Origin: Thermoplasmata archaeon
GTDB lineage: Archaea; Thermoplasmatota; Thermoplasmata; Halarchaeoplasmatales; Halarchaeoplasmataceae
Assembly (NCBI GenBank): GCA_003560595.1
Contig: PWKY01000022.1
Location: 1 to 63,836 of the forward strand
Length of the DNA stretch: 63,836 bases
Direction: 5' to 3'
Shown here: positions 1-63,836 of the stretch, piece after piece
How the letters are laid out: each line of letters begins with the position of its first letter
How positions within the stretch are numbered: the stretch's first letter is position 1
Translations under genes and position numbers: made by a program
The notes under the pieces: generated by a model
Database searches by the model: none
What the model was told of the DNA's origin: nothing
What the model saw: the letters and a program-made list of their open reading frames with translations, nothing else

Positions 1-242
1 TCTGGGTTCCATATCCAGCATATTTTTCCTTCAGAGTCCATAGCGATCTTTCCTGATTCAAGAAGATACTCATAGATCACGTTGAATGTTTGATACATCA
101 TCTTCTTTGGTAAAGCTTCCCACAAAGCTGTTTTCTTGAATTCACCACCATGCTCTTTTATAAACTCTTCCACCATCAATACGGTATCGAGCTGTGGGTA
201 ATGAATCACGTCTTTTGATTTACTTGCTGACACGGATCTCAC
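1..242 (-). CDS. Small helix-rich protein, probably winged-helix (3' part cut off by window edge)
   Basis: Reading the minus strand from a GTG at 242 gives an open frame that runs off the left edge (about 80 codons visible). A second in-frame GTG lies at 233, so the exact start is open. The visible protein starts MRSVSASKSKDVIHYPQL and continues with two predicted helices and an aromatic-rich segment (KICWIWNP) of the kind seen in small archaeal winged-helix proteins, so DNA binding is plausible. I do not recognise a named family. It has no partner on its strand inside the window; the next gene is divergent. Confidence 0.55.
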   Translation of the reverse strand, partial: MRSVSASKSKDVIHYPQLDTVLMVEEFIKEHGGEFKKTALWEALPKKMMYQTFNVIYEYLLESGKIAMDSEGKICWIWNP

Positions 243-520
243 CTATTGTTATATAAGTATATACAATCCACTTCCTAATCAAGCTTCCGATTTAAGCATC
301 CATCACTTGTTCTATGTCCAAACTATACTGATCGGCGATCTTTTCCATTGTCCAGCCAAATTCCTGATAGCTCTCTACTAAAGTATTCTATCTTCCTCTA
401 GCTCCTTCCTACCTGTAAGCTTGATGTCTTACAGCCTACAAGTCATCCATGGGTTGGAAGCAAGCAATATAGTTATAAACCCGCTTATAGATACCGTATT
501 AAAATGATGAGGGTTTTTCC
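243..520. other. Intergenic region with possible gene remnant
   Basis: No intact gene is visible. On the minus strand, 292-418 contains two short open stretches in different frames, one ending in EELEEDRIL-like codons and one reading VESYQEFGWTMEKIADQY before a stop at 292. This could be a frameshifted relic of a small antitoxin-like protein, but it is too short to assign. The right end holds a TATA-like element (agttataaac, near 470-480) and a GAGG stretch at 508-511 that serves as ribosome-binding site for the KaiC-like gene at 521. Confidence 0.3.
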
Positions 521-1219
521 ATGGTAAAGAAAGAAGGCAGATTAAAGACTTACGTAAGGGGCTTGGATGAAGTTCTTGAAGGTGGTGTACCAAAGAACAG
601 CATAGTTCTTCTAGCAGGTTCGCCAGGAACCATGAAATCGAGTTTGGGATACTATATCCTTTACCACAACGCTCTAGAGAACGGTAAGAAAGGCGTTTAC
701 ATATCCTTGGAAGAGAGTAGGGATAGCTTACTAAAGGCCATGAACGGCCTTGGTATGGATTGGAATAAGGTATCATCGAACCTGAGCATATTGGATCTTG
801 GATTGATACGCAATCGCCTGGTGGAGATGGATAAGCAAAGTTGGATGGAGGTGTTCAAAATGTACATCCGCAACCTCCGTATGAATCTAGAGAACGAATT
901 CTTGGTGATCGACTCCATGGCAGTCCTTCAAACCATGGCAAAGATGAAAAATCCCCGTACGGAATTATTCAATTTTTTCACTTGGTTGAGAAAGCTCGAC
1001 GTGACCACCTACGTGATCCACGAGATGCCCTATGGAGAAGTTCAATTCAGTGAATTCGGCGAAGGATTCCTAAGCGACGGTATAATCCACCTGGAGCTGA
1101 GAAGGGACGTTAACAAGGTAAACCTTTATCTCAGCATAATGAAGATGAGGAAAACCGACCATTCAAGGGATTACTTCCCACTGATATACAAGGACGGCTT
1201 CGAAGTGATCCGCGGTTAA
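521..1219 (+). CDS. KaiC-like RecA-superfamily ATPase
   Basis: A 232-residue single-domain member of the archaeal KaiC/RadA-like ATPases. The Walker A motif GSPGTMKS lies at about residues 33-40, the KaiC-type acidic pair (ISLEES) at 61-66 and the Walker B segment FLVIDS at 127-132. Only one RecA-like domain is present, as is usual for archaeal KaiC paralogues, which are thought to act in signalling rather than in a clock. The ATG at 521 is preceded by GAGGG about 9 nt upstream. The 3' end overlaps the convergent M50 protease gene by 4 bp. The partner or process is unknown; no kinase or output domain is fused to it. Confidence 0.85.
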   Translation: MVKKEGRLKTYVRGLDEVLEGGVPKNSIVLLAGSPGTMKSSLGYYILYHNALENGKKGVYISLEESRDSLLKAMNGLGMDWNKVSSNLSILDLGLIRNRLVEMDKQSWMEVFKMYIRNLRMNLENEFLVIDSMAVLQTMAKMKNPRTELFNFFTWLRKLDVTTYVIHEMPYGEVQFSEFGEGFLSDGIIHLELRRDVNKVNLYLSIMKMRKTDHSRDYFPLIYKDGFEVIRG

Positions 1220-2790
1220 AGCCTCGGACCTACAAGCTGCCACATGATCAGGCCCAGTATCGTCAGTGCCAATAGGTAAACCACACCATCGACCACTTTT
1301 TCTCTTGTCTCAGATCCTAGACCTGTTTTTTCCATAAGAGCGGTCAATCCGTCTTTGAAAACGTATCCACCGTCTAGAGGTACTGCTGGAAGAGCGTTGA
1401 AAAGTCCGACCATGAGATTCAGCCAAAATACCCAGTACAACGAGTTGGCCAGTACCCAGAATACGGAAGAAGGTAAAGCACCCATGGGTCCGCTGACCTG
1501 ATACAGGGCGGTGATCTCAGACGGTAAAGGTGAAAGTCCTAAAAACGGGAGTGAAATGAACAATAGACCGGACTGCATGTATTCACCGATACCGCTGCTC
1601 CCCTCAAATGGAGATCCCAACAATCGTGGTATGAAATCAGAGTCCCAAACCGATAGTCCCATGTAAGATGTACCTATCCCAAGGTAACCCTGTCCTTTGT
1701 ACTCCTCACGGTTCTCACGAGGATAATGTTCTTCAAATCCTTCGTACTTATCCGCCAAAGTTACGTTCACCGTATATTCCGAGTATTCATCGTTCAAACG
1801 GTGATATACCAGTGTTACCTCTTCTCCGGAAACGGTATCATCCAGCAGTGATTGAAAATCGTCAACGTTCCTGATGATCTCCCCGTTCAAGCTTATCAAC
1901 ACATCACCAACTTCCAACCCCGCCTGTTCGGCAGGATAATCATCTATCAACGCCGAGACTACTATGCCCGAGTATATATCGTGTTCGTCATCTAACGTCC
2001 TCACCCGTACTTCCCTGCCAGGATCTACATCTACACCGTTGAAATCATCCAGGCCACTTATCCTCTCACCATCTATCTCGACCACCATATCTCCCCAGGA
2101 TATAGCTGAATCGTAGGCTGGAGAATCCACTATCACCCCGTTCACTATGACACCATCTTCCCTAGGAGTTACGGCACCCATGAATACTGAAGTAAAAAGC
2201 AATACGCATACCAGTGCCAGTAGTACGTTGGTAGTCGGTCCGACGGAATATATACGATCCCTCTTGAGCTTGGGAAGTTCTCCCATCTTCTCTTCGTCAG
2301 GCTCCACGAAGGCACCTATGGGTACCACCAAGAAGACAAGACCGAGTGTTTTCACCTTTATATCTGCAACCCTTGAAAGTATACCGTGAGAAAACTCATG
2401 GACTATTATCGCTACCGCCAATCCCAATATACCGTACCAAACAGGTATGAGTGGATTGACACCGGGTATACCGATTATCAACCTTGGACTAGGTGCGCTA
2501 TCCGCTGGTATCTGTGATGCAAGGTAGGCGGACCAAACCACCAGGTATAATATGGCGGCCATGCAGATCCCCAGTATGACTATACCCAGGTTACCATAGG
2601 CCGTCCAAAACTTCTTTTTTTGTGATATGCGCTCTATCAGTTTTTTACCCTTCTCCGTTTTCCACAACAGTAGTGGTCCAGATAGTTCAAGGTTGTGCTT
2701 CTCAAGCAAACCCTTCTTGTCGAGTACGGCGAAGACTATAAAGAACCCACCGATAAGCAGAAGCGCATAAAGTATACCTGTTAGCATCAA
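1216..2790 (-). CDS. M50 site-2-type membrane metalloprotease with PDZ domains
   Basis: A 524-residue integral membrane protease of the S2P/RseP family that cleaves substrates within the membrane. The zinc motif HEFSH is at residues 131-135 inside a hydrophobic helix, and the second conserved motif (NALPAVPLDGGYVF, near residue 470) supplies the third metal ligand (Asp). Two PDZ-like domains lie between them (around 210-250 and 265-340), the second with clear PAEQAGLEVGD sequence. Transmembrane helices flank both motifs. Such proteases act in regulated intramembrane proteolysis of anchored regulators; no substrate is encoded next to it. Downstream of the MgtC-type gene on the same strand with about 40 bp between them. 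Confidence 0.9.
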   Translation of the reverse strand: MMLTGILYALLLIGGFFIVFAVLDKKGLLEKHNLELSGPLLLWKTEKGKKLIERISQKKKFWTAYGNLGIVILGICMAAILYLVVWSAYLASQIPADSAPSPRLIIGIPGVNPLIPVWYGILGLAVAIIVHEFSHGILSRVADIKVKTLGLVFLVVPIGAFVEPDEEKMGELPKLKRDRIYSVGPTTNVLLALVCVLLFTSVFMGAVTPREDGVIVNGVIVDSPAYDSAISWGDMVVEIDGERISGLDDFNGVDVDPGREVRVRTLDDEHDIYSGIVVSALIDDYPAEQAGLEVGDVLISLNGEIIRNVDDFQSLLDDTVSGEEVTLVYHRLNDEYSEYTVNVTLADKYEGFEEHYPRENREEYKGQGYLGIGTSYMGLSVWDSDFIPRLLGSPFEGSSGIGEYMQSGLLFISLPFLGLSPLPSEITALYQVSGPMGALPSSVFWVLANSLYWVFWLNLMVGLFNALPAVPLDGGYVFKDGLTALMEKTGLGSETREKVVDGVVYLLALTILGLIMWQLVGPRL

Positions 2791-2829
2791 TCAAGTGTAA
2801 TATGCTCCTCTTTATTTACTTTCCCCCTT

Positions 2830-4035
2830 TCAGATCATAAAGGCCATAAACAAGCTCATGACTGCCAGGGTGAACATGGACAGGGCGATCTGCTTGGCCA
2901 CCTCCCTATCATAGCTCAACGATATCAGAGCTTTGGATGCCGAACCCAGTGCCAGTGCCAATAAAACCGTCGATACTGCCAGTTGTGAACTCACTGCCCC
3001 GGTGGAATGCAGTAGCCCTACCGAGGCGGATACAGAGGTGGTCGATACCAATCCACCTAAAGAAGCTGCATAAACTCCATGATCTCCAAAATATGATATA
3101 CCCAGGTGGGACAAAGAAGATATGAACAAAAAGAGCATACCGAACTTCAAAGCAGGTAGGATGGCGAAGGGATTTTGAACTTCTATACTTATATTTCCCT
3201 TCCCGTGTTTAAAACGGTACAAAAAAAGAAGGGACACTAGGATGAGTACTAGAACGGGCACCACCAGCAGTCTGCCAACGGCTAAACCCGACAAAACCGT
3301 GATTATGATGATATCCTTCAATATCATGGATGTATTTGTCAGTATGATACCCCTACCGGCCATCGGTCTAAGCGATGGACGTTTTGAGCTCTTTTCCACC
3401 AAGGAAGCGGTACAGGCGGCGGAATTTACAAAGCCCGCCAAAAACGATGATAGATACAACCCCCTCTCCGACCCGGATATCTTTATGATCAGGAAGCTAA
3501 AAAAGGAAAGTGAAGAAACGAATACTATCATCAGCACTATCTTGAAGGGGTCGAACAATCGTCCCAGACCGATATACTCGTTCACGTCTCCGACCAGGTA
3601 GGCCATGGGAAGCAGGACGGCTATCAGTGAAACGAATTGGAGCAGACCTTCCATCTCATCAGGACTTATCACCTCCGCCAGATCATGGGTGTACCTCTTG
3701 GCCGATAGTATCAAAAACACCAGTGCACCGAGTATGATGGATTCGATCAACATACCGAACCCACAGAAGATACCTAAAAGGAACACGATCACAAGGGCCA
3801 CGGAGGAAGTCATGCCCATGTGTCCTTTTGCTCCCTTCAATATCGGTATTAACAATATGATAACTATTAAACCCAGTACCATATCTAAAAATATGGTCAG
3901 ATATCCCATGACAGCCATCAGAGTAAAAGTACGGACCCCTAACAGGTGTTCTTTAGCGTGTGTACTACGCTCGAGTCCGATGACCAACCCTATAGTAAGG
4001 GCTGTCAAGAGGCCTATAACCGGGGTCACATCCAT
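2830..4035 (-). CDS. MgtC/SapB-DUF4010 family membrane protein
   Basis: A polytopic membrane protein. The N-terminus (MDVTPVIGLLTALTIGLVIG followed by LER) matches the MgtC/SapB domain, and the remaining two thirds, with about ten hydrophobic segments, match DUF4010. The family is linked loosely to cation homeostasis or stress; the substrate is unknown. The frame stays open back to a GTG at 4080 that overlaps the stop of the macrodomain gene (GTGA), so a longer form of 416 residues translated by coupling is possible. I prefer ATG 4035 because homologues begin at this point and a TATA-like stretch lies roughly 25 bp upstream. Confidence 0.8.
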   Translation of the reverse strand: MDVTPVIGLLTALTIGLVIGLERSTHAKEHLLGVRTFTLMAVMGYLTIFLDMVLGLIVIILLIPILKGAKGHMGMTSSVALVIVFLLGIFCGFGMLIESIILGALVFLILSAKRYTHDLAEVISPDEMEGLLQFVSLIAVLLPMAYLVGDVNEYIGLGRLFDPFKIVLMIVFVSSLSFFSFLIIKISGSERGLYLSSFLAGFVNSAACTASLVEKSSKRPSLRPMAGRGIILTNTSMILKDIIIITVLSGLAVGRLLVVPVLVLILVSLLFLYRFKHGKGNISIEVQNPFAILPALKFGMLFLFISSLSHLGISYFGDHGVYAASLGGLVSTTSVSASVGLLHSTGAVSSQLAVSTVLLALALGSASKALISLSYDREVAKQIALSMFTLAVMSLFMAFMI

Positions 4036-4076
4036 GTATGTCCAACGATAAAGATATGTAAAATCTTTCTGGAAAC

Positions 4077-4577
4077 TCACAGGAGGGAGTCCATTACCCT
4101 CCGGTGAACCTTTAGATCCTTATCACTGTGCAAAACGAATCTGATCTTCATATCCAGATGATCCGACATATCTACCACGGTACTCAAGGCTATCTCAGCA
4201 GCCTCTTTTACGGGATAGCCGAAGGCACCCGTGGATATAGCTGGGAATGCCACGGAGCTTATACCTTCTTCATCAGCAAGTTCAAGAGCTTTCTTGTAGC
4301 ATCTAGCCAGTAATTCATCCGAAGGTTCGTCAACGCCGTATATCGGCCCCAAACAATGTATCACGTAGTCGTTCGGGAGTCCGTGCCCGCGGGTTATAAC
4401 GCATTCTCCAGGAGATATAGGTGCCAGGGGTCTGCATTCCTTTTCCAAACCCGGTCCGGCTTTACGATGCAGGGCGCCGGCAACACCTCCACCTGTGCGC
4501 AGCTGGGCGTTGGCTGCGTTCACCACAGCTTGGATATCCTTCTGGGATGCGATGTCCCCTTTGACAAACTCTATCAT
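4077..4577 (-). CDS. Macrodomain ADP-ribose hydrolase (O-acetyl-ADP-ribose deacetylase-like)
   Basis: A 166-residue stand-alone macrodomain. The ADP-ribose binding signature is intact: GDIA near residue 8, VVNAANAQLRTGGGVAGAL at about 18-36, and SPGECVITRGHGLPNDYVIH further on, then the FPAISTGAFGYP loop that binds the diphosphate. These are the features of the YmdB/MacroD class, which hydrolyses O-acetyl-ADP-ribose and mono-ADP-ribosyl groups on proteins or nucleic acids. Length is normal. It precedes the MgtC-type gene on the same strand and may be co-transcribed. No ADP-ribosyltransferase is visible nearby, so the substrate in this cell is not indicated. Confidence 0.92.
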   Translation of the reverse strand: MIEFVKGDIASQKDIQAVVNAANAQLRTGGGVAGALHRKAGPGLEKECRPLAPISPGECVITRGHGLPNDYVIHCLGPIYGVDEPSDELLARCYKKALELADEEGISSVAFPAISTGAFGYPVKEAAEIALSTVVDMSDHLDMKIRFVLHSDKDLKVHRRVMDSLL

Positions 4578-4631
4578 GATACGGCTATTCCTCTTGGATG
4601 GTTATAATTTTTTAGGGAGAAATTTAGGAAA

Positions 4632-4641
4632 CTATAAATAG
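4632..4641 (+). promoter_or_regulatory. TATA box of the CDC48 gene
   Basis: ACTATAAATA at 4632-4641 is a good archaeal TATA box. Transcription would begin near 4662, giving a leader of about 40 nt before the TTG at 4705. The leader holds a short inverted pair, ACAACT (about 4657) and AGTTGT (about 4678), and a repeated CATTACAA, which could form a weak hairpin. Confidence 0.6.
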
Positions 4642-4704
4642 AACCTCAAACATTACAACTAATACATTACAATGCTAAGTTGTATAGTTTAAGAGCGTGA
4701 TACT

Positions 4705-6879
4705 TTGAAAAAGAAAGAACGAGTACTTAAGGTCGCAGAAGCGAAGTCTTCCGATGTAGGGAGGGGTTTGGCTAGGATAGACCCTGAGGTCAAGGAAAAA
4801 TTAAGCCTTCAGAGTGGTGACATCATAATGATCATCGGCGATAAAGAGACCACCGCCAAGGTATGGGCTGGTGATGAGCAGGACCGCAACACCGGTGTGA
4901 TCCGGATAGACGGACCGACCCGCCGGAACGCCGGTGTAAAGATAGATGAAAAGGTAGGTATAGAGAAGGTAGTTGCAAAGATGGCCAGTAAAGTTACCTT
5001 CGCACCGACACAACCGATCCGTTTGATGGGGGGAGAGGATTATCTTCGGAAACAGGTGCTCAGGCACCGTCCTATCACCAAGGGTGATTCCATATCACTG
5101 AACATAATGGGTAAAAAGATAGAATTGGTGGTGAAATCATTCTCACCGTCTGCAAAGGCCGTGATGATCACGCCTAAAACCGAGATAAATATCTCAGAGA
5201 AACCGGTGAGTAAGGAAGAGATATCCCGCTTACCCAGGGTGTCTTACGAGGATATCGGCGGACTTAAGAAGGAGATAGAGAAGGTGCGGGAGATGGTGGA
5301 ACTTCCTCTAAGACATCCCGAACTATTCGACAAGGTGGGTATAGAAGCACCCAAGGGAGTTCTACTCCACGGTCCACCCGGCACCGGTAAAACACTCATG
5401 GCTAAAGCGGTGGCCAGTGAGACCGATGCTAACTTCTATAATATCGGTGGGCCGGAGATCATGTCCAAATTCTACGGGGAGAGCGAGGAGCGTCTTAGGC
5501 AGATATTCGAAGAGGCCGAGGAAAACCAGCCTTCCATAGTTTTTATCGACGAGCTGGATTCCATCGCACCTAAGCGGGACGAAGTGACCGGCGAGACTGA
5601 GAGGCGTATAGTGGCGCAGTTACTCTCCTTGATGGATGGGTTGGAGGCCAGGGGAAAGGTGGTGGTCATAGGTGCAACCAACAGGGCACACGCACTGGAT
5701 CCCGCTTTAAGAAGACCCGGTAGATTCGACCGTGAGATAGAGATAGGTATGCCGGATAAAGAGGGGCGTGAACAGATACTCACCATACATACCAGGGGCA
5801 TGCCGCTGGATGACCAAGTAGACCTGAAACGATTATCATCACACACCCACGGATACGTCGGCGCCGACCTGGAGGCACTAGCAAAGGAAGCCGCCATGCT
5901 GGCTTTGAGAGAGATACTGCCGGACATAGATCTGGATCTAGAGCAGATACCTCCAGCGGTACTGGACAAGCTCAAGGTGAAACCTGAACACTTCAACAAG
6001 GCACTGAGGGAGATGGAACCCTCTACCCTCCGCGAGGTTCTAATCGAAACGCCGGATGTTAGCTGGGAAGACGTCGGAGGTCTAGAAGGAGCTAAGCAGG
6101 AACTGATCGAGGCTGTGGAATGGCCTCTAAAGTACGATAACATATTCAAGCACATGGGAGCTGAAGTGCTGAAGGGCATCCTGCTCTACGGGCCACCGGG
6201 GACGGGAAAAACACTTCTCGCCAAAGCGGTGGCCAAGGAAAGCGAAGCAAATTTCATATCCGTAAAGGGTCCACAGTTCTTCTCCAAGTGGGTCGGAGAG
6301 AGTGAAAAGGCGGTAAGAGAGACCTTCAGAAAGGCACGTCAAGCTGCTCCCACCATCATCTTCTTCGACGAGATAGACGCATTAGCACCAAGGAGAGGAA
6401 GCAGCTCAGATTCCAACGTCTCCGAAAGGGTGATCTCCCAGCTTCTAACCGAACTCGATGGTCTGGAGCCACTTCACGACGTGGTGGTCATGGGTGCGAC
6501 GAACCGAGTGGATATAATCGATCCGGCCCTGCTTAGACCAGGAAGGTTCGACAGACAGATATCAATAGATATGCCGGATCTTGACACCAGGAAGAAGATA
6601 TTCAAGATACATACAAAGAAGAAACCGCTGGCAGAAGATGTGGACTTAGCTCACTTGGCCAAAGATACAGACGGGATGAGCGGTGCAGATATCGCATCGG
6701 TATGCAACGAAGCCGTCATGCTGGCTATAAGGGACTACATCTCCGGTGGTGGTGAGATGGACGACGAGAATATAAAAGAAACCAAGGTCCATATGAAGCA
6801 CATGGAAGAGGCTTTGGGAAAGGTGAAGAATAAAGAAAGGGGCGACGAAAAGAAGATAGGTCCCAAGGGTTACCAGTAG
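4705..6879 (+). CDS. cdc48: CDC48/VCP-type AAA+ ATPase (VAT)
   Basis: A 724-residue double-ring unfoldase homologous to archaeal VAT and eukaryotic p97. The double-psi-barrel N-domain occupies about residues 1-170. D1 has Walker A GPPGTGKT at 223-230 and Walker [11 protein letters not shown]2 has a second GPPGTGKT at about 496-503 and IIFFDEIDA, with the arginine fingers (RRPGRFDRE and LRPGRFDRQ) present in both. It unfolds proteins for the proteasome or releases them from complexes. The only plausible start is TTG 4705, since the frame has no upstream ATG and the N-domain begins at once. The tail ends KGYQ, which has the Tyr of an HbYX motif but Gly rather than a hydrophobic residue before it, so proteasome docking by this tail is uncertain. 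Confidence 0.97.
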
Positions 6880-6882
6880 AGC

Positions 6883-7134
6883 TCAGAGAAGCCCGAGTAT
6901 GGAGAGTACTCTACGGGCAACCACCACTATGAACAAGAGCACTCCAACATATATCATGATATCCATCCGCTGGCCCACCTCGGTGCTTGCATAAGTGGTG
7001 GATAGTTCTCTACAAACCAGCAGACCTATCAGCAGTATTATGCCGTAGAGCTCTATGTTCGTAGGTCCGATCAACAAAAAAGCCAGTACGCTCCATATAG
7101 TCATCGAACCTGCCAGTTTTTGTGAAAAGGTCAT
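6883..7134 (-). CDS. Small membrane protein, three predicted helices
   Basis: An 83-residue protein with hydrophobic segments at about 11-26, 28-45 and 58-75. Its start overlaps the stop of the upstream gene (ATGA at 7131-7134), which points to translational coupling with the 248-residue membrane protein. It ends 3 bp from the convergent CDC48 stop. I do not recognise a family. The position suggests it belongs with the MoxR-type cluster that follows on the opposite strand. Confidence 0.65.
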   Translation of the reverse strand: MTFSQKLAGSMTIWSVLAFLLIGPTNIELYGIILLIGLLVCRELSTTYASTEVGQRMDIMIYVGVLLFIVVVARRVLSILGLL

Positions 7135-7877
7135 CGTGCATCCTCCAGGGAGTAAGTCACATGATCACCGTCCACGTTGAATCCCTTCAATCTCAAAGAC
7201 TTATCGGTGTACTTTGATGCGGCGGTAAGGTAAGCACTGCACAGGGGACAACCGGTACGGGTGCATATATCACCCCGCTCTTCCCTCAGAGAATCGCAGT
7301 AATCCTTGTAATCACCGTGTGTGATCCTAACTTTGATGATACCATCCTCTTCCCTGATACTGAAAGATCTAGCAAGCCCCAATCCATGTGTCAGTACCCC
7401 CATGATCTCCCTAGCTCCTTCGATACCTTGAACAGGCTCTTCCAGGTGTTCCTCACCTCTTTCCATGAGGTGAAGGCCCGGGGGTATGATGGACAATCCA
7501 ACCCGTCCTGTACCTGAAGTCACTATAACCATCTCGTCCTGAAGGTCGGGGAGTCCTTTGAATTCGCTGACAGGTACAAAGGTCCTGGGCATACTGAGAG
7601 TATCACTGGACGGTACCTGTACCAGCTTTCCTTGGATACCAAGTTCTTCTAACACTTCGTCCAAGGTGTCGGCGTCGGCTTTCATAGACGACTCGGCAAC
7701 CCTTTTATCAACGGTGTTACCGGTCATGACCATCAGTGTGAATATACCTATGAATAGAGCACCGAATCCTATAGTCATATGCGAGGTCGATATGAGGAGA
7801 TATAGACCGATCATGATGAACAAAGCTCCTAGGATAGTGGATGTTACATCCGGGAACACTCGCTGGATAGTTCTCAT
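7131..7877 (-). CDS. Membrane-anchored protein with C-terminal cysteine cluster
   Basis: A 248-residue protein with two N-terminal transmembrane helices (about residues 12-30 and 34-52) and a large soluble domain. Near the C-terminus a CTRTGCPLCSAY motif and a nearby DYCD provide four cysteines that could bind zinc or an iron-sulfur cluster. The family is not one I can name; similar two-helix proteins with a C-terminal cysteine cluster occur beside archaeal MoxR loci. An AT-rich TATA-like element (ttttatttatc on the minus strand near 7900) lies about 27 bp upstream of ATG 7877, so the mRNA may be leaderless. It is divergent from the secreted DUF4129 protein and heads a two-gene operon. Confidence 0.65.
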   Translation of the reverse strand: MRTIQRVFPDVTSTILGALFIMIGLYLLISTSHMTIGFGALFIGIFTLMVMTGNTVDKRVAESSMKADADTLDEVLEELGIQGKLVQVPSSDTLSMPRTFVPVSEFKGLPDLQDEMVIVTSGTGRVGLSIIPPGLHLMERGEEHLEEPVQGIEGAREIMGVLTHGLGLARSFSIREEDGIIKVRITHGDYKDYCDSLREERGDICTRTGCPLCSAYLTAASKYTDKSLRLKGFNVDGDHVTYSLEDAR

Positions 7878-7954
7878 TCACGGCGGCATAAGTTAAAAAG
7901 ATAAATAAAAGTATCGCAAAGTTTTTTACCTTCGTCTTTTCATGAGTACATGAT

Positions 7955-10129
7955 ATGTCGAGTAAACGTATCGTGATAGTATGCGTGTTCATGCTTCTTT
8001 TTTCCTCGCTTCACTCCATGGTATCGGCAAATCACGAAGATTTTGATCAGGCGGAGGAGGATATCTCCACCCTGATAACCGCTTTAGAGGTGGTTCATCA
8101 CTTACTCGAGATGGGATTCAACTCTACTCATTCAGCCGAGCCCACCTACTCTGCCGATAGTATGGAATTCCACTATTCACAAGACGCAATCCAGAGAGCT
8201 AAAGAAAATTCTACACTTGCTCTGGCAAGTACTTTACCAGCCCGGCGTATAATAGACGATATCGATGGTGAGGTAGAAAGTTACCTTTATCTCAACGAGC
8301 TTTACCTACCATATCACAATTTTACCCAGGCTAAATCGAGTTTTTCTTATCAGCATCAAGGTGTTGTTTTGAACATATCTTCTGCTGTGGATATATACTT
8401 GAGCATGGAAGGAGTGGATTATGACCTTCTTGATCGAGGGATGAGAAAGATCGAGGACGCACTGTTCAACCTAGCCAGGATGGAACATCACCATGAGTAC
8501 ATGGAGGAGCACATATTGTATCTCAACGAAACCGTGGCCGATGCACAGGAGCTCCAAAGTCAAGTCCATGGACTCCACGAGTTGATACAGAGATATAGTG
8601 ATATCATAGAGATGATACTTGAACCCTATTCCATAGTTCCACCTTACTTGAGCTTGATAGCTCCGGACACCGCGCATCCCGGACAGACTATTTCATGTCA
8701 TGGGTCTTACTGGAACAACGGTTTCATAGCAGATGAAGAGATAAACATAGATATCCAAGGTATAGGTGATTTCACCACCACAACCGATGGATACGGCGCT
8801 TATTCTTTAGATATCCGTATGCCCTGGGATGTGATAGGTGAAAGGGTGATAAACGCCTCGGTATCCACAGGACATCACACCATGAAAAACATAACTATCT
8901 TGAGATACCCTACGAACATAGTGCTGGAGACCGACAAAACCGCCTATCATGAAGAAACCATATCGGTGACAGGATCCTTCCACACCGATGCCCCGGTGGA
9001 TCTTTCAACGATCTCACTGAATGCAACTCATCGAGGATATTTCACACCGTCCACGTCTGACGAGATATCCTTGGAATACGATCCATCTGAATTTTCATGG
9101 GGTACGAACACCATCGAGGTGTTATTCAGCGGTAACACCTCGTTGGAAGCAAGCTCAGCTCAAGTGGAGTTCGAGATCAGCATACCCACCTATTTGACCA
9201 TCGAAGGCGCGGTTTTCGAAGAGAACGTATCATTTTATGGATATCTTTACAACGCCTCCTCGGGATCAACTTTATCTAACGGATCAGTTCACCTCCAGCA
9301 TAACGGAGTGAACTATGATCATGTTACTACGGATGAAAACGGTAGCTATGCCTTCAATGTTACCTTGGAAGATCTGCCAACCGGCCAACATACCTTCAAC
9401 ACCCGGTACGTCGGTAGAGAGTATTACCGGGGAAGCGTTTCTGAGACATTGTACTTACTTATAACTGAAGACCGGGAGGTTTTGATCGGTACCGACCCTC
9501 TAGATGATGATAACGGAGAAGACGATAACGGGGAAGACGATAACGGGGAAGACGATAACGGAGAAGACGATAACGGAGAAGATGATAACGGGGAAGATGA
9601 TAACGGAGAAGACGATAACGGAGAAGACGATAACGGAGAAGACGATAACGGAGAAGTCGGCAACGGAGAAGATGATAACGGCGGTTTGCTGGGACTTCCC
9701 CAAGATGGATGGATATCGGTATCTTTATTGTTCTTCGTGATCTTGATCCTTATATTAGCTTACTTTTTAAGAAAAGATGAAGTGTCTCCAGATAAAAAAC
9801 AGCCCAAGAAAAAGTCAACGTTCAAGAAGAAACCATTCTTGACTAAAAGGAACGGTTCTATCGAAATCCAAGATAGCGGCGATGTGAGGTCATCCTATGG
9901 AGACCTAATCAGGGAGATAGACTCAAGAGAGATCCTCCATGTTCCACCAGGTAGAACCCATCGGGAAATAAGAGAGGATATGATCCGACTCTTCGGACTC
10001 GAGTTCCACTTCGATACAGTAACCTCCATATTTGAAAAGGCTACTTTCACCGATGCAGCTATAGAAACAAAAGAGTTGACAGATTACAACCGTTCATTGT
10101 CCAAGATATGGGAGATGTGTTTCTCATGA
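7955..10129 (+). CDS. Secreted, membrane-anchored Ig-like protein with DUF4129 cytoplasmic tail
   Basis: A 724-residue protein. It has a signal peptide (residues about 4-25, IVIVCVFMLLFSSLHSMVSA), an extracellular region with several beta-sandwich domains of carboxypeptidase-regulatory/Ig-like type (about 225-505, rich in N-glycosylation sequons), an acidic low-complexity linker of DDNGE repeats (about 518-577), one transmembrane helix (about 588-606) and a basic then globular cytoplasmic end. The last 70 residues (PPGRTHREIREDMIRLFG and following) match DUF4129, a domain almost always encoded beside MoxR and DUF58. It overlaps the DUF4350 gene by 22 bp. The design suggests a surface sensor or adhesin whose cytoplasmic tail talks to the MoxR ATPase; this is inference. 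Confidence 0.8.
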   Translation: MSSKRIVIVCVFMLLFSSLHSMVSANHEDFDQAEEDISTLITALEVVHHLLEMGFNSTHSAEPTYSADSMEFHYSQDAIQRAKENSTLALASTLPARRIIDDIDGEVESYLYLNELYLPYHNFTQAKSSFSYQHQGVVLNISSAVDIYLSMEGVDYDLLDRGMRKIEDALFNLARMEHHHEYMEEHILYLNETVADAQELQSQVHGLHELIQRYSDIIEMILEPYSIVPPYLSLIAPDTAHPGQTISCHGSYWNNGFIADEEINIDIQGIGDFTTTTDGYGAYSLDIRMPWDVIGERVINASVSTGHHTMKNITILRYPTNIVLETDKTAYHEETISVTGSFHTDAPVDLSTISLNATHRGYFTPSTSDEISLEYDPSEFSWGTNTIEVLFSGNTSLEASSAQVEFEISIPTYLTIEGAVFEENVSFYGYLYNASSGSTLSNGSVHLQHNGVNYDHVTTDENGSYAFNVTLEDLPTGQHTFNTRYVGREYYRGSVSETLYLLITEDREVLIGTDPLDDDNGEDDNGEDDNGEDDNGEDDNGEDDNGEDDNGEDDNGEDDNGEDDNGEVGNGEDDNGGLLGLPQDGWISVSLLFFVILILILAYFLRKDEVSPDKKQPKKKSTFKKKPFLTKRNGSIEIQDSGDVRSSYGDLIREIDSREILHVPPGRTHREIREDMIRLFGLEFHFDTVTSIFEKATFTDAAIETKELTDYNRSLSKIWEMCFS
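9506..9685 (+). repeat. 15-bp tandem repeat coding for DDNGE
   Basis: Twelve consecutive 15-bp units (consensus gatgataacggagaa) encode ten exact DDNGE units followed by VGNGE and DDNGG. The units differ only at third codon positions (gat/gac, gga/ggg), as expected for a recently expanded repeat. It forms the flexible acidic spacer just outside the transmembrane helix, and copy number is likely to vary between strains. Open frames on the other strand here are artefacts of the repeat. Confidence 0.95.
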
Positions 10130-11166
10130 ACAAAACGGTGCGCAGGTTCGTGGTTTACATATCTATTATCTCAGTTGTCGCCCTTTTGTTCGCCCTTTCC
10201 ATGCTTGCACCTTTGGTCACTACTGATGCTGATTTTAGCATATACAACACCGGGTGGAACGGATGCAGTTCTCTGGCGGTAAAAACGTATCGAACCGGAA
10301 GCTTCGTCCCCAATCTTGAGTTAGCCGGTGGTGAGGAAATAGAGGTGGTACAGAGGGGCCTTACATCTTATGACGTAGATCCAAGCACCACCTCTTTGGT
10401 TTTCATAGGTCCTGATAAGACCATGGGTGAAGATGATGCCGATTTCGTACATTCTTTCTTAGAAAACGGAGGTAAAGTACTGATCGCCGACGACTTCGGC
10501 ACTGGAAACACCCTCCTTCAGCTCTTAAATACCAGCTCTTCTTTTCGAAATACTCCTTTGATGGATCTTTCCTTCGAAAAAAGCCCTAACTTCCCAGTGA
10601 TCTACGACCTAGCACCAGATCCACTGACCGATGGCGTTGATATGCTGATGCTCAATCATCCGACGACCTTAAGTTTGGACCCAGAAGCCACCGCGCTGGT
10701 GAACAGCAGTGCAGCGTCGTGGATAGAGGGTGGTACCCCACGTAAGCACCCTATACTCAGTATCGAACGGTACGGTGATGGTGAGTTGATACTACTTTCT
10801 GATCCCAGTGTACTCATAAACTCTATGCTGGATAAGAGGGACAACAGTATCTTTGTAGATAATCTTCTAGGTTACCTATCCCATGAGAGGGAGCGTATCA
10901 TTTTCGACGAAAGCCAGAGGGAGATGAACCTTGTTTACTCCATGGTTTACAACTACAGTCCACCATCGAGAAACACGATCTTCCTGCTCCTATTGGTAGG
11001 TATCACAGGTACTACCATAGTGTTCGCACCGGTAGATTTCAAAAAGCTTTTACTTCTCCTTAAAGATAAAGAAAAGGAGGATTTGGTGGAAAAAGTATTA
11101 AAAGACAATCCTGATTGGGATGAGCGGAAGCTTAAGATGATATACGAAAGGTTTTCCAATGACTAA
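10108..11166 (+). CDS. DUF4350 domain membrane protein
   Basis: A 352-residue protein with an N-terminal transmembrane helix (about 13-34), a large extracytoplasmic DUF4350 domain and a second helix (about 292-312) before a basic cytoplasmic tail. DUF4350 resembles a GATase/ABC-transporter-associated fold; here the segment ENGGKVLIADDFGTGNTLL is its characteristic core. The tail (from about residue 320) is charged and helical. It sits between the DUF4129 gene (22-bp overlap) and moxR (8-bp overlap), the usual company for this domain. Function is unknown, but topology suggests a membrane component served by MoxR. Confidence 0.82.
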   Translation: MGDVFLMNKTVRRFVVYISIISVVALLFALSMLAPLVTTDADFSIYNTGWNGCSSLAVKTYRTGSFVPNLELAGGEEIEVVQRGLTSYDVDPSTTSLVFIGPDKTMGEDDADFVHSFLENGGKVLIADDFGTGNTLLQLLNTSSSFRNTPLMDLSFEKSPNFPVIYDLAPDPLTDGVDMLMLNHPTTLSLDPEATALVNSSAASWIEGGTPRKHPILSIERYGDGELILLSDPSVLINSMLDKRDNSIFVDNLLGYLSHERERIIFDESQREMNLVYSMVYNYSPPSRNTIFLLLLVGITGTTIVFAPVDFKKLLLLLKDKEKEDLVEKVLKDNPDWDERKLKMIYERFSND

Positions 11167-12121
11167 AGAAAATTACGCTAAGACGTTCAAGGCCATCAAG
11201 TCCGAGATAGGTAAGGTCGTAGTGGGTTACGATAACATAGTCGATGATTTCTTAGTATGCCTTATCACCGGAGGTCATCTTCTACTCGAAGGCGTACCTG
11301 GTATAGCTAAGACCACACTTATCAAGGAGTTCACCAGGGTGATCGGGTTGAGCTACAGTCGTATTCAATTCACCCAAGATATGCTGCCCGCCGATATCAC
11401 CGGACACTATTTCTATAACAATAAAACAGATGATTTTGAGATAAGAAAAGGACCGGTCTTCACCCACGTTCTCATGGCTGATGAGATAAACCGTGCCCCA
11501 CCAAAAACACAGTCCGCTCTGATAGAAGCTATGCAGGAAAGACAGGTCACCATAGAGGGCACCACACTACCGCTCAAAAAACCATTTTTCGTGATCGCCA
11601 CCCGGAACCCAGTAGAGACCGAGGGTGTTTACCCCCTACCAGAAGCCCAGCTCGACAGGTTCATGATCAAATCCGATATGAACTATTTATCTTCCGATCA
11701 CGAGCTCGAACTACTGGAGCTAAAAAACCGAGGACTAGATGGTAAGATCAGGAAGTTAGGTACTGATCTATCCCAAGGGTTGTATGGAATCCATGATTCC
11801 GTCTTCGTCTCAACGGATATATTGAAGTATATACGGGACCTGACCATCGAGACCCGTGTTACCGATGAATTCAGCTTGGGAGCGAGTCCTAGGGCCGCTG
11901 AACAACTGCTTTACGCTTCCAAAGCATACGCGGTGATCCGGGGAAGAAATTACGTCATACCCGACGATGTGAAAAAGATATCAAAGAAAGTGCTGCCCCA
12001 TCGTATGATATTGACCATCGATGCTGAATTGGAGAACGTTGGTAAATTAGACATATTGGAAGAGATCTTAGAGAACAAGGTCGAAGCACCCAAGGGGAAT
12101 TTCAAGTCTTCGGTAGCTTGA
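11159..12121 (+). CDS. moxR: MoxR-family AAA+ ATPase
   Basis: A 320-residue MoxR ATPase. Walker A GVPGIAKT is at about 45-52, Walker B VLMADEINRAPPKTQSAL at about 105-122, and the sensor/arginine region ATRNPVETEGVYPLPEAQLD follows. MoxR proteins act as chaperones that help assemble or activate complexes containing VWA-domain proteins, here most likely the DUF58 protein encoded on the facing strand. It is the last gene of the plus-strand operon, and its 3' end overlaps the convergent membrane-protein gene by 20 bp, so the two operons are tied together. Confidence 0.93.
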   Translation: MTKENYAKTFKAIKSEIGKVVVGYDNIVDDFLVCLITGGHLLLEGVPGIAKTTLIKEFTRVIGLSYSRIQFTQDMLPADITGHYFYNNKTDDFEIRKGPVFTHVLMADEINRAPPKTQSALIEAMQERQVTIEGTTLPLKKPFFVIATRNPVETEGVYPLPEAQLDRFMIKSDMNYLSSDHELELLELKNRGLDGKIRKLGTDLSQGLYGIHDSVFVSTDILKYIRDLTIETRVTDEFSLGASPRAAEQLLYASKAYAVIRGRNYVIPDDVKKISKKVLPHRMILTIDAELENVGKLDILEEILENKVEAPKGNFKSSVA

Positions 12122-12599
12122 TACCGTAGGCAAGGAACACTAGTACTGCACATCCTGATAATAACAGTGCCTGTGGGCCTTGATTTTCATATCCAAATAT
12201 ATAATCCTGGATACCAGTGATGGCCAACATCAAATAAAACACTATCAATACCAGAGCAAAATAGCTTACAGCAGTCGGAAAGGCCATTTTGTCAAAATAG
12301 GATCGTTCCGCCAATACTACATACCAATACATGACCAAGGGGAAAGCTACTATCAACAGGTAATAGAACAGTATATACAGATCACCAAGGGTGATGGTTG
12401 GGATGCAGAATGGTAATAAAAGAGAGATGAATGATATACCGGGTAAGGAAAGGTTAGTTTTTTCAAGATGTTGGCTAACCGAAACGCTCAGCAGTGAGAT
12501 CATAGCTAGTGAGACCAACAAGGTATCTCGGTTGATACTTAAGAATACGATGAATAGAAAAAGTCCCAATATGTGTACAAGAAGCTTACCCTTTTTCAT
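12102..12599 (-). CDS. Membrane protein of the MoxR cluster
   Basis: A 165-residue protein with about five to six predicted transmembrane helices and very short loops. The start overlaps the stop of the DUF58 gene by 4 bp (ATGA, 12596-12599), and the end overlaps moxR on the other strand by 20 bp. I do not recognise a family. Position, rather than sequence, links it to the cluster; it may form a membrane complex with the DUF58 or DUF1616 proteins. Confidence 0.7.
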   Translation of the reverse strand: MKKGKLLVHILGLFLFIVFLSINRDTLLVSLAMISLLSVSVSQHLEKTNLSLPGISFISLLLPFCIPTITLGDLYILFYYLLIVAFPLVMYWYVVLAERSYFDKMAFPTAVSYFALVLIVFYLMLAITGIQDYIFGYENQGPQALLLSGCAVLVFLAYGIKLPKT

Positions 12600-13957
12600 A
12601 GCCCCTCCTCCATCACCCTGAGTCCTTCCTTTCCGGGATATATCTCGAATACTTTTGCGCCCCCTCTATATAATTTATGTAGGATAGTTTCTAGATATAG
12701 ATAGTCCTGATACGCCCGTTCAAGCACCGCTTTATCAACGTTTTCCACATCGTACCAAGGAGAAAATGGGACTATCACCCATACGGTATGGTTCATGGCC
12801 TTCAACTTTTCAACGGACTTTATAAGAAGGGCGGGATCCGTTTCTAGGTCAGTTATGAATATTATCAAAGAGCGTTTATTCCCTCCTTTTTTTAACTCTC
12901 TTATAGCGTTGATCAGGCCTCCAATAGCCCCTCCTCCAAAGCGGAGTTTGCTTATCTGTTCAACGAATTGAAGTTCCGCTTGCTTAAGCTTCCTGGTAGT
13001 GACCTCTTTGTTGTATCTGTGGTCCCTGTATTTTACAGACTCTTTTGGCTCCGGTAGATCAGATAATCCCTTGTATATCCTGGGGAACGTAGTACGTTTT
13101 TGTTCGGGTTTTTGATAAAACAAGACGTCTCGGTGGTCGTAGGCTGTAAGCCCTATCTCGTGATTGGATAGTTCGAACGTTTTCAGTAGCTCTATTGTAA
13201 GGAAGATAACGTGATTGTACTTCTTTTTACCTCTACGCATAGATGGAGACATGTCCAAGAATATGGAACACTGCAAAAGTGCCATCTTTTCGTACTCCTT
13301 GGTCATCATCTTTCCCAGTTTGGAAACCGATTTCCAATGGATGTCCCTTAGTCTATCACCAGGGTGATACTCCCTGATCTCTTCCAATTCCTCGGAACTA
13401 GTGCTGAAGCGCTGTATATCCTCTACTAGCTCCTCTAGATGTACCCTATGTGCATAGGCTCTACCGTGTCTTATCGAGTCCTTGGAAGGATAGACCACCA
13501 TCTCCTTATATGCAGGATGTTTAAAATCACTTTTGAAAAGTCCCATGGGATCGTATATGGTACCTTTCAATCCCCCTATCTTAGTTTTACCCGACGATGT
13601 GGGGTATAACGAGTATTCAAAGAGCATCTTTGAATTCAAAGAACCATCCAGATCTCCAACACCTTCCATATCTGCATCGTCAGCACGTATAGATAAGTGA
13701 AGTGGACCCTTGGATTCCAGCACGTGTGATATGGTCACACCTTCGTCGACATAGGCGTTATCCTGTTTTATCTGTGTACTCACCTTTATGTTCGTACTGT
13801 CCCCCTCTAAATAAGTCCGGGAGTAAACGAAGATAGACAGTATCCCGGCTCCGATCAAGGCCATAAAAGGATCACCCAGGAAGTAGGCACCTACGAACAA
13901 ATAGATAGGTACAACCAAGATCATCTTTCCTCTGGTCGTGAGTTCCACAGATGTCAT
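12596..13957 (-). CDS. DUF58 (VWA-like) protein
   Basis: A 453-residue protein. Two N-terminal transmembrane helices (about 9-45) are followed by a beta-rich domain and the DUF58 core, recognised by EIREYHPGDRLRDIHWKSVS and by the following VWA-like domain with a MIDAS motif DMSPS (in SIFLDMSPSMRRG). VWA domains bind metal and protein ligands, and in DUF58 proteins they are the presumed clients of MoxR. It starts immediately after the DUF1616 gene and overlaps the next gene, so the three form one minus-strand operon convergent with the DUF4129-DUF4350-MoxR operon. Confidence 0.92.
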   Translation of the reverse strand: MTSVELTTRGKMILVVPIYLFVGAYFLGDPFMALIGAGILSIFVYSRTYLEGDSTNIKVSTQIKQDNAYVDEGVTISHVLESKGPLHLSIRADDADMEGVGDLDGSLNSKMLFEYSLYPTSSGKTKIGGLKGTIYDPMGLFKSDFKHPAYKEMVVYPSKDSIRHGRAYAHRVHLEELVEDIQRFSTSSEELEEIREYHPGDRLRDIHWKSVSKLGKMMTKEYEKMALLQCSIFLDMSPSMRRGKKKYNHVIFLTIELLKTFELSNHEIGLTAYDHRDVLFYQKPEQKRTTFPRIYKGLSDLPEPKESVKYRDHRYNKEVTTRKLKQAELQFVEQISKLRFGGGAIGGLINAIRELKKGGNKRSLIIFITDLETDPALLIKSVEKLKAMNHTVWVIVPFSPWYDVENVDKAVLERAYQDYLYLETILHKLYRGGAKVFEIYPGKEGLRVMEEGL

Positions 13958-13958
13958 C

Positions 13959-14978
13959 TTATTCCTCTCCCATCACCGTTACCCATAGGTGAAGATTACG
14001 ATAGGGCTCCGTATCATCAGGAGTAAACTCTTCGGGCTTAAAAAGCAAGAATTGCACCATGTATAAACCCGGTTCTTCTAAAGAAAAGTTTAGATGTTTC
14101 ATGGATCTTTCTTCGTGAGCTAGTGTGAACTCCTGTACATAGGTGGTTGCAGGTGACAACGTCAAGTTGTGATCATCGGGGATATCTTCAACTGTCATGT
14201 TAATATAAAAATATATCTCTACACCGGCCTGTAGATCCTCCTCTCCCTGATCCTCTATAACGTCTTCCTGATGGGAATCGTAATCGGTATAAGCTGTTCT
14301 CACCACCATGAGGTAATCCATATCTCTGTGTTCTCTATTCACTGTTCCCAGGATCACATGCCCAGTTTGATTGACAGACAATCTTGTAGGATAATCATCG
14401 GCCATACCGTGGGGTCCTAAGATGTAAAACTCAGTGAACCTCTCGCCGGTGCGCGGGGTCGTGATGATATAAGCTGCCAGCACCATGGAAGATATCAAAA
14501 GTACGACGGTCGCCAACACCAGAAGCTTGTCGATGGTGTCGTACTCGCTCCAGTTCGGCTGTTCGATCTTTATGTTGACGTCAAATCTTTCCTCCAAAGG
14601 TATCGAGGTCCTTCGCAGATAAGAAAGTGCACACAGGGCCAATATGAGTATCGAAAGCGAAGTAAGTATAGATGTTAGGGTTATATTCCACACATAATTC
14701 AACAATAAGCCCACCAAGGGAGTCAGAGCTATGCTGAGGCCGAATGACAATGCCAATCGTTCTATATGGTCCAGTCCTTGTTCTTCTGGAAAGAGTGTAG
14801 ATACCAGTGAATAGCCCGGAAAAAAAAGTAGGAACGGTAATCCCAAAACCGGGCGCAGTATGGAATCGGGTAAAAAGATTATTATCGGTATGAGTATCAA
14901 GGTAAGCGATATGACGACCAGTAGGTCCCACGGTTTTTCTTTAGTGTGTATCTCCAATCTCAGACACCTTTTGAACAC
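13959..14978 (-). CDS. DUF1616 family membrane protein
   Basis: A 339-residue protein with an N-terminal bundle of about four hydrophobic helices including the diagnostic segment FPGYSLVSTLFPEEQ, a further helix near residues 152-170, and a C-terminal extracytoplasmic beta domain with a LSVNQTGHVILGTVNRE-like stretch. This is the DUF1616 family, widespread in archaea and often near surface-glycan or MoxR genes. The C-terminal domain probably lies outside the cell. First gene of the minus-strand operon. Another protein with the same N-terminal helices but a coiled-coil tail is encoded at 36910-37515. Confidence 0.85.
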   Translation of the reverse strand: MFKRCLRLEIHTKEKPWDLLVVISLTLILIPIIIFLPDSILRPVLGLPFLLFFPGYSLVSTLFPEEQGLDHIERLALSFGLSIALTPLVGLLLNYVWNITLTSILTSLSILILALCALSYLRRTSIPLEERFDVNIKIEQPNWSEYDTIDKLLVLATVVLLISSMVLAAYIITTPRTGERFTEFYILGPHGMADDYPTRLSVNQTGHVILGTVNREHRDMDYLMVVRTAYTDYDSHQEDVIEDQGEEDLQAGVEIYFYINMTVEDIPDDHNLTLSPATTYVQEFTLAHEERSMKHLNFSLEEPGLYMVQFLLFKPEEFTPDDTEPYRNLHLWVTVMGEE

Positions 14979-15013
14979 ATTTTGCTTAGGGTATAAATCC
15001 TTTCCGACGTTTA

Positions 15014-15349
15014 TCAGTGTTCATAATATATGGATTCGCACTGAACGTATTCCAGATCATCCTTTAAAGCTATCTCCTCCTTCTGCAGTTCTCTACCTAG
15101 ATAGGATGCGTGGTCCAAACGGGATACCATCTTTTTTCTCACGATGGTATCACAGATAGCCTTGGCACTTTTACCTTTGACCACCGTGCACAGACTACCG
15201 GTTTCCACTTCCAGATCACCACCTTTATTGACATTCAAATAGTGTTCTACTACTATCTCTCCCCCCTTCAAAAAGATAACAAAAAATCCTTCGGGGTCGA
15301 ACACGATATCCTCATCTTCGTCTGCTTTGATAACTTCAACCTCTTTCAT
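15014..15349 (-). CDS. DUF4346 (pterin-associated) domain protein
   Basis: A 111-residue protein made only of a DUF4346 domain. The signature is visible as DPEGFFVIFLKGGEIVVEHY near the N-terminus, TGSLCTVVKGKSAKAICDTI in the middle, and SRLDHASYLGRELQKEEIAL near the end. In other archaea this domain is found attached to pterin-binding or MtrA-type domains, which links it to tetrahydropterin methyl transfer; its own activity is unknown. Here it is the last gene of the metF-mtrA-mtrH-metE operon and overlaps metE by 14 bp, which ties it firmly to methyl transfer to homocysteine. It could be a chaperone or reactivation factor for the corrinoid protein; this is inference. Confidence 0.8.
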   Translation of the reverse strand: MKEVEVIKADEDEDIVFDPEGFFVIFLKGGEIVVEHYLNVNKGGDLEVETGSLCTVVKGKSAKAICDTIVRKKMVSRLDHASYLGRELQKEEIALKDDLEYVQCESIYYEH

Positions 15350-16223
15350 CGAGCACCATCTCTCTAGCTATTACCATCTTTTTTAACTTTTCTCGAGCTA
15401 TTTCTTCCGGCAGATTCCTTAAACCGCAGTCTGGGTCTATGAGGGAATCCACCCCGAAAACGTCTATAACTTTTTGGATCCTTTCGACTATAGTTTCAAC
15501 TTTCTCCACCATCCCGTCTGTACTTACCACGCCGGCGGCGATATCTTGTGAGAGATCGGTGTCCTTGTAAACTTCGTAGAGATGTGGATGCTGGGTGAAC
15601 TCGTGATCTAAGATATCTACGTCGAACTCCACCAGCTCATGTACTATCTCAGCCACGTCCCCGCATACGTGTAGTGCCGTCTTTCCATCAACATCCAGAA
15701 CTTTCTCAACTGCTTCCTTCGCCTCTTCATCATAATCCACCGATAGGAATGGTTCGTCTAATTGAACCACGCTGCATATGGAAGACAATTCCATAGCCTC
15801 CTGATGAAGTGCTTCTGCTATGTCGAACAAGCATTCTGTGTCTGAATCATAAAAGAGATCTTGTACTGAATTCATCAAGGTGTAGGGTCCGGTTATGATG
15901 CCCTTTAATTCAACCCCCGGAGGAAGCATATCTTTTACCCTCTTTTGATCGTCAACGGTGATGGGTCCTTTGTAAGATACTTTGGAGATCATCTGCACAC
16001 GTTCACGGATTCGAAAGCCCCTTAGACCTCTAGCGAATATAGAGATCATGTCACCCCTGGTCTGTCCATCGGACACCAGAGAAATACCTGCTTCGACCTG
16101 AGCTTCTACCGCCCTTTCCATGCTTTTGATAAATGGGTCTTCACCGGTGTGATACGAAGATCCCAGTGAACTTCTACTGGGTAAAGACGGGTAGCTCCCG
16201 ACCACGGTCGTCATCAGTTCCAT
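15336..16223 (-). CDS. metE: Short (core) MetE methionine synthase, archaeal type
   Basis: A 295-residue methyltransferase that corresponds only to the catalytic C-terminal barrel of cobalamin-independent MetE. Visible features are VVGSYP at 7-12, DEPFLS at 156-161 and the zinc ligands H185 and C187 (LHVCGD), a likely Glu at 208 and C266 (DPDCGLR). Short archaeal MetE proteins do not take methyl groups from folate directly; the Methanothermobacter enzyme uses methylcobalamin in vitro, with a corrinoid protein as the presumed donor. The operon encodes exactly such a donor (MtrA) and its loading enzyme (MtrH), so this enzyme most likely makes methionine from homocysteine and methyl-Co-MtrA. Confidence 0.92.
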   Translation of the reverse strand: MELMTTVVGSYPSLPSRSSLGSSYHTGEDPFIKSMERAVEAQVEAGISLVSDGQTRGDMISIFARGLRGFRIRERVQMISKVSYKGPITVDDQKRVKDMLPPGVELKGIITGPYTLMNSVQDLFYDSDTECLFDIAEALHQEAMELSSICSVVQLDEPFLSVDYDEEAKEAVEKVLDVDGKTALHVCGDVAEIVHELVEFDVDILDHEFTQHPHLYEVYKDTDLSQDIAAGVVSTDGMVEKVETIVERIQKVIDVFGVDSLIDPDCGLRNLPEEIAREKLKKMVIAREMVLDERG

Positions 16224-16255
16224 ATTATCTCATAGGGTTTAATCCCCTAAAAAGG

Positions 16256-17164
16256 TTATAGTTGGTTGAAAGGATGTTTTTCCGCCACCTCTACACCAAA
16301 ATAGGTTTCCGCCCCTTCACCGACTAGACGGTCGATCATGGCGACCACTGGAAGCTGCTGTCTAGCGTTCTCTATGGGTCCGTAATAGATGAAATCGGCA
16401 CCGAATATGATAGGAGGAACATCAACAGACGCATCGAGTATCGGTGAGACTTTTTCTTTATCTTCGTAACCATTCAGCCAGCCCCACGATTCCACCGCAT
16501 TATGCATGGCACAGCCGGTGGGCAGGCCGAATTCACTCTTGAATACAGGTACTGCCCTAAGGGCTTCACTGGCACCTTCGCCGAAGGGTGTAACAGCGGT
16601 ATCCAGCAGTATGTTTTCTATCGATCCCGACGCTGCTAGCAGTCCGTCGGGCATCAGCTTACTTCCACCTTTGATCATGTTCAAGCGACCCTGTGCGCTG
16701 TTGTCCTGTGGATCATAGGCCAATATCACAGCCGCTTCAGGCGTACATCTTTCCAGGGTCTCCAGCTCATCATCGGTCACACCTAGATTGATGCTGTTGT
16801 AAAGTGTACGATCCAGTGCACCTATCTGTTCCATATGCTCAAGAAGCTTTATCCTCACTTCTGACTCGGGAACATCGAATGAGATCACTCCGTCAACAGC
16901 TTCCAGTACAAAATCCACCTTCCAATGGATCTCTTCTTCGTCGTAGATGAACACATCGACCAAGGTCTGGATGGCAAGTTCATCCGCCGTCTCCTGCTGA
17001 AGATATATCGACCCTTCGATCTTTTCCAAGGACTTTTTCGGGTCTGGGAACTGCCCTTCGTAGAAGGTCGATCCTACCGCTAGTGTAGCTCTCTCTCCCG
17101 GCTGTCCACCCACCTCTATATCACCGAGCTTGTTTACCTTCTGTTCCTTGGCAAATGTAAGCAT
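16256..17164 (-). CDS. mtrH: MtrH-family tetrahydropterin:corrinoid methyltransferase
   Basis: A 302-residue protein matching subunit H of the methyl-tetrahydromethanopterin:coenzyme M methyltransferase. Characteristic segments are GGQPGERATLAVGSTFYEG at the N-terminus, DRTLYNSINLG in the middle, and FGADFIYYGPIENA close to the C-terminus. MtrH transfers the methyl group of methyl-tetrahydropterin to the cobalt of MtrA. No other Mtr subunits (B-G) are encoded nearby, so this is a soluble two-component system and not the sodium-pumping methanogenic complex. The start is directly after the mtrA stop. Whether the carrier is tetrahydrofolate or tetrahydromethanopterin cannot be told from the sequence. 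Confidence 0.93.
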   Translation of the reverse strand: MLTFAKEQKVNKLGDIEVGGQPGERATLAVGSTFYEGQFPDPKKSLEKIEGSIYLQQETADELAIQTLVDVFIYDEEEIHWKVDFVLEAVDGVISFDVPESEVRIKLLEHMEQIGALDRTLYNSINLGVTDDELETLERCTPEAAVILAYDPQDNSAQGRLNMIKGGSKLMPDGLLAASGSIENILLDTAVTPFGEGASEALRAVPVFKSEFGLPTGCAMHNAVESWGWLNGYEDKEKVSPILDASVDVPPIIFGADFIYYGPIENARQQLPVVAMIDRLVGEGAETYFGVEVAEKHPFNQL

Positions 17165-17728
17165 TCAATCCACCTCCATAGATGATATATCGCCCCATGG
17201 GCTCAATTCGATGGATGCATGAAGTGCAGCGGTGCTTCCTTGCATGGATGTGGCCTGCTCTTTGAACTTGATGGCGATGTAGGGTTCACCGAAGGACCCA
17301 GGATCTTTTTCTATCAACTGGTTCACCATCTTCTGTACCTCCTCCTCATTGGATACTCCTATCATATCCTCCACCTCTATCTGTTCCCGGAATCTATCTA
17401 CGGCTCCCTTGTCTAGATTTTCGATATATGGCACAGCTCCCGGTGCCTCTATGATCCTTCCGTTATCGTCTATACCGTTTTCAACCAGGCATATAAGGGT
17501 TTTACCCGAACGGTGTCCACGTATCTCTTTACCACAGATCACTAGAAATCGTATATGGGGATTGGAGATAACGTTTGCCACCACCTTCTCTATACCTAGA
17601 TTTTCGGTCTTCATAGGCCCCCAGATAGCTGCGTTCTTGAAGCTATATCTCTCACTCAACGTGACTACTGCCACTGGTGACTCGGCATCCCCTTCTTTAT
17701 AATCGCCGGACCACGGATACATGCTCAT
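17165..17728 (-). CDS. mtrA: MtrA-type corrinoid protein lacking the membrane anchor
   Basis: A 187-residue corrinoid carrier. The conserved block RFLVICGKEIRGHRSGKTLI contains His72, the equivalent of the lower cobalt ligand of MtrA, followed by APGAVPYIENL. Methanogen MtrA is about 240 residues and ends in a transmembrane helix; this protein stops at SPWGDISSMEVD, with no hydrophobic C-terminus, so it should be soluble. Its start overlaps the metF stop (ATGA) and its stop abuts mtrH, so the three are made together. In this context it would carry the methyl group from MtrH to the short MetE. Confidence 0.93.
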   Translation of the reverse strand: MSMYPWSGDYKEGDAESPVAVVTLSERYSFKNAAIWGPMKTENLGIEKVVANVISNPHIRFLVICGKEIRGHRSGKTLICLVENGIDDNGRIIEAPGAVPYIENLDKGAVDRFREQIEVEDMIGVSNEEEVQKMVNQLIEKDPGSFGEPYIAIKFKEQATSMQGSTAALHASIELSPWGDISSMEVD

Positions 17729-18672
17729 CTCATCCCTCGTATTATCTCGGCGGCCATCTCCTCGGAGCGCATGGGTATGATATGTGCCCCTACTTTGGTA
17801 TACAATCCCTTCTCTTCAACACCCTCTCGTATCTTTCTGTACATATCCTGCACGAACTCTATGGATTCTTTAGAAAAATCATCCGCCTCTATGAGTCTGG
17901 ACTGGACCTTATCAGGTATGTTAACTTGTGGTACCGTATCCGATAAGAACTTCATCTCATCCGGTGAAGCGAAGGGTGCAGTACTAACCAATATGGGAGG
18001 ATGCTTATCGGTCAAGGCTTCCATGGCCTCTATCAAAGAGATCACCTCCCCAGAATCGTAGGTTATCTGTGTCTGGAAGAAATCCACGCCAGCGGTTATC
18101 TTCTTTTCTGCGTATCTTGATTCTTGTGTTCGATTAGGCAGCAGTACACCTCCTACGGTAAAATCCGTAGGTCTTTCCAGTTTTTCGAGTTCTGTAAGAT
18201 ATCTATTCCTTAACCTGGACTGACGTGTAGATAACTCTGGCATCAATTTACCTTTGTTAAGATGTTCTTTTATACCGGTGATCAATTCCAAGGAATTTAT
18301 GGATTCTGGTTTCTCCTCAGCAGGATAATCACCTACTGCCAGGTCACCGGTCATGGCTAATACGTTCCTTAAACCAAGGCTGTCTGCACCTAAGAGCCAT
18401 TTCTGAAGACCGCTGAGAGCTGAATCCCGGCAAGTAAGATGTGGTATGGTCTCTATGCCCAGTTCTTTTTGGAGCAAGTATGCGTAGGGTGCTGGATCTA
18501 TCCTTACTTTACCCACAGGATTGTTACACACGTTCACGGCTATGATACGGTCCAAGAAGTCGAATCTTGATATCCTGTCTATGTATTCATCAACGTTTCC
18601 TCCCCTTGGTGATGGGACTTCGTAGGTGATGGGGAAATCCACCCTATCTATAATCTTCAATAGATCGTTCAT
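17725..18672 (-). CDS. metF: Methylenetetrahydropterin reductase, MetF family
   Basis: A 315-residue TIM-barrel flavoprotein of the MTHFR family. It shows ITYEVPSPRGGNVDEYIDRI at the N-terminus, the catalytic-site segment PHLTCRDS, and LAMTGDLAVGDYP, which contains the substrate-binding Asp. It reduces methylene- to methyl-tetrahydropterin. Archaeal MetF proteins of this size lack the regulatory C-terminus of the human enzyme. It is the first gene of the five-gene methyl operon; a TATA box lies 27 bp upstream of ATG 18672, so the start is secure and the mRNA is probably leaderless. The F420-dependent Mer that methanogens use is not present here. Confidence 0.9.
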   Translation of the reverse strand: MNDLLKIIDRVDFPITYEVPSPRGGNVDEYIDRISRFDFLDRIIAVNVCNNPVGKVRIDPAPYAYLLQKELGIETIPHLTCRDSALSGLQKWLLGADSLGLRNVLAMTGDLAVGDYPAEEKPESINSLELITGIKEHLNKGKLMPELSTRQSRLRNRYLTELEKLERPTDFTVGGVLLPNRTQESRYAEKKITAGVDFFQTQITYDSGEVISLIEAMEALTDKHPPILVSTAPFASPDEMKFLSDTVPQVNIPDKVQSRLIEADDFSKESIEFVQDMYRKIREGVEEKGLYTKVGAHIIPMRSEEMAAEIIRGMR

Positions 18673-18695
18673 GGTTTATTAATCAACTGCGGCGT

Positions 18696-18703
18696 ATTTA
18701 AAT
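18696..18703 (-). promoter_or_regulatory. TATA box of the metF-mtrAH-metE-DUF4346 operon
   Basis: TTTAAATA on the minus strand is centred 27 bp upstream of the metF ATG, so transcription should start at the first base of the start codon. It faces the divergent promoter at 18743-18750 with about 40 bp between the boxes, enough for shared regulation. Confidence 0.75.
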
Positions 18704-18742
18704 ATTGTGCAGTAAAAAATAAAAACGGGGCGCCGGAAAAAT

Positions 18743-18750
18743 CTTTATAA
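18743..18750 (+). promoter_or_regulatory. TATA box of the 137-residue protein gene
   Basis: CTTTATAA is centred 27 bp upstream of ATG 18774. This matches leaderless transcription and fixes the start of the gene. Confidence 0.7.
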
Positions 18751-18773
18751 GCAAGCAAAGCTATGATAACTAT

Positions 18774-19187
18774 ATGGAGGACACTGATCCGTCAGATGAT
18801 CCAAAATTGTGCGAACACAAAAGCGGAGGTAACGAATGGCTTCCTATCCTTAAGGGCCATGAAGAGGATATTTTAGCCCTGCATCCATACTGCGGGTCGT
18901 GTGGACTAGTACGTAACATAGGTCCGGATCGAGCCAAAAGGGTGGGCCGTTATACCGAAGCACTATCTGAGGTCGAACGCTTTTTGAAGCATGAAAGTGA
19001 AAAGGGAGCCAGATACAAACTGACTGAATGCCAGAAAAGGTTGATAGTTAAAACCATGGAACAGGACGATATCTTCACAGATCTCTACGGTACACTAGCT
19101 TCTGCCCAAGAGGAAAGGTTTGTGGAGATAGTTCAAAAATACAGACCGGATCTAAAAAAGTGTGAAATAGAGTATCACTTGGATTGA
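18774..19187 (+). CDS. Archaeal protein with possible zinc-ribbon
   Basis: A 137-residue soluble protein, mostly helical. The N-terminal half contains CEH near residue 13 and CGSC near residue 41, which together could form a treble-clef or ribbon-like zinc site; a third pair, Cys83 and Cys130, is isolated. The C-terminal half is helical and charged. I do not recognise a family. The start is fixed by a TATA box 27 bp upstream. It is divergent from the metF operon and is followed by a glycosyltransferase gene 27 bp downstream. Confidence 0.7.
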   Translation: MEDTDPSDDPKLCEHKSGGNEWLPILKGHEEDILALHPYCGSCGLVRNIGPDRAKRVGRYTEALSEVERFLKHESEKGARYKLTECQKRLIVKTMEQDDIFTDLYGTLASAQEERFVEIVQKYRPDLKKCEIEYHLD

Positions 19188-19214
19188 TTTTTTAACAAAT
19201 GATGGTGTGACAAG

Positions 19215-19865
19215 ATGACCTCTATATCTATTATTATTCCGACCTTAAACGAATGCCAAGGTATAGAGGAAGTCATGGAAAGGATACCACGGGATAAGTT
19301 GAGCCAGATGGGTTACAGAGTTGAGGTTCTTGTGGTGGACGGTGGTTCAACCGATGGAACACTGGATCTGGTCAACGATGAGTACCTGTGTGTCCATCCC
19401 GGGGGAAAGGCCGAGGCTGTAAGGAAGGGACTCCAAGAAACGGAAGGCGAGCTCGTCTTCCTTATAGATGGTGATGGATCATATCCCCCTGAGGTCATAC
19501 CGGATATGGTAAAGCTCCTTGAGAACGGTAACAGCATGGTCATCGGCTCGAGGTTTAAGGGAAGTATGGAAAAAGGGTCCATGAGTATTATGAACAGGTT
19601 CGGGAACCGGGTACTCACTTGGATCGCAAATAGACTTTATCCTGAGAAAACCAGTGACCTGTGTACCGGATTGAGGGGTATGGGTAGAAAGTACCTAAAT
19701 GATATACCCGGAGAAGGTTTTCAGATAGAAGCGGGTATACATACTTTACTGGCTGGTAAAGGTATCGCGGAGCTACCTATAGATTACAAACCCAGGAAGG
19801 GATATTCCAAGCTTAGAACAAGAGATGGATTCAGGATAGCATGTTTGTTGATATCCAATAGATGA
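19215..19865 (+). CDS. GT2 glycosyltransferase, dolichyl-phosphate mannosyl/glucosyltransferase type
   Basis: A 216-residue family 2 glycosyltransferase with the GT-A fold. SIIIPTLNE opens the nucleotide-binding domain, VVDGGSTDGT gives the first acidic motif, and DGDGSYPPE is the metal-binding DxD. The segment GFQIEAGIHTLLAGKG matches the acceptor loop of DPM1/DpgD-like enzymes, which move a sugar from a nucleotide to dolichyl phosphate for protein N-glycosylation. The C-terminus is not strongly hydrophobic, so it is the short soluble type. The start follows GGTG about 8 nt upstream. Confidence 0.88.
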   Translation: MTSISIIIPTLNECQGIEEVMERIPRDKLSQMGYRVEVLVVDGGSTDGTLDLVNDEYLCVHPGGKAEAVRKGLQETEGELVFLIDGDGSYPPEVIPDMVKLLENGNSMVIGSRFKGSMEKGSMSIMNRFGNRVLTWIANRLYPEKTSDLCTGLRGMGRKYLNDIPGEGFQIEAGIHTLLAGKGIAELPIDYKPRKGYSKLRTRDGFRIACLLISNR

Positions 19866-19890
19866 AAAAATCAAAAAAAAAAGAAAAAAG
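19865..19890 (-). terminator. Oligo-T terminator of the proline/glutamine-rich membrane protein gene
   Basis: The minus strand reads a long, nearly pure T tract (complement of the A-runs at 19865-19890) directly after the stop of the 19904-20386 gene. Archaeal RNA polymerase terminates at such tracts. The tract begins at the end of the convergent GT2 gene. Confidence 0.6.
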
Positions 19891-19903
19891 GGGTTTGATA
19901 AAT

Positions 19904-20386
19904 TTAGAAGAACCAACCTGGGCCTGCGGTTGCACCGAATTCCAGTCCGATTGGGAAGTATCCCACTACGATCAGCACGAGTGCGAAACCTACCATGCCC
20001 ACACGCATCCATTTATCCCAATCATCTCTGTATAATGCACCTAACAGCATCATGCCAGCAACGATGAAAACACCGATGTCTTTCAGGATGTTTCCTACGT
20101 TTATTATGTCATTTATGGTACCTGCACTGTCGCTGAACGTAGCAGAGTGTACAAGTATCGCCCCTATCATTATTATCAATAATCCTAACATGATAGCCAT
20201 GGTTAGGGTTTTATCAGAGGCTAGACCTTTGAAAAAATCTCTAGGCGGGTGCTGTTGTGGTGGTGGCTGCTGCCAACCCTGCTGAGGAGGCTGCTGTTGT
20301 TGTGGCTGCTGCTGCCAATCCTGCTGAGGCGGTTGTTGCTCTCCACCAGGGGGATTATTTTGTTGATTTTGCTCGTATTCATTCAT
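19904..20386 (-). CDS. Membrane protein with Gln/Pro-rich N-terminal tail
   Basis: A 160-residue protein. Residues 1-50 are a low-complexity cytoplasmic-type tail dominated by Q and P (repeats like QQPPQQGWQQ), similar to tails that recruit partners in other membrane proteins. The remainder contains three to four hydrophobic helices (about 62-82, 100-122 and 130-150). It ends in GPGWFF. No family recognised. Transcribed divergently from the DUF599 gene and terminated by an oligo-T run. Confidence 0.75.
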   Translation of the reverse strand: MNEYEQNQQNNPPGGEQQPPQQDWQQQPQQQQPPQQGWQQPPPQQHPPRDFFKGLASDKTLTMAIMLGLLIIMIGAILVHSATFSDSAGTINDIINVGNILKDIGVFIVAGMMLLGALYRDDWDKWMRVGMVGFALVLIVVGYFPIGLEFGATAGPGWFF

Positions 20387-20453
20387 GTTATATCACTGCC
20401 AAGGGATAAGTTTTAATGTATAAATATCTTATGTATGTGTAAGGTAACGTATC

Positions 20454-21059
20454 ATGAACATACTCTCCATGCTGCTGATATCTGTCTACGCCATCTGCCT
20501 TTGGCTGTATCATTACGCTTATTTTTACATAACTGAGAAAAAAGACGTTCTGACAAGACGCAACCTTATAAACAACGCCATCGTCAGCTGGTTTGATATA
20601 GCCTTAGAAGAAAGGGATCATCTACTGGTGATCCACCAACTTCGTAACGTGATAATGTCGGTCACATTCCTTGCAACCACCTCTGTACTGCTCCTCGGTC
20701 TTCTTTTTGGTTTCAGTGCTTCTAGTCTCCCCGGTCCCTTGGAAGTCGGTGTTTATCCTACCTGGTTGATCACGTTCACTTTGATATATTCGTTTTTTAA
20801 CTTCCTGCAATGCTTACGCCATTTTACACGTATCACGTTCTTGATACGCAGTGCACCGGATGAACTGGAAGCCATAAGCGGGGAGAAGGCGGAGATCTAC
20901 TTGGCTGGCTTATTTATACGTGGAAATCGTGAGTTCACTCTAGGAAGAAGAAGTATGCTGTACGCTATCGTAGCCCTGACCTGGTTATTGAATCCCTGGG
21001 TATTCCTATTTCTAACCATAGGGATGACCCTTCTGTTCATCATCTCTTATGATTTCTGA
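20454..21059 (+). CDS. DUF599-like membrane protein
   Basis: A 201-residue protein with about five transmembrane helices. The segment HQLRNVIMSVTFLATTSVLL and the C-terminal GRRSMLYAIVALTWLLNPW match the pattern of DUF599 proteins. Function is unknown. A TATA-like gtataaata lies about 28 bp upstream of ATG 20454. It is a single-gene unit followed by the lar operon. Confidence 0.72.
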   Translation: MNILSMLLISVYAICLWLYHYAYFYITEKKDVLTRRNLINNAIVSWFDIALEERDHLLVIHQLRNVIMSVTFLATTSVLLLGLLFGFSASSLPGPLEVGVYPTWLITFTLIYSFFNFLQCLRHFTRITFLIRSAPDELEAISGEKAEIYLAGLFIRGNREFTLGRRSMLYAIVALTWLLNPWVFLFLTIGMTLLFIISYDF

Positions 21060-21127
21060 TCTGTTGTTCTTACTGTAAATCGACAAAAGGCTTATCTACT
21101 TTTTTTACTCTACGTGATGAGAGTATC

Positions 21128-21928
21128 ATGGACGAAGATGTGCTGGAGAGACTTTTAGAAGATGTTAAACAGGGAACGGTCAGCGTCGAGGATGCAAAAC
21201 AGATCCTAGATGACACGGGTTACGAGAACTTTGGATTTGCTCGCATCGACCACCACCGTACTCGAAGAAAGGGGTTTCCGGAAGTGATATACTGTCCCGG
21301 GAAGACCGTATCACAGATAGTAAAGATAGCTGAGAGTTTACTCGGTGAACAGGACACCCTCCTGGCAACTAGAGCAGATGAAGATATTTACACAGCTTTG
21401 AAAGGGAGCTTTCCTAGATTGGAGTATAACAGAGAAGGAAGGGTCGTTTATACTCCCATAGATAGCTCGTCTGATAGAAGCATACTGGTGATAACCGCCG
21501 GTACTTCAGATATACCCGTAGCGGAAGAAGCAGTAGTGACCGCACAGGTCATGGGCTGCAGTGTGGAGAGGCTTTACGACGTAGGTGTAGCCGGTGTTCA
21601 CAGACTGCTTGATAATAAAGATAAGATGGATGAGGCAACGGTTATAATCGTGGTCGCAGGTATGGAAGGTGCACTTGCTAGTGTGGTAGGAGGTTTGGTC
21701 GGTGCTCCTGTCATCGCCGTACCCACCAGCGTGGGATATGGAGCTAGCTTCCAGGGTTTATCTGCATTACTCACCATGCTCAACAGCTGTGCATCCGGTG
21801 TCACCGTTGTGAACATAGACAACGGATTCGGTGCGGGATATGCCGCCTCTCAGATAGTGCATCTTGCTGAACAAAGAAACGAGGATCATAGTTGCAACTG
21901 CAGTGGAGGATGCGGTCATGACGAGTGA
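21128..21928 (+). CDS. larB: Nickel-pincer cofactor biosynthesis protein LarB
   Basis: A 266-residue homologue of LarB, which carboxylates and hydrolyses nicotinate adenine dinucleotide in the first step of nickel-pincer nucleotide synthesis. The C-terminal half is the AIR-carboxylase-like domain (GTSDIPVAEEAVVTAQVMGC, then VPTSVGYGASFQG). An unusual tail, HSCNCSGGCGHDE at about 254-266, has three cysteines and two histidines that may bind metal. The larC ATG lies inside its 3' end (11-bp overlap). Confidence 0.93.
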   Translation: MDEDVLERLLEDVKQGTVSVEDAKQILDDTGYENFGFARIDHHRTRRKGFPEVIYCPGKTVSQIVKIAESLLGEQDTLLATRADEDIYTALKGSFPRLEYNREGRVVYTPIDSSSDRSILVITAGTSDIPVAEEAVVTAQVMGCSVERLYDVGVAGVHRLLDNKDKMDEATVIIVVAGMEGALASVVGGLVGAPVIAVPTSVGYGASFQGLSALLTMLNSCASGVTVVNIDNGFGAGYAASQIVHLAEQRNEDHSCNCSGGCGHDE

Positions 21929-23105
21929 ATACAATATCTACCTTGACTGCTTCTCCGGCGCAAGCGGTGATATGATAATCGGAGCCCTGCTGGACACAGG
22001 TATGGGTGATATATCATATCTGAAAGAGGAGTTGAACAAGGTCGGGATAGAAGATTACTCTATAGATGTAAAGAAGGTAACACGTGGTGGGATATCTGGT
22101 ACCAAGTTTACCGTGATGGATGAAGGGGTGACTCAACCCATGAGAACTCTTCCGGACCTGCTTAAATTAGTCCAGGAGAGTGATCTATCTGAATGGGTCA
22201 AAGAAAAAGCCGGCGATATTTTTACGAACCTAGCCAAAGCCGAGGCGAAAGTACACGATATACATATGGATAAAGTGCACTTTCACGAGGTGGGTGCGGT
22301 GGACACACTGGTTGATGTATTGGGTTCGTTGATACTTATGGAGAAGATGGGAGTCGAAGGGATATCTGCATCCAAGGTACATACCGGGATCGGGTTCATC
22401 GACTGCGAGCATGGGACCTTACCGGTGCCGGCACCGGCTACCCTGGAACTTCTCAAAGGTGTGCCGGTTTACTCATCAGGTGTTGAAAGCGAACTGGTGA
22501 CTCCTACTGGGGCTGCTTTATTGAAAACACTTTCCTCCTCATTCGGTGATATGCCCGACGGAGAGGTTGTTTCGGTGGGATATGGAGCCGGTTACAAGGA
22601 ATTAGACCAACCGAATCTTCTTCGAGCGGTATGGCTGAAAAAGATAAAAAACAGCATGATGCCAAAGATAACTGTACTGGAAACCAATATCGATGATATG
22701 AATCCAGAGGTTTACTCATATCTTTTTGAAAAGCTGTTCGAAGCAGGAGCACTCGATGTGGCCCTCACTCCGATATACATGAAAAAGAATCGACCAGCTT
22801 CGAAATTGACGGTCCTCTGCAACTCGGAGATAACCGACTCGTTACTCGATATATTATTGAAAGAGACCTCCACCTTTGGCGTTCGCATCTTGGAAGGTAA
22901 CAGGATCTGCCTAGAACGAGAGATCGTTGAAGTGGAAACGAGATACGGTGCTCTCAAGGTAAAGGTTGGATCAAGAGATGGAAAACCCATGACCATATCT
23001 CCGGAATACGATCACTGTGCAGAGATCGCTAGAAAAGAAGGTGTTGCACTCAGAGAAGTGTATCGGGCAGCCATCCGATCTGCTGAGGAGATCTACAGGG
23101 TGTAG
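21918..23105 (+). CDS. larC: Nickel insertion protein LarC
   Basis: A 395-residue homologue of LarC, the CTP-dependent cyclometallase that inserts nickel into the pincer precursor. It opens with the family signature YLDCFSGASGDMIIGALLD and continues with KVHFHEVGAVDTLVDVLG, where histidines probably contact nickel, and a C-terminal EVETRYGALKVKV domain. In some bacteria LarC is split and joined by frameshifting; here it is one continuous frame. ATG 21918 is chosen over an in-frame upstream TTG at 21864 because it gives the canonical N-terminus and a usual overlap with larB. Confidence 0.94.
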   Translation: MTSEYNIYLDCFSGASGDMIIGALLDTGMGDISYLKEELNKVGIEDYSIDVKKVTRGGISGTKFTVMDEGVTQPMRTLPDLLKLVQESDLSEWVKEKAGDIFTNLAKAEAKVHDIHMDKVHFHEVGAVDTLVDVLGSLILMEKMGVEGISASKVHTGIGFIDCEHGTLPVPAPATLELLKGVPVYSSGVESELVTPTGAALLKTLSSSFGDMPDGEVVSVGYGAGYKELDQPNLLRAVWLKKIKNSMMPKITVLETNIDDMNPEVYSYLFEKLFEAGALDVALTPIYMKKNRPASKLTVLCNSEITDSLLDILLKETSTFGVRILEGNRICLEREIVEVETRYGALKVKVGSRDGKPMTISPEYDHCAEIARKEGVALREVYRAAIRSAEEIYRV

Positions 23106-23109
23106 GTAT

Positions 23110-23904
23110 ATGGAAGAAGAGTACAGCAAGTTAAGAAGCCGATTGAAAAAGCTATCCAAAGCAGCGGTTGCTTTCTCAGGAGGCGTTGACAGCTCCTTTT
23201 TACTCAAGGTAAGCTCAGATGTACTTGGGAAAGATAAGGTGGTAGCACTGACTGCACGCTCTCCGTTCACGTTCGAAGAAGAATTACAGAAGGCGAAAGA
23301 GACGGCAGAAAAGATCGGAGTCGAACATGTGATCTTGGATATACCTGTTCTTAACGATAAGACGATCCGAGACAATCCTAAAGACCGCTGCTACTACTGT
23401 AAGAAAAAGATATTCACTTCATTTCTCGAGCTTCTGGAAAGTGATTTTGAAGGAGAGCCCGTTTTGATAGAAGGGACGAACCTAGACGACGTAGGCTCAT
23501 ACAGACCGGGAAGAAAAGCTATCGAAGAACTAGAGGTTCGTTCACCTCTGATGGAGAGCGGTCTGGATAAAGAGATGATCCGTTCGCTGTCTAAAGACCT
23601 CGGCCTTACGTCCTGGGATCATCCATCACAGTCCTGCTTAGCCACACGTTTTCCTTATGATACAGTGTTAACCGAGAATGAACTGAGTAAGGTGGAGGAA
23701 GGAGAAGCTTATCTGAAAAAGCTGGGATTCCAAGATTGCAGACTGCGAATCCATGGTAACGTCGCACGTATCGAGTTACCAAAGTCGCAAATGGAACGCC
23801 TCATGGCAAATCCATCTAAAATCGTCCGAAGAATGAAGTCACTTGGATTTACATACATAACCCTGGACCTTGAGGGGCTGAGAAGCGGCAGTATGGACCT
23901 ATGA
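23110..23904 (+). CDS. larE: Sulfur transferase LarE, three-cysteine type
   Basis: A 264-residue PP-loop ATPase that adenylates the pincer precursor and inserts sulfur. The PP-loop SGGVDSS is at residues 23-29. Cysteines are present at 94 and 97 (DRCYYCK) and 176 (SQSCLATR). The single-cysteine Lactiplantibacillus LarE sacrifices Cys176, whereas enzymes with all three cysteines hold a [4Fe-4S] cluster and can act catalytically; this protein has the three-cysteine arrangement. ATG 23110 is chosen because it follows the larC stop by 4 bp; the frame extends upstream inside larC but that part has no homology. Confidence 0.93.
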   Translation: MEEEYSKLRSRLKKLSKAAVAFSGGVDSSFLLKVSSDVLGKDKVVALTARSPFTFEEELQKAKETAEKIGVEHVILDIPVLNDKTIRDNPKDRCYYCKKKIFTSFLELLESDFEGEPVLIEGTNLDDVGSYRPGRKAIEELEVRSPLMESGLDKEMIRSLSKDLGLTSWDHPSQSCLATRFPYDTVLTENELSKVEEGEAYLKKLGFQDCRLRIHGNVARIELPKSQMERLMANPSKIVRRMKSLGFTYITLDLEGLRSGSMDL

Positions 23905-23946
23905 TCGAAGCGAGCTGATGTATCATCTCTGACAAATCACCGTTAC

Positions 23947-23955
23947 CTTTAAATA
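23947..23955 (+). promoter_or_regulatory. TATA box of the HTH regulator gene
   Basis: CTTTAAATA lies about 28 bp upstream of the paired GTG-ATG start at 23978-23983. It supports a leaderless transcript and a short N-terminus. Confidence 0.65.
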
Positions 23956-23980
23956 GAATTTCTAGCTAATTTAAATAGTG

Positions 23981-24937
23981 ATGGATCGCTTCCAGATAAT
24001 AGATAGAGCCAGGAACGTACTCGCTAAGGCGGGTTTCTACCTTTCGGAAAGACACAACGAGAGGGGTATCAGTTTTGATATTATAGCTAGAAAGGATGAT
24101 CATCTATTGATAATCAGTACCATGGTGAACGCTGATTCATCACGGCCTCACGAGGCTAGAGAGCTACAGATTTTATCTAACGCATTGGACGGTTCCCCAT
24201 TGTTCATCGCACAGAAGGGTGGTCGTAGGGCCCTTGAAAGGGGAGTGATATATTCCAGAAGAGGTATCCCATTGATCTCCTTGGATACTCTAGAAGACCT
24301 TTTCCTAGAAGGCGTTCCACCATACGTTTTCTCCGCACCCGGTGGTTTTTACGTATCAATCGACTCGGAACTTCTCAGAGAATCACGTACAGATAACCAG
24401 GTATCACTCCGTAAGATGGCCGAGATCGCCGGTGTTTCCCGAAAGGCCATACAGAAGTACGAGGACGGTATGGGTGTCGATCTTGAAGTGGCCATGAGGA
24501 TGGAAGAATACCTAGGCGAGGACCTGATAATGCCTTTAGATCCCCTGGAACACAGCAAGGAGCTTGAAATAGATACATCTGATCCGCTGGAGGGATTCAG
24601 TGGGATAGAGAAATTCATATTTCGATCACTCCAGGCCATGGGTTATCGCGTGGTCCCCACCTCACACGCCCCCTTTGAAGCAGTCACATCCGACGATAGA
24701 GTGATCCTCCTTTCCGGTGTAGATAAAGAGGGGGGAGAGCGTCTGAAAACCAAAGCGCGTATAGTTTCCAACCTTACGCATATCACCGAAAAAGAATCAG
24801 TTCTATTTTTAAGTAAAAGATATACACGTATAAACCTTGAAGGGATACCTCTGATCGAAAAGAGCGAGCTCAAAGATCTAGACTCGACCCATGAGGTGTT
24901 GGAATTGTTGAGAGAAAGAAAGACCGGGGGTCGATGA
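23981..24937 (+). CDS. Archaeal HTH-type transcriptional regulator
   Basis: A 318-residue protein of the archaeal family that joins an N-terminal restriction-endonuclease-like/unknown domain (about 1-125) to an XRE-type helix-turn-helix (about 140-190, VSLRKMAEIAGVSRKAIQKY) and a C-terminal domain resembling the first. Members are found in nearly all euryarchaea, but targets are unknown. The frame allows GTG 23978 or ATG 23981; the TATA box spacing fits both. It is directly followed, with no gap, by the TraB-related gene, and a shared transcript is likely. Confidence 0.85.
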   Translation: MDRFQIIDRARNVLAKAGFYLSERHNERGISFDIIARKDDHLLIISTMVNADSSRPHEARELQILSNALDGSPLFIAQKGGRRALERGVIYSRRGIPLISLDTLEDLFLEGVPPYVFSAPGGFYVSIDSELLRESRTDNQVSLRKMAEIAGVSRKAIQKYEDGMGVDLEVAMRMEEYLGEDLIMPLDPLEHSKELEIDTSDPLEGFSGIEKFIFRSLQAMGYRVVPTSHAPFEAVTSDDRVILLSGVDKEGGERLKTKARIVSNLTHITEKESVLFLSKRYTRINLEGIPLIEKSELKDLDSTHEVLELLRERKTGGR

Positions 24938-25576
24938 TTGTACTCTTTGACCACTGATAAAGGGACCAAAGTCCATATATTCGATGTGATAAAGGGATTA
25001 GTTTCGGAATCTCATAAATTGAAAGCTATGATCAAAGAGGTGGATTTTCAAGTAGCGGCCCTTCCTATATCTTCGGAAGAAGTAACCGCTTTGGAAAATT
25101 TAACGGAAGAACATGAAGAACCGGTCATGACCACCCCTGAAGTGGCCTATGCTAAAAATCTACGGCAGTACGGGGAGGTAAGGATACCTCCACCCACATA
25201 TCTTATAATGCTCGAATACTGTACCAAGCGCAATATAAGGATCGAAGGTATAGATATGGATGAAGAACACTATACTTCGGCATACTGTAAGTACGTTAGT
25301 GGTCTGGAACTGGTACGCCAGTCATTTTGGGAAAAACGCCTTTTAAAGAAAATAGTGAACCCACCGACTTCTAAGGAATTTGCTTTAGAATGGGATGAAT
25401 TGATAAACAAATACGATGGATTCCGTAAACTGGAAAGTCATCGGGAAAGGGTCATGTCAAAAAATATTCGACGTTTATCAAGGAAGTCAAACGTTTTCTC
25501 TATAATCGAATTGGAGCGGGTGGAAGGGATACTTGAAAAGCTGAAAGATTGGGGATGGAAAATACACTCATCCTAG
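24938..25576 (+). CDS. TraB/PrgY-related protein, degenerate
   Basis: A 212-residue protein that starts at TTG 24938, immediately after the regulator's stop. The C-terminal helix pair SHRERVMSKNIRRLSRKSN, followed by VFSIIELERVEGILEKL, resembles the end of TraB-family proteins, in which an ERD-R-M-A-x-x-I segment is followed by a G-x-G-H motif; the histidine motif is absent here. The N-terminal half, with ALPISSEEV and PPPTYLIMLEYC, resembles TraB helices only in spacing. I consider it a shortened relative of the family that has lost the presumed active site. Its 3' end overlaps the convergent LOG-like gene by 9 bp. Confidence 0.5.
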   Translation: MYSLTTDKGTKVHIFDVIKGLVSESHKLKAMIKEVDFQVAALPISSEEVTALENLTEEHEEPVMTTPEVAYAKNLRQYGEVRIPPPTYLIMLEYCTKRNIRIEGIDMDEEHYTSAYCKYVSGLELVRQSFWEKRLLKKIVNPPTSKEFALEWDELINKYDGFRKLESHRERVMSKNIRRLSRKSNVFSIIELERVEGILEKLKDWGWKIHSS

Positions 25577-26017
25577 ATGTTTCTTCAAAGATAGCAGCAA
25601 ACTATCTACGCTCTCGTGTTCCTCAACAAAATCCAGGTCCCAAGTACCTATACCCAATACTTTTTTACCATAATTAGCCGCCAGAGCCAGTTCTGAAAGC
25701 GTACCATAGCCACCGTCAACAGCCACGACCACATCTCCATTAAGTACCACTAAAGCGTTGCGCATGATACCCATACCCGTGATCACCGCATGGTCCACGT
25801 GTTCATTTTTCTCTCTCCGATCATCAGAAGGTAATATCCCTATGGTGGTACCACCTATCTCTTTAACCCCTCGGCATACGGCCTCCATAACACCACCTTT
25901 ACCACCACAGACCAGTGTAGCTCCTAGTTTAGCTATACCTCTTCCTAATTCCTGAGCGATCCTCAGATCTTCATCACCGCAGGTGTCCGCACCTCCTCCT
26001 ATAACGCTAACATACAT
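25568..26017 (-). CDS. TIGR00725/LOG-like Rossmann-fold protein
   Basis: A 149-residue Rossmann-fold protein of the lysine-decarboxylase-like/molybdenum-cofactor-carrier family. Motifs are GGGADTCGDEDLRIAQELG at the N-terminus, LVCGGKGGVMEAVCRGV, and VVAVDGGYGTLSELALA, the last being the PGGxGTxxE-type phosphate-binding loop. Family members bind nucleotides or cofactors; LOG enzymes release cytokinin bases from their nucleotides, but the PGGxGT motif here is DGGYGT and the catalytic activity is not certain. Single gene, convergent with the TraB-like gene. Confidence 0.85.
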   Translation of the reverse strand: MYVSVIGGGADTCGDEDLRIAQELGRGIAKLGATLVCGGKGGVMEAVCRGVKEIGGTTIGILPSDDRREKNEHVDHAVITGMGIMRNALVVLNGDVVVAVDGGYGTLSELALAANYGKKVLGIGTWDLDFVEEHESVDSLLLSLKKHLG

Positions 26018-26093
26018 GATCGATCAAAGATAAACACAGATAAAATAGATTTCCCTACAAAAGAGTTATTTATCCTATAGTAAATCACAAAAC

Positions 26094-26414
26094 ATGGCCT
26101 CGAAAGCTATCAAAGGTTTAGTACGCTTAGATGACTTAGTTGATATACAACCGGATGCAGTGGTTAGCAGGACCCTTATGGATGCCGATGGAGGCACTGT
26201 CACCCTCTTCGCATTCGATGAAAGTCAATCACTCAGCGAACACTCCGCCCCCTATGATGCTCTTGTGCAGGTGATCGAAGGTGAATTAAAGATAGAACTT
26301 GGGGGAGAAACCCATGAAGTGATAGCTGGTGACTCTCTGATGATGCCGGCTGATGTACCCCATTCTCTTTATGCTAAAAAGCCCACTAAGATGCTGCTGA
26401 CCATGGTACGCTGA
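26094..26414 (+). CDS. Small cupin-domain protein
   Basis: A 106-residue single cupin. The two cupin motifs are visible as SEHSAPYDALVQVIEGELKI (motif 1, with H and the acidic residue later) and GDSLMMPADVPHSLYA (motif 2, with the conserved histidine). Such small cupins bind a metal and may act as isomerases, dioxygenases or sugar/oxygen sensors; the substrate is not indicated. A TATA-like ttatttat lies about 27 bp upstream of ATG 26094. Confidence 0.88.
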   Translation: MASKAIKGLVRLDDLVDIQPDAVVSRTLMDADGGTVTLFAFDESQSLSEHSAPYDALVQVIEGELKIELGGETHEVIAGDSLMMPADVPHSLYAKKPTKMLLTMVR

Positions 26415-26510
26415 TAAATGATAGTCTAATAAAAAATAAAAGAACGGTGAGGATGGTTTACACCATACTCTTTCCGCCTTCACCAGCTTTATCTCTCGCA
26501 GAAGCAAGAT

Positions 26511-27101
26511 CTACATCTGGGATCTTGCATTCTTGAATCCGAGCTCGAATGCTCGTAAGTTCACCTCGACGAACCTTTCCGGCACATTATTGCGTATGGA
26601 ATCTTGCATATCCTCTTTGGTCAACGGTAGTGCACCGGTTGCGGTGAGTGCTCCTAGCATGACTATGTTCTGTGCGATAGCTGCACCGGCCTGCTCGGCT
26701 AGCTCTTTAGCATCTATCATCACAAACTTGTCGCTGACATTTTGGATAGACTCGAATATATCATCCAGCTTTGGATATCCCTGTTTACCGGAACTGACTG
26801 TGAAAGGAACGATAGGTGCGGTATTGGTGACTATCCACGTATCCTTGGAAGCCTTCTTGATGGCTCGATATGTTTCCACCGGTTCGAAGCCCAGGATGAC
26901 GTCGGCATCTCCATGGCCGATGAGTGGGCTGTAAACCTTCTCTCCTATCTTGACGGTGGTCACGACTACACCACCTCTCTGAGCCATCCCATGTACTTCG
27001 CTCATCCATACATCTAAACCTTTATCCAGGGCGGCACCTCCCAGTACTTTGGAAGCGAGTAATATACCCTGTCCACCTACACCTACTATCTCTAGGTTCA
27101 T
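26511..27101 (-). CDS. iorB: Indolepyruvate:ferredoxin oxidoreductase beta subunit
   Basis: A 196-residue subunit with the 2-oxoacid oxidoreductase gamma-type fold. It opens MNLEIVGVGGQGILLASKVL and contains EVHGMAQRGGVVVTTVKIG, both typical of IorB. With IorA it oxidises aryl pyruvates from aromatic amino-acid breakdown to aryl-acetyl-CoA and reduces ferredoxin. ATG 27101 overlaps the iorA stop (ATGA). An earlier in-frame ATG at 27167 lies inside iorA and is unlikely. Last gene of the por-ior operon. Confidence 0.93.
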   Translation of the reverse strand: MNLEIVGVGGQGILLASKVLGGAALDKGLDVWMSEVHGMAQRGGVVVTTVKIGEKVYSPLIGHGDADVILGFEPVETYRAIKKASKDTWIVTNTAPIVPFTVSSGKQGYPKLDDIFESIQNVSDKFVMIDAKELAEQAGAAIAQNIVMLGALTATGALPLTKEDMQDSIRNNVPERFVEVNLRAFELGFKNARSQM

Positions 27102-28939
27102 TCTTCCACCCCCGGTTCTATTGCATCGAAGGGACACACCTGGGCACAGTGGCTGCATCCTATACACAGCGTAGTATCGATGTCAACATCGTCTCCTTCC
27201 TTAACCAGAGCGATACATCCTAGTTGGTTTACACATAAGTAGCATTTTTTACACTTCCCTTGATCCACGTGGTAGGGTGGGTTGCTCAATTTTTTCTTCT
27301 CCAATAGTACACATGGATATTTTGTAACTACTACAGATATCCCGGGATGCTCGATGGCTCTTTTGAAAACATCTATGGTCTTCTCGATCTCGTATGGATT
27401 CACAGTTTCTACGAACTCGACTCCAGCTCCTCTTGCTAGATCCTCTATGGACAGCATCGGTGCGGGATCTCCCATCCCGGTCCTACCGGTTCCAGGATGT
27501 GGTTGATGTCCGGTCATGGCCGTCGTTCTATTGTCCATGACCACGTAAACGAAATCGTGCTGGTTGTACACGCCACTGACCAGGGCGGGCAATCCAGAGT
27601 GGAAGAATGTCGAGTCGCCTAGGAAGGCGAACACCTGCTGGTCGGTGTTCTTGGAGAAACCGCCTGCGGCTCCAACGCTGCCGCCCATGCAGAGTAAGAA
27701 ATCTGCGGTGTTCAGTGGATCCTGTACACCCAGTGTGTAGCACCCGATGTCGCTTGAAAATACAGCTTCTGTTTTACCCAAGGCCTTCTTCACTGCGTAA
27801 TAAGTCGCTCTATGAGGGCATCCTGGGCACAATGAAGGAGGTCTAGATGGTAGTTCGTACTCATCTGCATCAAGGGGTTCTCCACCGGCTGGTACATCTA
27901 TCAGTTTGGATACGGCTTTCCGTACCACATCTGGATCGTATTCGAAAAGACGTGAGAAGTGACCTGTGTGCTTACCGTACACCTCGAGGGATGGATTGTA
28001 TTTTTTAGCAAGTGACAGAACTTTATCTTCAAGGAACGGTTCTAACTCCTCGACCACCAGTAATCGGTCGGCACCCTTGATAAATTCTCCTACCTTTTCT
28101 TCCGGGAAGGGATTGGTCATACCGAGCTTCAATATGGATATGGGAAGACCGTATATCTCCCTCAGTTCGTAAATGTAGTTGAAGCCGGCACCTGAACCGA
28201 TCACATGGAGTTCAGGATCATCCACTTCGAATTCCTCGGTGAATCGAGAGCCCTGGGAGATCGGTTTCGCTTTACCGAACTGTTTTAACAATCGTGGATG
28301 GTTCTTACGGGCGTTCTGCGGTACCGCTACGAAGCGTCCGGGGTCCTTTTCGAAGTGTCCCTTTGGAGCGGGTTCTTTTATATCTCCAAAGGTGACAATA
28401 CCCCTAGCATGGTTGACCCGGGTCGTGGTCCTCACCATAACAGGAAGTTCAAGCTCCTCGGACAGGTCGAAGGCGTATTTCACCATCTCCTTCGCCTCAT
28501 GCGGGCTGGTGGGCTCCAGCATGGGTATGCTCCCCAGTACTGAATAATATCGGTTGTCCTGCTCGTTCTGGCTCGAGTGTACAGAGGGGTCGCCTGCAGC
28601 CACTATCACCATACCGGCTCTTACACCGCAGTACATCAACGTCATCAGAGCGTCGGCTGCCACGTTCACACCTACATGTTTCATCCAGGCCATGGATCGT
28701 ACTCCGGAAGCGGCAGCTGCGGCAGCTACCTCCATGGCTACTTTTTCGTTGGCCGAGTACTCAAAGTACATACCGTAATCCTTGGCTATATTCTCAAGGG
28801 TGTTACCTATCTCCGATGAGGGTGTTCCTGGATATGTGGAGCCATGTCCGATGCCTGCTTCCAGAGCACCGCGAACTATGGCTTCGTTACCAAGAAGCAT
28901 CATCTGTTTGCCCGGTTTATCGTCGAGGAGTGCTTTCAT
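27098..28939 (-). CDS. iorA: Indolepyruvate:ferredoxin oxidoreductase alpha subunit
   Basis: A 613-residue subunit that fuses the 2-oxoacid-binding domain, thiamine-diphosphate domain and a ferredoxin domain. The N-terminus LLGNEAIVRGALEAGIGHGS and later SLCPGCPHRATYYAVKKALG and FLGDSTFFHSGLPALV (ThDP/Mg site) identify it. Two [4Fe-4S] clusters are carried by CKKCYLCVNQLGC and CIGCSHCAQVCP at the C-terminus. It starts 12 bp after the porB stop and overlaps iorB, so it is expressed with pyruvate oxidoreductase, which fits growth on amino acids. Confidence 0.95.
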   Translation of the reverse strand: MKALLDDKPGKQMMLLGNEAIVRGALEAGIGHGSTYPGTPSSEIGNTLENIAKDYGMYFEYSANEKVAMEVAAAAAASGVRSMAWMKHVGVNVAADALMTLMYCGVRAGMVIVAAGDPSVHSSQNEQDNRYYSVLGSIPMLEPTSPHEAKEMVKYAFDLSEELELPVMVRTTTRVNHARGIVTFGDIKEPAPKGHFEKDPGRFVAVPQNARKNHPRLLKQFGKAKPISQGSRFTEEFEVDDPELHVIGSGAGFNYIYELREIYGLPISILKLGMTNPFPEEKVGEFIKGADRLLVVEELEPFLEDKVLSLAKKYNPSLEVYGKHTGHFSRLFEYDPDVVRKAVSKLIDVPAGGEPLDADEYELPSRPPSLCPGCPHRATYYAVKKALGKTEAVFSSDIGCYTLGVQDPLNTADFLLCMGGSVGAAGGFSKNTDQQVFAFLGDSTFFHSGLPALVSGVYNQHDFVYVVMDNRTTAMTGHQPHPGTGRTGMGDPAPMLSIEDLARGAGVEFVETVNPYEIEKTIDVFKRAIEHPGISVVVTKYPCVLLEKKKLSNPPYHVDQGKCKKCYLCVNQLGCIALVKEGDDVDIDTTLCIGCSHCAQVCPFDAIEPGVEE

Positions 28940-28950
28940 TTTTTCATCCC

Positions 28951-29847
28951 CTACTCGTTTGTGAACTCTTCTTTCTTAAGAAGAAGTTCCCATTCTTTAT
29001 CCACATTTTTCTGTATCATCTCGACCTCTTCTTGCGGAAGGTGTCGGAACCTTCCCTGCAGTTTGAGGTAGTCTTTCACAGGTATCTTATTCTTCGGTTT
29101 CTTATATATCTTGTATTCACCATATTCTATCTCATATAATGGGAATACACAGCTGTCCACAGCTAATTTACACAGCTCGATGGTGATTGAAGGGTCCGAC
29201 CTCCAGCCGGTCGGGCACGGAGCATAGATGTGTATGAATTTAGGTCCAGGGATATCCTTGGCTTTCTGTATCTTCTCTATCATGAGCTCGGGATGACCGA
29301 TACTCACCGTGGCGGCGTATGGGATCCCGTGAGCGTTCACCACTTCCATCATGTTCTTCTTTGGATTTTTCTTCCAAGCTTTTTGACTTCCAACTGGTGT
29401 TGTGGTGGTCCATGCACCGTATGGTGTTTCACCGCTTCTTTGGATACCGGTGTTCATGTAAGCCTCGTTGTCGTACATCACCTGTATGGTGTCGGTACCC
29501 CTTTCTAAACAACCGGAAAGTGCCTGGATACCTATATCTGCCGTTCCTCCGTCACCGGCGAAACCAACGACGGTGATCTCTCTTGGGTCTACGCCCTTTG
29601 CGTTCAAAGCCGCTCTAACACCGGACGAAGATGCGCCTGTGGTTTCGAAGGCCGTGTACAGTAGTGGTATCTCCAGATTCCTGGACGGATATACACCAGG
29701 GATAACAGCCCAGCAGCAGGCGGGTATGTTGATCATAGTCTTTTTACCCAATGCTTTAAGCATGTACCGCATGGCGTGTGCCGCTCCGCATCCGGGACAG
29801 GCCGTCGTTCCTTTGTTCATCAATTCCATTTCAGGTACTTTTGCCAT
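28951..29847 (-). CDS. porB: Pyruvate:ferredoxin oxidoreductase beta subunit
   Basis: The thiamine-diphosphate-binding subunit, 298 residues. ACPGCGAAHAMRYMLKALG carries the N-terminal cysteines that bind a [4Fe-4S] cluster, and GFAGDGGTADIGIQALSG is the ThDP/Mg motif; CPTGWRSDPS near the end is characteristic of PorB rather than VorB. ATG 29847 is chosen because GGAGGCG stands 7-13 nt upstream (29854-29860 on the minus strand); an earlier ATG at 29862 overlaps porA and lacks a ribosome-binding site. Confidence 0.95.
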   Translation of the reverse strand: MAKVPEMELMNKGTTACPGCGAAHAMRYMLKALGKKTMINIPACCWAVIPGVYPSRNLEIPLLYTAFETTGASSSGVRAALNAKGVDPREITVVGFAGDGGTADIGIQALSGCLERGTDTIQVMYDNEAYMNTGIQRSGETPYGAWTTTTPVGSQKAWKKNPKKNMMEVVNAHGIPYAATVSIGHPELMIEKIQKAKDIPGPKFIHIYAPCPTGWRSDPSITIELCKLAVDSCVFPLYEIEYGEYKIYKKPKNKIPVKDYLKLQGRFRHLPQEEVEMIQKNVDKEWELLLKKEEFTNE

Positions 29848-29849
29848 GT

Positions 29850-31043
29850 TTATCGCCTCCATCTTTCTTGGTTGATCTTAAGGTCGACCCATTCGATCTC
29901 CTTATCCAATCCTTTATCTTGTAGTGAGATAGCGTCCAACATCACGTTCTTGAGTATCTTAGGAGTCAGATCTCTACCTCCGAGTCCGACTATGTAATCC
30001 TTCAAGATCACATCCCGGTGTCCGTAGAGTGCATCTTTGATCTCTCTAGCGGCGTCTCCACCGTGACCGAAGGTGTAACTGCGGTCCATAACACCTACCA
30101 CGTTCACTCCCTTGGTCAGTTTTCTGAACTCCTCGACTGGGAAGGGCCTGAATGTTCTCAATCTGGCAAGACCGACATTGTGGCCTTCTTCTCTGAGCTC
30201 GTCTATTACATCCTTAGATGTACTCGATATCGAACCCATTGTGACTATCAGTACGTCGACACCGTCTGTCTTGTACTTCTCGATGAGTCCACCGGGGTCT
30301 CTTCCGAAGACTTCTTCGAACTCTTTGTTGACTTCCATTATCTTATCTGGAGCCTTCTCGAAGGCTTCTGCTATCTTGTATCTGAAGTCCATGTACCAGT
30401 CTGGCATACCCAGAGAACCGAAACCGAGTGGTTGATCTACATCTAACTTGTAATCAGGATCGTAAGAGGGTAGGAATTCATCAACCAGTTCTTGGTCATA
30501 GATCTCAACCGGCTCTTTTGTATGGCTCAAGATGAAAGCGTCTTCAACGACCATGGCGGGTAACATTATATCTTCATCCTCGCAGATCTTGTACGCCATG
30601 ATAACGCTGTCAAGCACTTCCTGATTGCTTTCACAGAAGAACTGTAATTGACCGGTACCTTTCTGAGCTAAAGTATCGTGATGATCCGCCCAGACACTCC
30701 ATGGAGGTCCCATGGCTCTGTTGATGTTGGTCATGACTACCGGCAGCCTCGCACCCGATGCCCATATGAGCAGTTCGTGCATCAGTGCAAGTCCGTGGGC
30801 TGAAGATGCGGTGTAAGCCCTTGCTCCGGCGTTAGATGCCGCTATACAGGCGGCCATGGCCGAGTGCTCGCTCTCCACCTTGATGTATTCCGAATCCATC
30901 TCTCCTTCCGCCACCAACTCCGCTATCTTCTCCACGACTTCGGTCTGTGGTGTGATAGGGTACGCAGCCACGACTTCGACTCTAGAGAGTTTGGCACCGT
31001 AGGCTGCGGCAAAGTTACCTGATACGATCTTCATTTCAGACAT
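29850..31043 (-). CDS. porA: Pyruvate:ferredoxin oxidoreductase alpha subunit
   Basis: A 397-residue subunit that binds pyruvate and helps form acetyl-CoA. It shows [20 protein letters not shown] followed by [11 protein letters not shown] at the N-terminus, [20 protein letters not shown] (ThDP-activating Glu), and [20 protein letters not shown]. It overlaps porD by 8 bp and ends 2 bp before the porB start. The four subunits CDAB are encoded in the common archaeal order. Confidence 0.95.
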
Positions 31044-31353
31044 AGTCTGCCTCCTTTTTCATATCTATGGCATTTACAGGACATTCCTTGGCACATATCC
31101 CACATCCCTTGCAGTAGTCATAATCGACCACAGCACCTTCTTCCTTCACCTCTATAGATACGTCCGGGCAGAATTTCCAACAGATCCCGCACTTGATACA
31201 TTCTTCTAAATCGACGATGGGTCTGAGTGTTCTCCAGCTCCCGGTCTTGGTCATAAGATGGGAGGGACAGTCGGTGATCACAGCTCTCGGCAAGTCTCTA
31301 TGATCCTTCGGATCTATAACGATTCTAAATACTTCTTCACTCAAGTTCTTCAC
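31036..31353 (-). CDS. porD: Pyruvate:ferredoxin oxidoreductase delta subunit (ferredoxin)
   Basis: A 105-residue protein with two [4Fe-4S] clusters, bound by [15 protein letters not shown] and [15 protein letters not shown]. An N-terminal extension of about 45 residues, with [18 protein letters not shown], is typical for PorD. It transfers electrons from the ThDP site to external ferredoxin. It overlaps porC by 17 bp and porA by 8 bp. Confidence 0.95.
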
Positions 31354-31897
31354 CTCTTACCTCTTCATAAGCTTGTTTAGTCGCTTTTGCGTTCTCTTCT
31401 TTCTTTGCCGGTGCGTTGTTGCGTACAACGTCCACCAGCGTGTTGATATCAACTACCCCTGTAGCCCTGACGATGGCACCGAGTATTGCAGTGTTCACGA
31501 TGGGTGCTACCTTAGAACCCAATCTATGCTCCACCGCTATACTGCTGGCATCCACTGTGTATATCGGATTGTCGACTCCGAGATCTATATCATCCGGAGC
31601 TTTCTCCGTATTGAGTATCACTTTTCCGTCCGGCTTGATTCCGGCAGTAACATCAACAGCGTCCAATAGAGCCATATCCATGACTATAACTATGTCTGGC
31701 TCGTGGATCTGTGCCTTGTTCCTGACCGCTTTACTGTCTATCCTAGTAAAAGCAGTGACCGGGGCCCCTCTTCTTTCTACTCCATACATGGGAAACGACT
31801 GGACGTCGTTACCTTCCAAAAACGCAGCCCGGGCGAGGAACTCGGATGCTGTTACCGCACCTTGTCCACCTCTTCCGTGAAACCTGATTTCTATCAT
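31337..31897 (-). CDS. porC: Pyruvate:ferredoxin oxidoreductase gamma subunit
   Basis: A 186-residue subunit, first gene of the six-gene por-ior operon. It has the family opening [19 protein letters not shown] and the segment [18 protein letters not shown], which lies near the CoA-binding site. The intergenic stretch upstream (31898-32006) separates it from the divergent PH-like gene and is AT-rich, with room for promoters in both directions. The whole operon makes acetyl-CoA (or pyruvate, in reverse) and aryl-acetyl-CoA with ferredoxin as electron carrier. Confidence 0.95.
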
Positions 31898-32006
31898 TTT
31901 AAAAGCACCAAGCCTGTATCATCGACTGATATAATTATTTTTTGTAGAAAAGATGGTTTTAGAATATCACATATATCGATAAATACAAGTAGTTTATTAT
32001 CCCAAC

Positions 32007-32480
32007 ATGTATCCTGAAAAAATCATGGGCCTCATACCCGATCTAGATAAAGGATTGTTCGGACAGAAGGCTTATACTTTGATCGTGACCAACTACAGGC
32101 TGATATTTGCTCAAACCACTAACCAGTTGATGAAACAGGAGATAGAAAGAGCAAAGTCCCAGGCAGAGGCAAACGGTGCAGGTTTCTTCGGAAAATGGAA
32201 GGCCTCCGCATCTACCGGGATGAACTTTCACAACCGGTACTATAACATGCCACCACAGGCGATACTTCAGGAGGATCCAAACAACTTCGAGATCAGGCCT
32301 GAGCAGGTCAAATCCATCAAGGTACGTTCAGGTCATTACGATCAACAATACGCCACAACATCCCCTAATAGGTTGGTCATAAAGTGGAGCGGTGGAAAAG
32401 AGAAATTCACTTTTGAACGGATGGATCCGGTGCAGGTGAAGAATATATTAGGACCGTTAGTGGGCTCTAAGCTCCGTTAG
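32007..32480 (+). CDS. PH-like domain protein
   Basis: A 157-residue soluble protein. The beginning (KAYTLIVTNYRLIFAQ) and the end (NRLVIKWSGGKEKFTFERMD followed by a helix) match the strand pattern of archaeal and bacterial PH-like/DUF-type domains in which a sequence 'v.Tn.Rli' is a hallmark. A hydrophilic insertion with AKSQAEANGAGFFGKWKAS lies in the middle. Function unknown. ATG 32007 lies about 27 bp after gataaata. Confidence 0.68.
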   Translation: MYPEKIMGLIPDLDKGLFGQKAYTLIVTNYRLIFAQTTNQLMKQEIERAKSQAEANGAGFFGKWKASASTGMNFHNRYYNMPPQAILQEDPNNFEIRPEQVKSIKVRSGHYDQQYATTSPNRLVIKWSGGKEKFTFERMDPVQVKNILGPLVGSKLR

Positions 32481-32580
32481 ATATCATCAATAAAAAGCTT
32501 ACTCTAGCGTCCACAAACTGTATGCCTGACATTTACCTCTAATATAGGGTAATATTTTGAGTAATTGTTTCGGTGAAAAG

Positions 32581-32588
32581 TATTTTAT
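32581..32588 (+). promoter_or_regulatory. TATA box of the PIN-ATPase gene
   Basis: TATTTTAT is centred about 27 bp upstream of ATG 32612, so the mRNA is probably leaderless. The preceding 100 bp (32481-32580) shows no gene. Confidence 0.65.
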
Positions 32589-32611
32589 AGGCTGCTTACG
32601 AAACTGTTATC

Positions 32612-34417
32612 ATGAAAATAGTACCGGATACCAGCGTTATAGTCGATGGACGTGTTACCTCAAAGGTAGAGCAAAGCTCTGATAGAGTCGAGATAATCGT
32701 GCACGAAGCGGTTATCTCCGAGCTTGAGGCTCAGGCCAACATGGGTAAGGAGATGGGCATGAGCGGGTTGGAGGAGATAAAGACATTGAGAAAACTACAC
32801 GAAAAGAAAAAGATAAAACTGGTCTTCCGTGGCGAAAGACCTTCCTATCACCAGGTTAAACTCGCCGGCAGCGGTGAGATCGATGCCATGGTCAGAAATC
32901 TAGCGTTAGAAGAAAAAGCCATATTGTTAACTAGTGACATCGTACAGGCCGAGATAGCTCTAGCTAAAGGGGTGGAAGTGGAGTACCTACCACCGGAATC
33001 AAAGGAAGAGGTGAAGTGGATAAGCGATTACTTTGAAGACGACGTCATGTCGGTCCACCTTCGGGTGGGAACACGTCCTCGTGCTAAAAGGGGGACCCCT
33101 GGTGACCTACGCATCGAGTTCATAGATGACCATATCTCACATGAGAGCGAGTTGAGGCAGGTAGCACACGAGATAATCGAGCGTACCAAAAGGGCTTCGG
33201 ACGGTTTCATCGAGCAGGACAGCGGCGGTGCCACGGTGGTTCAACTCAGGGACATGCGTATAGTGATAGCACGTCCCCCTTTTTCCGACGGCTTCGAGAT
33301 AACGTCTGCAAGACCGGTGGCAAGGGTCCCGCTAGAAGAATATCATCTGGCAGACCACATCAAAGATAGGGTAACCGAAAAGAAACGTGGGGTCATGCTG
33401 GCAGGCGCACCGGGTGCAGGCAAGAGTACTCTTGCACAATCGGTTGCCGAGTACCTACTCAAACAGGACTACGTGGTTAAGACTATGGAGAAACCTAGAG
33501 ATCTTCAAGTACCCGACGATATCACCCAGTACACCGACCTCGATGGTTCCCTGGAGAACACCGCTGATGTACTGCTTCTCGTCAGGCCGGATTATACCGT
33601 TTTCGACGAAGTTAGAAAGACTCCGGATTTCAAGGTATTCGCCGACATGAGATTAGCCGGTGTTGGTATGATAGGAGTCACCCATGCTAACAGGGGTATA
33701 GACGCATTGCAGCGATTGATCGGGCGTGTAGAACTCGGCATGGTACCTCAGGTAGTGGACACCATCGTCTTCGTAGAGGCCGGCGAGATAGCTAAGGTCT
33801 ATGATATCACCTTCACCGTCAAAGTACCAGCGGGGATGAAAGAGCAGGATCTAGCTAGACCGGTCATACAGGTGAAGGATTTCGAAAGCAGCAAAACCGA
33901 GTATGAAGTTTACTCATACGGTGAACAGGTAGTGGTTATGCCGGTAAAAGACGCTTCTGAAACCGATGAAGAACCTTTATGGGAATTAGCCGCTAGAAAC
34001 GTAGAAGATGATATAAGCAGGTATGTGAAGGGTAGGGTGGAATGTTCAGTGGACTCTTCCGACAGCATCACTGTTTATATACAGGACCACCAGATACCAG
34101 TTCTGCTGGGAAGTGGTGGTAAAAGGATAAAACAGATAGAGGCTGATCTAGGCGTACACATCGATGTGAGGTCCTTAGATGAAAAGCGGGATACTTCGTC
34201 ATTTCAATCGATAGACGCACACTTAGAGGGTGATAAGATCGTTCTTTTTGTAGGTCCTTGGGCATATAAAGACAGTGTTGATATCTACGTTGATAAGGAA
34301 TATATCACCACCGCTACGGTGGGTAGTGATGGTACTATCAAAGTAAGAAAAAACACTCAGGCCGGTAGGGACCTGGCAGATGCGGTAAGAGAAAACAAGG
34401 GTATAAACATCGGTTGA
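32612..34417 (+). CDS. PIN-domain/PilT-type ATPase with KH domain
   Basis: A 601-residue archaeal PINc/VapC ATPase. An N-terminal PIN nuclease domain (about 1-130) has the acidic residues DTS at 6-8, E in VISELEA, and DAM/TSD later. A PilT/VirB11-like ATPase follows, with Walker A GAPGAGKST at about 264-272 and FDEVRKTPDF as Walker B. A KH-type RNA-binding domain near 470-540 contains LLGSGGKRIKQIEADLG. The combination of RNA nuclease, ATPase and KH domain suggests an RNA-processing or quality-control machine. Found in most euryarchaea; its substrate is not known. Confidence 0.93.
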   Translation: MKIVPDTSVIVDGRVTSKVEQSSDRVEIIVHEAVISELEAQANMGKEMGMSGLEEIKTLRKLHEKKKIKLVFRGERPSYHQVKLAGSGEIDAMVRNLALEEKAILLTSDIVQAEIALAKGVEVEYLPPESKEEVKWISDYFEDDVMSVHLRVGTRPRAKRGTPGDLRIEFIDDHISHESELRQVAHEIIERTKRASDGFIEQDSGGATVVQLRDMRIVIARPPFSDGFEITSARPVARVPLEEYHLADHIKDRVTEKKRGVMLAGAPGAGKSTLAQSVAEYLLKQDYVVKTMEKPRDLQVPDDITQYTDLDGSLENTADVLLLVRPDYTVFDEVRKTPDFKVFADMRLAGVGMIGVTHANRGIDALQRLIGRVELGMVPQVVDTIVFVEAGEIAKVYDITFTVKVPAGMKEQDLARPVIQVKDFESSKTEYEVYSYGEQVVVMPVKDASETDEEPLWELAARNVEDDISRYVKGRVECSVDSSDSITVYIQDHQIPVLLGSGGKRIKQIEADLGVHIDVRSLDEKRDTSSFQSIDAHLEGDKIVLFVGPWAYKDSVDIYVDKEYITTATVGSDGTIKVRKNTQAGRDLADAVRENKGINIG

Positions 34418-34421
34418 AACG

Positions 34422-35612
34422 TCAGAAGAATATGAAGTAGACTAAAACCGCAGTTCCCAAAGATATCAATATCGGACCCATGAGTTCTCTTAGATAATGC
34501 TTCATATCTGCGTTGAAGTATTCTAGTGAAACTGCGATACACGGATGGACCGGTGTTATGGCATAGCCGATGAATATCGATAAGTAGGTGATAGCGAAGA
34601 TGTAGGGGGGTAACGATTCGGTACCCAAGGATCCCATCAGCACCGGAAATAGGATCGATGCAGGTATGATTATCCTGCCGGTTGCTATACCCAGTAGGAA
34701 ACCGCCTCCAACTGCCAGTATCAGTACTGGTAAAGTGAGTTCGGATATCATCTCGCCTACAGGGGATGCCTGAAAGATGTTTATGAATATGTATATGGTG
34801 AATATCAGCAGTGTGAAATTCCAAGGTTTCATCAATTCAACTGATTTTTTCAAATATTTTAATCTCGAATCTGTGATCATCACAGTAGCTATCAGAGCGA
34901 AGGATATTGCAGTGAAAGTAGCTATGGCATTGTACTCTTCACCCAATACATTGAAAAGTATAAAATGTAATACCGGAGCGGATACCAGTACTGACAACGG
35001 TATCATCAATTCCTTCAGCGAGAATCCGTCATCGTAATCCAACTCACCGTTCACCTTCCGGAGTAAGAAAAAGTATCCTAGTATCAAGGAAAGGATGAAA
35101 AAGGGGATAAGGTACATTATAGCGGTGTACATGGGGATATTTGCCACATCGGTGGATACGATCAAGGCGTATGATATAGGATATATAAAATAAACGATGT
35201 GTCTGAACCATACGTTTATCGCCGCTTTTAGATGATCTGAAACTCCCTCGCCTGCTTTTTCTACAAGTGGTGAAGATAGTAGTGCTCCTCCGGGTAAGGG
35301 CATCAGCCCTAGAAGGGCAGGCGTCGAACCCAAGAAACCCTTCTTACCTATCCTGAGATTTTTCACAATGTGGTCCAATTGACCACTGACCTTGAGCACA
35401 CCTCCCATCATCGGTATCATGGTCAGTGCCAAAGCCAGCAAGATGATAGAAGGAGATGTTACCGTGTTGAATATCTCTAAAGCAACGGAGGTAGCACTCA
35501 TGGTGAATAGACCCAATATCAACGAGCCTGCCAGCATGGCTAGGCTCAGATGCTTTCGGGCGCCTACCAGAAGAACGACGATCGCCAGGAAGAAACCTAT
35601 CCAACGTATCAT
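34422..35612 (-). CDS. DUF401 family membrane protein (putative transporter)
   Basis: A 396-residue protein with about ten to eleven hydrophobic helices. The pattern LPGGALLSSPLVEKAG and YAITPVHPCIAVSLEYF matches DUF401, a family related to the IT (ion transporter) superfamily in fold. Substrate unknown. It ends 4 bp from the convergent PIN-ATPase gene. Confidence 0.87.
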   Translation of the reverse strand: MIRWIGFFLAIVVLLVGARKHLSLAMLAGSLILGLFTMSATSVALEIFNTVTSPSIILLALALTMIPMMGGVLKVSGQLDHIVKNLRIGKKGFLGSTPALLGLMPLPGGALLSSPLVEKAGEGVSDHLKAAINVWFRHIVYFIYPISYALIVSTDVANIPMYTAIMYLIPFFILSLILGYFFLLRKVNGELDYDDGFSLKELMIPLSVLVSAPVLHFILFNVLGEEYNAIATFTAISFALIATVMITDSRLKYLKKSVELMKPWNFTLLIFTIYIFINIFQASPVGEMISELTLPVLILAVGGGFLLGIATGRIIIPASILFPVLMGSLGTESLPPYIFAITYLSIFIGYAITPVHPCIAVSLEYFNADMKHYLRELMGPILISLGTAVLVYFIFF

Positions 35613-35730
35613 AGTTAAAACCCCTCAGGAGGATATGTTTTTAAAGTTTTTCCTTATTTTACATCCCGTGGTTTCGATTTTTCTTTACCTAAAGCAATCC
35701 TTATAACGTACAATATCATGTGTTAAACGG

Positions 35731-35946
35731 ATGATATATCAAATATTGGAGATGGCTGTATCTATAATAATCAGTCTATGGCTCCTCCAGGATACCACCC
35801 GTAGAGGATTAGAAAATAAATACCGATGGGGCTGGATAATGGTGGCATTCCTGGCATACTATTTTTATCTTTTCTTGGGCGTTTTATTGGTGGTCATCGC
35901 TTACATCATCTGGAGTAGATATCTGTATGTGAAGATGCCAGATTGA
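35731..35946 (+). CDS. Small membrane protein
   Basis: A 71-residue protein with two predicted transmembrane helices (about 5-20 and 34-62) and a positively charged loop between them (DTTRRGLENKYRWGW), which suggests a hairpin with cytoplasmic loop. It has no recognisable family and ends 11 bp from the convergent DUF99 gene. Confidence 0.6.
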   Translation: MIYQILEMAVSIIISLWLLQDTTRRGLENKYRWGWIMVAFLAYYFYLFLGVLLVVIAYIIWSRYLYVKMPD

Positions 35947-35957
35947 TGGGATCACCA

Positions 35958-36530
35958 TCAAGGTTTTCCACGAGATTCGCCGCGGACTATACCTGAAGCA
36001 ACTATGTGACTGATCCGTATGGGTTCAGGCAGCCTACCTCTGATGGTGAACAGCTTCAAAAATCTTTTAGCTTCATCAAGGTCGATACCTTCGCACTGTA
36101 TGTAGATAGGGAGGTGTTCGGTTTTGACTTCATGTATCTCCCCCTTATTGAGCACCTCTAATCTGGGTTCCCACCGATCAAAATGCTTCATGAGGGCATT
36201 CTTTATGGCCTTGATGTCTGGTTTATCCCTAGATACGCTGATTACCGGTATGCCTGTTTTTTCAAAAAGGACTCTTAGATCGAGCATGTTAAAGCCCGCT
36301 ACGGCTGTTCCATCGGTGAATATAACTTTCACTTGCTCCCCAAACCTTGAATCGTTTATCATATCATATATCTTCTTTGTAGCATCTATCCCATCCACTT
36401 CTACATGGGTCGATATTATACCTTCTAGGTAATTAGGCGCTCGAACTATATTACCGACTATCAGTACGTATTTATCTGTGAACTTGAAAGGTGCGTCATC
36501 GATACCTAAGGCTCTTATCTTTGTTTTCAA
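35958..36530 (-). CDS. DUF99/UPF0215 family protein
   Basis: A 190-residue protein of the archaeal DUF99 family. It starts IRALGIDDAPFKFTDKYVL and contains VIFTDGTAVAGFNMLDL, both family hallmarks, and ends with an IRISHIVASGIVRGESRGKP-like tail. The fold is related to endonuclease V/RNase H-like proteins, but no enzymatic role is known. Third gene of an operon after the coiled-coil DUF1616 protein and Pth2; the spacing to pth2 is 12 bp. Confidence 0.92.
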   Translation of the reverse strand: MKTKIRALGIDDAPFKFTDKYVLIVGNIVRAPNYLEGIISTHVEVDGIDATKKIYDMINDSRFGEQVKVIFTDGTAVAGFNMLDLRVLFEKTGIPVISVSRDKPDIKAIKNALMKHFDRWEPRLEVLNKGEIHEVKTEHLPIYIQCEGIDLDEAKRFLKLFTIRGRLPEPIRISHIVASGIVRGESRGKP

Positions 36531-36542
36531 AGTCTCACACCT

Positions 36543-36902
36543 CTATAGCAATGAAAGGTTTCCTGTGATCTCATCCACAATTCCTTCCGGCCCAGGACCG
36601 ATACCTAAACAGGTCTTCGTACCTGGGGCTATCTCGGTAAGACCTGCGTCGGTTACCTCCATAGCAACGATGTTTCTTTTTTTAGCCATCTCCTTCAAGA
36701 AGTCCATATGTTCTATATCATCACACAACACGGCCACTTTTTTTTGACCCTCCCTATGCCATCTTTTAAAGTGTTTATCCTTTTTTTTACTTTCTAAGGC
36801 ACATAAAACAGCCGCATGACCAGCTTGTACAGCCAGTTTACCACATGAAAGTTTAAGATCTTTACGAAAAACCAGGACCATCTTGTATTTGAAGTTCAAC
36901 AT
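36543..36902 (-). CDS. pth2: Peptidyl-tRNA hydrolase, Pth2 type
   Basis: A 119-residue archaeal/eukaryal Pth2. It carries VFRKDLKLSCGKLAVQAGHA, with the catalytic Lys and His/Asp neighbours, and ITDAGLTEIAPGT-like sequence in the second half (EVTDAGLTEIAPGTKTCLGI). It recycles peptidyl-tRNA that falls off the ribosome. The start is either ATG 36902 or an internal ATG seven codons later; the longer form keeps the usual FKYKMV stretch. It lies between the DUF1616-type and DUF99 genes. Confidence 0.95.
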   Translation of the reverse strand: MLNFKYKMVLVFRKDLKLSCGKLAVQAGHAAVLCALESKKKDKHFKRWHREGQKKVAVLCDDIEHMDFLKEMAKKRNIVAMEVTDAGLTEIAPGTKTCLGIGPGPEGIVDEITGNLSLL

Positions 36903-36909
36903 CGATCAC

Positions 36910-37515
36910 CTAATAGATCTCTTCGGACCTGAGGCGTTCTAACTCCTTCAGCCTATCGTCAACTTCTTTCAACTCTTCTTCGGCCTTCTTTTTCTTCTTA
37001 GTGTAATGGTCTCTTATGCTCCGGGCCTGGGATTTAGTCTTCTCTCTAGCTTCTTTGATTTGATACTTCAACTGCTGCCTTTTTCTAGCCAATTTTTGCA
37101 TCTCATAAAGTATATCTTTGTCATCTTCATACTCGAAATCCTTCGGTCCCGGTGGTGTCGGTGCAGGCCTTTTTAGGGCTGGAGATATTAGATCCATCCA
37201 TTGATATGCTCCACGATACCAACCAAGGAAAAAGAAGATCACCGTTATGGATATCAATGAGATCCATATATTGGTAGCTACAAAGTAACCCATCTCGTCT
37301 GGTTCAACTGGTATTGATCCGAGGACGAACCCAACCAGTATGGTGGTCACTATGCTCATACCCATGCCCAAAGTGACCCGATACAGCATATCGAACTCTT
37401 TATCCAACTCTCCCTTCCTAGGAAAAAGAGCGTTCACAATGGTAAAGCCTGGAAGAAAGAAAATGAACAAAGTTCCTATGACTAGTTGTAGTATCATTTT
37501 TAAGTCCATACCCAT
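36910..37515 (-). CDS. DUF1616-type membrane protein with coiled-coil tail
   Basis: A 201-residue protein. The first 100 residues form about four helices with the DUF1616-like FFLPGFTIVNALFPRKGELD segment; residues 125-200 are a strongly charged coiled coil that should extend into the cytoplasm. It resembles the N-terminal half of the 13959-14978 protein but replaces the extracytoplasmic domain by the coiled coil. Function unknown. First gene of the pth2 operon. Confidence 0.75.
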   Translation of the reverse strand: MGMDLKMILQLVIGTLFIFFLPGFTIVNALFPRKGELDKEFDMLYRVTLGMGMSIVTTILVGFVLGSIPVEPDEMGYFVATNIWISLISITVIFFFLGWYRGAYQWMDLISPALKRPAPTPPGPKDFEYEDDKDILYEMQKLARKRQQLKYQIKEAREKTKSQARSIRDHYTKKKKKAEEELKEVDDRLKELERLRSEEIY

Positions 37516-37544
37516 AGGTATAAAAAGGTTTTTTGGTAGTTCAC

Positions 37545-38540
37545 TTATTGTATCCTGTCGAATTCGTCGTAGATCTCTCCAAGTAATTCTTCCACGATAT
37601 CTTCTAGCGTTATCAGGCCATCAAATTTACCCCTTTTGTCCTGTACGATAGCCATGTGTATCCTACTCTTTCTCATCCTTTGGAATACCTCGGTTATATC
37701 GTCATCATTTTTCACCACCATAGGAACTTCTCTAGCATATTCACCCATAGTCCCTACTTCTTCACCTAAAAGGTCCTTACTGTACAATATTCCGATTATC
37801 TCATCGGTATCGTGCTCGGCTACCGGTATCCGGGTAAGGCCGTGTTCTTTTATGAACTCAACCCCTTCGTCCACAGTTATCTCCGAGTCTAAAACATAAG
37901 ATTGTTCCCTGGGGACCTTAACGGCTTTTACTTTTTCATCACCGAACCAAAAGACGTTGTGTACTATCTTCTTCTCTATCTCTTTGATCCGCCCTTCTTC
38001 TTCGAGTAAAGATGCTAGGTCCCTAACATCGGATTCAGTGATGTGCAACTTCTCACCTTTGGTTCTTCCTCCCAATAGTTTTATGATCCTATTTGAGACC
38101 TCACTCAGTGAGACGATGAGTGGGTGAAATAACTTCGATAGATAATATATGAAAAGAGCGTTCTTTTGGCTCATTTTTTGTCTGTTCTTTATGGCAAACC
38201 CCTTAGGTGTTATCTCTGCGAACACAAGTATAAGTATTGTAAGAATACCGATAGCGATGGAAATACCGAAGTTACCAAGAACGTCGTAGGCAAGCTTGGT
38301 GGCTATGGCCGAGGCAGTTATATTTACCAGGTTGTTGCCTATGAGTATAGTAATGATAGTGGCATCCATGTTTGATTTTAACTGGATGATTATGTCAACA
38401 TACTTCTCGTCCTTTAGTTTCATCTGAGCTAGTTCTACCTTGGAAAGGGCGGTCAACGCGGTCTCTGAACCGGAGAACCGGCCGCTGAGATATATCAATA
38501 GAGCCAATGATAATAGGTATAGTAGATGTATTACTTGCAT
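37545..38540 (-). CDS. CNNM/CorC-type protein with DUF21 and CBS domains
   Basis: A 331-residue membrane protein of the CNNM/HlyC-CorC family. The DUF21 domain (about 1-175) begins with a transmembrane helix and FSGSETALTALSKVE and continues with three more helices; two CBS domains follow (about 200-325), with the EIIGILYSKDLLGEE motif and the final GLITLEDIVEELLGEIYDE. The family handles magnesium and possibly other divalent cations. The C-terminal CorC-HlyC domain is absent, which is common in archaea. Confidence 0.9.
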   Translation of the reverse strand: MQVIHLLYLLSLALLIYLSGRFSGSETALTALSKVELAQMKLKDEKYVDIIIQLKSNMDATIITILIGNNLVNITASAIATKLAYDVLGNFGISIAIGILTILILVFAEITPKGFAIKNRQKMSQKNALFIYYLSKLFHPLIVSLSEVSNRIIKLLGGRTKGEKLHITESDVRDLASLLEEEGRIKEIEKKIVHNVFWFGDEKVKAVKVPREQSYVLDSEITVDEGVEFIKEHGLTRIPVAEHDTDEIIGILYSKDLLGEEVGTMGEYAREVPMVVKNDDDITEVFQRMRKSRIHMAIVQDKRGKFDGLITLEDIVEELLGEIYDEFDRIQ

Positions 38541-38546
38541 TTTTAT

Positions 38547-39296
38547 TCACTTGGTAGATAACCTATCTATTAAATATTCTTTGCTAAGCTTTAGCTTATC
38601 CAAAGATCGGCCTTCGATGACCCAGTTTCCGCCATAATCTTCGAGTCTGTCTAAAACCATCTCAAAGTCGATCTTACCGTCACCCAGTGATAGATGAAGA
38701 TCCTGGGAACCGTCGTTATCGTGGAGGTGCACGTTTATGGGATCAAAGGTCAGAAATTCATCCAATGCTCCAGCAGTGAATGCATGTCCTACATCTAAAC
38801 AAAAGCCCAGATCAGATGATTCAATAAAAGAAGCGATCTCATCAGGATAAACACCGGTAGTCGGAAAGCCCGCAGGCATATTTTCAAGAGCAACTTTTAT
38901 GTTCCTTTCTTCCGCCTCATCAGATATGATATCTAACGATTCCAGCAGTGACTTTGTTGTACCTCCCCAAGCTTTTGCTAAAGGTGAATAGAGGCCAGGG
39001 TGTACTGTTATCATACCCACATCAAGAAGTACCGCTAGATCAAATGACTTCACCACCTCTTTGATCGATGCTTTTCGTATTTGCGTATTCATGCTGGAAA
39101 TATTGATATCGTTGAATGGAGCGTGTACCTGAATAACCATATCCGATGTGGAAAGTGCATCTACGATCTTATCTCTATTGTTCCACCCGTGTTCCTTTTC
39201 AGCCAGGAATTCCCATCCTTGAAAGTCAGCTTGAATCTTTTCCATGATATCTTCAAAGGGGTGAAAGCAGAACAACGGATTTGACGCCATCAACAT
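38547..39296 (-). CDS. Sugar-phosphate isomerase/epimerase-like TIM-barrel protein (AP endonuclease 2 fold)
   Basis: A 249-residue TIM barrel of the xylose-isomerase-like superfamily. Metal-ligand segments are VHPGLY (H, after ITV), ALENMPAGFP (Glu), GFCLDVGHAF (Asp and His), NVHLHDNDGSQDLHLSLGDG (His/Asp) and a final NWVIEGR (Glu). This set is that of metal-dependent sugar isomerases; an AP endonuclease role is less likely because the protein lacks the extra DNA-binding loops. It overlaps the UPF0201 gene by 7 bp. Confidence 0.87.
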   Translation of the reverse strand: MLMASNPLFCFHPFEDIMEKIQADFQGWEFLAEKEHGWNNRDKIVDALSTSDMVIQVHAPFNDINISSMNTQIRKASIKEVVKSFDLAVLLDVGMITVHPGLYSPLAKAWGGTTKSLLESLDIISDEAEERNIKVALENMPAGFPTTGVYPDEIASFIESSDLGFCLDVGHAFTAGALDEFLTFDPINVHLHDNDGSQDLHLSLGDGKIDFEMVLDRLEDYGGNWVIEGRSLDKLKLSKEYLIDRLSTK

Positions 39297-39688
39297 CTTG
39301 AGTCACCTTTAGATGTTAGCCCCTCTATGACCTCCTCGATATAGTCTGAAGTCAATTTTACATCGATACCGCCAAGTGGTTGTTTTTGATCTGTGAAGTT
39401 CACTTTTGAACAGCATGAAGCTTGTTTTGATAACACAAACTCACAGCGATCTTCATGGATGTGTCTTGTAAGGTAGTCTTCAGCGGTATCTCTTATCTGC
39501 TGGTCACGTAGGAGTTCAGCGAACTTTTTTAGTGATGTAGTATAACCCTGTACTGACTCTTTTCCAACCTCCCACTCAGCTTCGGGGAACAGATTACTCA
39601 GGCAAGCCAGCAGTTTGTAGGTATCTTCAGTAGGATATATCGGCACCTTTATTTCAACCTCGTATTCTGGTCCTTTATTACTCATCAA
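39290..39688 (-). CDS. UPF0201-family RNA-binding domain protein
   Basis: A 132-residue protein of the archaeal UPF0201 family, recognised by VEIKVPIYPTEDTYKLLACL and SNLFPEAEWEV near the N-terminus. The family has a fold similar to RNA-binding domains, and members are encoded near exosome or ribosome genes in many archaea, but no activity is established. A cysteine pair (QASCCSK) and a C-terminal DSRC are not a family feature. Upstream of the sugar isomerase-like gene, 7-bp overlap. Confidence 0.8.
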   Translation of the reverse strand: MMSNKGPEYEVEIKVPIYPTEDTYKLLACLSNLFPEAEWEVGKESVQGYTTSLKKFAELLRDQQIRDTAEDYLTRHIHEDRCEFVLSKQASCCSKVNFTDQKQPLGGIDVKLTSDYIEEVIEGLTSKGDSRC

Positions 39689-39757
39689 AATGAACTCATG
39701 AATTAAAGTATATTAAATACTTGCCTAAAAAAAATACCTTTGCAGGGAAAGAGAAAC

Positions 39758-39765
39758 CTTTATAA
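39758..39765 (+). promoter_or_regulatory. TATA box for the structured leader and tRNA-Val
   Basis: CTTTATAA at 39758-39765 is a strong archaeal TATA box with no gene starting at the expected distance. No second TATA box is seen in the 60 bp before the tRNA, so the tRNA is probably transcribed from here with a 240-nt leader. Confidence 0.6.
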
Positions 39766-39894
39766 CCGAAATCCACAATGACGGAATCCCGATATTGAAC
39801 TGGACAGATATCCGGGGAATACCCCATGGATCGGATCTGTTTGGCTCTACTATTCGCACTCGGGCTCACTGTTCGGAACTGTGGTTCCAAACGT

Positions 39895-39935
39895 TCGCAA
39901 AGCATAGCTTTGCTCGTAGTCTAGAACTATTCGCA
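39895..39935 (+). repeat. 41-bp direct repeat, copy 1
   Basis: A 41-bp sequence identical to 39984-40024. It contains the perfect hairpin GCAAAGCATAGCTTTGC and then GCTCGTAGTCTAG, which matches 12 of 13 bases of the tRNA-Val 5' part (GCTCATAGTCTAG). It is followed by GGGCTCA after three bases. Confidence 0.92.
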
Positions 39936-39983
39936 CAGGGCTCATCAGTCGGAATAACTCACAAAACTCGTTATTCCAACAAC

Positions 39984-40024
39984 TCGCAAAGCATAGCTTT
40001 GCTCGTAGTCTAGAACTATTCGCA
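39984..40024 (+). repeat. 41-bp direct repeat, copy 2
   Basis: Perfect copy of 39895-39935, starting 89 bp later and ending 3 bp before tRNA-Val. A shorter, third relative (ctactattcgca followed by GGGCTCA) lies at 39847-39868, so the unit has been duplicated more than once. Confidence 0.92.
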
Positions 40025-40027
40025 AAC

Positions 40028-40101
40028 GGGCTCATAGTCTAGTTGGTTATGACGTCGCCTTGACATGGCGGAGATCGCCGGTTCGAATCCGGCTGAGCCC
40101 A
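40028..40101 (+). tRNA. tRNA-Val (anticodon GAC)
   Basis: A complete 74-base cloverleaf. The acceptor stem GGGCTCA pairs with TGAGCCC (40094-40100), discriminator A at 40101. The D arm is GTCTAGTTGGTTATGAC, the anticodon loop TTGACAT gives anticodon GAC (valine), and the T arm is GCCGG-TTCGAAT-CCGGC. CCA is not encoded; there is no intron. It has no TATA box at the usual distance and lies inside an array of hairpins and repeats. Confidence 0.96.
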
Positions 40102-40139
40102 CTTAAATCGACAGATTTTAGTGGGGTAAGAGAATGTGT
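40095..40139 (+). repeat. Repeat B copy 1, starting in the tRNA 3' end
   Basis: About 45 bp beginning with the tRNA's own GAGCCCACT and continuing with a hairpin CCCACT...AGTGGG and the sequence GGTAAGAGAATG. It is nearly identical to 40201-40246. Between the copies lies a third GAGCCCACT (40152) that starts another hairpin, CCCACTTTT/AAAAGTGGG at 40155-40177. Confidence 0.9.
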
Positions 40140-40200
40140 ATGCATTCTTGAGAGCCCACTTTTTTCATAAAAGTGGGTAGTTAGAATCTTTGATTCTGAT

Positions 40201-40246
40201 GAGCCCACTATAAATCGTCATATTTTAGTGGGGTAAGAGAATGCGT
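40201..40246 (+). repeat. Repeat B copy 2
   Basis: Second copy of the unit at 40095, 106 bp downstream, with about five differences. The CCCACT/AGTGGG stem is kept. Small hairpins AGAATG/CATTCT (40131-40148), AGAATC-TTT-GATTCT (40183-40197) and AATGC-GTCA-GCATT (about 40239-40252) alternate with the CCCACT hairpins along the region 40102-40260, which contains no gene. Confidence 0.88.
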
Positions 40247-40285
40247 CAGCATTTCATGCATGCCCATTCCCTTCAACCGAAACCC

Positions 40286-40307
40286 TTATATTTTAGGCCG
40301 GCCTAAA
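40286..40307 (+). promoter_or_regulatory. TATA box with overlapping palindromic operator of the ZIP operon
   Basis: TTATATTTT at 40286-40294 is followed and overlapped by the perfect 16-bp palindrome TTTAGGCCGGCCTAAA (40292-40307). It lies between the TATA box and the likely transcription start near 40316, an ideal place for a repressor. The half-site TTTAGGC and outer TTAGG/CCTAA resemble sites of DtxR/IdeR/MntR-type metal-dependent repressors, which would fit the metal transporter behind it; the regulator is not encoded in the window. Confidence 0.7.
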
Positions 40308-40315
40308 CATATCAG

Positions 40316-40417
40316 ATGTCCTCTCAGGAATACCTTTTAACAAGCGCAACCGTCAACGATCCAAGAGAAATGACAAATACTATAAAATACGTGACTTATC
40401 GTGAGGGGAAAAGATGA
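40316..40417 (+). CDS. 33-codon leader ORF coupled to the ZIP transporter
   Basis: ATG 40316 opens a 33-residue frame (starts MSSQEYLLTSATVNDP) that ends in TGA at 40415-40417, overlapping the transporter's ATG (40414) as ATGA. The ATG stands 27 bp after the centre of the TATA box, so it would be the first codon of a leaderless mRNA, and its translation could be coupled to that of the transporter. The peptide has no Cys or His, so it is not itself an obvious metal sensor. An alternative TATA (ACTATAAAAT at 40379-40388) could serve the transporter alone. Not certain to be translated. Confidence 0.45.
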   Translation: MSSQEYLLTSATVNDPREMTNTIKYVTYREGKR

Positions 40418-41169
40418 TGCCATATTGGTTACTCGTCACACTGATCGGATTGACAGCAGGTGTTCTAGGGACCCTGAGTGGAGGATTAGCTGTTGTGATC
40501 GTTAGAAAGGTAAGAGATCGGCTATTAAGCGTACTCCTCGGTGCATCTGCAGGTATAATGGCTAGCATAAGTTTCTTGGATCTTATCCCTGAAGCTATAG
40601 ATGAAGGAACTATGTACACGGCGATCTTTGGTATCTTACTGGGTATAGGTATAATCGGCCTTATCGATGTTAAATTCCCCCATCAACATTTTTCACTTAC
40701 TAGAGATGGCGCACCGAAGTATTCAAAATCCTTGAAAACAGGTATCCTTCTTAGCATAGGCATCGCCCTCCATAATCTACCCGAAGGAGTTGCCATCGGA
40801 GCAAGCTTCATGGTATCGTTTCAGGTAGGCTTACTGCTTACCATACTGATCGCCGTTCACAATTTCCCTGAAGGGATGGCCGTCGCTGCGGCTATGTGCG
40901 TTGGAGGTGTAAAGTCAAAAAAAGTACTGCTCATCACAGCACTAGCCGGTGTTCCCATGGGTATCGGAGCATTTATCGGTGTTGCATTAGGTGGAGTTTC
41001 AGCATGGTCTCTGTCAGTCAGCCTTGGATTCGCAGCTGGAGCTATGCTTTACATAGTATTCGATGAGCTGATCCCAGACGCACATCGTAAAGCAGAAGGC
41101 CACTCTGCTATCATGGGGATCCTCTCCGGTATCATCATCGGCATAATCTTTATCACACTCTTGCACTGA
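40414..41169 (+). CDS. ZIP-family divalent metal transporter
   Basis: A 251-residue membrane protein with eight predicted helices. The metal-binding motifs of helices IV and V are HNLPEGVAIG (about residues 117-126) and HNFPEGMAVA (about 150-159), which define the GufA/ZupT-like ZIP subfamily; they transport zinc, iron or manganese inward. The cytoplasmic loop contains HQH (KFPHQHFS), a typical metal-binding loop. A palindromic operator and TATA box upstream suggest repression when metal is plentiful. The start is ATG 40414, after GAGGGG. Confidence 0.93.
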   Translation: MMPYWLLVTLIGLTAGVLGTLSGGLAVVIVRKVRDRLLSVLLGASAGIMASISFLDLIPEAIDEGTMYTAIFGILLGIGIIGLIDVKFPHQHFSLTRDGAPKYSKSLKTGILLSIGIALHNLPEGVAIGASFMVSFQVGLLLTILIAVHNFPEGMAVAAAMCVGGVKSKKVLLITALAGVPMGIGAFIGVALGGVSAWSLSVSLGFAAGAMLYIVFDELIPDAHRKAEGHSAIMGILSGIIIGIIFITLLH

Positions 41170-41239
41170 AATAGGAATACCTCTAGACAACCTTCAAAAC
41201 CTTTATATTGCTCGTTTGTTTGGGCGGAAAACAGGTATC

Positions 41240-41452
41240 ATGAGTTTAAAAATAGAAATCGATCCTGATCTTTGTACGGGTTGTGGCATCTGCATTCGTT
41301 TTTGCCCAAAGGATGTGCTTGCCATGTCTGAAAAATTGAATAGATACGATAATCGTCTCACGGAAGTTGTCAGGCTAGATGATTGTATCATCTGTAGAAG
41401 ATGTGAACTATACTGTCCGGATTTTGCCATCAGTGTGGAGGAACAAGGATGA
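41240..41452 (+). CDS. korD: 2-oxoglutarate:ferredoxin oxidoreductase delta subunit (ferredoxin)
   Basis: A 70-residue protein with two [4Fe-4S] sites, CTGCGICIRFCPKDV and CIICRRCELYCPDF. It has the shape of KorD. ATG 41240 is preferred over the in-frame ATG at 41216 because a TATA box (CTTTATAT at 41201-41208) lies about 34 bp upstream and the protein then begins MSLKIEIDPDLC. First gene of korDABC; the stop overlaps korA (ATGA). Confidence 0.92.
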   Translation: MSLKIEIDPDLCTGCGICIRFCPKDVLAMSEKLNRYDNRLTEVVRLDDCIICRRCELYCPDFAISVEEQG

Positions 41453-42573
41453 AGAAACCAGGCGAGTACTTTATGGAAGGGAACGAGGCGTGTGCGGAAG
41501 CCGCTATGAGAGCTAACCTAGGCTTTTTTGCAGGTTACCCTATCACCCCTGCCTCAGAGATCATGAATCTACTTTGTAAAAAGCTTCCAGCCGTCGGCGG
41601 TCGTTTCGTACAACTAGAAGATGAGATAGGAAGCATGGCCGCAGTAACCGGAGCTTCATGGACCGGTCTTAGATCCATGACTGCTACCAGCGGACCCGGT
41701 TTATCCCTGATGCAGGAGAACTTAGGTTATGCAGTGATGACCGAGACCCCATGTGTGTTGGTGAATATCCAACGAGCCGGTCCCTCCACGGGTCAGGCTA
41801 CCAAACCAGGTACTGGAGATGTGATGCAGGCGAGATTCGGAAGTCACGGTGATTACGAGATCATCGCATTGACACCTAACTCGGTACAGGAGATGTACGA
41901 TATGACCATCAGTGCCTTCAACCTCGCAGACAGATACCGCACTCCTGTGGTCTTACTGGCCGATGCCGGAGTGGGACATATGCGTGAGAGAATCACCGTT
42001 CCGGAAGAGGTAGATATCATCGAAAGACGCACTCCAACCGATGATGAAACAGAATTCTTCGATACCGATAGGACCGACCACGTTCCACCCATGCCCAAGT
42101 TCGGCGATGGGTATGAACTGTTGGTCACAGGCTCCACCCATAAGGGTGACGGTACTAGGGACACTGCAAGCTACGAAACCCAGGATAAGCTGGTACGCAG
42201 ATTAGTATCAAAGATAGAGGATAATAGGGAAGATATCGTGGATTGGGAGGAGTACTACTGTGATGATGCAGACCTGGTAGTGGTATCGTATGGTTCAATA
42301 TCTAGGCCGTCTCTAGGTGCCGTTAAAAAAGCGAGAAAAGAAGGGTACAAGGTCGGCTTCTTCAGACCGAAGACGATCTGGCCCAGCCCAGAGAAAAGGC
42401 TAAAAGAGATAGGTATGGATTCGCCCGTTCTTTTAGTAGAGCTTTCATTACGCGGATATCGTATGGAAGTCGAGCGATGCGTAGGGCCCGATGGAGTTAC
42501 TGTTTACGATAGATTGAACTCACTCCCCACCGTTGAAATGATCTACAGTAAGATAAAGGAGGTGTTGATGTGA
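41449..42573 (+). CDS. korA: 2-oxoglutarate:ferredoxin oxidoreductase alpha subunit
   Basis: A 374-residue substrate-binding subunit. FFAGYPITPASEIMNLL, the EDEIGSMAAVTGASWTG segment (ThDP-activating Glu) and the GPSTGQATKPGTGDVMQARF loop are typical of KorA. It oxidises 2-oxoglutarate to succinyl-CoA or runs in reverse. Starts inside the korD stop and overlaps korB. Confidence 0.94.
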   Translation: MKKPGEYFMEGNEACAEAAMRANLGFFAGYPITPASEIMNLLCKKLPAVGGRFVQLEDEIGSMAAVTGASWTGLRSMTATSGPGLSLMQENLGYAVMTETPCVLVNIQRAGPSTGQATKPGTGDVMQARFGSHGDYEIIALTPNSVQEMYDMTISAFNLADRYRTPVVLLADAGVGHMRERITVPEEVDIIERRTPTDDETEFFDTDRTDHVPPMPKFGDGYELLVTGSTHKGDGTRDTASYETQDKLVRRLVSKIEDNREDIVDWEEYYCDDADLVVVSYGSISRPSLGAVKKARKEGYKVGFFRPKTIWPSPEKRLKEIGMDSPVLLVELSLRGYRMEVERCVGPDGVTVYDRLNSLPTVEMIYSKIKEVLM

Positions 42574-43367
42574 TATCAGGAAGAGAGATACGGGAGAAAT
42601 ACATCAGAAACCACCCCTCGGCATTCTGTCCAGGGTGTGGAGATGGCATGGTGCTCAATGCACTTTCCCGAGCGGTAGAGAACATAAACCTAGATAAAGA
42701 CAAGATAACTGCTGTCAGCGGTATAGGCTGCGCTGCCTGGATACCTTCACCTCATTGGCGTGTTGATACACTCCACACGACCCATGGTCGTGCGATACCT
42801 CATGCATTGGGTGTAAAAGTAGGGAATCGAGATCTGGAGGTCGTAGTGGTCGGTGGAGACGGTGATTGTGCGGGTATCGGAGGTAACCACTTGATACACG
42901 CTGCTAGAAGTAACCTGGGTATCACCGTACTCATGATAAATAATGGTCTTTACGCCATGACCGGCGGCCAAGCCGGTCCAACAACAGAACATGGAGAAAC
43001 CACTCTTACCACACCTTTCGGTAACCCTGCTGGAGGTTTAGACGTAGCCGAAGTCGTTAAAGCAGCCGGTGGGAGCCACGTAGCCAGATGGACTACATAT
43101 CATATGAGAGAACTCATCAAGGAGATCGAACATGCATTTTCTACCGATGGTTTCTCTTTCATTGAGATACTTACCCAATGCCCAACTAGAAGCGGTAAAA
43201 AAGATGGACTCTCAGGTGTGGATATGCTCGAGTGGTATCGAGATAATACTAGCAAGGATCCTAACAGCGATAAGATATTCGTCGGAAGACTAGTTGACAA
43301 AAAGATGCCCGAACTCTCCCATGAGATCTATAGACAGATCAGTGAATGTGGAGGTGAACCTAGATGA
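42570..43367 (+). CDS. korB: 2-oxoglutarate:ferredoxin oxidoreductase beta subunit
   Basis: A 265-residue ThDP-binding subunit. It shows FCPGCGDGMVLNALSRAVE, the DTLHTTHGRAIPHALGVKVG segment specific for KorB, and GGDGDCAGIGGNHLIHAARS, the ThDP/Mg site. Overlaps korA and korC by 4 bp each. Confidence 0.95.
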   Translation: MISGREIREKYIRNHPSAFCPGCGDGMVLNALSRAVENINLDKDKITAVSGIGCAAWIPSPHWRVDTLHTTHGRAIPHALGVKVGNRDLEVVVVGGDGDCAGIGGNHLIHAARSNLGITVLMINNGLYAMTGGQAGPTTEHGETTLTTPFGNPAGGLDVAEVVKAAGGSHVARWTTYHMRELIKEIEHAFSTDGFSFIEILTQCPTRSGKKDGLSGVDMLEWYRDNTSKDPNSDKIFVGRLVDKKMPELSHEIYRQISECGGEPR

Positions 43368-43897
43368 TAAAGATCAGGATAGGTGGTTGGGCTGGACAGG
43401 GCACAGTATTGGCAGGAAGGATACTCGCCACTTCTTTAGCCCTGGAGCAGGATATGTACGTAGTTCAAAAAAGATCATATTCAGCCGCAGTACGCAGTGG
43501 GATCTCTTACTCGGATATAATCGCAGACGAAGAGCCTCTAGACGAACTAGTTGTGGATGTACCTGATTACCTGGTCATACTTTACCAGAAAACACTCGAT
43601 GAATGGAATGAGATGGCATGCAACTCGGGTACCTTGATATTGGATTCAACTAGAGTCAAAACTGCAAATTTACCGTGCGATATCATCGAAGTTCCCGCAG
43701 GGGATATGGCTGAAGAACTGGGAACTTCAAAGGCGGCTAACATGGTCTTACTTGGAGTGTTAGCTGGCTTATCTAGTCAAGTAGAACTAGATGCCCTAAA
43801 AAGAGCTGTACAAAGGTATCTCCCATCCAAGTACGTAGATATGAATATCAAAGCCCTCCAAAGGGGTTATGAATTCGTTACGGAGGGAAAACCTTAA
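43364..43897 (+). CDS. korC: 2-oxoglutarate:ferredoxin oxidoreductase gamma subunit
   Basis: A 177-residue subunit with IRIGGWAGQGTVLAGRILA at the N-terminus and YSAAVRSGISYSDIIADEE in the CoA-contacting region. Last gene of the korDABC operon; with POR and IOR it gives the cell three ferredoxin-reducing 2-oxoacid oxidases. Confidence 0.94.
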   Translation: MIKIRIGGWAGQGTVLAGRILATSLALEQDMYVVQKRSYSAAVRSGISYSDIIADEEPLDELVVDVPDYLVILYQKTLDEWNEMACNSGTLILDSTRVKTANLPCDIIEVPAGDMAEELGTSKAANMVLLGVLAGLSSQVELDALKRAVQRYLPSKYVDMNIKALQRGYEFVTEGKP

Positions 43898-43929
43898 TAT
43901 CGTATCTAATCTAAAGGTGTTGAGTGAAG

Positions 43930-44802
43930 ATGGAAAACGAAGAGAATGTAAGTTGGAAGGAAATTAAAAATGCCGAAGAGAAGTTCAGAAATCTGATAGA
44001 TAAACGGAACGAACTGAACGACGAAGGCCGCTTTTTCAGAAAAGAAAGGGATTCTCTAAACGATCAAAAAAAGAAGGTAAGGAAAGGCTTAGACGAGAAC
44101 ATAAAGATGAGGGATGAGTTGGTTAAAAAGGCCAAAGAGCACAAAAAGAAGCGAAATTCCTATCAGAAAAAGGCCAAAGAACTTATCGCGTTCAAAAAGG
44201 AGAAGAGGGATAAGATCGTTGATAATCTATCTGAGAAGGTAGAAGAGATCAAAAACGAAATAAAGGCCATGGAATACAAACAAGAGACCACCGCCCTATC
44301 CCCCGAAGATGAAAATGAACTCATCGACAACATCAAAGATCGACACAAGGAACTAGAAGAGAAAGAAGCTCTTCTCAAAGAACAAGATCAAATACTTGAA
44401 GAGATAAGTAACCTGGACGAGAAGATCGATGAATTGTTCAAGAAGGCCGATGAAGAGCATGAGATGGTGGTTGAGTACTCCAACGAATCACAAAAATATC
44501 ATGATAAGATATCGGAGATATACGCCGAGTTAAACGAATTAGACCGGGAATCAGACGATTGGCACAAAAAATTCTTAGAGGTCCGAGAAAAAGCCGATTA
44601 TTACCATAAGCGAGCTATGGATATGAAGGAAGAAGTACTCGGCATGAAACGCTCTAGGAACGAAGAGCGTCGGAAGCGTATGAACGCCCTGCTTCAGCAG
44701 AACAGAACCGTAGAGCAAGAACTTTACGATAAAGAAAAACTCAAAGAGAAAGAGGAAGAAGCTCTTCGAAAATTGCAGGAAGAAGGGAAAATCAACATGT
44801 GA
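43930..44802 (+). CDS. Archaeal coiled-coil protein (COG1340 type)
   Basis: A 290-residue protein that is almost entirely charged coiled coil (E, K, R, D in heptads, no hydrophobic membrane segment), as in the archaeal coiled-coil family COG1340. ATG 43930 or an in-frame GTG at 43924 may start it. The role is unknown; such proteins are proposed to act as scaffolds. It overlaps the start region of the epimerase gene, so it may be co-transcribed. Confidence 0.8.
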   Translation: MENEENVSWKEIKNAEEKFRNLIDKRNELNDEGRFFRKERDSLNDQKKKVRKGLDENIKMRDELVKKAKEHKKKRNSYQKKAKELIAFKKEKRDKIVDNLSEKVEEIKNEIKAMEYKQETTALSPEDENELIDNIKDRHKELEEKEALLKEQDQILEEISNLDEKIDELFKKADEEHEMVVEYSNESQKYHDKISEIYAELNELDRESDDWHKKFLEVREKADYYHKRAMDMKEEVLGMKRSRNEERRKRMNALLQQNRTVEQELYDKEKLKEKEEEALRKLQEEGKINM

Positions 44803-44810
44803 GGGTTATT

Positions 44811-45770
44811 ATGAAGCGAGTGTTGGTGACCGGTGGATGCGGTTTTATAGGTACCAACTTGATATCATATCTTTTAGATCACAGTAATTGGGGGATAAAT
44901 ATCATCGACGATCTCAGCGAAGGTAAGTTACATTATCTCACCTCACTCGATAATTACATCGATGATAGAGTGAAATTTATAGAAGGTGACATAAGGGACG
45001 AGGGTATATTAGAAGATGCAGTAGATGGCTGTGATTACGTGGTACATCTCGCTGCCCAAACCGATGTGATCTCTTCAATAAACGACCCGTTCAATGATTC
45101 AGATATCAATATAATGGGGACGCTCAACGTACTTGAAGCTTCACTCAGGAATAATATAAAAAGAGTCTCCTTTGCATCTTCAGCAGCTGCAGTAGGAGAA
45201 CAAGAGCCGCCGGTGGATGAAAACATGATCCCACGTCCCCTATCACCCTACGGTGCAAGTAAGTTAGCTGGAGAGGCTTACTGCAGCTCTTACTCAGGCA
45301 GTCACGGACTGAGCACCGTGGCTTTACGTTTCTCAAACGTTTATGGTCCTAACTCATGGCATAAAGGGAGTGCCATCTCACTATTTATCAAACAGATATT
45401 GGATGGAAAAACTCCTGTGATATATGGGGATGGAAACCAAACTAGAGACTTCGTACATGCAGATGATATATCCATGGCGATACATTCATCATTGACAAGA
45501 GATATCCCCTCTTCCTTCGAGGTGATCCAATTAGGTACGGGTATCGAGACCTCGATTAATAAATTATATGAGATGATAAAGACAAGGTTGGAAGGAGAGG
45601 GTATCGATGTACCTGAACCAAGGTATGCTCCTGCACGGGCAGGGGAGATATATACACATTACTGCGATATAGACAAAGCCCGAGGTTTATTAAGATATGA
45701 ACCGACCTTTGATATGGAAAAAGGCATAGACAGTACGATAAGATGGTTTATAAAGCATCAGCTCTTTTAA
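44811..45770 (+). CDS. NAD-dependent nucleotide-sugar epimerase
   Basis: A 319-residue extended SDR of the UDP-glucose/UDP-galactose 4-epimerase type. The NAD motif GGCGFIG (residues 8-14), HLAAQTDV, the catalytic triad Ser in FASSAAAVG and YGASK (Tyr and Lys), and GDGNQTRDFVHADD for substrate binding are all present. It probably supplies sugar nucleotides for surface glycans together with the adjacent GT4. ATG 44811 is chosen because the canonical N-terminus begins there. Confidence 0.92.
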   Translation: MKRVLVTGGCGFIGTNLISYLLDHSNWGINIIDDLSEGKLHYLTSLDNYIDDRVKFIEGDIRDEGILEDAVDGCDYVVHLAAQTDVISSINDPFNDSDINIMGTLNVLEASLRNNIKRVSFASSAAAVGEQEPPVDENMIPRPLSPYGASKLAGEAYCSSYSGSHGLSTVALRFSNVYGPNSWHKGSAISLFIKQILDGKTPVIYGDGNQTRDFVHADDISMAIHSSLTRDIPSSFEVIQLGTGIETSINKLYEMIKTRLEGEGIDVPEPRYAPARAGEIYTHYCDIDKARGLLRYEPTFDMEKGIDSTIRWFIKHQLF

Positions 45771-45783
45771 AAAAGGGAATCAG

Positions 45784-46881
45784 ATGAGATTACTAGTGAT
45801 CCCCACCACCGATTGGCTAGGACATCCAGTCCCCAATCGATTGAATTTCATATTCGATAGACTAGCCGATAGGCATGAGATCGATGTTTGTCACTTTCGC
45901 ATTTTTCCTGAAAAATTGATGGATACAAAGTGTGATCTGATACAAATGGACCCTTCTTCAAAGCACTCGGTTAAGCGATATTACATCCGGGGTATCTACC
46001 GACATCTAAAACAAATCAGAGATATAGCTCCCAATTACGACGCAGTTGTAGCTTCAAACCTATTACCCACCTTTGGAGCATCGCTTCAGGAAACTCCATT
46101 GATAATCGATTACCTCGATCTTTTTCCACAAAGTGCCGCTGCTTATTTTTCACCCCCCCTCGACACCCTGGTACAAAGTATAACTTCCTTGATAGATTCA
46201 TGCAATCTTCATAGTAGCAGTGGTATAATAACAACTTCTAACCGATTTAAAAATCACCTACTTAAAAAATATGATAAGCCTGTATATGTTGTACCAAACG
46301 GTGTTAACACATGGCTGTTGAAGCCCACGATATCAGTTGATGAACCGATACTAGGCTCACCTGTTATAGGTTATGTTGGTTCCCTGGAGAACTGGATCGA
46401 TCTGGAATGGGTCATACGCAATTTCTCACATGTGACCGATTTGTATCCCAATGCATCACTCTTGATAGTGGGCCCAGGATTACATACCACTTATGGAGAA
46501 AAGATAAGAAAGATGTCTGTAAGTGATAATATACATTTCACAGGTAGGATACCATACGTAAAGCTTTCCCAATATATTTCCGCAATGGACGTGGGACTGA
46601 ATCCCAGAAAGCCGTTGATGATGAATAGACTGACCGTGGGGAGTAAGGTATTGAATTATCTGGCTTGTGGTGTTCCTGTTTTAAGTACTAACATGCCGGA
46701 AGTAGAAAACCTATTTGGGCCGGAAGATGGATTATTTACTTACCGCGATATCGATGAATTCTTAAGCGCTCTTCCTAAAGCTCTGAACACATCTGTAGAC
46801 CCCGGGGTAGTGAAGGATTTTGATTGGGATAGGATAGCTGAGTTATACGAAGATGCTCTCATAGATATACTCGGTAAGTGA
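45784..46881 (+). CDS. GT4-family glycosyltransferase
   Basis: A 365-residue GT-B fold glycosyltransferase. The donor-binding half is clear: YVVPNGVNTWLLKP, VIGYVGSLENW, SDNIHFTGRIPYVKLSQYIS, and GSKVLNYLACGVPVLSTNMP with E for the sugar-nucleotide contact. The acceptor half is less conserved. It follows the epimerase gene by 13 bp and likely adds a sugar to a lipid or glycan in the same pathway. Confidence 0.9.
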   Translation: MRLLVIPTTDWLGHPVPNRLNFIFDRLADRHEIDVCHFRIFPEKLMDTKCDLIQMDPSSKHSVKRYYIRGIYRHLKQIRDIAPNYDAVVASNLLPTFGASLQETPLIIDYLDLFPQSAAAYFSPPLDTLVQSITSLIDSCNLHSSSGIITTSNRFKNHLLKKYDKPVYVVPNGVNTWLLKPTISVDEPILGSPVIGYVGSLENWIDLEWVIRNFSHVTDLYPNASLLIVGPGLHTTYGEKIRKMSVSDNIHFTGRIPYVKLSQYISAMDVGLNPRKPLMMNRLTVGSKVLNYLACGVPVLSTNMPEVENLFGPEDGLFTYRDIDEFLSALPKALNTSVDPGVVKDFDWDRIAELYEDALIDILGK

Positions 46882-46915
46882 AAGCTCCAAATATTTTTAT
46901 ACCTGGGCAGACTAA

Positions 46916-47539
46916 ATGAATGTGATGGATACCTTTGCGCACATAACTATCCCTTTACTGATCCTATTGGCACTGAGGATCAATACCAGAAAAGCTCTTC
47001 TGATGCTGCCACTTGCCGTGATCCCTGACCTGGATCTCTTCTTTCGGCAACATCGCTTATTATTTCATAACGTTTTCTTCATCATCGTGATACCACTGAT
47101 CGTAGTTATTTACATGCACAAGTACAAACCTAAGTACTACGATTATGCCTGGATCGGCCTGTTTTACCTAGCCTCTCATTTGATCTTAGATCTAAGTGAG
47201 GGTATAGCACTATTTTATCCATTAACAACCGATTTCTATCAGATCACTGCAAATCTCTATGTTAATTTCTGGGGTCCCATCCCATTCCCTTGGTTGGAAT
47301 CTTCATTCGATGTGATCGCCGCTGAATCGACAGTGGCCATAGGAGAGCAACTCGGGCCTTCAGAAGCGGTACAAAGATATCCCAGCATGTCGGACACATC
47401 AAGCGGTCTATTGATAACACTACTGTTGGCTGCGATGATGTATTTTGAAAAGAGCCGGGTATTCATCTCAGAAGTGCGTAAATTGATAGAAGACATATTC
47501 CACTATTTTAAAGACTTACTTTTAAACTTGATAAAATAA
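46916..47539 (+). CDS. Membrane-bound metal-dependent hydrolase-like protein (YdjM type)
   Basis: A 207-residue membrane protein with about five helices and the metal-ligand pattern of the YdjM/DUF457-like family: an N-terminal TFAHI, PDLDLFFRQHRLLFHN and SHLILDLSEG. These His/Asp residues are thought to bind metal in a membrane hydrolase. The activity is not known. Downstream of the GT4 gene, 34 bp apart. Confidence 0.78.
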   Translation: MNVMDTFAHITIPLLILLALRINTRKALLMLPLAVIPDLDLFFRQHRLLFHNVFFIIVIPLIVVIYMHKYKPKYYDYAWIGLFYLASHLILDLSEGIALFYPLTTDFYQITANLYVNFWGPIPFPWLESSFDVIAAESTVAIGEQLGPSEAVQRYPSMSDTSSGLLITLLLAAMMYFEKSRVFISEVRKLIEDIFHYFKDLLLNLIK

Positions 47540-47558
47540 AAAGAAAATAAGGGGGTTT

Positions 47559-48305
47559 TTAAAGGTCGGCGAAGAAATCGTCGTCTGATTCCTCTTCCTC
47601 TGCTCCTAGAGGTTCACCGCATTCTGGGCATTCATCTTCAGATGCCTCTACGGTTGCGGCACAGATGGGACATTCGATGGTTTCACCGATAAGTTCTTCT
47701 TCCTCTTCTTCTAACTCCTCTTCATCCATCGGTTCGAGTTCTTCACCGCATTCTGGACATTCGTCTGAGGATATGGGTATAACTGCACCACAAGTTGGGC
47801 AGATACCTTCATCAAATTCGTCCATCTCGGCTTCCTCTTCCTCTTCTTCGAATGCCTCAATTTCAGTGACTGGTTTTTTCTTGCCTAGTGACATGATGCC
47901 ACCGACTCCAGCTATCACAACTCCGGTTATCAAACCGATAAAGAAGTGGAATGATAGATAGGGATCACCAGTGTATATTTCATCTATTCCCACAGGATAT
48001 TCACCAACTACAGGAAGTTCACCTGGTCCGGCTATTTTTAAAAATAAGACCCCAAGTATAACTATTACACCGAGTGCCATTACCATCATGCCTAAGTTGG
48101 AACCACTTCTCTCTTCCTCTTCGAACTCTTCATCAAGGACATCATCGTCTTCGAACTCTTCATCAAGGATATCCTCGTCTTCGAATTCTTCATCAAGGAC
48201 ATCATCGTCTTCGAACTCTTCATCAAAGATATCATCTTCGTATTCTTCATCATCTTTTGCGCACACTTTTAGCCCTCCATTTGGGACATATCTTGAATAT
48301 GTCAT
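47559..48305 (-). CDS. Zinc-ribbon membrane protein with acidic repeats
   Basis: A 248-residue protein. The N-terminus is extremely acidic with about four 10-residue repeats of type DEEFEDDDVL (DNA 48118-48240, 30-bp repeats). Two hydrophobic helices follow (about 70-92 and 112-135). The cytoplasmic end carries three CxxC zinc-ribbon pairs: CPTCG / CPECGEE, and CPICAA / CPECGEP, each between acidic stretches. It belongs to the many archaeal membrane proteins with zinc-ribbon tails; no function is known. The start is uncertain because the TATA-like box lies only about 17 bp upstream of ATG 48305. Confidence 0.75.
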   Translation of the reverse strand: MTYSRYVPNGGLKVCAKDDEEYEDDIFDEEFEDDDVLDEEFEDEDILDEEFEDDDVLDEEFEEEERSGSNLGMMVMALGVIVILGVLFLKIAGPGELPVVGEYPVGIDEIYTGDPYLSFHFFIGLITGVVIAGVGGIMSLGKKKPVTEIEAFEEEEEEAEMDEFDEGICPTCGAVIPISSDECPECGEELEPMDEEELEEEEEELIGETIECPICAATVEASEDECPECGEPLGAEEEESDDDFFADL

Positions 48306-48336
48306 TTGATTACAGGTATATAAATATGTTGGAAAG

Positions 48337-48714
48337 TCATTCTTCTAAGTTCGTTACTGTATCTCCGCCTGGTATCATGCATAAAAATATCGCTTCTTCG
48401 GTACTCAAATTTACGTACTTGTGTTTGACCCCTGCAGGTATAAATACAGAGTCACCGGCTTCGACATCATATTCATCGGAACTCATGAATAATTTTACCT
48501 TCCCTTTTATATAGTATTGTACATGTTCGGTATCTGGATGGCTGTGGAGTGTCATATCCGCCCCTGGTTCCATGGTAAATTTACGCAGATATATCCTATC
48601 TGAACCATCTTTATCAGAGATCAGCCATTGGATCTTGATCCCCTTGGCATCGGGGACTTCCTCCTTAACTACATCGTCACTATTCTTAACTGTACCTTCA
48701 ACATTCATAGTCAT
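48337..48714 (-). CDS. Cupin protein
   Basis: A 125-residue cupin. Motif 1 is visible in LHSHPDTEHVQYYIKGKVKL (His, His, Glu-like His), and motif 2 in GDSVFIPAGVKHKYVN (His). It binds a metal and may be a small isomerase or regulatory protein; substrate unknown. ATG 48714 is chosen because a TATA box (minus strand, 48737-48746) is centred 27 bp upstream; the frame extends further to 48765 but that part would lie upstream of transcription. Confidence 0.87.
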   Translation of the reverse strand: MTMNVEGTVKNSDDVVKEEVPDAKGIKIQWLISDKDGSDRIYLRKFTMEPGADMTLHSHPDTEHVQYYIKGKVKLFMSSDEYDVEAGDSVFIPAGVKHKYVNLSTEEAIFLCMIPGGDTVTNLEE

Positions 48715-48736
48715 CGTAACTCTAATGGGAAACTCG

Positions 48737-48746
48737 TATATAAAAC
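48737..48746 (-). promoter_or_regulatory. TATA box of the cupin gene
   Basis: GTTTTATATA on the minus strand is centred 27 bp before ATG 48714 and decides the start of the cupin. It lies about 30 bp from the divergent M32 promoter (gatatat near 48775-48782). Confidence 0.7.
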
Positions 48747-48806
48747 AGACGAAATCGTTTGTCATAGAGCGATAGATATATTAGTCAATAACACTTGTAT
48801 TTTCTC

Positions 48807-50309
48807 ATGAAAGCTTACAAAGAACTTCTTGATATATCTTCAGAGTTGCGTGATCTTGAACGGACATTATCTTTACTTGCATGGGATGAACGTACTTATA
48901 TGCCACGAGGGTCTGTGAAAGGCCGTTCAGAGATGAGAGCTACGCTTTACAAGATACATCACAAACTATTGACCTCTGACCGCTTAAAACGATGTATAGA
49001 CGAGTTGAACAAACCCTCTAACTTTGACCAGCTAGATCAAATTCAAAAAGCATCATTGAGGGAGATGACCCGTGATTTTGAGAGGACTTACAACGTTCCA
49101 GACGAACTGATACAGCGTATTGCAAAGGCATCTTCTGAAGGCCAATCCATCTGGGAATCTGCAAGAAGTCAGTCTGATTTTGACATGTTTTTACCTTATC
49201 TTAAAAAGAACATAGAACTGCGAAAGGAATTCGCCAGCTACATAGACTACGAGAACGAACCCTACGATGCTTTACTGGACCAGTTCGATCCCGGCTCAAC
49301 CGCCAAGTGGGTTGAGAAGGTGTTCGCCCCTATGAAAAAGAAATTATCCCGGATAGTAGATGACATAGCCTCTTTAGATCATGTTCCGGGTGAAGGTATA
49401 TTCAAGGGAAAACAATTCCCGGTCAACACCCAGATATCCCTCTGTAAAAGGTTGGCCGAGGACATAGGCTTTGATTTCAACAGAGGTCGTCTTGATGACA
49501 CCGTTCATCCATTCACCGTAGGTATGGATTACGATGTAAGGATCACCAACAGGTACGATCCTGGAAACCTCTCTTCACTTTACAGCCTACTACACGAAGC
49601 AGGTCACGGTATGTACGAACAAAACATAGACCCAGATTTGTTTGGAACGCCTATCGGAAAGTATGTCTCAATGGGATTCCACGAATCTCAATCACGGACC
49701 TGGGAGAACTTTGTTGGTAGGAGCAGGGCATTCATGGAGTATCTATATCCTATCCTTACCGATGAATTCACATCATTACGAGATAGTTCTGAAGAAGATC
49801 TATACGGCGCTTTGAACCGTGTCGAACCCTCCTTGATAAGGGTGGAAGCTGATGAAGTCACTTACAATCTGCATATCGCTTTACGATACGATATCGAACT
49901 TGGATTATTTAGGGACGAGATCGAACCAGAAGAGACCGAAGTGGTATGGCAAAATAAGATGGAACAGTACCTTGGCATCGTACCATCTACCGCTGCAGAA
50001 GGGGTACTACAGGACGTTCACTGGTCCGCAGCACAGTTCGGTTACTTCCCCAGTTACGCATTAGGTAACCTATACGGAGCACAGATATTCGATACGGTTC
50101 GAAGGGAGATACCTTCCCTGGACGGCTTGATGTCTCATGGGGATTTCGAAAAACTGCGAAACTGGTTAGTGAACAACATATACATCCAAGGAAGAAAACA
50201 CCTTGCACCGGATATGTTAAAGATGCTCACAGGCGAGGATGTCAACGAGAACTACTTGATAGATTATATCAAAAAGAAATATTCGGGGATATATGGAGTA
50301 TCACTTTAG
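48807..50309 (+). CDS. M32-family metallocarboxypeptidase
   Basis: A 500-residue zinc carboxypeptidase of the Taq/Pfu type. The zinc motif HEAGHGMYEQ occurs around residues 266-275, and the third ligand Glu lies in the SQSRTWENFVG segment that follows. The C-terminal ALGNLYGAQIF and GRKHLAPDML are family hallmarks. It removes C-terminal amino acids from peptides, consistent with amino-acid use. ATG 48807 is 4 codons inside the frame and stands 27 bp after the TATA box. Confidence 0.95.
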   Translation: MKAYKELLDISSELRDLERTLSLLAWDERTYMPRGSVKGRSEMRATLYKIHHKLLTSDRLKRCIDELNKPSNFDQLDQIQKASLREMTRDFERTYNVPDELIQRIAKASSEGQSIWESARSQSDFDMFLPYLKKNIELRKEFASYIDYENEPYDALLDQFDPGSTAKWVEKVFAPMKKKLSRIVDDIASLDHVPGEGIFKGKQFPVNTQISLCKRLAEDIGFDFNRGRLDDTVHPFTVGMDYDVRITNRYDPGNLSSLYSLLHEAGHGMYEQNIDPDLFGTPIGKYVSMGFHESQSRTWENFVGRSRAFMEYLYPILTDEFTSLRDSSEEDLYGALNRVEPSLIRVEADEVTYNLHIALRYDIELGLFRDEIEPEETEVVWQNKMEQYLGIVPSTAAEGVLQDVHWSAAQFGYFPSYALGNLYGAQIFDTVRREIPSLDGLMSHGDFEKLRNWLVNNIYIQGRKHLAPDMLKMLTGEDVNENYLIDYIKKKYSGIYGVSL

Positions 50310-50362
50310 ATCAGCGGATGCGTTATCGAAACGGATCACGTTAATATAAGAGATGATAAAAG

Positions 50363-50434
50363 AGCCACTGGTGGGAGTCGAACCCACGACCTATTCCTTA
50401 CCAAGGAATCGCTATGCCTCTAAGCCACAGTGGC
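50363..50434 (-). tRNA. tRNA-Thr (anticodon GGT)
   Basis: A 72-base cloverleaf on the minus strand. The acceptor stem GCCACTG pairs with CAGTGGC, discriminator T. The anticodon stem ATTCC/GGAAT encloses TTGGTAA, anticodon GGT (threonine), and the T arm is GTGGG-TTCGACT-CCCAC. CCA is not encoded and no intron is present. It lies between the M32 gene and the convergent HTH gene. Confidence 0.96.
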
Positions 50435-50467
50435 TGTACGTTGATCCTAGTCTATCGTGACTCACTA

Positions 50468-50905
50468 TTAATCTTTTTCGTTCTTTAAAGCGTCGTATTT
50501 CCAGCGTTTCTTTACCTCAGCCACCTTCTTTTCATAGATCTCCTCGGCCAGATCTCCCTCTGCAAGTTTCATATCGAGATGCTCAAGCTGGATCTCGGCC
50601 CTTGATATCATGGTTTCTTTGTACCTACCCCCGATCTTATCCAATGTATTCACAAGTTGACTGCATTGTTTGGTCAACTCGTATATGATCTTAGGCCTTC
50701 CGTCTGGGGGGAATATGGCATTTCGTTCTACCAAACCCCAATCATGAAGCTCCAAAAGGTGTTTATCTACCCCCTGCCGGGTCATCTCCAACTTTTTCGC
50801 CAGGTCCTCAGGATGATCGTATCCCTTGCTCATAAGATCGATGATCATACACCTGGTTGGAGACGAGAATAAACTCAGCATATCTTCGGTGAATTTTTTC
50901 ATCAT
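50468..50905 (-). CDS. Winged-helix transcriptional regulator
   Basis: A 145-residue ArsR/PadR-like regulator. The winged helix is at about 6-70 (LFSSPTRCMIIDLMSKGYDH, then the recognition helix in KKLEMTRQGVDKHLLELHDW and the wing GLVERNAIFPPDGRPKII); the rest is a helical dimerisation segment. It is divergent from the bactofilin-like gene, across a 154-bp AT-rich intergenic region, and probably controls that gene and itself. Confidence 0.85.
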   Translation of the reverse strand: MMKKFTEDMLSLFSSPTRCMIIDLMSKGYDHPEDLAKKLEMTRQGVDKHLLELHDWGLVERNAIFPPDGRPKIIYELTKQCSQLVNTLDKIGGRYKETMISRAEIQLEHLDMKLAEGDLAEEIYEKKVAEVKKRWKYDALKNEKD

Positions 50906-51059
50906 CTAGGGAATCTATCGTCCTCTATATCAACTTTTTCAACCTTGAAGTTGAAGTTATCTACTATACAATTGCATTTATCCAATATTATCTTTAAAAT
51001 ACATATAAATACTAGGCATACTTTATCTATAACAAGAACAAAAATAGAGGTGTATAAAA

Positions 51060-51935
51060 ATGGAAGATAAGATCCTAAGGAAACTCGAAGAAAGGCTCGC
51101 AAACGGTGAGATCTCAGAAGATACTTACAAGAAGATCAAAGCGAGGCACGAAAAGCAGGAAAAGATGACTCAAGAAGAATTCGACGATGAAGAAGATGAG
51201 ATGGATTCAGAAGAGATACCTGTGGACGTAGGGGGTAAAACTAAAAGAGTATCTTTGTCTGGGGCATCCAAATCATCCGATGTGAATTGTGAGTACTTCA
51301 GCTCTTCTGGAGCGTCTAAAATAGAGGGATACCTAAAAGCAGACGAAGCAAAGATATCCGGTGCAACGAAGATCGAAGGAGATGCAAATGTGGGGGAACT
51401 CAGCTCAAGCGGCAGTTTCAAAGTAGTGGGTACTACCGAAGCAAAGAAGATGTCTCTTTCCGGAGCAAGTAAGTTCGAAGGTAAAGTTAAAGCAGAGCAT
51501 ATCAAATCCATGGGCTCCTCCAAGTTCGAAGCGGATATCGAAGTTGACGAATTCTCATCTTCTGGTGCTTTGAAGATCATGAGAGATATTAACGCCAAAA
51601 CATTCACCGCTACTGGGGCCTTCAGGATAGAAGGAACATTGAAAGCACACGAGGTGATGCTTAAACCAGGTGGAGATTGTTATGTTAAACACATCAAAGG
51701 CGGAGATATTCTAGTTGAAAGCAGCGGAGGAAGCGGCCTTTTTTCCATGTTCAAAAAAGGTAAACTAGAAGCAGAAAAGATCACAGGTGACAATATCTAC
51801 CTTGAGAATACCATGGCAAAAACGGTGGAGGGTAAAGACGTCAAGATAGGTCCGGGATGTAAAGTGGGTACCGTACGTGGAAAAAATGTGAAAGTACACG
51901 AATCCGCCAGCGTGGATAACAAGGAAAATCTATAG
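51060..51935 (+). CDS. Bactofilin-like polymer-forming protein with SHOCT-like N-terminus
   Basis: A 291-residue protein. The first 35 residues (ILRKLEERLANGEISEDTYK) resemble a SHOCT domain; a short acidic linker follows, then from about residue 60 a regular series of short beta-strands with SGASK-type turns (SLSGASK, SSSGASK, KISGATK), the pattern of the bactofilin right-handed beta helix (DUF583-like). Such proteins polymerise without nucleotides. Archaeal examples are rare and little studied. The N-terminal SHOCT may help oligomerisation. The gene is preceded by GGTG and divergent from an HTH regulator. Confidence 0.8.
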   Translation: MEDKILRKLEERLANGEISEDTYKKIKARHEKQEKMTQEEFDDEEDEMDSEEIPVDVGGKTKRVSLSGASKSSDVNCEYFSSSGASKIEGYLKADEAKISGATKIEGDANVGELSSSGSFKVVGTTEAKKMSLSGASKFEGKVKAEHIKSMGSSKFEADIEVDEFSSSGALKIMRDINAKTFTATGAFRIEGTLKAHEVMLKPGGDCYVKHIKGGDILVESSGGSGLFSMFKKGKLEAEKITGDNIYLENTMAKTVEGKDVKIGPGCKVGTVRGKNVKVHESASVDNKENL

Positions 51936-54900
51936 CCCTCTTGTACGTTCGTACCACTTTCGAACCTCGTAGTCCGAAACCCTTTTCCTTTTCCTTTTTT
52001 CTTTGTATATAAGATTGTGTTCGTAGGCCCATTCTTTGACCGTTTTCATATACTTTTTATCTCCTTCGAACTCTCGGATCGAAAGTATACCTGAACTGGT
52101 TTTTCCCTTGAAAGCTGCCACCATCTGTGTACCGTGGAATACAACAAAACACGAACTGAGACCAAAACGCTCTTTTATCTCGTTCCTCAGATAGATATTC
52201 AAACGGTCTTTTGGACTTATGACGAATTTATTCCCTAGGGTAATCTTCCCTACCTTATCTACACCGTCTGAGAGCATCCAGTGCATGGACTCGTTCCCTT
52301 CTTCTATGAACCCTTTAACAAGATAACCATCCTCAACAAGATCGGATAAGGAATCCCTTATCTCACCCATACCCACGTCAGAACCGATGTACGAAGATAG
52401 TCGTTCAGCGGTAAAGTATCCAAAGGACTGCATGCACCATAAAATAACTTTATCCAGTGCCATAGTTCTACCCATATCTGTATCCGGTACCTTAACGTAA
52501 TTCCCGTCGTGATCCTTGGCAACAACGGAACCTTGGTACATGGCATCAAGTGATTTCTTGGTCCTAACTTTACTGTATGGTGACCTAACGAATACGTGTC
52601 TTTTAGATACAGGTCCTTCCCTTTCTATTATCTCCAACACTTCTTCCATAACATGGTCGATAGCCATCGATTTTGCGGCACCATATACCGATATATCTTT
52701 TAAAGTACAGTAGGTAACGTATGGGGGTATCACCTTCGCCTGCATAACTTCGCCCCTACGGTGCATCCATTTGATATTGGAACGACCAGATATCCTTTCG
52801 GTGATCTCCTCGTCCGATCTAGCACCTTTTAATTCTCTGATCGCCTCATGTGCTCCGTCCATGGGGTTACCTGCAAGATGCTGTCTGTACATCAGATAGG
52901 ATAGTAGATCTTCTTCTTCAAAAACATCTGAGATAACGTTACCCTTGACCAACATCCCCTGGATCATCCGGTAACCGTTATCTATGAAGATATCTAACAA
53001 TTCCTGCTCAAGTTCGCCAACATCAATATTGTTGAAGTAGCGGACCCTCAAAACATCAAAACCCCGGATGTTGTAATATCTCATCATGTTGTCTATCTCT
53101 TTGAGTAATTCACCAAGCAGTGACTCGTCTTCCAGGTCGATGTGCCTGAATTCGACACAACCGCTCATCTCCCATATCTCGAGTCCACCTATGACCTTTC
53201 CACCCTTTATAACCGGATATATCCAGTCATCTCCGTATCTGCCATAGATCTCAGCCCAAAGTGGTCCAGCGTAATGATCGTTTTTAGATAAGATCCTCAA
53301 CCTCTGCAGTTCCCCAGGATCGGCTTCCCTCAATGAATTCAACTCATCAGGGTAAATATAAAGCTCCCTTTTAGAGGGACCCACACGTACCCTTATAGCC
53401 TCACCATCCCTGACCATTTGTGAAAGTACTGATTCCACCTCTCTTCGAAAAAAGCCGGTCATGTAACGCAGGTCCGATATGCCTGTAGGTCCGTGTGATC
53501 TAAGTAAACGTTTCACCAATTTTTTACGAGCCTCGTTACACGGTAACGGCTTAACATCAACGTACTGGTAAACGTTCTTTGTAGACCATCCTTCTTCACC
53601 GGTGAACTCCCGGATCACGTACAGGTTGGAATCGAGCTTCTTGACCACTTCCTTTACCCTTGAAGTGCTGAGATCTGAAAGCCTCTTTAATTCCCTCAGC
53701 GAGTTGGCCTTCCCTTCTTTGATAAATTCCAGTACCTCTTCTTCATCTTGGTTCAATTCTTCGGTTCGATACGCTCCGACCAGCATGGGTACGTCATCTT
53801 TAAGAACGTACCGTACCCGTCCCCTAAGAAAACGGCCCTCCTTGATATCTTCCCCCTCACGCATACTTTCCCAAGATCCCATATCAAAATCCTCCACCCG
53901 CATGTGAACTTCGTATGGACTGCTGGCTTCTACAAAGAATTGGAAGTATTCTTTTATTGATCCGAACTGATGGAACATCTTTTCTGCACGATAAGATAGT
54001 ATCTTCTCTTCTGACACGTGCTCTTTTCCAGGGAATTTAAGATCGTGATAATCCTCATAGAGCATGTACTGAGTACCTTCGCCTATGACGAGTTTACCGG
54101 AAACCAGTCTACCCGCCTCAACCAGATTATTAAGAGCTATCATCACCCGGTCTTCGGGCATGGCTAGAGCGAAGGCTATCTCTTCCATCTCTCTGGGTGC
54201 ATCGTACTCTAAGAAGTCCAATATGTAGCTTTCAACCTTCTCCATGTCGATATCATACATGGGCAAGAGGCCGTACCTGAAGTTATCCTCTTCGTCCATG
54301 CCCCTTCTATTGATCAGTCTTCTTCTTTCGAGATCTCTCAACAAGTTGGAAACGTCACGGAGTTTTAGTTCGGTTTCATGATAAACCTCTCGTGAACTTT
54401 TATATCCGTCGTTTAACGCATTCATCACTGGTGCCGCACCGTAGGGAGGTTCCCCTTGGTCCATGCACATAAGATGGTCTTTCAACCTATCGGAACTAAC
54501 CCAACGATGTGTATCTCCCATCCAGATCGATTGAATATCTTTATCTCTCAGTAATTCTTTACCCCATCTGCGTACTTCTTCGTGGGTTTTTTCAGTATAG
54601 AGATAAACGTTCTTACCTCTCTCGTTGAATACATGTATGGGCCCCAGTTCTCGGATCACCTCTAACATCCCTTCTTTATCTTGGAAAGAGGGTATCTTAG
54701 AGAAGAAATGATCGTCAACGGTTTTCCTTTCAAATTGAAAGCTTTCTATCTCATCTTGTGGTATTACCTTTTCAAGCACCTTTTGATGGAACTGTCGGAG
54801 CAAACTGCTGCGGTCGTCCATCATAACAACATCGGATATACCGATCATAACAACGTTATGGGCGAAGGGAGACGGTATGTCTGAATAGTGTGATATCACC

Positions 54901-57320
54901 ATATCCATTTCACCATCCTTCAACTGGCTGAGTACCTCACGAGCGTTCTTAAGGTCAAGTACCTGATAAAGTATCTCGTTGTATGTCTCTTTAGTTATGG
55001 GGAACTCATCATACTCGTGAAGTGTTTCCAGTATCTTGTCCGCTCGGCGTTTTTGCTTTGCTACGGAAATATCTTTACCTTTATAGTTTCGAAGTACCAT
55101 GAAGGCCCTGCCGGCACAGTGTCTGAATCTTTGTTTGAATAGTTCTGTGTTCCTGACCCCTCTTTTGAGGATGCCCTCTATATTATCTTCCCTGACCAGA
55201 TCTTTGATATCCTCCAACCTCACCTTTTTCTTGGTGGTCACCATGAAGCAGTCGTCAGTCACCGATACACGGGTGCTGCAGTGATACTTTCGTGAGATCG
55301 CGTATGCGTAGGCCCGGGACAAAGCGTCGTTCACCCTACGACCGAAGCAAGCGTGGAATATGATGTTGTATCTCCCTTTCTCATCCACGTAACCCTCTAT
55401 CACCATCCTCTTATCGGTTGGAAGCACGTTTCCGAAGGCCATCTGTTCTTTGAAGTAGCTCACTATGGTCTGGGCTGAACCTCCATCGATATGATACTCC
55501 TTCATCAACCATGGTATAACATCCTTGTCTTTCTCTATACGACTGTAAGATTCCCGCCTAAACTCGCCTATGGCCATGGATAGGTCGAAACTTCGCGGCA
55601 GCATCTCTCCCGTCCAGCTAGGTACGGTTGGTTTTTTACCCACAGCGTCCTTAACGAATACTCTGGTACCCTTGGTATGTATGAATTCGTAGGACTTACC
55701 CCCGAGGATGAACACATCTCCCATGGTCAATCTTTCAACAAACTTTTCTGATAGTTTACCCAAGGGTACTCCCCTATCCGAGTAAACTCTAAAGCTCGAG
55801 TCCGAGGGTATGGTCCCGACGTTGAGGTAATATATCATCTGTATACCACCTTTCTTCCCCATCACCCCCTCTTCTTTGTTGTACCATATCTTGGAGTAAA
55901 CGTTCTTGAATGTAGAACCGCTCAGATATTCCAGCGTACGGTCGAAATCCTCTCTTGTAAGCTCCTTGTAACAGTAGGCTCTTTTTATAAGTTGGAATGC
56001 CTCCTCTACATCCCACCTTTTTTCTATGCTCATCCCCACCAGTGATTGAGCAAGAACATCCAAGTTATCTTGTGGGATATTGACCCTGTCGATCTCGTGC
56101 TTATAGGCTTGCCTGGTGAGCACCGAACATTCGACCAGATCGTCCTTCTCAAAAACTATCATGCGTCCTTTCGATGTTTGACCGACGCCGTGACCTGCCC
56201 TGCCCACTCGCTGAAGCCCTTTTGCCACCGACTTTGGAGAACCTACCTGTATCACAAGGTCGATAAAGCCAACGTCTATGCCCAGCTCTAAGGACGTAGA
56301 GGATACCGCAGCATCTAGTTCTCCATCCTTAAGATCATCTTCTACAGTTATCCGCGTTTCCTTGGATAAGCTTCCATGGTGTGCGGCGATGTCTTTGATC
56401 TCCCTCTCCTGAAGCTTAAAAGACACGTTCTCCGCACCACTCCTAGTGTTGGTGAATATCAGTGTCGTGCGGTGCTCTTCGACCATGTCTTTCAACAGAT
56501 CGTACATCCTGGCATTCACCACTTCGTAGGGCAGCACGGTCATATCATCCACCGGTGACAAAACACCAAGGTCCATGCGTTTTTCCGTTATCACCTCGAT
56601 TATGTTTACATCTCTTGGTTCCCCGTTCTCGTAACCCCCTAGGAATTTCGCTATCTCTGTGATGGGAGCCTGGGTAGCTGAGAGCCCGATACGGGTCATA
56701 TTATTTTTAACCAGCTCTTCCAATCTTTCCACGTTCAGTGATAAGAAGGACCCACGTTTCGAGGAGCATATATCATGTATCTCGTCCATTATGAAGTATT
56801 GGACACCGTCGAAACTCTCTCTGAACTTAGGAGAAGAGAGCACCAGTGCAAGAGATTCCGGGGTAGTGATCAGTATATGAGGTGGTTTCTTTACCATCTT
56901 ACGCCTTTCTGATTGTGGAGTATCTCCGGACCTGATAGCGGTGGTGATCTCCGGTACTTTAATCCCCCTTTCTTCAGCTAACTCCCTTATCTCCTCCAGC
57001 GGCTTTTCCAAGTTCTTGTGAATATCGTTTGCAAGTGCCTTTAAAGGGGATACGTATACGCAGTATATCCTATCCTCCAACTCCCCTTTTTTGTCAAGTT
57101 TGAACAACTCGTTTATTATGGACAAAAAGGCGGTAAGAGTTTTACCGGTCCCAGTCGGAGATGAAACCAACACGTTCTTTCTTTCATGTATAAGTGGAAT
57201 CGCGAATCCTTGTGGCTCGGTAAGATAATCGAACTTATCGTCGAACCATCGGGCGATTAGTGGTTCCATAAGGGATAGAACCTTGTCTTTCTCCTTCCTT
57301 TCCGATGCACGTATAATCAT
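51930..57320 (-). CDS. lhr: Giant Lhr-type ATP-dependent helicase
   Basis: A 1796-residue Superfamily 2 helicase, the largest protein here. The Lhr helicase core fills about the first 450 residues: Walker A SSPTGTGKT at 53-61, DEIH at 179-182, SATQAP at 214-219 and QRVGRAGHG (motif VI). The rest, about 1300 residues, contains several winged-helix segments (for example SHGPTGISDLRYMTGFFRRE and FGYFTAERLSSYIGSDVG). Archaeal Lhr proteins are usually 800-950 residues and E. coli Lhr is 1538, so this is a long form. Lhr proteins unwind DNA and RNA:DNA hybrids in repair; the C-terminal half may add a DNA-processing activity. The end overlaps the convergent bactofilin gene by 6 bp. Confidence 0.88.
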   Translation of the reverse strand: MIIRASERKEKDKVLSLMEPLIARWFDDKFDYLTEPQGFAIPLIHERKNVLVSSPTGTGKTLTAFLSIINELFKLDKKGELEDRIYCVYVSPLKALANDIHKNLEKPLEEIRELAEERGIKVPEITTAIRSGDTPQSERRKMVKKPPHILITTPESLALVLSSPKFRESFDGVQYFIMDEIHDICSSKRGSFLSLNVERLEELVKNNMTRIGLSATQAPITEIAKFLGGYENGEPRDVNIIEVITEKRMDLGVLSPVDDMTVLPYEVVNARMYDLLKDMVEEHRTTLIFTNTRSGAENVSFKLQEREIKDIAAHHGSLSKETRITVEDDLKDGELDAAVSSTSLELGIDVGFIDLVIQVGSPKSVAKGLQRVGRAGHGVGQTSKGRMIVFEKDDLVECSVLTRQAYKHEIDRVNIPQDNLDVLAQSLVGMSIEKRWDVEEAFQLIKRAYCYKELTREDFDRTLEYLSGSTFKNVYSKIWYNKEEGVMGKKGGIQMIYYLNVGTIPSDSSFRVYSDRGVPLGKLSEKFVERLTMGDVFILGGKSYEFIHTKGTRVFVKDAVGKKPTVPSWTGEMLPRSFDLSMAIGEFRRESYSRIEKDKDVIPWLMKEYHIDGGSAQTIVSYFKEQMAFGNVLPTDKRMVIEGYVDEKGRYNIIFHACFGRRVNDALSRAYAYAISRKYHCSTRVSVTDDCFMVTTKKKVRLEDIKDLVREDNIEGILKRGVRNTELFKQRFRHCAGRAFMVLRNYKGKDISVAKQKRRADKILETLHEYDEFPITKETYNEILYQVLDLKNAREVLSQLKDGEMDMVISHYSDIPSPFAHNVVMIGISDVVMMDDRSSLLRQFHQKVLEKVIPQDEIESFQFERKTVDDHFFSKIPSFQDKEGMLEVIRELGPIHVFNERGKNVYLYTEKTHEEVRRWGKELLRDKDIQSIWMGDTHRWVSSDRLKDHLMCMDQGEPPYGAAPVMNALNDGYKSSREVYHETELKLRDVSNLLRDLERRRLINRRGMDEEDNFRYGLLPMYDIDMEKVESYILDFLEYDAPREMEEIAFALAMPEDRVMIALNNLVEAGRLVSGKLVIGEGTQYMLYEDYHDLKFPGKEHVSEEKILSYRAEKMFHQFGSIKEYFQFFVEASSPYEVHMRVEDFDMGSWESMREGEDIKEGRFLRGRVRYVLKDDVPMLVGAYRTEELNQDEEEVLEFIKEGKANSLRELKRLSDLSTSRVKEVVKKLDSNLYVIREFTGEEGWSTKNVYQYVDVKPLPCNEARKKLVKRLLRSHGPTGISDLRYMTGFFRREVESVLSQMVRDGEAIRVRVGPSKRELYIYPDELNSLREADPGELQRLRILSKNDHYAGPLWAEIYGRYGDDWIYPVIKGGKVIGGLEIWEMSGCVEFRHIDLEDESLLGELLKEIDNMMRYYNIRGFDVLRVRYFNNIDVGELEQELLDIFIDNGYRMIQGMLVKGNVISDVFEEEDLLSYLMYRQHLAGNPMDGAHEAIRELKGARSDEEITERISGRSNIKWMHRRGEVMQAKVIPPYVTYCTLKDISVYGAAKSMAIDHVMEEVLEIIEREGPVSKRHVFVRSPYSKVRTKKSLDAMYQGSVVAKDHDGNYVKVPDTDMGRTMALDKVILWCMQSFGYFTAERLSSYIGSDVGMGEIRDSLSDLVEDGYLVKGFIEEGNESMHWMLSDGVDKVGKITLGNKFVISPKDRLNIYLRNEIKERFGLSSCFVVFHGTQMVAAFKGKTSSGILSIREFEGDKKYMKTVKEWAYEHNLIYKEKRKRKRVSDYEVRKWYERTRGL

Positions 57321-57457
57321 CTATATTTTCCTCATCGGTACATAGAATATCACCCTACGTAGAAGCGGTTAATGAATATTTCCCTTTGATAGTAAATATC
57401 TCAACCGTAGAAATCTTCAAATATCCCCCTCCGATATAGCCGCCTAAGGTGTATCAG

Positions 57458-58360
57458 ATGGAAATCGAAATATCAAAATTACGTTTTGGTTCGGAATTGT
57501 TGAAAAAGGGCTTCGCTAGTATGCAGAAGGGCGGAGTTATCATGGATGTTACCAACGCTGATGAAGCCGCTATCGCAGAGGATGCAGGCGCAGTAGCAGT
57601 GATGGCCTTGGAAAGAGTACCAGCAGATATCCGTGAAGCTGGAGGCGTCGCCCGGATGGCTGATCCTAAGAAGGTCAGGGAGATTTTAGACTCGGTGGAT
57701 ATACCGGTCATGGCAAAGTGCAGAATCGGTCATTTTGTGGAGGCACAGGTATTGGAGAGTCTGGGCGTTGATATGGTGGACGAATCCGAAGTTCTCACGC
57801 CGGCCGATCCATTTTATCATGTAGACAAGTCATTATTCGATGTACCATTCGTTTGCGGGTGCAGAAATCTGGGAGAGGCTTTGAGAAGGATAGATGAAGG
57901 TGCAGCTATGATGCGTACAAAGGGGGAAGCAGGTACCGGTAATATAGTGGAGGCGGTCAGACATCAACGTACCGTTCAAGGAGCGATCCACGAGTTAAGG
58001 AAGAAGGATAAACACGAACTAAGAGATGCTGCCAAACTCTACGGAGTTCCATTGGAACTCGTTCAGGAAGTCGCCGATATGCAGCGTCTACCGGTGGTCA
58101 ACTTCGCAGCCGGTGGTATAGCGACTCCAGCCGATGCGGCTCTTATGATGCAGATGGGAAGCGACGGTGTATTCGTAGGTAGCGGTATATTCAAATCGGA
58201 AAATCCACCTATGATGGCTGAAGCTATAGTGAAATCAGTTATGCACTATGATGATCCCGAAACACTTGCAGATATATCCGACGGACTGGGCGATGCTATG
58301 CCCGGTAAGAACATAGACGATATACCGGAATCTGAGAGACTGCAGGAAAGAGGATGGTAA
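57458..58360 (+). CDS. pdxS: Pyridoxal 5'-phosphate synthase subunit PdxS
   Basis: A 300-residue PdxS/SNZ1 protein, the lyase that makes vitamin B6 from ribose 5-phosphate, glyceraldehyde 3-phosphate and ammonia. It shows [20 protein letters not shown], the catalytic Lys in [15 protein letters not shown] (substrate Schiff base) and [20 protein letters not shown]. The ammonia-producing partner PdxT is not in the window. The start is taken as the ATG three codons inside the longest frame, since homologues begin MEIEISKLR-like. Confidence 0.95.
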
Positions 58361-58366
58361 ACCAAC

Positions 58367-59155
58367 TTATAGGTTAGATCTGCTCCAACCACCGTCCACA
58401 GGTATCGCTACGCCTGTTACATAGGAAGAACGCTTAGAGCACAGGAAGGCGACAACCTCCCCGAGTTCCTCAGGCTTTCCTATCCTTTCTAGTGGGATAT
58501 CTTTGGACAGCTTATTCACACCTTCTTGGTAATCGCTGATATCTCCCCTTTCTATGGACTGATTTATGAGCCCCTCCACACGCTCGGTCTCGGTGTATCC
58601 CGGAAGAACGGCGTTTACACGTATTTCTGGAGCTAGCTCTCGTGATAACGTTTTCATGAGTCCTAAAACTCCCATCCTGACTGAGTTTGAAAGTACCAGA
58701 TCGTCTATGGATTCTTTAACGGAAATAGAAGTGATATTGACGATGGTTCCACCGTTCTCTTTAAGGTGTTCCTCCGCCTCTTGGGTCAAACGAACAACGC
58801 TCATCAGTAAAGACTCAAAGGCCTTGTGCCATTCCTCACCCAGTGTTTCCATGAATTTTTTACTCGGTGGGCCCCCTACGCAGGTGACCAAGTGGTCGAT
58901 AGTTCCGAATTCTTCGACTGTGCGATTGACGAGATGAACAACATCTTTCTCAATGCTGACATCTGCCTTGATGCCGATCACTTTTCCCGTAGCCGTTTTT
59001 TTAAGGTCGCTGACCGCTCTTTTGAGCTTCTCAGTATTCCTACCGTTTAAAACCACGTTCACCCCTTCTTCAGCCAGGGCTTTAGCAGATGCGTAACCGA
59101 GTCCACCACTGGATCCCGTGATCAAAGCCGTGTTTCCTTTTATATCCAAGTCCAT
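58367..59155 (-). CDS. Short-chain dehydrogenase/reductase
   Basis: A 262-residue classical SDR. The NAD(P) motif TGSSGGLGYASAKAL lies at the N-terminus, GGPPSKKF is in the substrate loop, and the usual catalytic Tyr-x-x-x-Lys is not visible at its normal place: the segment reads LVLSNSVRMGVLGLMKTLSR, where Ser-Asn-Ser-Val-Arg-Met stands where Tyr and Lys would be. The serine (NITSISV) is present. Either activity is altered or the protein has a non-catalytic role. The end SSYVTGVAIPVDGGWS is family-typical. It ends 7 bp from the convergent pdxS stop. Confidence 0.85.
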   Translation of the reverse strand: MDLDIKGNTALITGSSGGLGYASAKALAEEGVNVVLNGRNTEKLKRAVSDLKKTATGKVIGIKADVSIEKDVVHLVNRTVEEFGTIDHLVTCVGGPPSKKFMETLGEEWHKAFESLLMSVVRLTQEAEEHLKENGGTIVNITSISVKESIDDLVLSNSVRMGVLGLMKTLSRELAPEIRVNAVLPGYTETERVEGLINQSIERGDISDYQEGVNKLSKDIPLERIGKPEELGEVVAFLCSKRSSYVTGVAIPVDGGWSRSNL

Positions 59156-59272
59156 ATCATCACCATTATTTCAACCCTATCTTTCTGAAATTACTTTAAT
59201 TTTACTATACTATGATATTTTATCAAAAGTTAAAAGTATCACCACTTCCATTGTCGACTAGGTGAGAAAAAT

Positions 59273-60013
59273 ATGGTCCCTCCAAGTTACGAAATAATAA
59301 AGAATAGAGATATACCCGAGGTAAATGTACTAGTAGCCGGTTTTCCGGGGATCGGTTTGATAGGTGGTATAGCTTCTGAACAATTGATCAATACTTTGGA
59401 CTTAGAACAGGTGGCTTCTATCAACTGCGATGAGTTCCCACCGACCGCGGTCATATTCGATGGAGTACCAAGAAGACCGGTAAGGTTCTTTGCAGGCAGC
59501 GGGTTCCTGCTGGTCAAATCCGATATGGTGATCCCCCCTCATCTCGCTAACAGTTTGGCTAAAGAACTGATCGATTGGAGTACTGATAATGATATCGAAG
59601 AGGTCATCATCTTCGACGGTATCCCGGAATCACAAGAATCCGACGAGAAAAATCATATCTGGGGTGTCATAAGTACTCATTCAGCCGCAAGCCATGCAGA
59701 AAAGTTAGATATCGACGTGATCAAAAGGGGAGCGATCTCCGAGATATCGAGCTCACTGCTGCTGTATGCACATGAAAATAAGATCGAGGCGGTCGCCATG
59801 CTGGCTGAGGGCTCTTCTAAGATGCCGGATCCAAGGGGGGCTGCTGCTTTACTAGATAAATTCGCAGATTATATGGAAATAGATGTGGATACCTCCGCAC
59901 TTTTGGAGAGTGCCGAAGAGTTAGAACAAGAGTACGCAAAGTTGGTCGAACAGACCAAACAGGCACAGAACGATATGGACAAACGGAGTGCACAGCCGCC
60001 ACTTTACGGATGA
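59273..60013 (+). CDS. PAC2-type proteasome assembly chaperone homologue
   Basis: A 246-residue PAC2-family protein. It has NVLVAGFPGIGLIGGIASEQ at the N-terminus and ALLDKFADYMEIDVDTSALL near the end, followed by a helical tail. The last three residues LYG form an HbYX motif, the tail by which activators and chaperones dock on the 20S proteasome. This supports a role in proteasome assembly. The start has GGTGAG about 9 nt upstream. Confidence 0.88.
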   Translation: MVPPSYEIIKNRDIPEVNVLVAGFPGIGLIGGIASEQLINTLDLEQVASINCDEFPPTAVIFDGVPRRPVRFFAGSGFLLVKSDMVIPPHLANSLAKELIDWSTDNDIEEVIIFDGIPESQESDEKNHIWGVISTHSAASHAEKLDIDVIKRGAISEISSSLLLYAHENKIEAVAMLAEGSSKMPDPRGAAALLDKFADYMEIDVDTSALLESAEELEQEYAKLVEQTKQAQNDMDKRSAQPPLYG

Positions 60014-60050
60014 AATGATAGGAACACATCCCAGGAATTACTCGATGCCA

Positions 60051-60590
60051 TCAACTTAGAGTATATTCCAACAATTGTTTCATGGCCTTACCACGATGGC
60101 TCAGTTCGTTCTTTTGGTCAGTTTTCATCTCTGCGAAGGTGATATCGTAACCAGATGGTACGAAGATCGGATCATATCCAAAACCGTGTTCTCCTCTTAT
60201 TTCGTGGGATATACTTCCTTTACATACTCCTTTGAATATCTTCTTATCTTCTTCTAATAACCCGATCATGCACTCAAACCGGGCCCCTCGGTCTTTTTCT
60301 CCTTCCAACAATTTCAATATCCCACCACACCCCAACGTTCTCATCACGTAGGCGGAATATACTCCTGGAAAATCGTTCAAAGCATCGATGAACAAGCCAC
60401 TGTCGTCTATTATCAATGGGGCATGATCCACCAAGTCGTCTAATGCGTGTACTACAACATCCTTTAACCGATCCGTCTGTATCTCATGATAATGTACTTT
60501 TTTCATGGAAACAGAGAAAGAATCAGCCAACATATCTTTGTATTCTTCGTACTTACCTTGATTGGATGTGATCACGTTCAGTTTTTTCAT
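60051..60590 (-). CDS. rdgB: XTP/dITP pyrophosphatase (RdgB/Ham1)
   Basis: A 179-residue house-cleaning pyrophosphatase that removes deaminated purine nucleotides. It shows ITSNQGKYEEY, DDSGLFIDALNDFPGVYSAY and GFGYDPIFVPSG, all typical. The start overlaps the stop of bud32 (ATGA). In bacteria rdgB is often linked with rph (RNase PH), and here rph is the divergent neighbour on the other side of bud32. Confidence 0.95.
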   Translation of the reverse strand: MKKLNVITSNQGKYEEYKDMLADSFSVSMKKVHYHEIQTDRLKDVVVHALDDLVDHAPLIIDDSGLFIDALNDFPGVYSAYVMRTLGCGGILKLLEGEKDRGARFECMIGLLEEDKKIFKGVCKGSISHEIRGEHGFGYDPIFVPSGYDITFAEMKTDQKNELSHRGKAMKQLLEYTLS

Positions 60591-61213
60591 AGATATCTTC
60601 CTCTGGCTTCTATATCCTTCGTGCGTTGGATAACTTTCGTTCCTTCCGGATAGGTCTGAAGATACCCTTCCAGTACCCTTCTGTACCTTTTTAAAGGCTC
60701 CTCGTGTACACTCACCAACGCTTCTTTCAAAAGATGTAGATCTACACCTTTCTCTTCTAAGCTAGCGTCGAAATCCCCTAGGCTGAAGTCTATAAAGCAA
60801 TGTTGTTGTTTTTCTTCCGAATATAGTATGTTAGATGTGGTAAGATCCCCGTGAGAGATATCCGCTCTGTGAAGATATCCCAGGTACATGCCGATCTTCT
60901 TCAAATTTACGTCTATCCCCTCTTCTATACTGTCCATAACCCTTTTTCCTTCGAACCATTGGATCACTATCGTTTGTTTTTCAGGTATGACATCATATAT
61001 GATAGGTGTGGGTACTCCCGCCTTTCGAGCTTCGCGTATCAAACGAGATTCCTTCTTCGTTCTACTCTGTCGTAGGCTGTCGTCTAGTTTTGGATGTCTA
61101 TATCCTTTGACCACCCTCCTTTTAATCACCAACTGCCGGTCATTCCATTCCCCAAACCAGATCTGGGCTTCGGCACCGGTGGCCAGGAGTTGCTTTTGGA
61201 TCAAGCCGTCCAT
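60587..61213 (-). CDS. bud32: KEOPS kinase Bud32, free-standing
   Basis: A 208-residue atypical kinase/ATPase of the KEOPS complex, needed for the t6A modification of ANN-decoding tRNAs. It has the N-terminal glycine-containing loop (LLATGAEAQIW), KRRVVKGYRHPKLD, the catalytic loop HGDLTTSN at 121-128 and DFS at 142-144 in place of DFG. It is free-standing, not fused to Kae1 as in several methanogens. ATG 61213 is preferred over 61264; the extra residues have no homology and a TATA-like element lies about 27 bp upstream. Operon with rdgB. Confidence 0.93.
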   Translation of the reverse strand: MDGLIQKQLLATGAEAQIWFGEWNDRQLVIKRRVVKGYRHPKLDDSLRQSRTKKESRLIREARKAGVPTPIIYDVIPEKQTIVIQWFEGKRVMDSIEEGIDVNLKKIGMYLGYLHRADISHGDLTTSNILYSEEKQQHCFIDFSLGDFDASLEEKGVDLHLLKEALVSVHEEPLKRYRRVLEGYLQTYPEGTKVIQRTKDIEARGRYL

Positions 61214-61309
61214 GGATATCTTAAAAAGCAACTCAAATAATAATCTTTTCACAAAAATGGCCAAAATATATATTCAACCCAAGAAATTGCCGGAGAAAGA
61301 GGTATTACG

Positions 61310-62023
61310 ATGGACAGAGTAAACAGAACTAACGACGAGATAAGAAACACCAAGATAACAAAGAATTTTCTCGAGAATCCACCGGGTTCCGTGCTTATAG
61401 AAACCGGTAAGACCAAGGTCATCTGTACGGTGATGTGTGAGGATAGTGTTCCACCGTGGTTTGATGATGAGGCTGAAAAGGGATGGCTTACAGCTAGGTA
61501 TGGTATGCTTCCCGGTAGTGGTGATTCAAGGATACGCCGGGAAACCCGTGGTGTTAGGGGAAGAACTAAAGAGATTCAAAGGTTGATAGGTCGGTCACTA
61601 AGAGCCGCTTTGGATCTAGAAGTACTAGGACCAAGGACTCTTTGGATCGATTGTGACGTTATCCAGGCGGATGGGGGTACGAGGACCGCTTCCATCACCG
61701 GGGCATGGGTGGCTCTTTACATAGCTTGTCAGCGTCTGCTCGAGAAAGGCGATGTAAGCGATTCACCCGTTGTAAGGCAGGTAGCGGCTACAAGCGTCGG
61801 CCTGATAGATGGTGAAACATTCCTAGATATCTGCTTCGAGGAGGATTCAGGGGCCGATGTTGATATGAACGTAGCTATGGACTCAGATGGCAATTTTATC
61901 GAGATCCAGAGTACAGGTGAAGAGGCAGTATTTACAAGGGATCAGCATGAAAAGATGTTGGATCTCGCAACAAAAGGTATCCAAGAACTGTTCGATGTAC
62001 AAAAGGAAAGTCTAGAGATGTGA
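61310..62023 (+). CDS. rph: Bacterial-type RNase PH
   Basis: A 237-residue phosphorolytic 3'-exoribonuclease. The sequence follows bacterial RNase PH and not archaeal Rrp41: GSVLIETGKTKVICTV, ARYGMLPGSGDSRIRRETRG, GRTKEIQRLIGRSLRAALDL and DCDVIQADGGTRTASITGAW. The phosphate-binding residues R85 (in GRTKE) and T124-R125 (GGTRTA) are present, so it should be active. RNase PH trims tRNA 3' ends. The N-terminus is complete, without the extension of Rrp41. Divergent from bud32-rdgB; transfer from bacteria is likely. Confidence 0.9.
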   Translation: MDRVNRTNDEIRNTKITKNFLENPPGSVLIETGKTKVICTVMCEDSVPPWFDDEAEKGWLTARYGMLPGSGDSRIRRETRGVRGRTKEIQRLIGRSLRAALDLEVLGPRTLWIDCDVIQADGGTRTASITGAWVALYIACQRLLEKGDVSDSPVVRQVAATSVGLIDGETFLDICFEEDSGADVDMNVAMDSDGNFIEIQSTGEEAVFTRDQHEKMLDLATKGIQELFDVQKESLEM

Positions 62024-62067
62024 TATTGGGGAACATTAATATATCTTCAATCCTTTTTACCTGATGT

Positions 62068-62526
62068 ATGCAGATAAGTTTAGGGTTGATATTGATAATA
62101 TTGGGTATAGTCCTCTTTATAATCGAGGCAACAGAACCGGGTTTTTTCATAGCTATACCTGCCGGTGTTTTGTTAGTACTGGGTTTGATATCGGTCATAT
62201 ATCCTAATTTATTACTGAGTTGGCTGACTCCCGTCATTGTTGCAGCAGTTGTGATACCCCTGATGATGTTATCGATGAAGTTTTACCAGAAGATTTCTCC
62301 TCCCACCAAACCTACGACCACCATGGGCTCATCTCTTATAGGTGAAGTAGGTAAGGTAATGGTAGCCGTAGTTCCCGATGAGATATCAGGAAAAGTAAAA
62401 ATTAAAAATCAAATTTGGAGTGCAACTTCCGAACATAAGATACCGGAGGGAACTAAAGTGATGGTCACCAGGAGTGAAGGTGTAGTTGTCTGGGTAAAAG
62501 AAATAAAGGAGAGTGAAGAAATATGA
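62068..62526 (+). CDS. NfeD-type membrane protein
   Basis: A 152-residue protein with two to three N-terminal helices (about 3-20, 26-46, 52-70) and a C-terminal OB-fold domain (about 88-150, VGKVMVAVVPDEISGKVKIK and GTKVMVTRSEGVVVWVKEI). This is the short NfeD type without the serine protease domain. It is encoded directly before an SPFH protein (ATGA overlap), the usual partner, and probably helps organise SPFH complexes in the membrane. Confidence 0.9.
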   Translation: MQISLGLILIILGIVLFIIEATEPGFFIAIPAGVLLVLGLISVIYPNLLLSWLTPVIVAAVVIPLMMLSMKFYQKISPPTKPTTTMGSSLIGEVGKVMVAVVPDEISGKVKIKNQIWSATSEHKIPEGTKVMVTRSEGVVVWVKEIKESEEI

Positions 62527-63683
62527 TAGGATGGATAATACTGCTTGTAGTAGGAATAATCCTGCTGACCGTAGTCGCAGGAAGGACAGCCTTTTGGATC
62601 ATACAACCTTACGAACAGGGTATATATATCAAGCTGGGTAATTTTCAAGGAGTTCTTAACCCCGGTGTAAACATAGTTTACCCCTTCGTATCCCAGGTCA
62701 TCAAATTGGATCTTAGAACACAGGTCCTTGACGTACCTAGGCAGGAAGTGATCACAAAGGATAACTCACCGACCAATGTTGATGCCATAATATATATCAA
62801 AGTCATCGATGTAAAAAAGGCTTACTTCGAGGTCACCAATCACAAGGCGGCTACAATCAACTTGGCCCAGACCACACTTCGTTCTGTTATAGGCGATATG
62901 GAGCTCGATGAAATACTTTATAACAGGGAGCGTATAAACACACATCTTAGGCAGGTACTCGATGAAGCTACCGATGCATGGGGTGTAAGAGTAGAATCTG
63001 TAGAGATACGTGAGGTAGATCCCGTGGGCACGGTAAAACAGGCCATGGAAGAGCAAACCGCTGCAGAAAGACAGCGAAGGGCAGCCATATTGAAAGCCGA
63101 CGGTCAAAAAAGGTCAGCCATATTGAAAGCCGAAGGTAACAGACGATCGAGGATCCTGAACGCCGAAGGTATAAGGCAAAGTAAGATACTCGAAGCCGAG
63201 GGTACACGTACAGCTAAGATATTAGAAGCTCAAGGTGAATCTCAACGTTTGAGGGTCCTTTCGCTTGGTGCCGGTATGCTGGATGAAAAAGCTCTTACTT
63301 ATCTATCGTTGGATACACTGCATAGTATGTCGGATGGTCAGGCTACAAAGATCATATTCCCATTTGAGATCTCTCGATTAGTCGAAGGTGCTTCAGAATA
63401 TTTAGGGGCTTCAAGAAAAGTAGAACCAAAGCAGCCATTTGATATCAAAGATATAGAGGATATCGTTGGTAGGGCTGAAGACGTACTTGGAGAGATCCCA
63501 GGTCGAGAACAGATGCGTAAGGAGATCAAACAGATAGAGAAAAGTGCAAAGGATTCCGAATGGGACGACCGAGAAAAAGTTAAGAGAGAGGCTGAAAAAG
63601 GTGCCCGGGAAGTATTAGAAGAAGTAAAAGATGAGATGGGCGACTTAAAGATCGGTAAGCCTGAGGAAGAAAAGGAGGAGTGA
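62523..63683 (+). CDS. SPFH/stomatin-like membrane protein
   Basis: A 386-residue stomatin/slipin homologue. An N-terminal hydrophobic segment (about 3-25) is followed by the SPFH domain (about 26-200) with LGNFQGVLNPGVNIVYPFVS and RTQVLDVPRQEVITKDNSPT, then an alpha-helical coiled coil with repeated AILKADGQKRSA/AILKAEGNRRS-type units and a charged tail. Such proteins form ring- or dome-shaped membrane microdomains. The C-terminal tail (after about 300) is unusually long. Operon with NfeD. Confidence 0.93.
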   Translation: MIGWIILLVVGIILLTVVAGRTAFWIIQPYEQGIYIKLGNFQGVLNPGVNIVYPFVSQVIKLDLRTQVLDVPRQEVITKDNSPTNVDAIIYIKVIDVKKAYFEVTNHKAATINLAQTTLRSVIGDMELDEILYNRERINTHLRQVLDEATDAWGVRVESVEIREVDPVGTVKQAMEEQTAAERQRRAAILKADGQKRSAILKAEGNRRSRILNAEGIRQSKILEAEGTRTAKILEAQGESQRLRVLSLGAGMLDEKALTYLSLDTLHSMSDGQATKIIFPFEISRLVEGASEYLGASRKVEPKQPFDIKDIEDIVGRAEDVLGEIPGREQMRKEIKQIEKSAKDSEWDDREKVKREAEKGAREVLEEVKDEMGDLKIGKPEEEKEE

Positions 63684-63733
63684 AGTTCTCAGACGTTAAC
63701 ATTTGCATGGCGAACGAGCCTGTCAAAACTTTA

Positions 63734-63759
63734 GTGATTTTCAGGTTTTTGAAAATCAC
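63734..63759 (+). other. Perfect 10-bp hairpin between the SPFH gene and the last gene
   Basis: GTGATTTTCA and TGAAAATCAC are perfect inverted repeats around a 6-base loop. It lies 50 bp after the SPFH stop and about 20 bp before the next TATA box. It might be an operator for the next gene or part of a terminator; neither can be decided. Confidence 0.6.
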
Positions 63760-63778
63760 AAGGAAAAATGGAAATAAG

Positions 63779-63787
63779 CTTTAAATA
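63779..63787 (+). promoter_or_regulatory. TATA box of the last, partial gene
   Basis: CTTTAAATA is centred 27 bp upstream of the ATG at 63809, matching leaderless transcription. Confidence 0.6.
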
Positions 63788-63808
63788 GCCAGACATTATT
63801 ATCTAACC

Positions 63809-63836
63809 ATGCCTAAAGAATTAAAAAAGCAGATAA
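63809..63836 (+). CDS. Start of a gene cut off by the window edge
   Basis: ATG 63809 begins MPKELKKQI before the window ends. Only nine codons are visible, so no identification is possible. The TATA box 27 bp upstream supports it being a real start. Confidence 0.45.

Follow-up and report, generated by a model that had tools for sequence, protein, structure and literature searches.

A 63,836-nucleotide stretch of DNA (the window) from a Thermoplasmata archaeon carries a five-gene operon, metF-mtrA-mtrH-metE-DUF4346, that we propose, with a probability of about 0.82, to be a complete, dedicated methionine synthase, with the tasks of the single MetH polypeptide spread over separate, partly non-homologous proteins. 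The window corresponds to contig C56 of a host genome of 1.89 Mb (100 contigs, 92.7% complete), whose nearest named relatives are haloalkaliphilic Thermoplasmata that include Ca. Halarchaeoplasma, Ca. Haladaptatiplasma and Ca. Saliniplasma (Ca. Halarchaeoplasmatales). Relatives from the Great Salt Lake are named Ca. Haloplasmatales in the literature (PMC11287216), and we infer that the two names denote one group.

Gene content of the operon

A reading made from the sequence alone had described this gene set at 15014-18672, and all five open reading frames are found there, on the minus strand:

18672-17725, minus strand: metF, first gene, 315 aa (Pfam MTHFR, 4e-28)
17728-17165, minus strand: mtrA, 187 aa (Pfam MtrA, 1e-55)
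17164-16256, minus strand: mtrH, 302 aa (Pfam MtrH, 2e-59)
16223-15336, minus strand: metE, catalytic domain only, 295 aa (Pfam Meth_synt_2, 9e-35)
15349-15014, minus strand: DUF4346 gene, last gene, 111 aa (Pfam PterinBD-DUF4346, 1e-24)

Each protein matches its Pfam family better than the curated cut-off. The genes had been described as overlapping or abutting, which is correct for three junctions (metF and mtrA overlap by 4 bp, mtrA and mtrH abut at 0 bp, and metE and the DUF4346 gene overlap by 14 bp) but not for mtrH and metE, which lie 32 bp apart. The gene upstream of the operon has the opposite orientation, while the next genes downstream, encoding DUF1616 and DUF58 proteins, are kept as neighbours in only part of the family.

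The metF product, which gives weak PDB matches to MTHFR structures, is methylenetetrahydrofolate reductase-like and is the predicted maker of methyl-tetrahydropterin. The mtrA product looks like a soluble protein and is predicted to bind a corrinoid. Alignment to 5laa and 8q3v places its Glu42 and His72 opposite the methanogen MtrA residues Glu54 and His84, which the 2016 MtrA structure paper connects with the cobalt-ligand linkage (PMC4915002). Both are invariant across 46 aligned sequences, in agreement with the earlier assignment of His72 as the cobalt-binding residue. The lack of the C-terminal membrane helix, also proposed earlier, was confirmed by hydropathy analysis, in which no segment at the C-terminus proved hydrophobic (best Kyte-Doolittle mean over 19 residues, 1.04). 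MtrH aligns to 9qtp and 8z9u, as well as to the H4F-using MtgA 6sj8. Its D97 and N222, invariant across 41 aligned sequences, fall at positions occupied by Ala in two MtgA structures, 6sjo and 6sjp, which we take to be designed active-site variants. The protein is described here as a predicted methyl-pterin:corrinoid methyltransferase.

A MesA-like core methionine synthase

The operon MetE retains all four zinc ligands (H185, C187, E208 and C266) and features S10, Q54 and D156 as homocysteine-binding residues. PF01717 is the only family over its cut-off within the 295 residues, and a folate-binding domain was not found. Gln54 takes the place of E. coli Glu484. Every MtrA-linked MetE examined has Gln there, and the split MetEs of other Thermoplasmatota have Glu; Gln is typical of MesA and MesC, and Glu of MetE (Price 2021, PMC7857596). 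The best NCBIfam family is PRK00957, whose score served as a proxy for the identity of about 40% or more to METE_METTM that is expected of MesA. The operon protein scores 254.9 bits, just under the equivalog cut-off of 258, its linked relatives score 227-273 bits, with two passing (267.7 and 272.6), and split MetEs score about 100. In a phylogenetic tree, a single branch (SH-aLRT 97) separates 25 MtrA-linked MetEs from the split MetEs. Distances among MtrA, MtrH and MetE correlate across 26 loci (r = 0.87-0.91), which is compatible with joint inheritance and may largely reflect shared species history. By these sequence criteria the protein is classed as a MesA-like core methionine synthase; we use "MesA-like" instead of MesA because the published distribution of MesA is confined to methanogens and MtrE was not found here. 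A split MetE was ruled out as its identity, as no Meth_synt_1 partner gene was detected in the host genome.

These features bear on the methyl donor. MetE could be methylated directly by methyl-tetrahydrofolate, with MtrA and MtrH working in reverse to supply the folate pool with methyl taken from other substrates, a scheme compatible with the presence of metF in the operon and with the naming of MtgA, an MtrH-family protein, as a methylcorrinoid:tetrahydrofolate methyltransferase (6sj8). However, neither a folate-binding N-terminal domain nor a separate partner gene occurs in the host's family, the signature residue of MetE is Gln54 and not Glu, and the literature reports that characterised short MetEs reject methyl-pterins, with MesA accepting methylcobalamin in vitro. 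Furthermore, no recognised substrate-specific methyltransferase occurs among the five operon genes and the window genes scanned. We therefore consider direct methylation by folate very improbable.

Methyl carriers in the host genome

MtrA, MtrH and Meth_synt_2 are each encoded once in the host genome. Searches of this genome (92.7% complete) for the S-methyl_trans domain (PF02574), CoFeSP/CdhD (PF03599) and PF02607, the cap domain of MetH and of methyltransferase corrinoid proteins, found none of them; no separate Meth_synt_1 gene (PF08267) is present either, the sole match being a weak one of metE itself. MtrE, the membrane subunit of the Mtr complex that was searched for, was detected neither in the host genome nor in 40 relatives, in agreement with the earlier view that this Mtr pair has been freed from methanogenesis. 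The compared genomes are mostly MAGs, so absence from any single one could be a gap. As all of these candidates went undetected, MtrA is the only recognised methyl-corrinoid carrier able to feed MetE in the host genome. A full Mtr complex accompanied by a separate methionine synthase, which the sequence-only reading had named as evidence against its proposal, was looked for and not found in this genome.

MetE might instead be methylated by free methylcobalamin or by a different corrinoid protein that has escaped recognition, with MtrA and MtrH helping only indirectly. Two genomes of family f24 (G005 and G017) fit such a scheme, as they encode Q-type MetEs without MtrA but with other single-domain corrinoid proteins. 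The lack of detectable PF02607 or CdhD proteins in the host genome argues against it, as does the absence of PF02607 from 47 of the 48 MtrA genomes without CdhD (G172 has a match), and the Km of core MetE for free methylcobalamin is reported to be high. We give this possibility hardly any weight.

Conservation across Thermoplasmatota

MtrA (PF04208) is encoded in 61 of 390 Thermoplasmatota genomes, and these were crossed with matches to PF01717 (Meth_synt_2) and PF03599 (CdhD). Loci L003-L012, whose contigs equal G-numbered ones in length, were assigned to those genomes and counted once. This separated 48 genomes without convincing CdhD, counting G021, whose weak partial PF03599 match was discounted, from 13 with CdhD. 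A Meth_synt_2 gene lies less than 3 kb downstream of mtrA on the same strand in 40 of the 48 CdhD-free genomes, and in 39 of these 40 the spacing is 993-1085 bp, equivalent to one mtrH. None of the 13 genomes with CdhD has an adjacent metE (Fisher p = 3e-8, uncorrected for relatedness). Among the eight CdhD-free exceptions, four are or look like contig breaks (G202, G225, G027 and G184), two keep mtrH-metE-DUF4346 together but away from mtrA (G149 and G249), and one carries its Q-type metE on a different contig, with no DUF4346 gene within the 5 kb read (G010). In the last, G205 (72% complete), metE was not detected.

Within family f1, to which the host belongs, MtrH was found in 13 genomes and was missing in three (G393, G395 and G396). 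All five genes are contiguous and in order in nine f1 genomes, including that of the host (G000, G390, G391, G394, G398, G399, G401, G402 and G403). Elsewhere in this family a contig end falls inside the operon (G392) or one convergent gene is inserted between mtrH and metE (G365), while G397 and G400 carry metF-mtrA-mtrH in one place and metE in another, in G400 together with the DUF4346 gene; co-transcription is therefore not obligatory. The order mtrA-mtrH-metE-DUF4346 recurs in many families beyond f1 and, together with the nine intact five-gene operons, this shows that the arrangement is not due to chance. The sequence-only reading had proposed a search of archaeal genomes for the same gene order without mtrB-G; within Thermoplasmatota the order recurs, and MtrE was not detected in 40 relatives. 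The position of metF is more variable: besides f1, where it adjoins mtrA throughout, families f52 and f59 have it there too (G231 and G408), and no metF was found beside mtrA at the loci inspected in the large family f33, which we suspect to be the MBG-D/Thermoprofundales group.

This distribution also bears on whether MtrA and MtrH work in a Wood-Ljungdahl or methylotrophic pathway, either in acetogenesis or in the methylation of coenzyme M or some corrinoid protein, with MetE as a coincidental passenger. A published acetogen model includes Great Salt Lake Thermoplasmatota MAGs, and the legend of its figure lists MtrA and MtrH (PMC11287216); the MtrAH of Asgard archaea and Methanomassiliicoccales has been read as a pterin:CoM methyltransferase (PMC9723677). 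MtrA and CdhD do occur together in 13 Thermoplasmatota genomes, and in both CdhD-type loci inspected (n = 2) mtrA-mtrH is near a RACo-type activase. However, the MtrA of those loci is a different, longer form with no adjacent metE, whereas genomes with the window-type MtrA lack convincing CdhD (with the single weak partial match in G021) and MtrE is absent from the host genome. A mere passenger is also hard to reconcile with an mtrA-metE link kept across many families. We regard this explanation as unlikely, at a little under one in ten. The more general assumption that MtrA in Thermoplasmatota always signifies the Wood-Ljungdahl pathway was rejected, since the CdhD-bearing MtrA genomes form a separate set without adjacent metE.

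DUF4346 as a constant member

At nearly all module loci, metE is followed by the DUF4346 gene. A single NCBIfam MtrA model (PRK00964.1-6) spans two of the operon proteins, with model positions 114-273 matching MtrA and 276-368 matching DUF4346, which suggests that natural MtrA-DUF4346 fusions exist and hence that DUF4346 is a partner of MtrA. DUF4346 sequences from 22 proteins could be aligned. The AlphaFold model, confident at pLDDT 88, has three strands and two helices, and Foldseek returned no PDB match for it at E<=0.001. A sequence search against the PDB gave no function, and no mention of DUF4346 was found in the open-access literature. DUF4346 is most likely a constant accessory subunit that docks with or stabilises MtrA.

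Proposed pathway and its novelty

We infer the following route to methionine. MetF would reduce methylene-tetrahydropterin to the methyl-pterin, and MtrH would pass the methyl group to a cob(I)amide held base-off/His-on by His72 in soluble MtrA. Freed of the membrane Mtr complex, methylated MtrA would then dock on the zinc-dependent core MetE, which would transfer the methyl group from cobalt to the zinc-bound thiolate of homocysteine. The methyl-tetrahydropterin route had been put forward from the sequence alone with the pterin left open; since FolD is present in the host genome and Mch was not found there, the pterin is probably tetrahydrofolate rather than tetrahydromethanopterin.

The central claim of the sequence-only reading, that MtrA feeds MetE, is supported by the gene order, the one-branch MetE tree and the active-site residues. 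As a general solution for the donor to short archaeal MetEs it was, however, already in print for methanogens: a MesA-MtrA partnership was predicted from co-occurrence when MesA was named (Price 2021, PMC7857596), and a few genomes were later noted to have mesA and mtrA near each other on the same strand (Price 2024, PMC11378808). MesA itself goes back to Schroder and Thauer 1999, as cited in PMC11378808, and earlier candidates from the same authors are cited in PMC7005905. Homologues of MtrA and MtrH in non-methanogens feature in a 2015 evolutionary survey (PMC4632066) and in the 2016 MtrA structure paper (PMC4915002), the accessible portions of which assign them no role in methionine synthesis. 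No prior description of the metF-mtrA-mtrH-metE-DUF4346 operon was found in the open-access literature, and the novelty lies in a dedicated, soluble form of the predicted MtrA-MetE partnership outside methanogens, of which DUF4346 is a constant member.

The donor role of MtrA is hard to test in methanogens, where MtrA resides within an essential membrane complex. The minimal soluble set described here (MtrA, MtrH, core MetE, DUF4346 and sometimes MetF), from organisms in which no alternative route to methionine was detected, opens the hypothesis to simple reconstitution, and singles out DUF4346 as a candidate partner worth study. It also offers a concrete function for non-methanogen MtrA and MtrH homologues that earlier studies placed in acetogenesis or the CoM pathway. 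The retention of a folate methyl branch without CODH/ACS in some sediment Thermoplasmatota (PMC6461988) may have the same explanation. A more speculative idea, which we think unlikely, is that the soluble MtrA-MtrH-MetE synthase is the older system and that the Mtr complex later arose from it through the gain of a membrane anchor and of subunits that pump ions, in which case DUF4346 would be an original subunit since forgotten. The data are explained just as well by horizontal transfer out of methanogens.

Comparison with known systems

The division of labour between a pterin methyltransferase, a corrinoid carrier and a homocysteine methyltransferase is shared with MetH and with the split MetH/MtgCDE of marine bacteria (PMC12478193), but in the operon the corrinoid carrier (MtrA) and the enzyme acting on homocysteine (MetE fold) are drawn from different families, and the operon encodes no AdoMet reactivation domain. 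MtgA (6sj8) belongs to the MtrH family, and the operon MtrH has Asp and Asn where 6sjo and 6sjp show Ala; MtgA, however, works in glycine betaine demethylation with the corrinoid protein MtgC, unlike the role proposed here. Split archaeal MetE has the PF01717 catalytic subunit in common with the operon protein, but it depends on a Meth_synt_1 partner and carries Glu where the operon MetE has Gln54; the host has neither feature.

MesB and MesC are likewise short, MetE-like core synthases thought to use a corrinoid protein, although their predicted donor, CoFeSP, was not detected in the host genome, and the second zinc ligand of MesC is mostly His where the operon MetE has Cys. The methyl-H4MPT:CoM methyltransferase complex has homologous MtrA and MtrH with the same cobalt-ligand and active-site residues; here MtrA has no membrane helix, MtrE is undetected and the predicted acceptor is homocysteine instead of coenzyme M. 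MesA of methanogens has the same single catalytic domain, the H-C-E-C zinc set and the S-Q-D homocysteine set, as well as MtrA as its predicted methyl donor. MesA has been reported in methanogens only, where MtrA is part of the membrane Mtr complex, whereas here a soluble MtrA is encoded in one operon with MtrH, DUF4346 and the MetE that it would serve.

MtrAH and MetE in related genomes

A second MtrAH context, distinct from the operon, is found at two loci in CdhD-bearing relatives (families f6 and f9):

L060 5543-9715, mtrA-mtrH locus
L061 5676-9950, mtrA-mtrH locus

At both, mtrH adjoins an mtrA gene encoding a protein of ~260 aa, the C-terminal ~115 aa of which carry no domain assignment, and a RACo-type corrinoid activase gene lies close by (activase domain scan, L060 only).

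Core MetE-like proteins were encountered in two further families:

L074 1357-2355, Q-type core MetE (MesA/MesC signature), f24
L075 1037-2209, Q-type core MetE (MesA/MesC signature), f24
L072 1035-1958, core MetE-like protein, f10
L073 1320-2243, core MetE-like protein, f10

Both f24 genomes lack MtrA and instead encode single-domain PF02607 corrinoid proteins, possibly a different methyl donor for the Q-type MetE; at L075 the zinc Glu position is Gly. In the f10 proteins, whose genomes contain CdhD, Gly or Ala replaces the zinc Glu, and these may not be methionine synthases.

Other genes in the window

12596-14978 (-), DUF1616 and DUF58 genes
27098-31043 (-), 2-oxoacid:ferredoxin oxidoreductase cluster
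41449-43897 (+), second, separate 2-oxoacid:ferredoxin oxidoreductase cluster
21128-23904 (+), consecutive LarB-like (AIRC domain), LarC-like and LarE-like (PP-loop) genes, by domain type

The DUF1616 and DUF58 genes lie immediately 3' of the operon, as they do at four other loci (L003, L004, L008 and L011); among the loci compared, this position is kept in part of the window's family and not elsewhere. The Lar-like genes, presumptively named from domain type, apparently give this salt-loving member of the Thermoplasmata everything needed to make the nickel-pincer cofactor.
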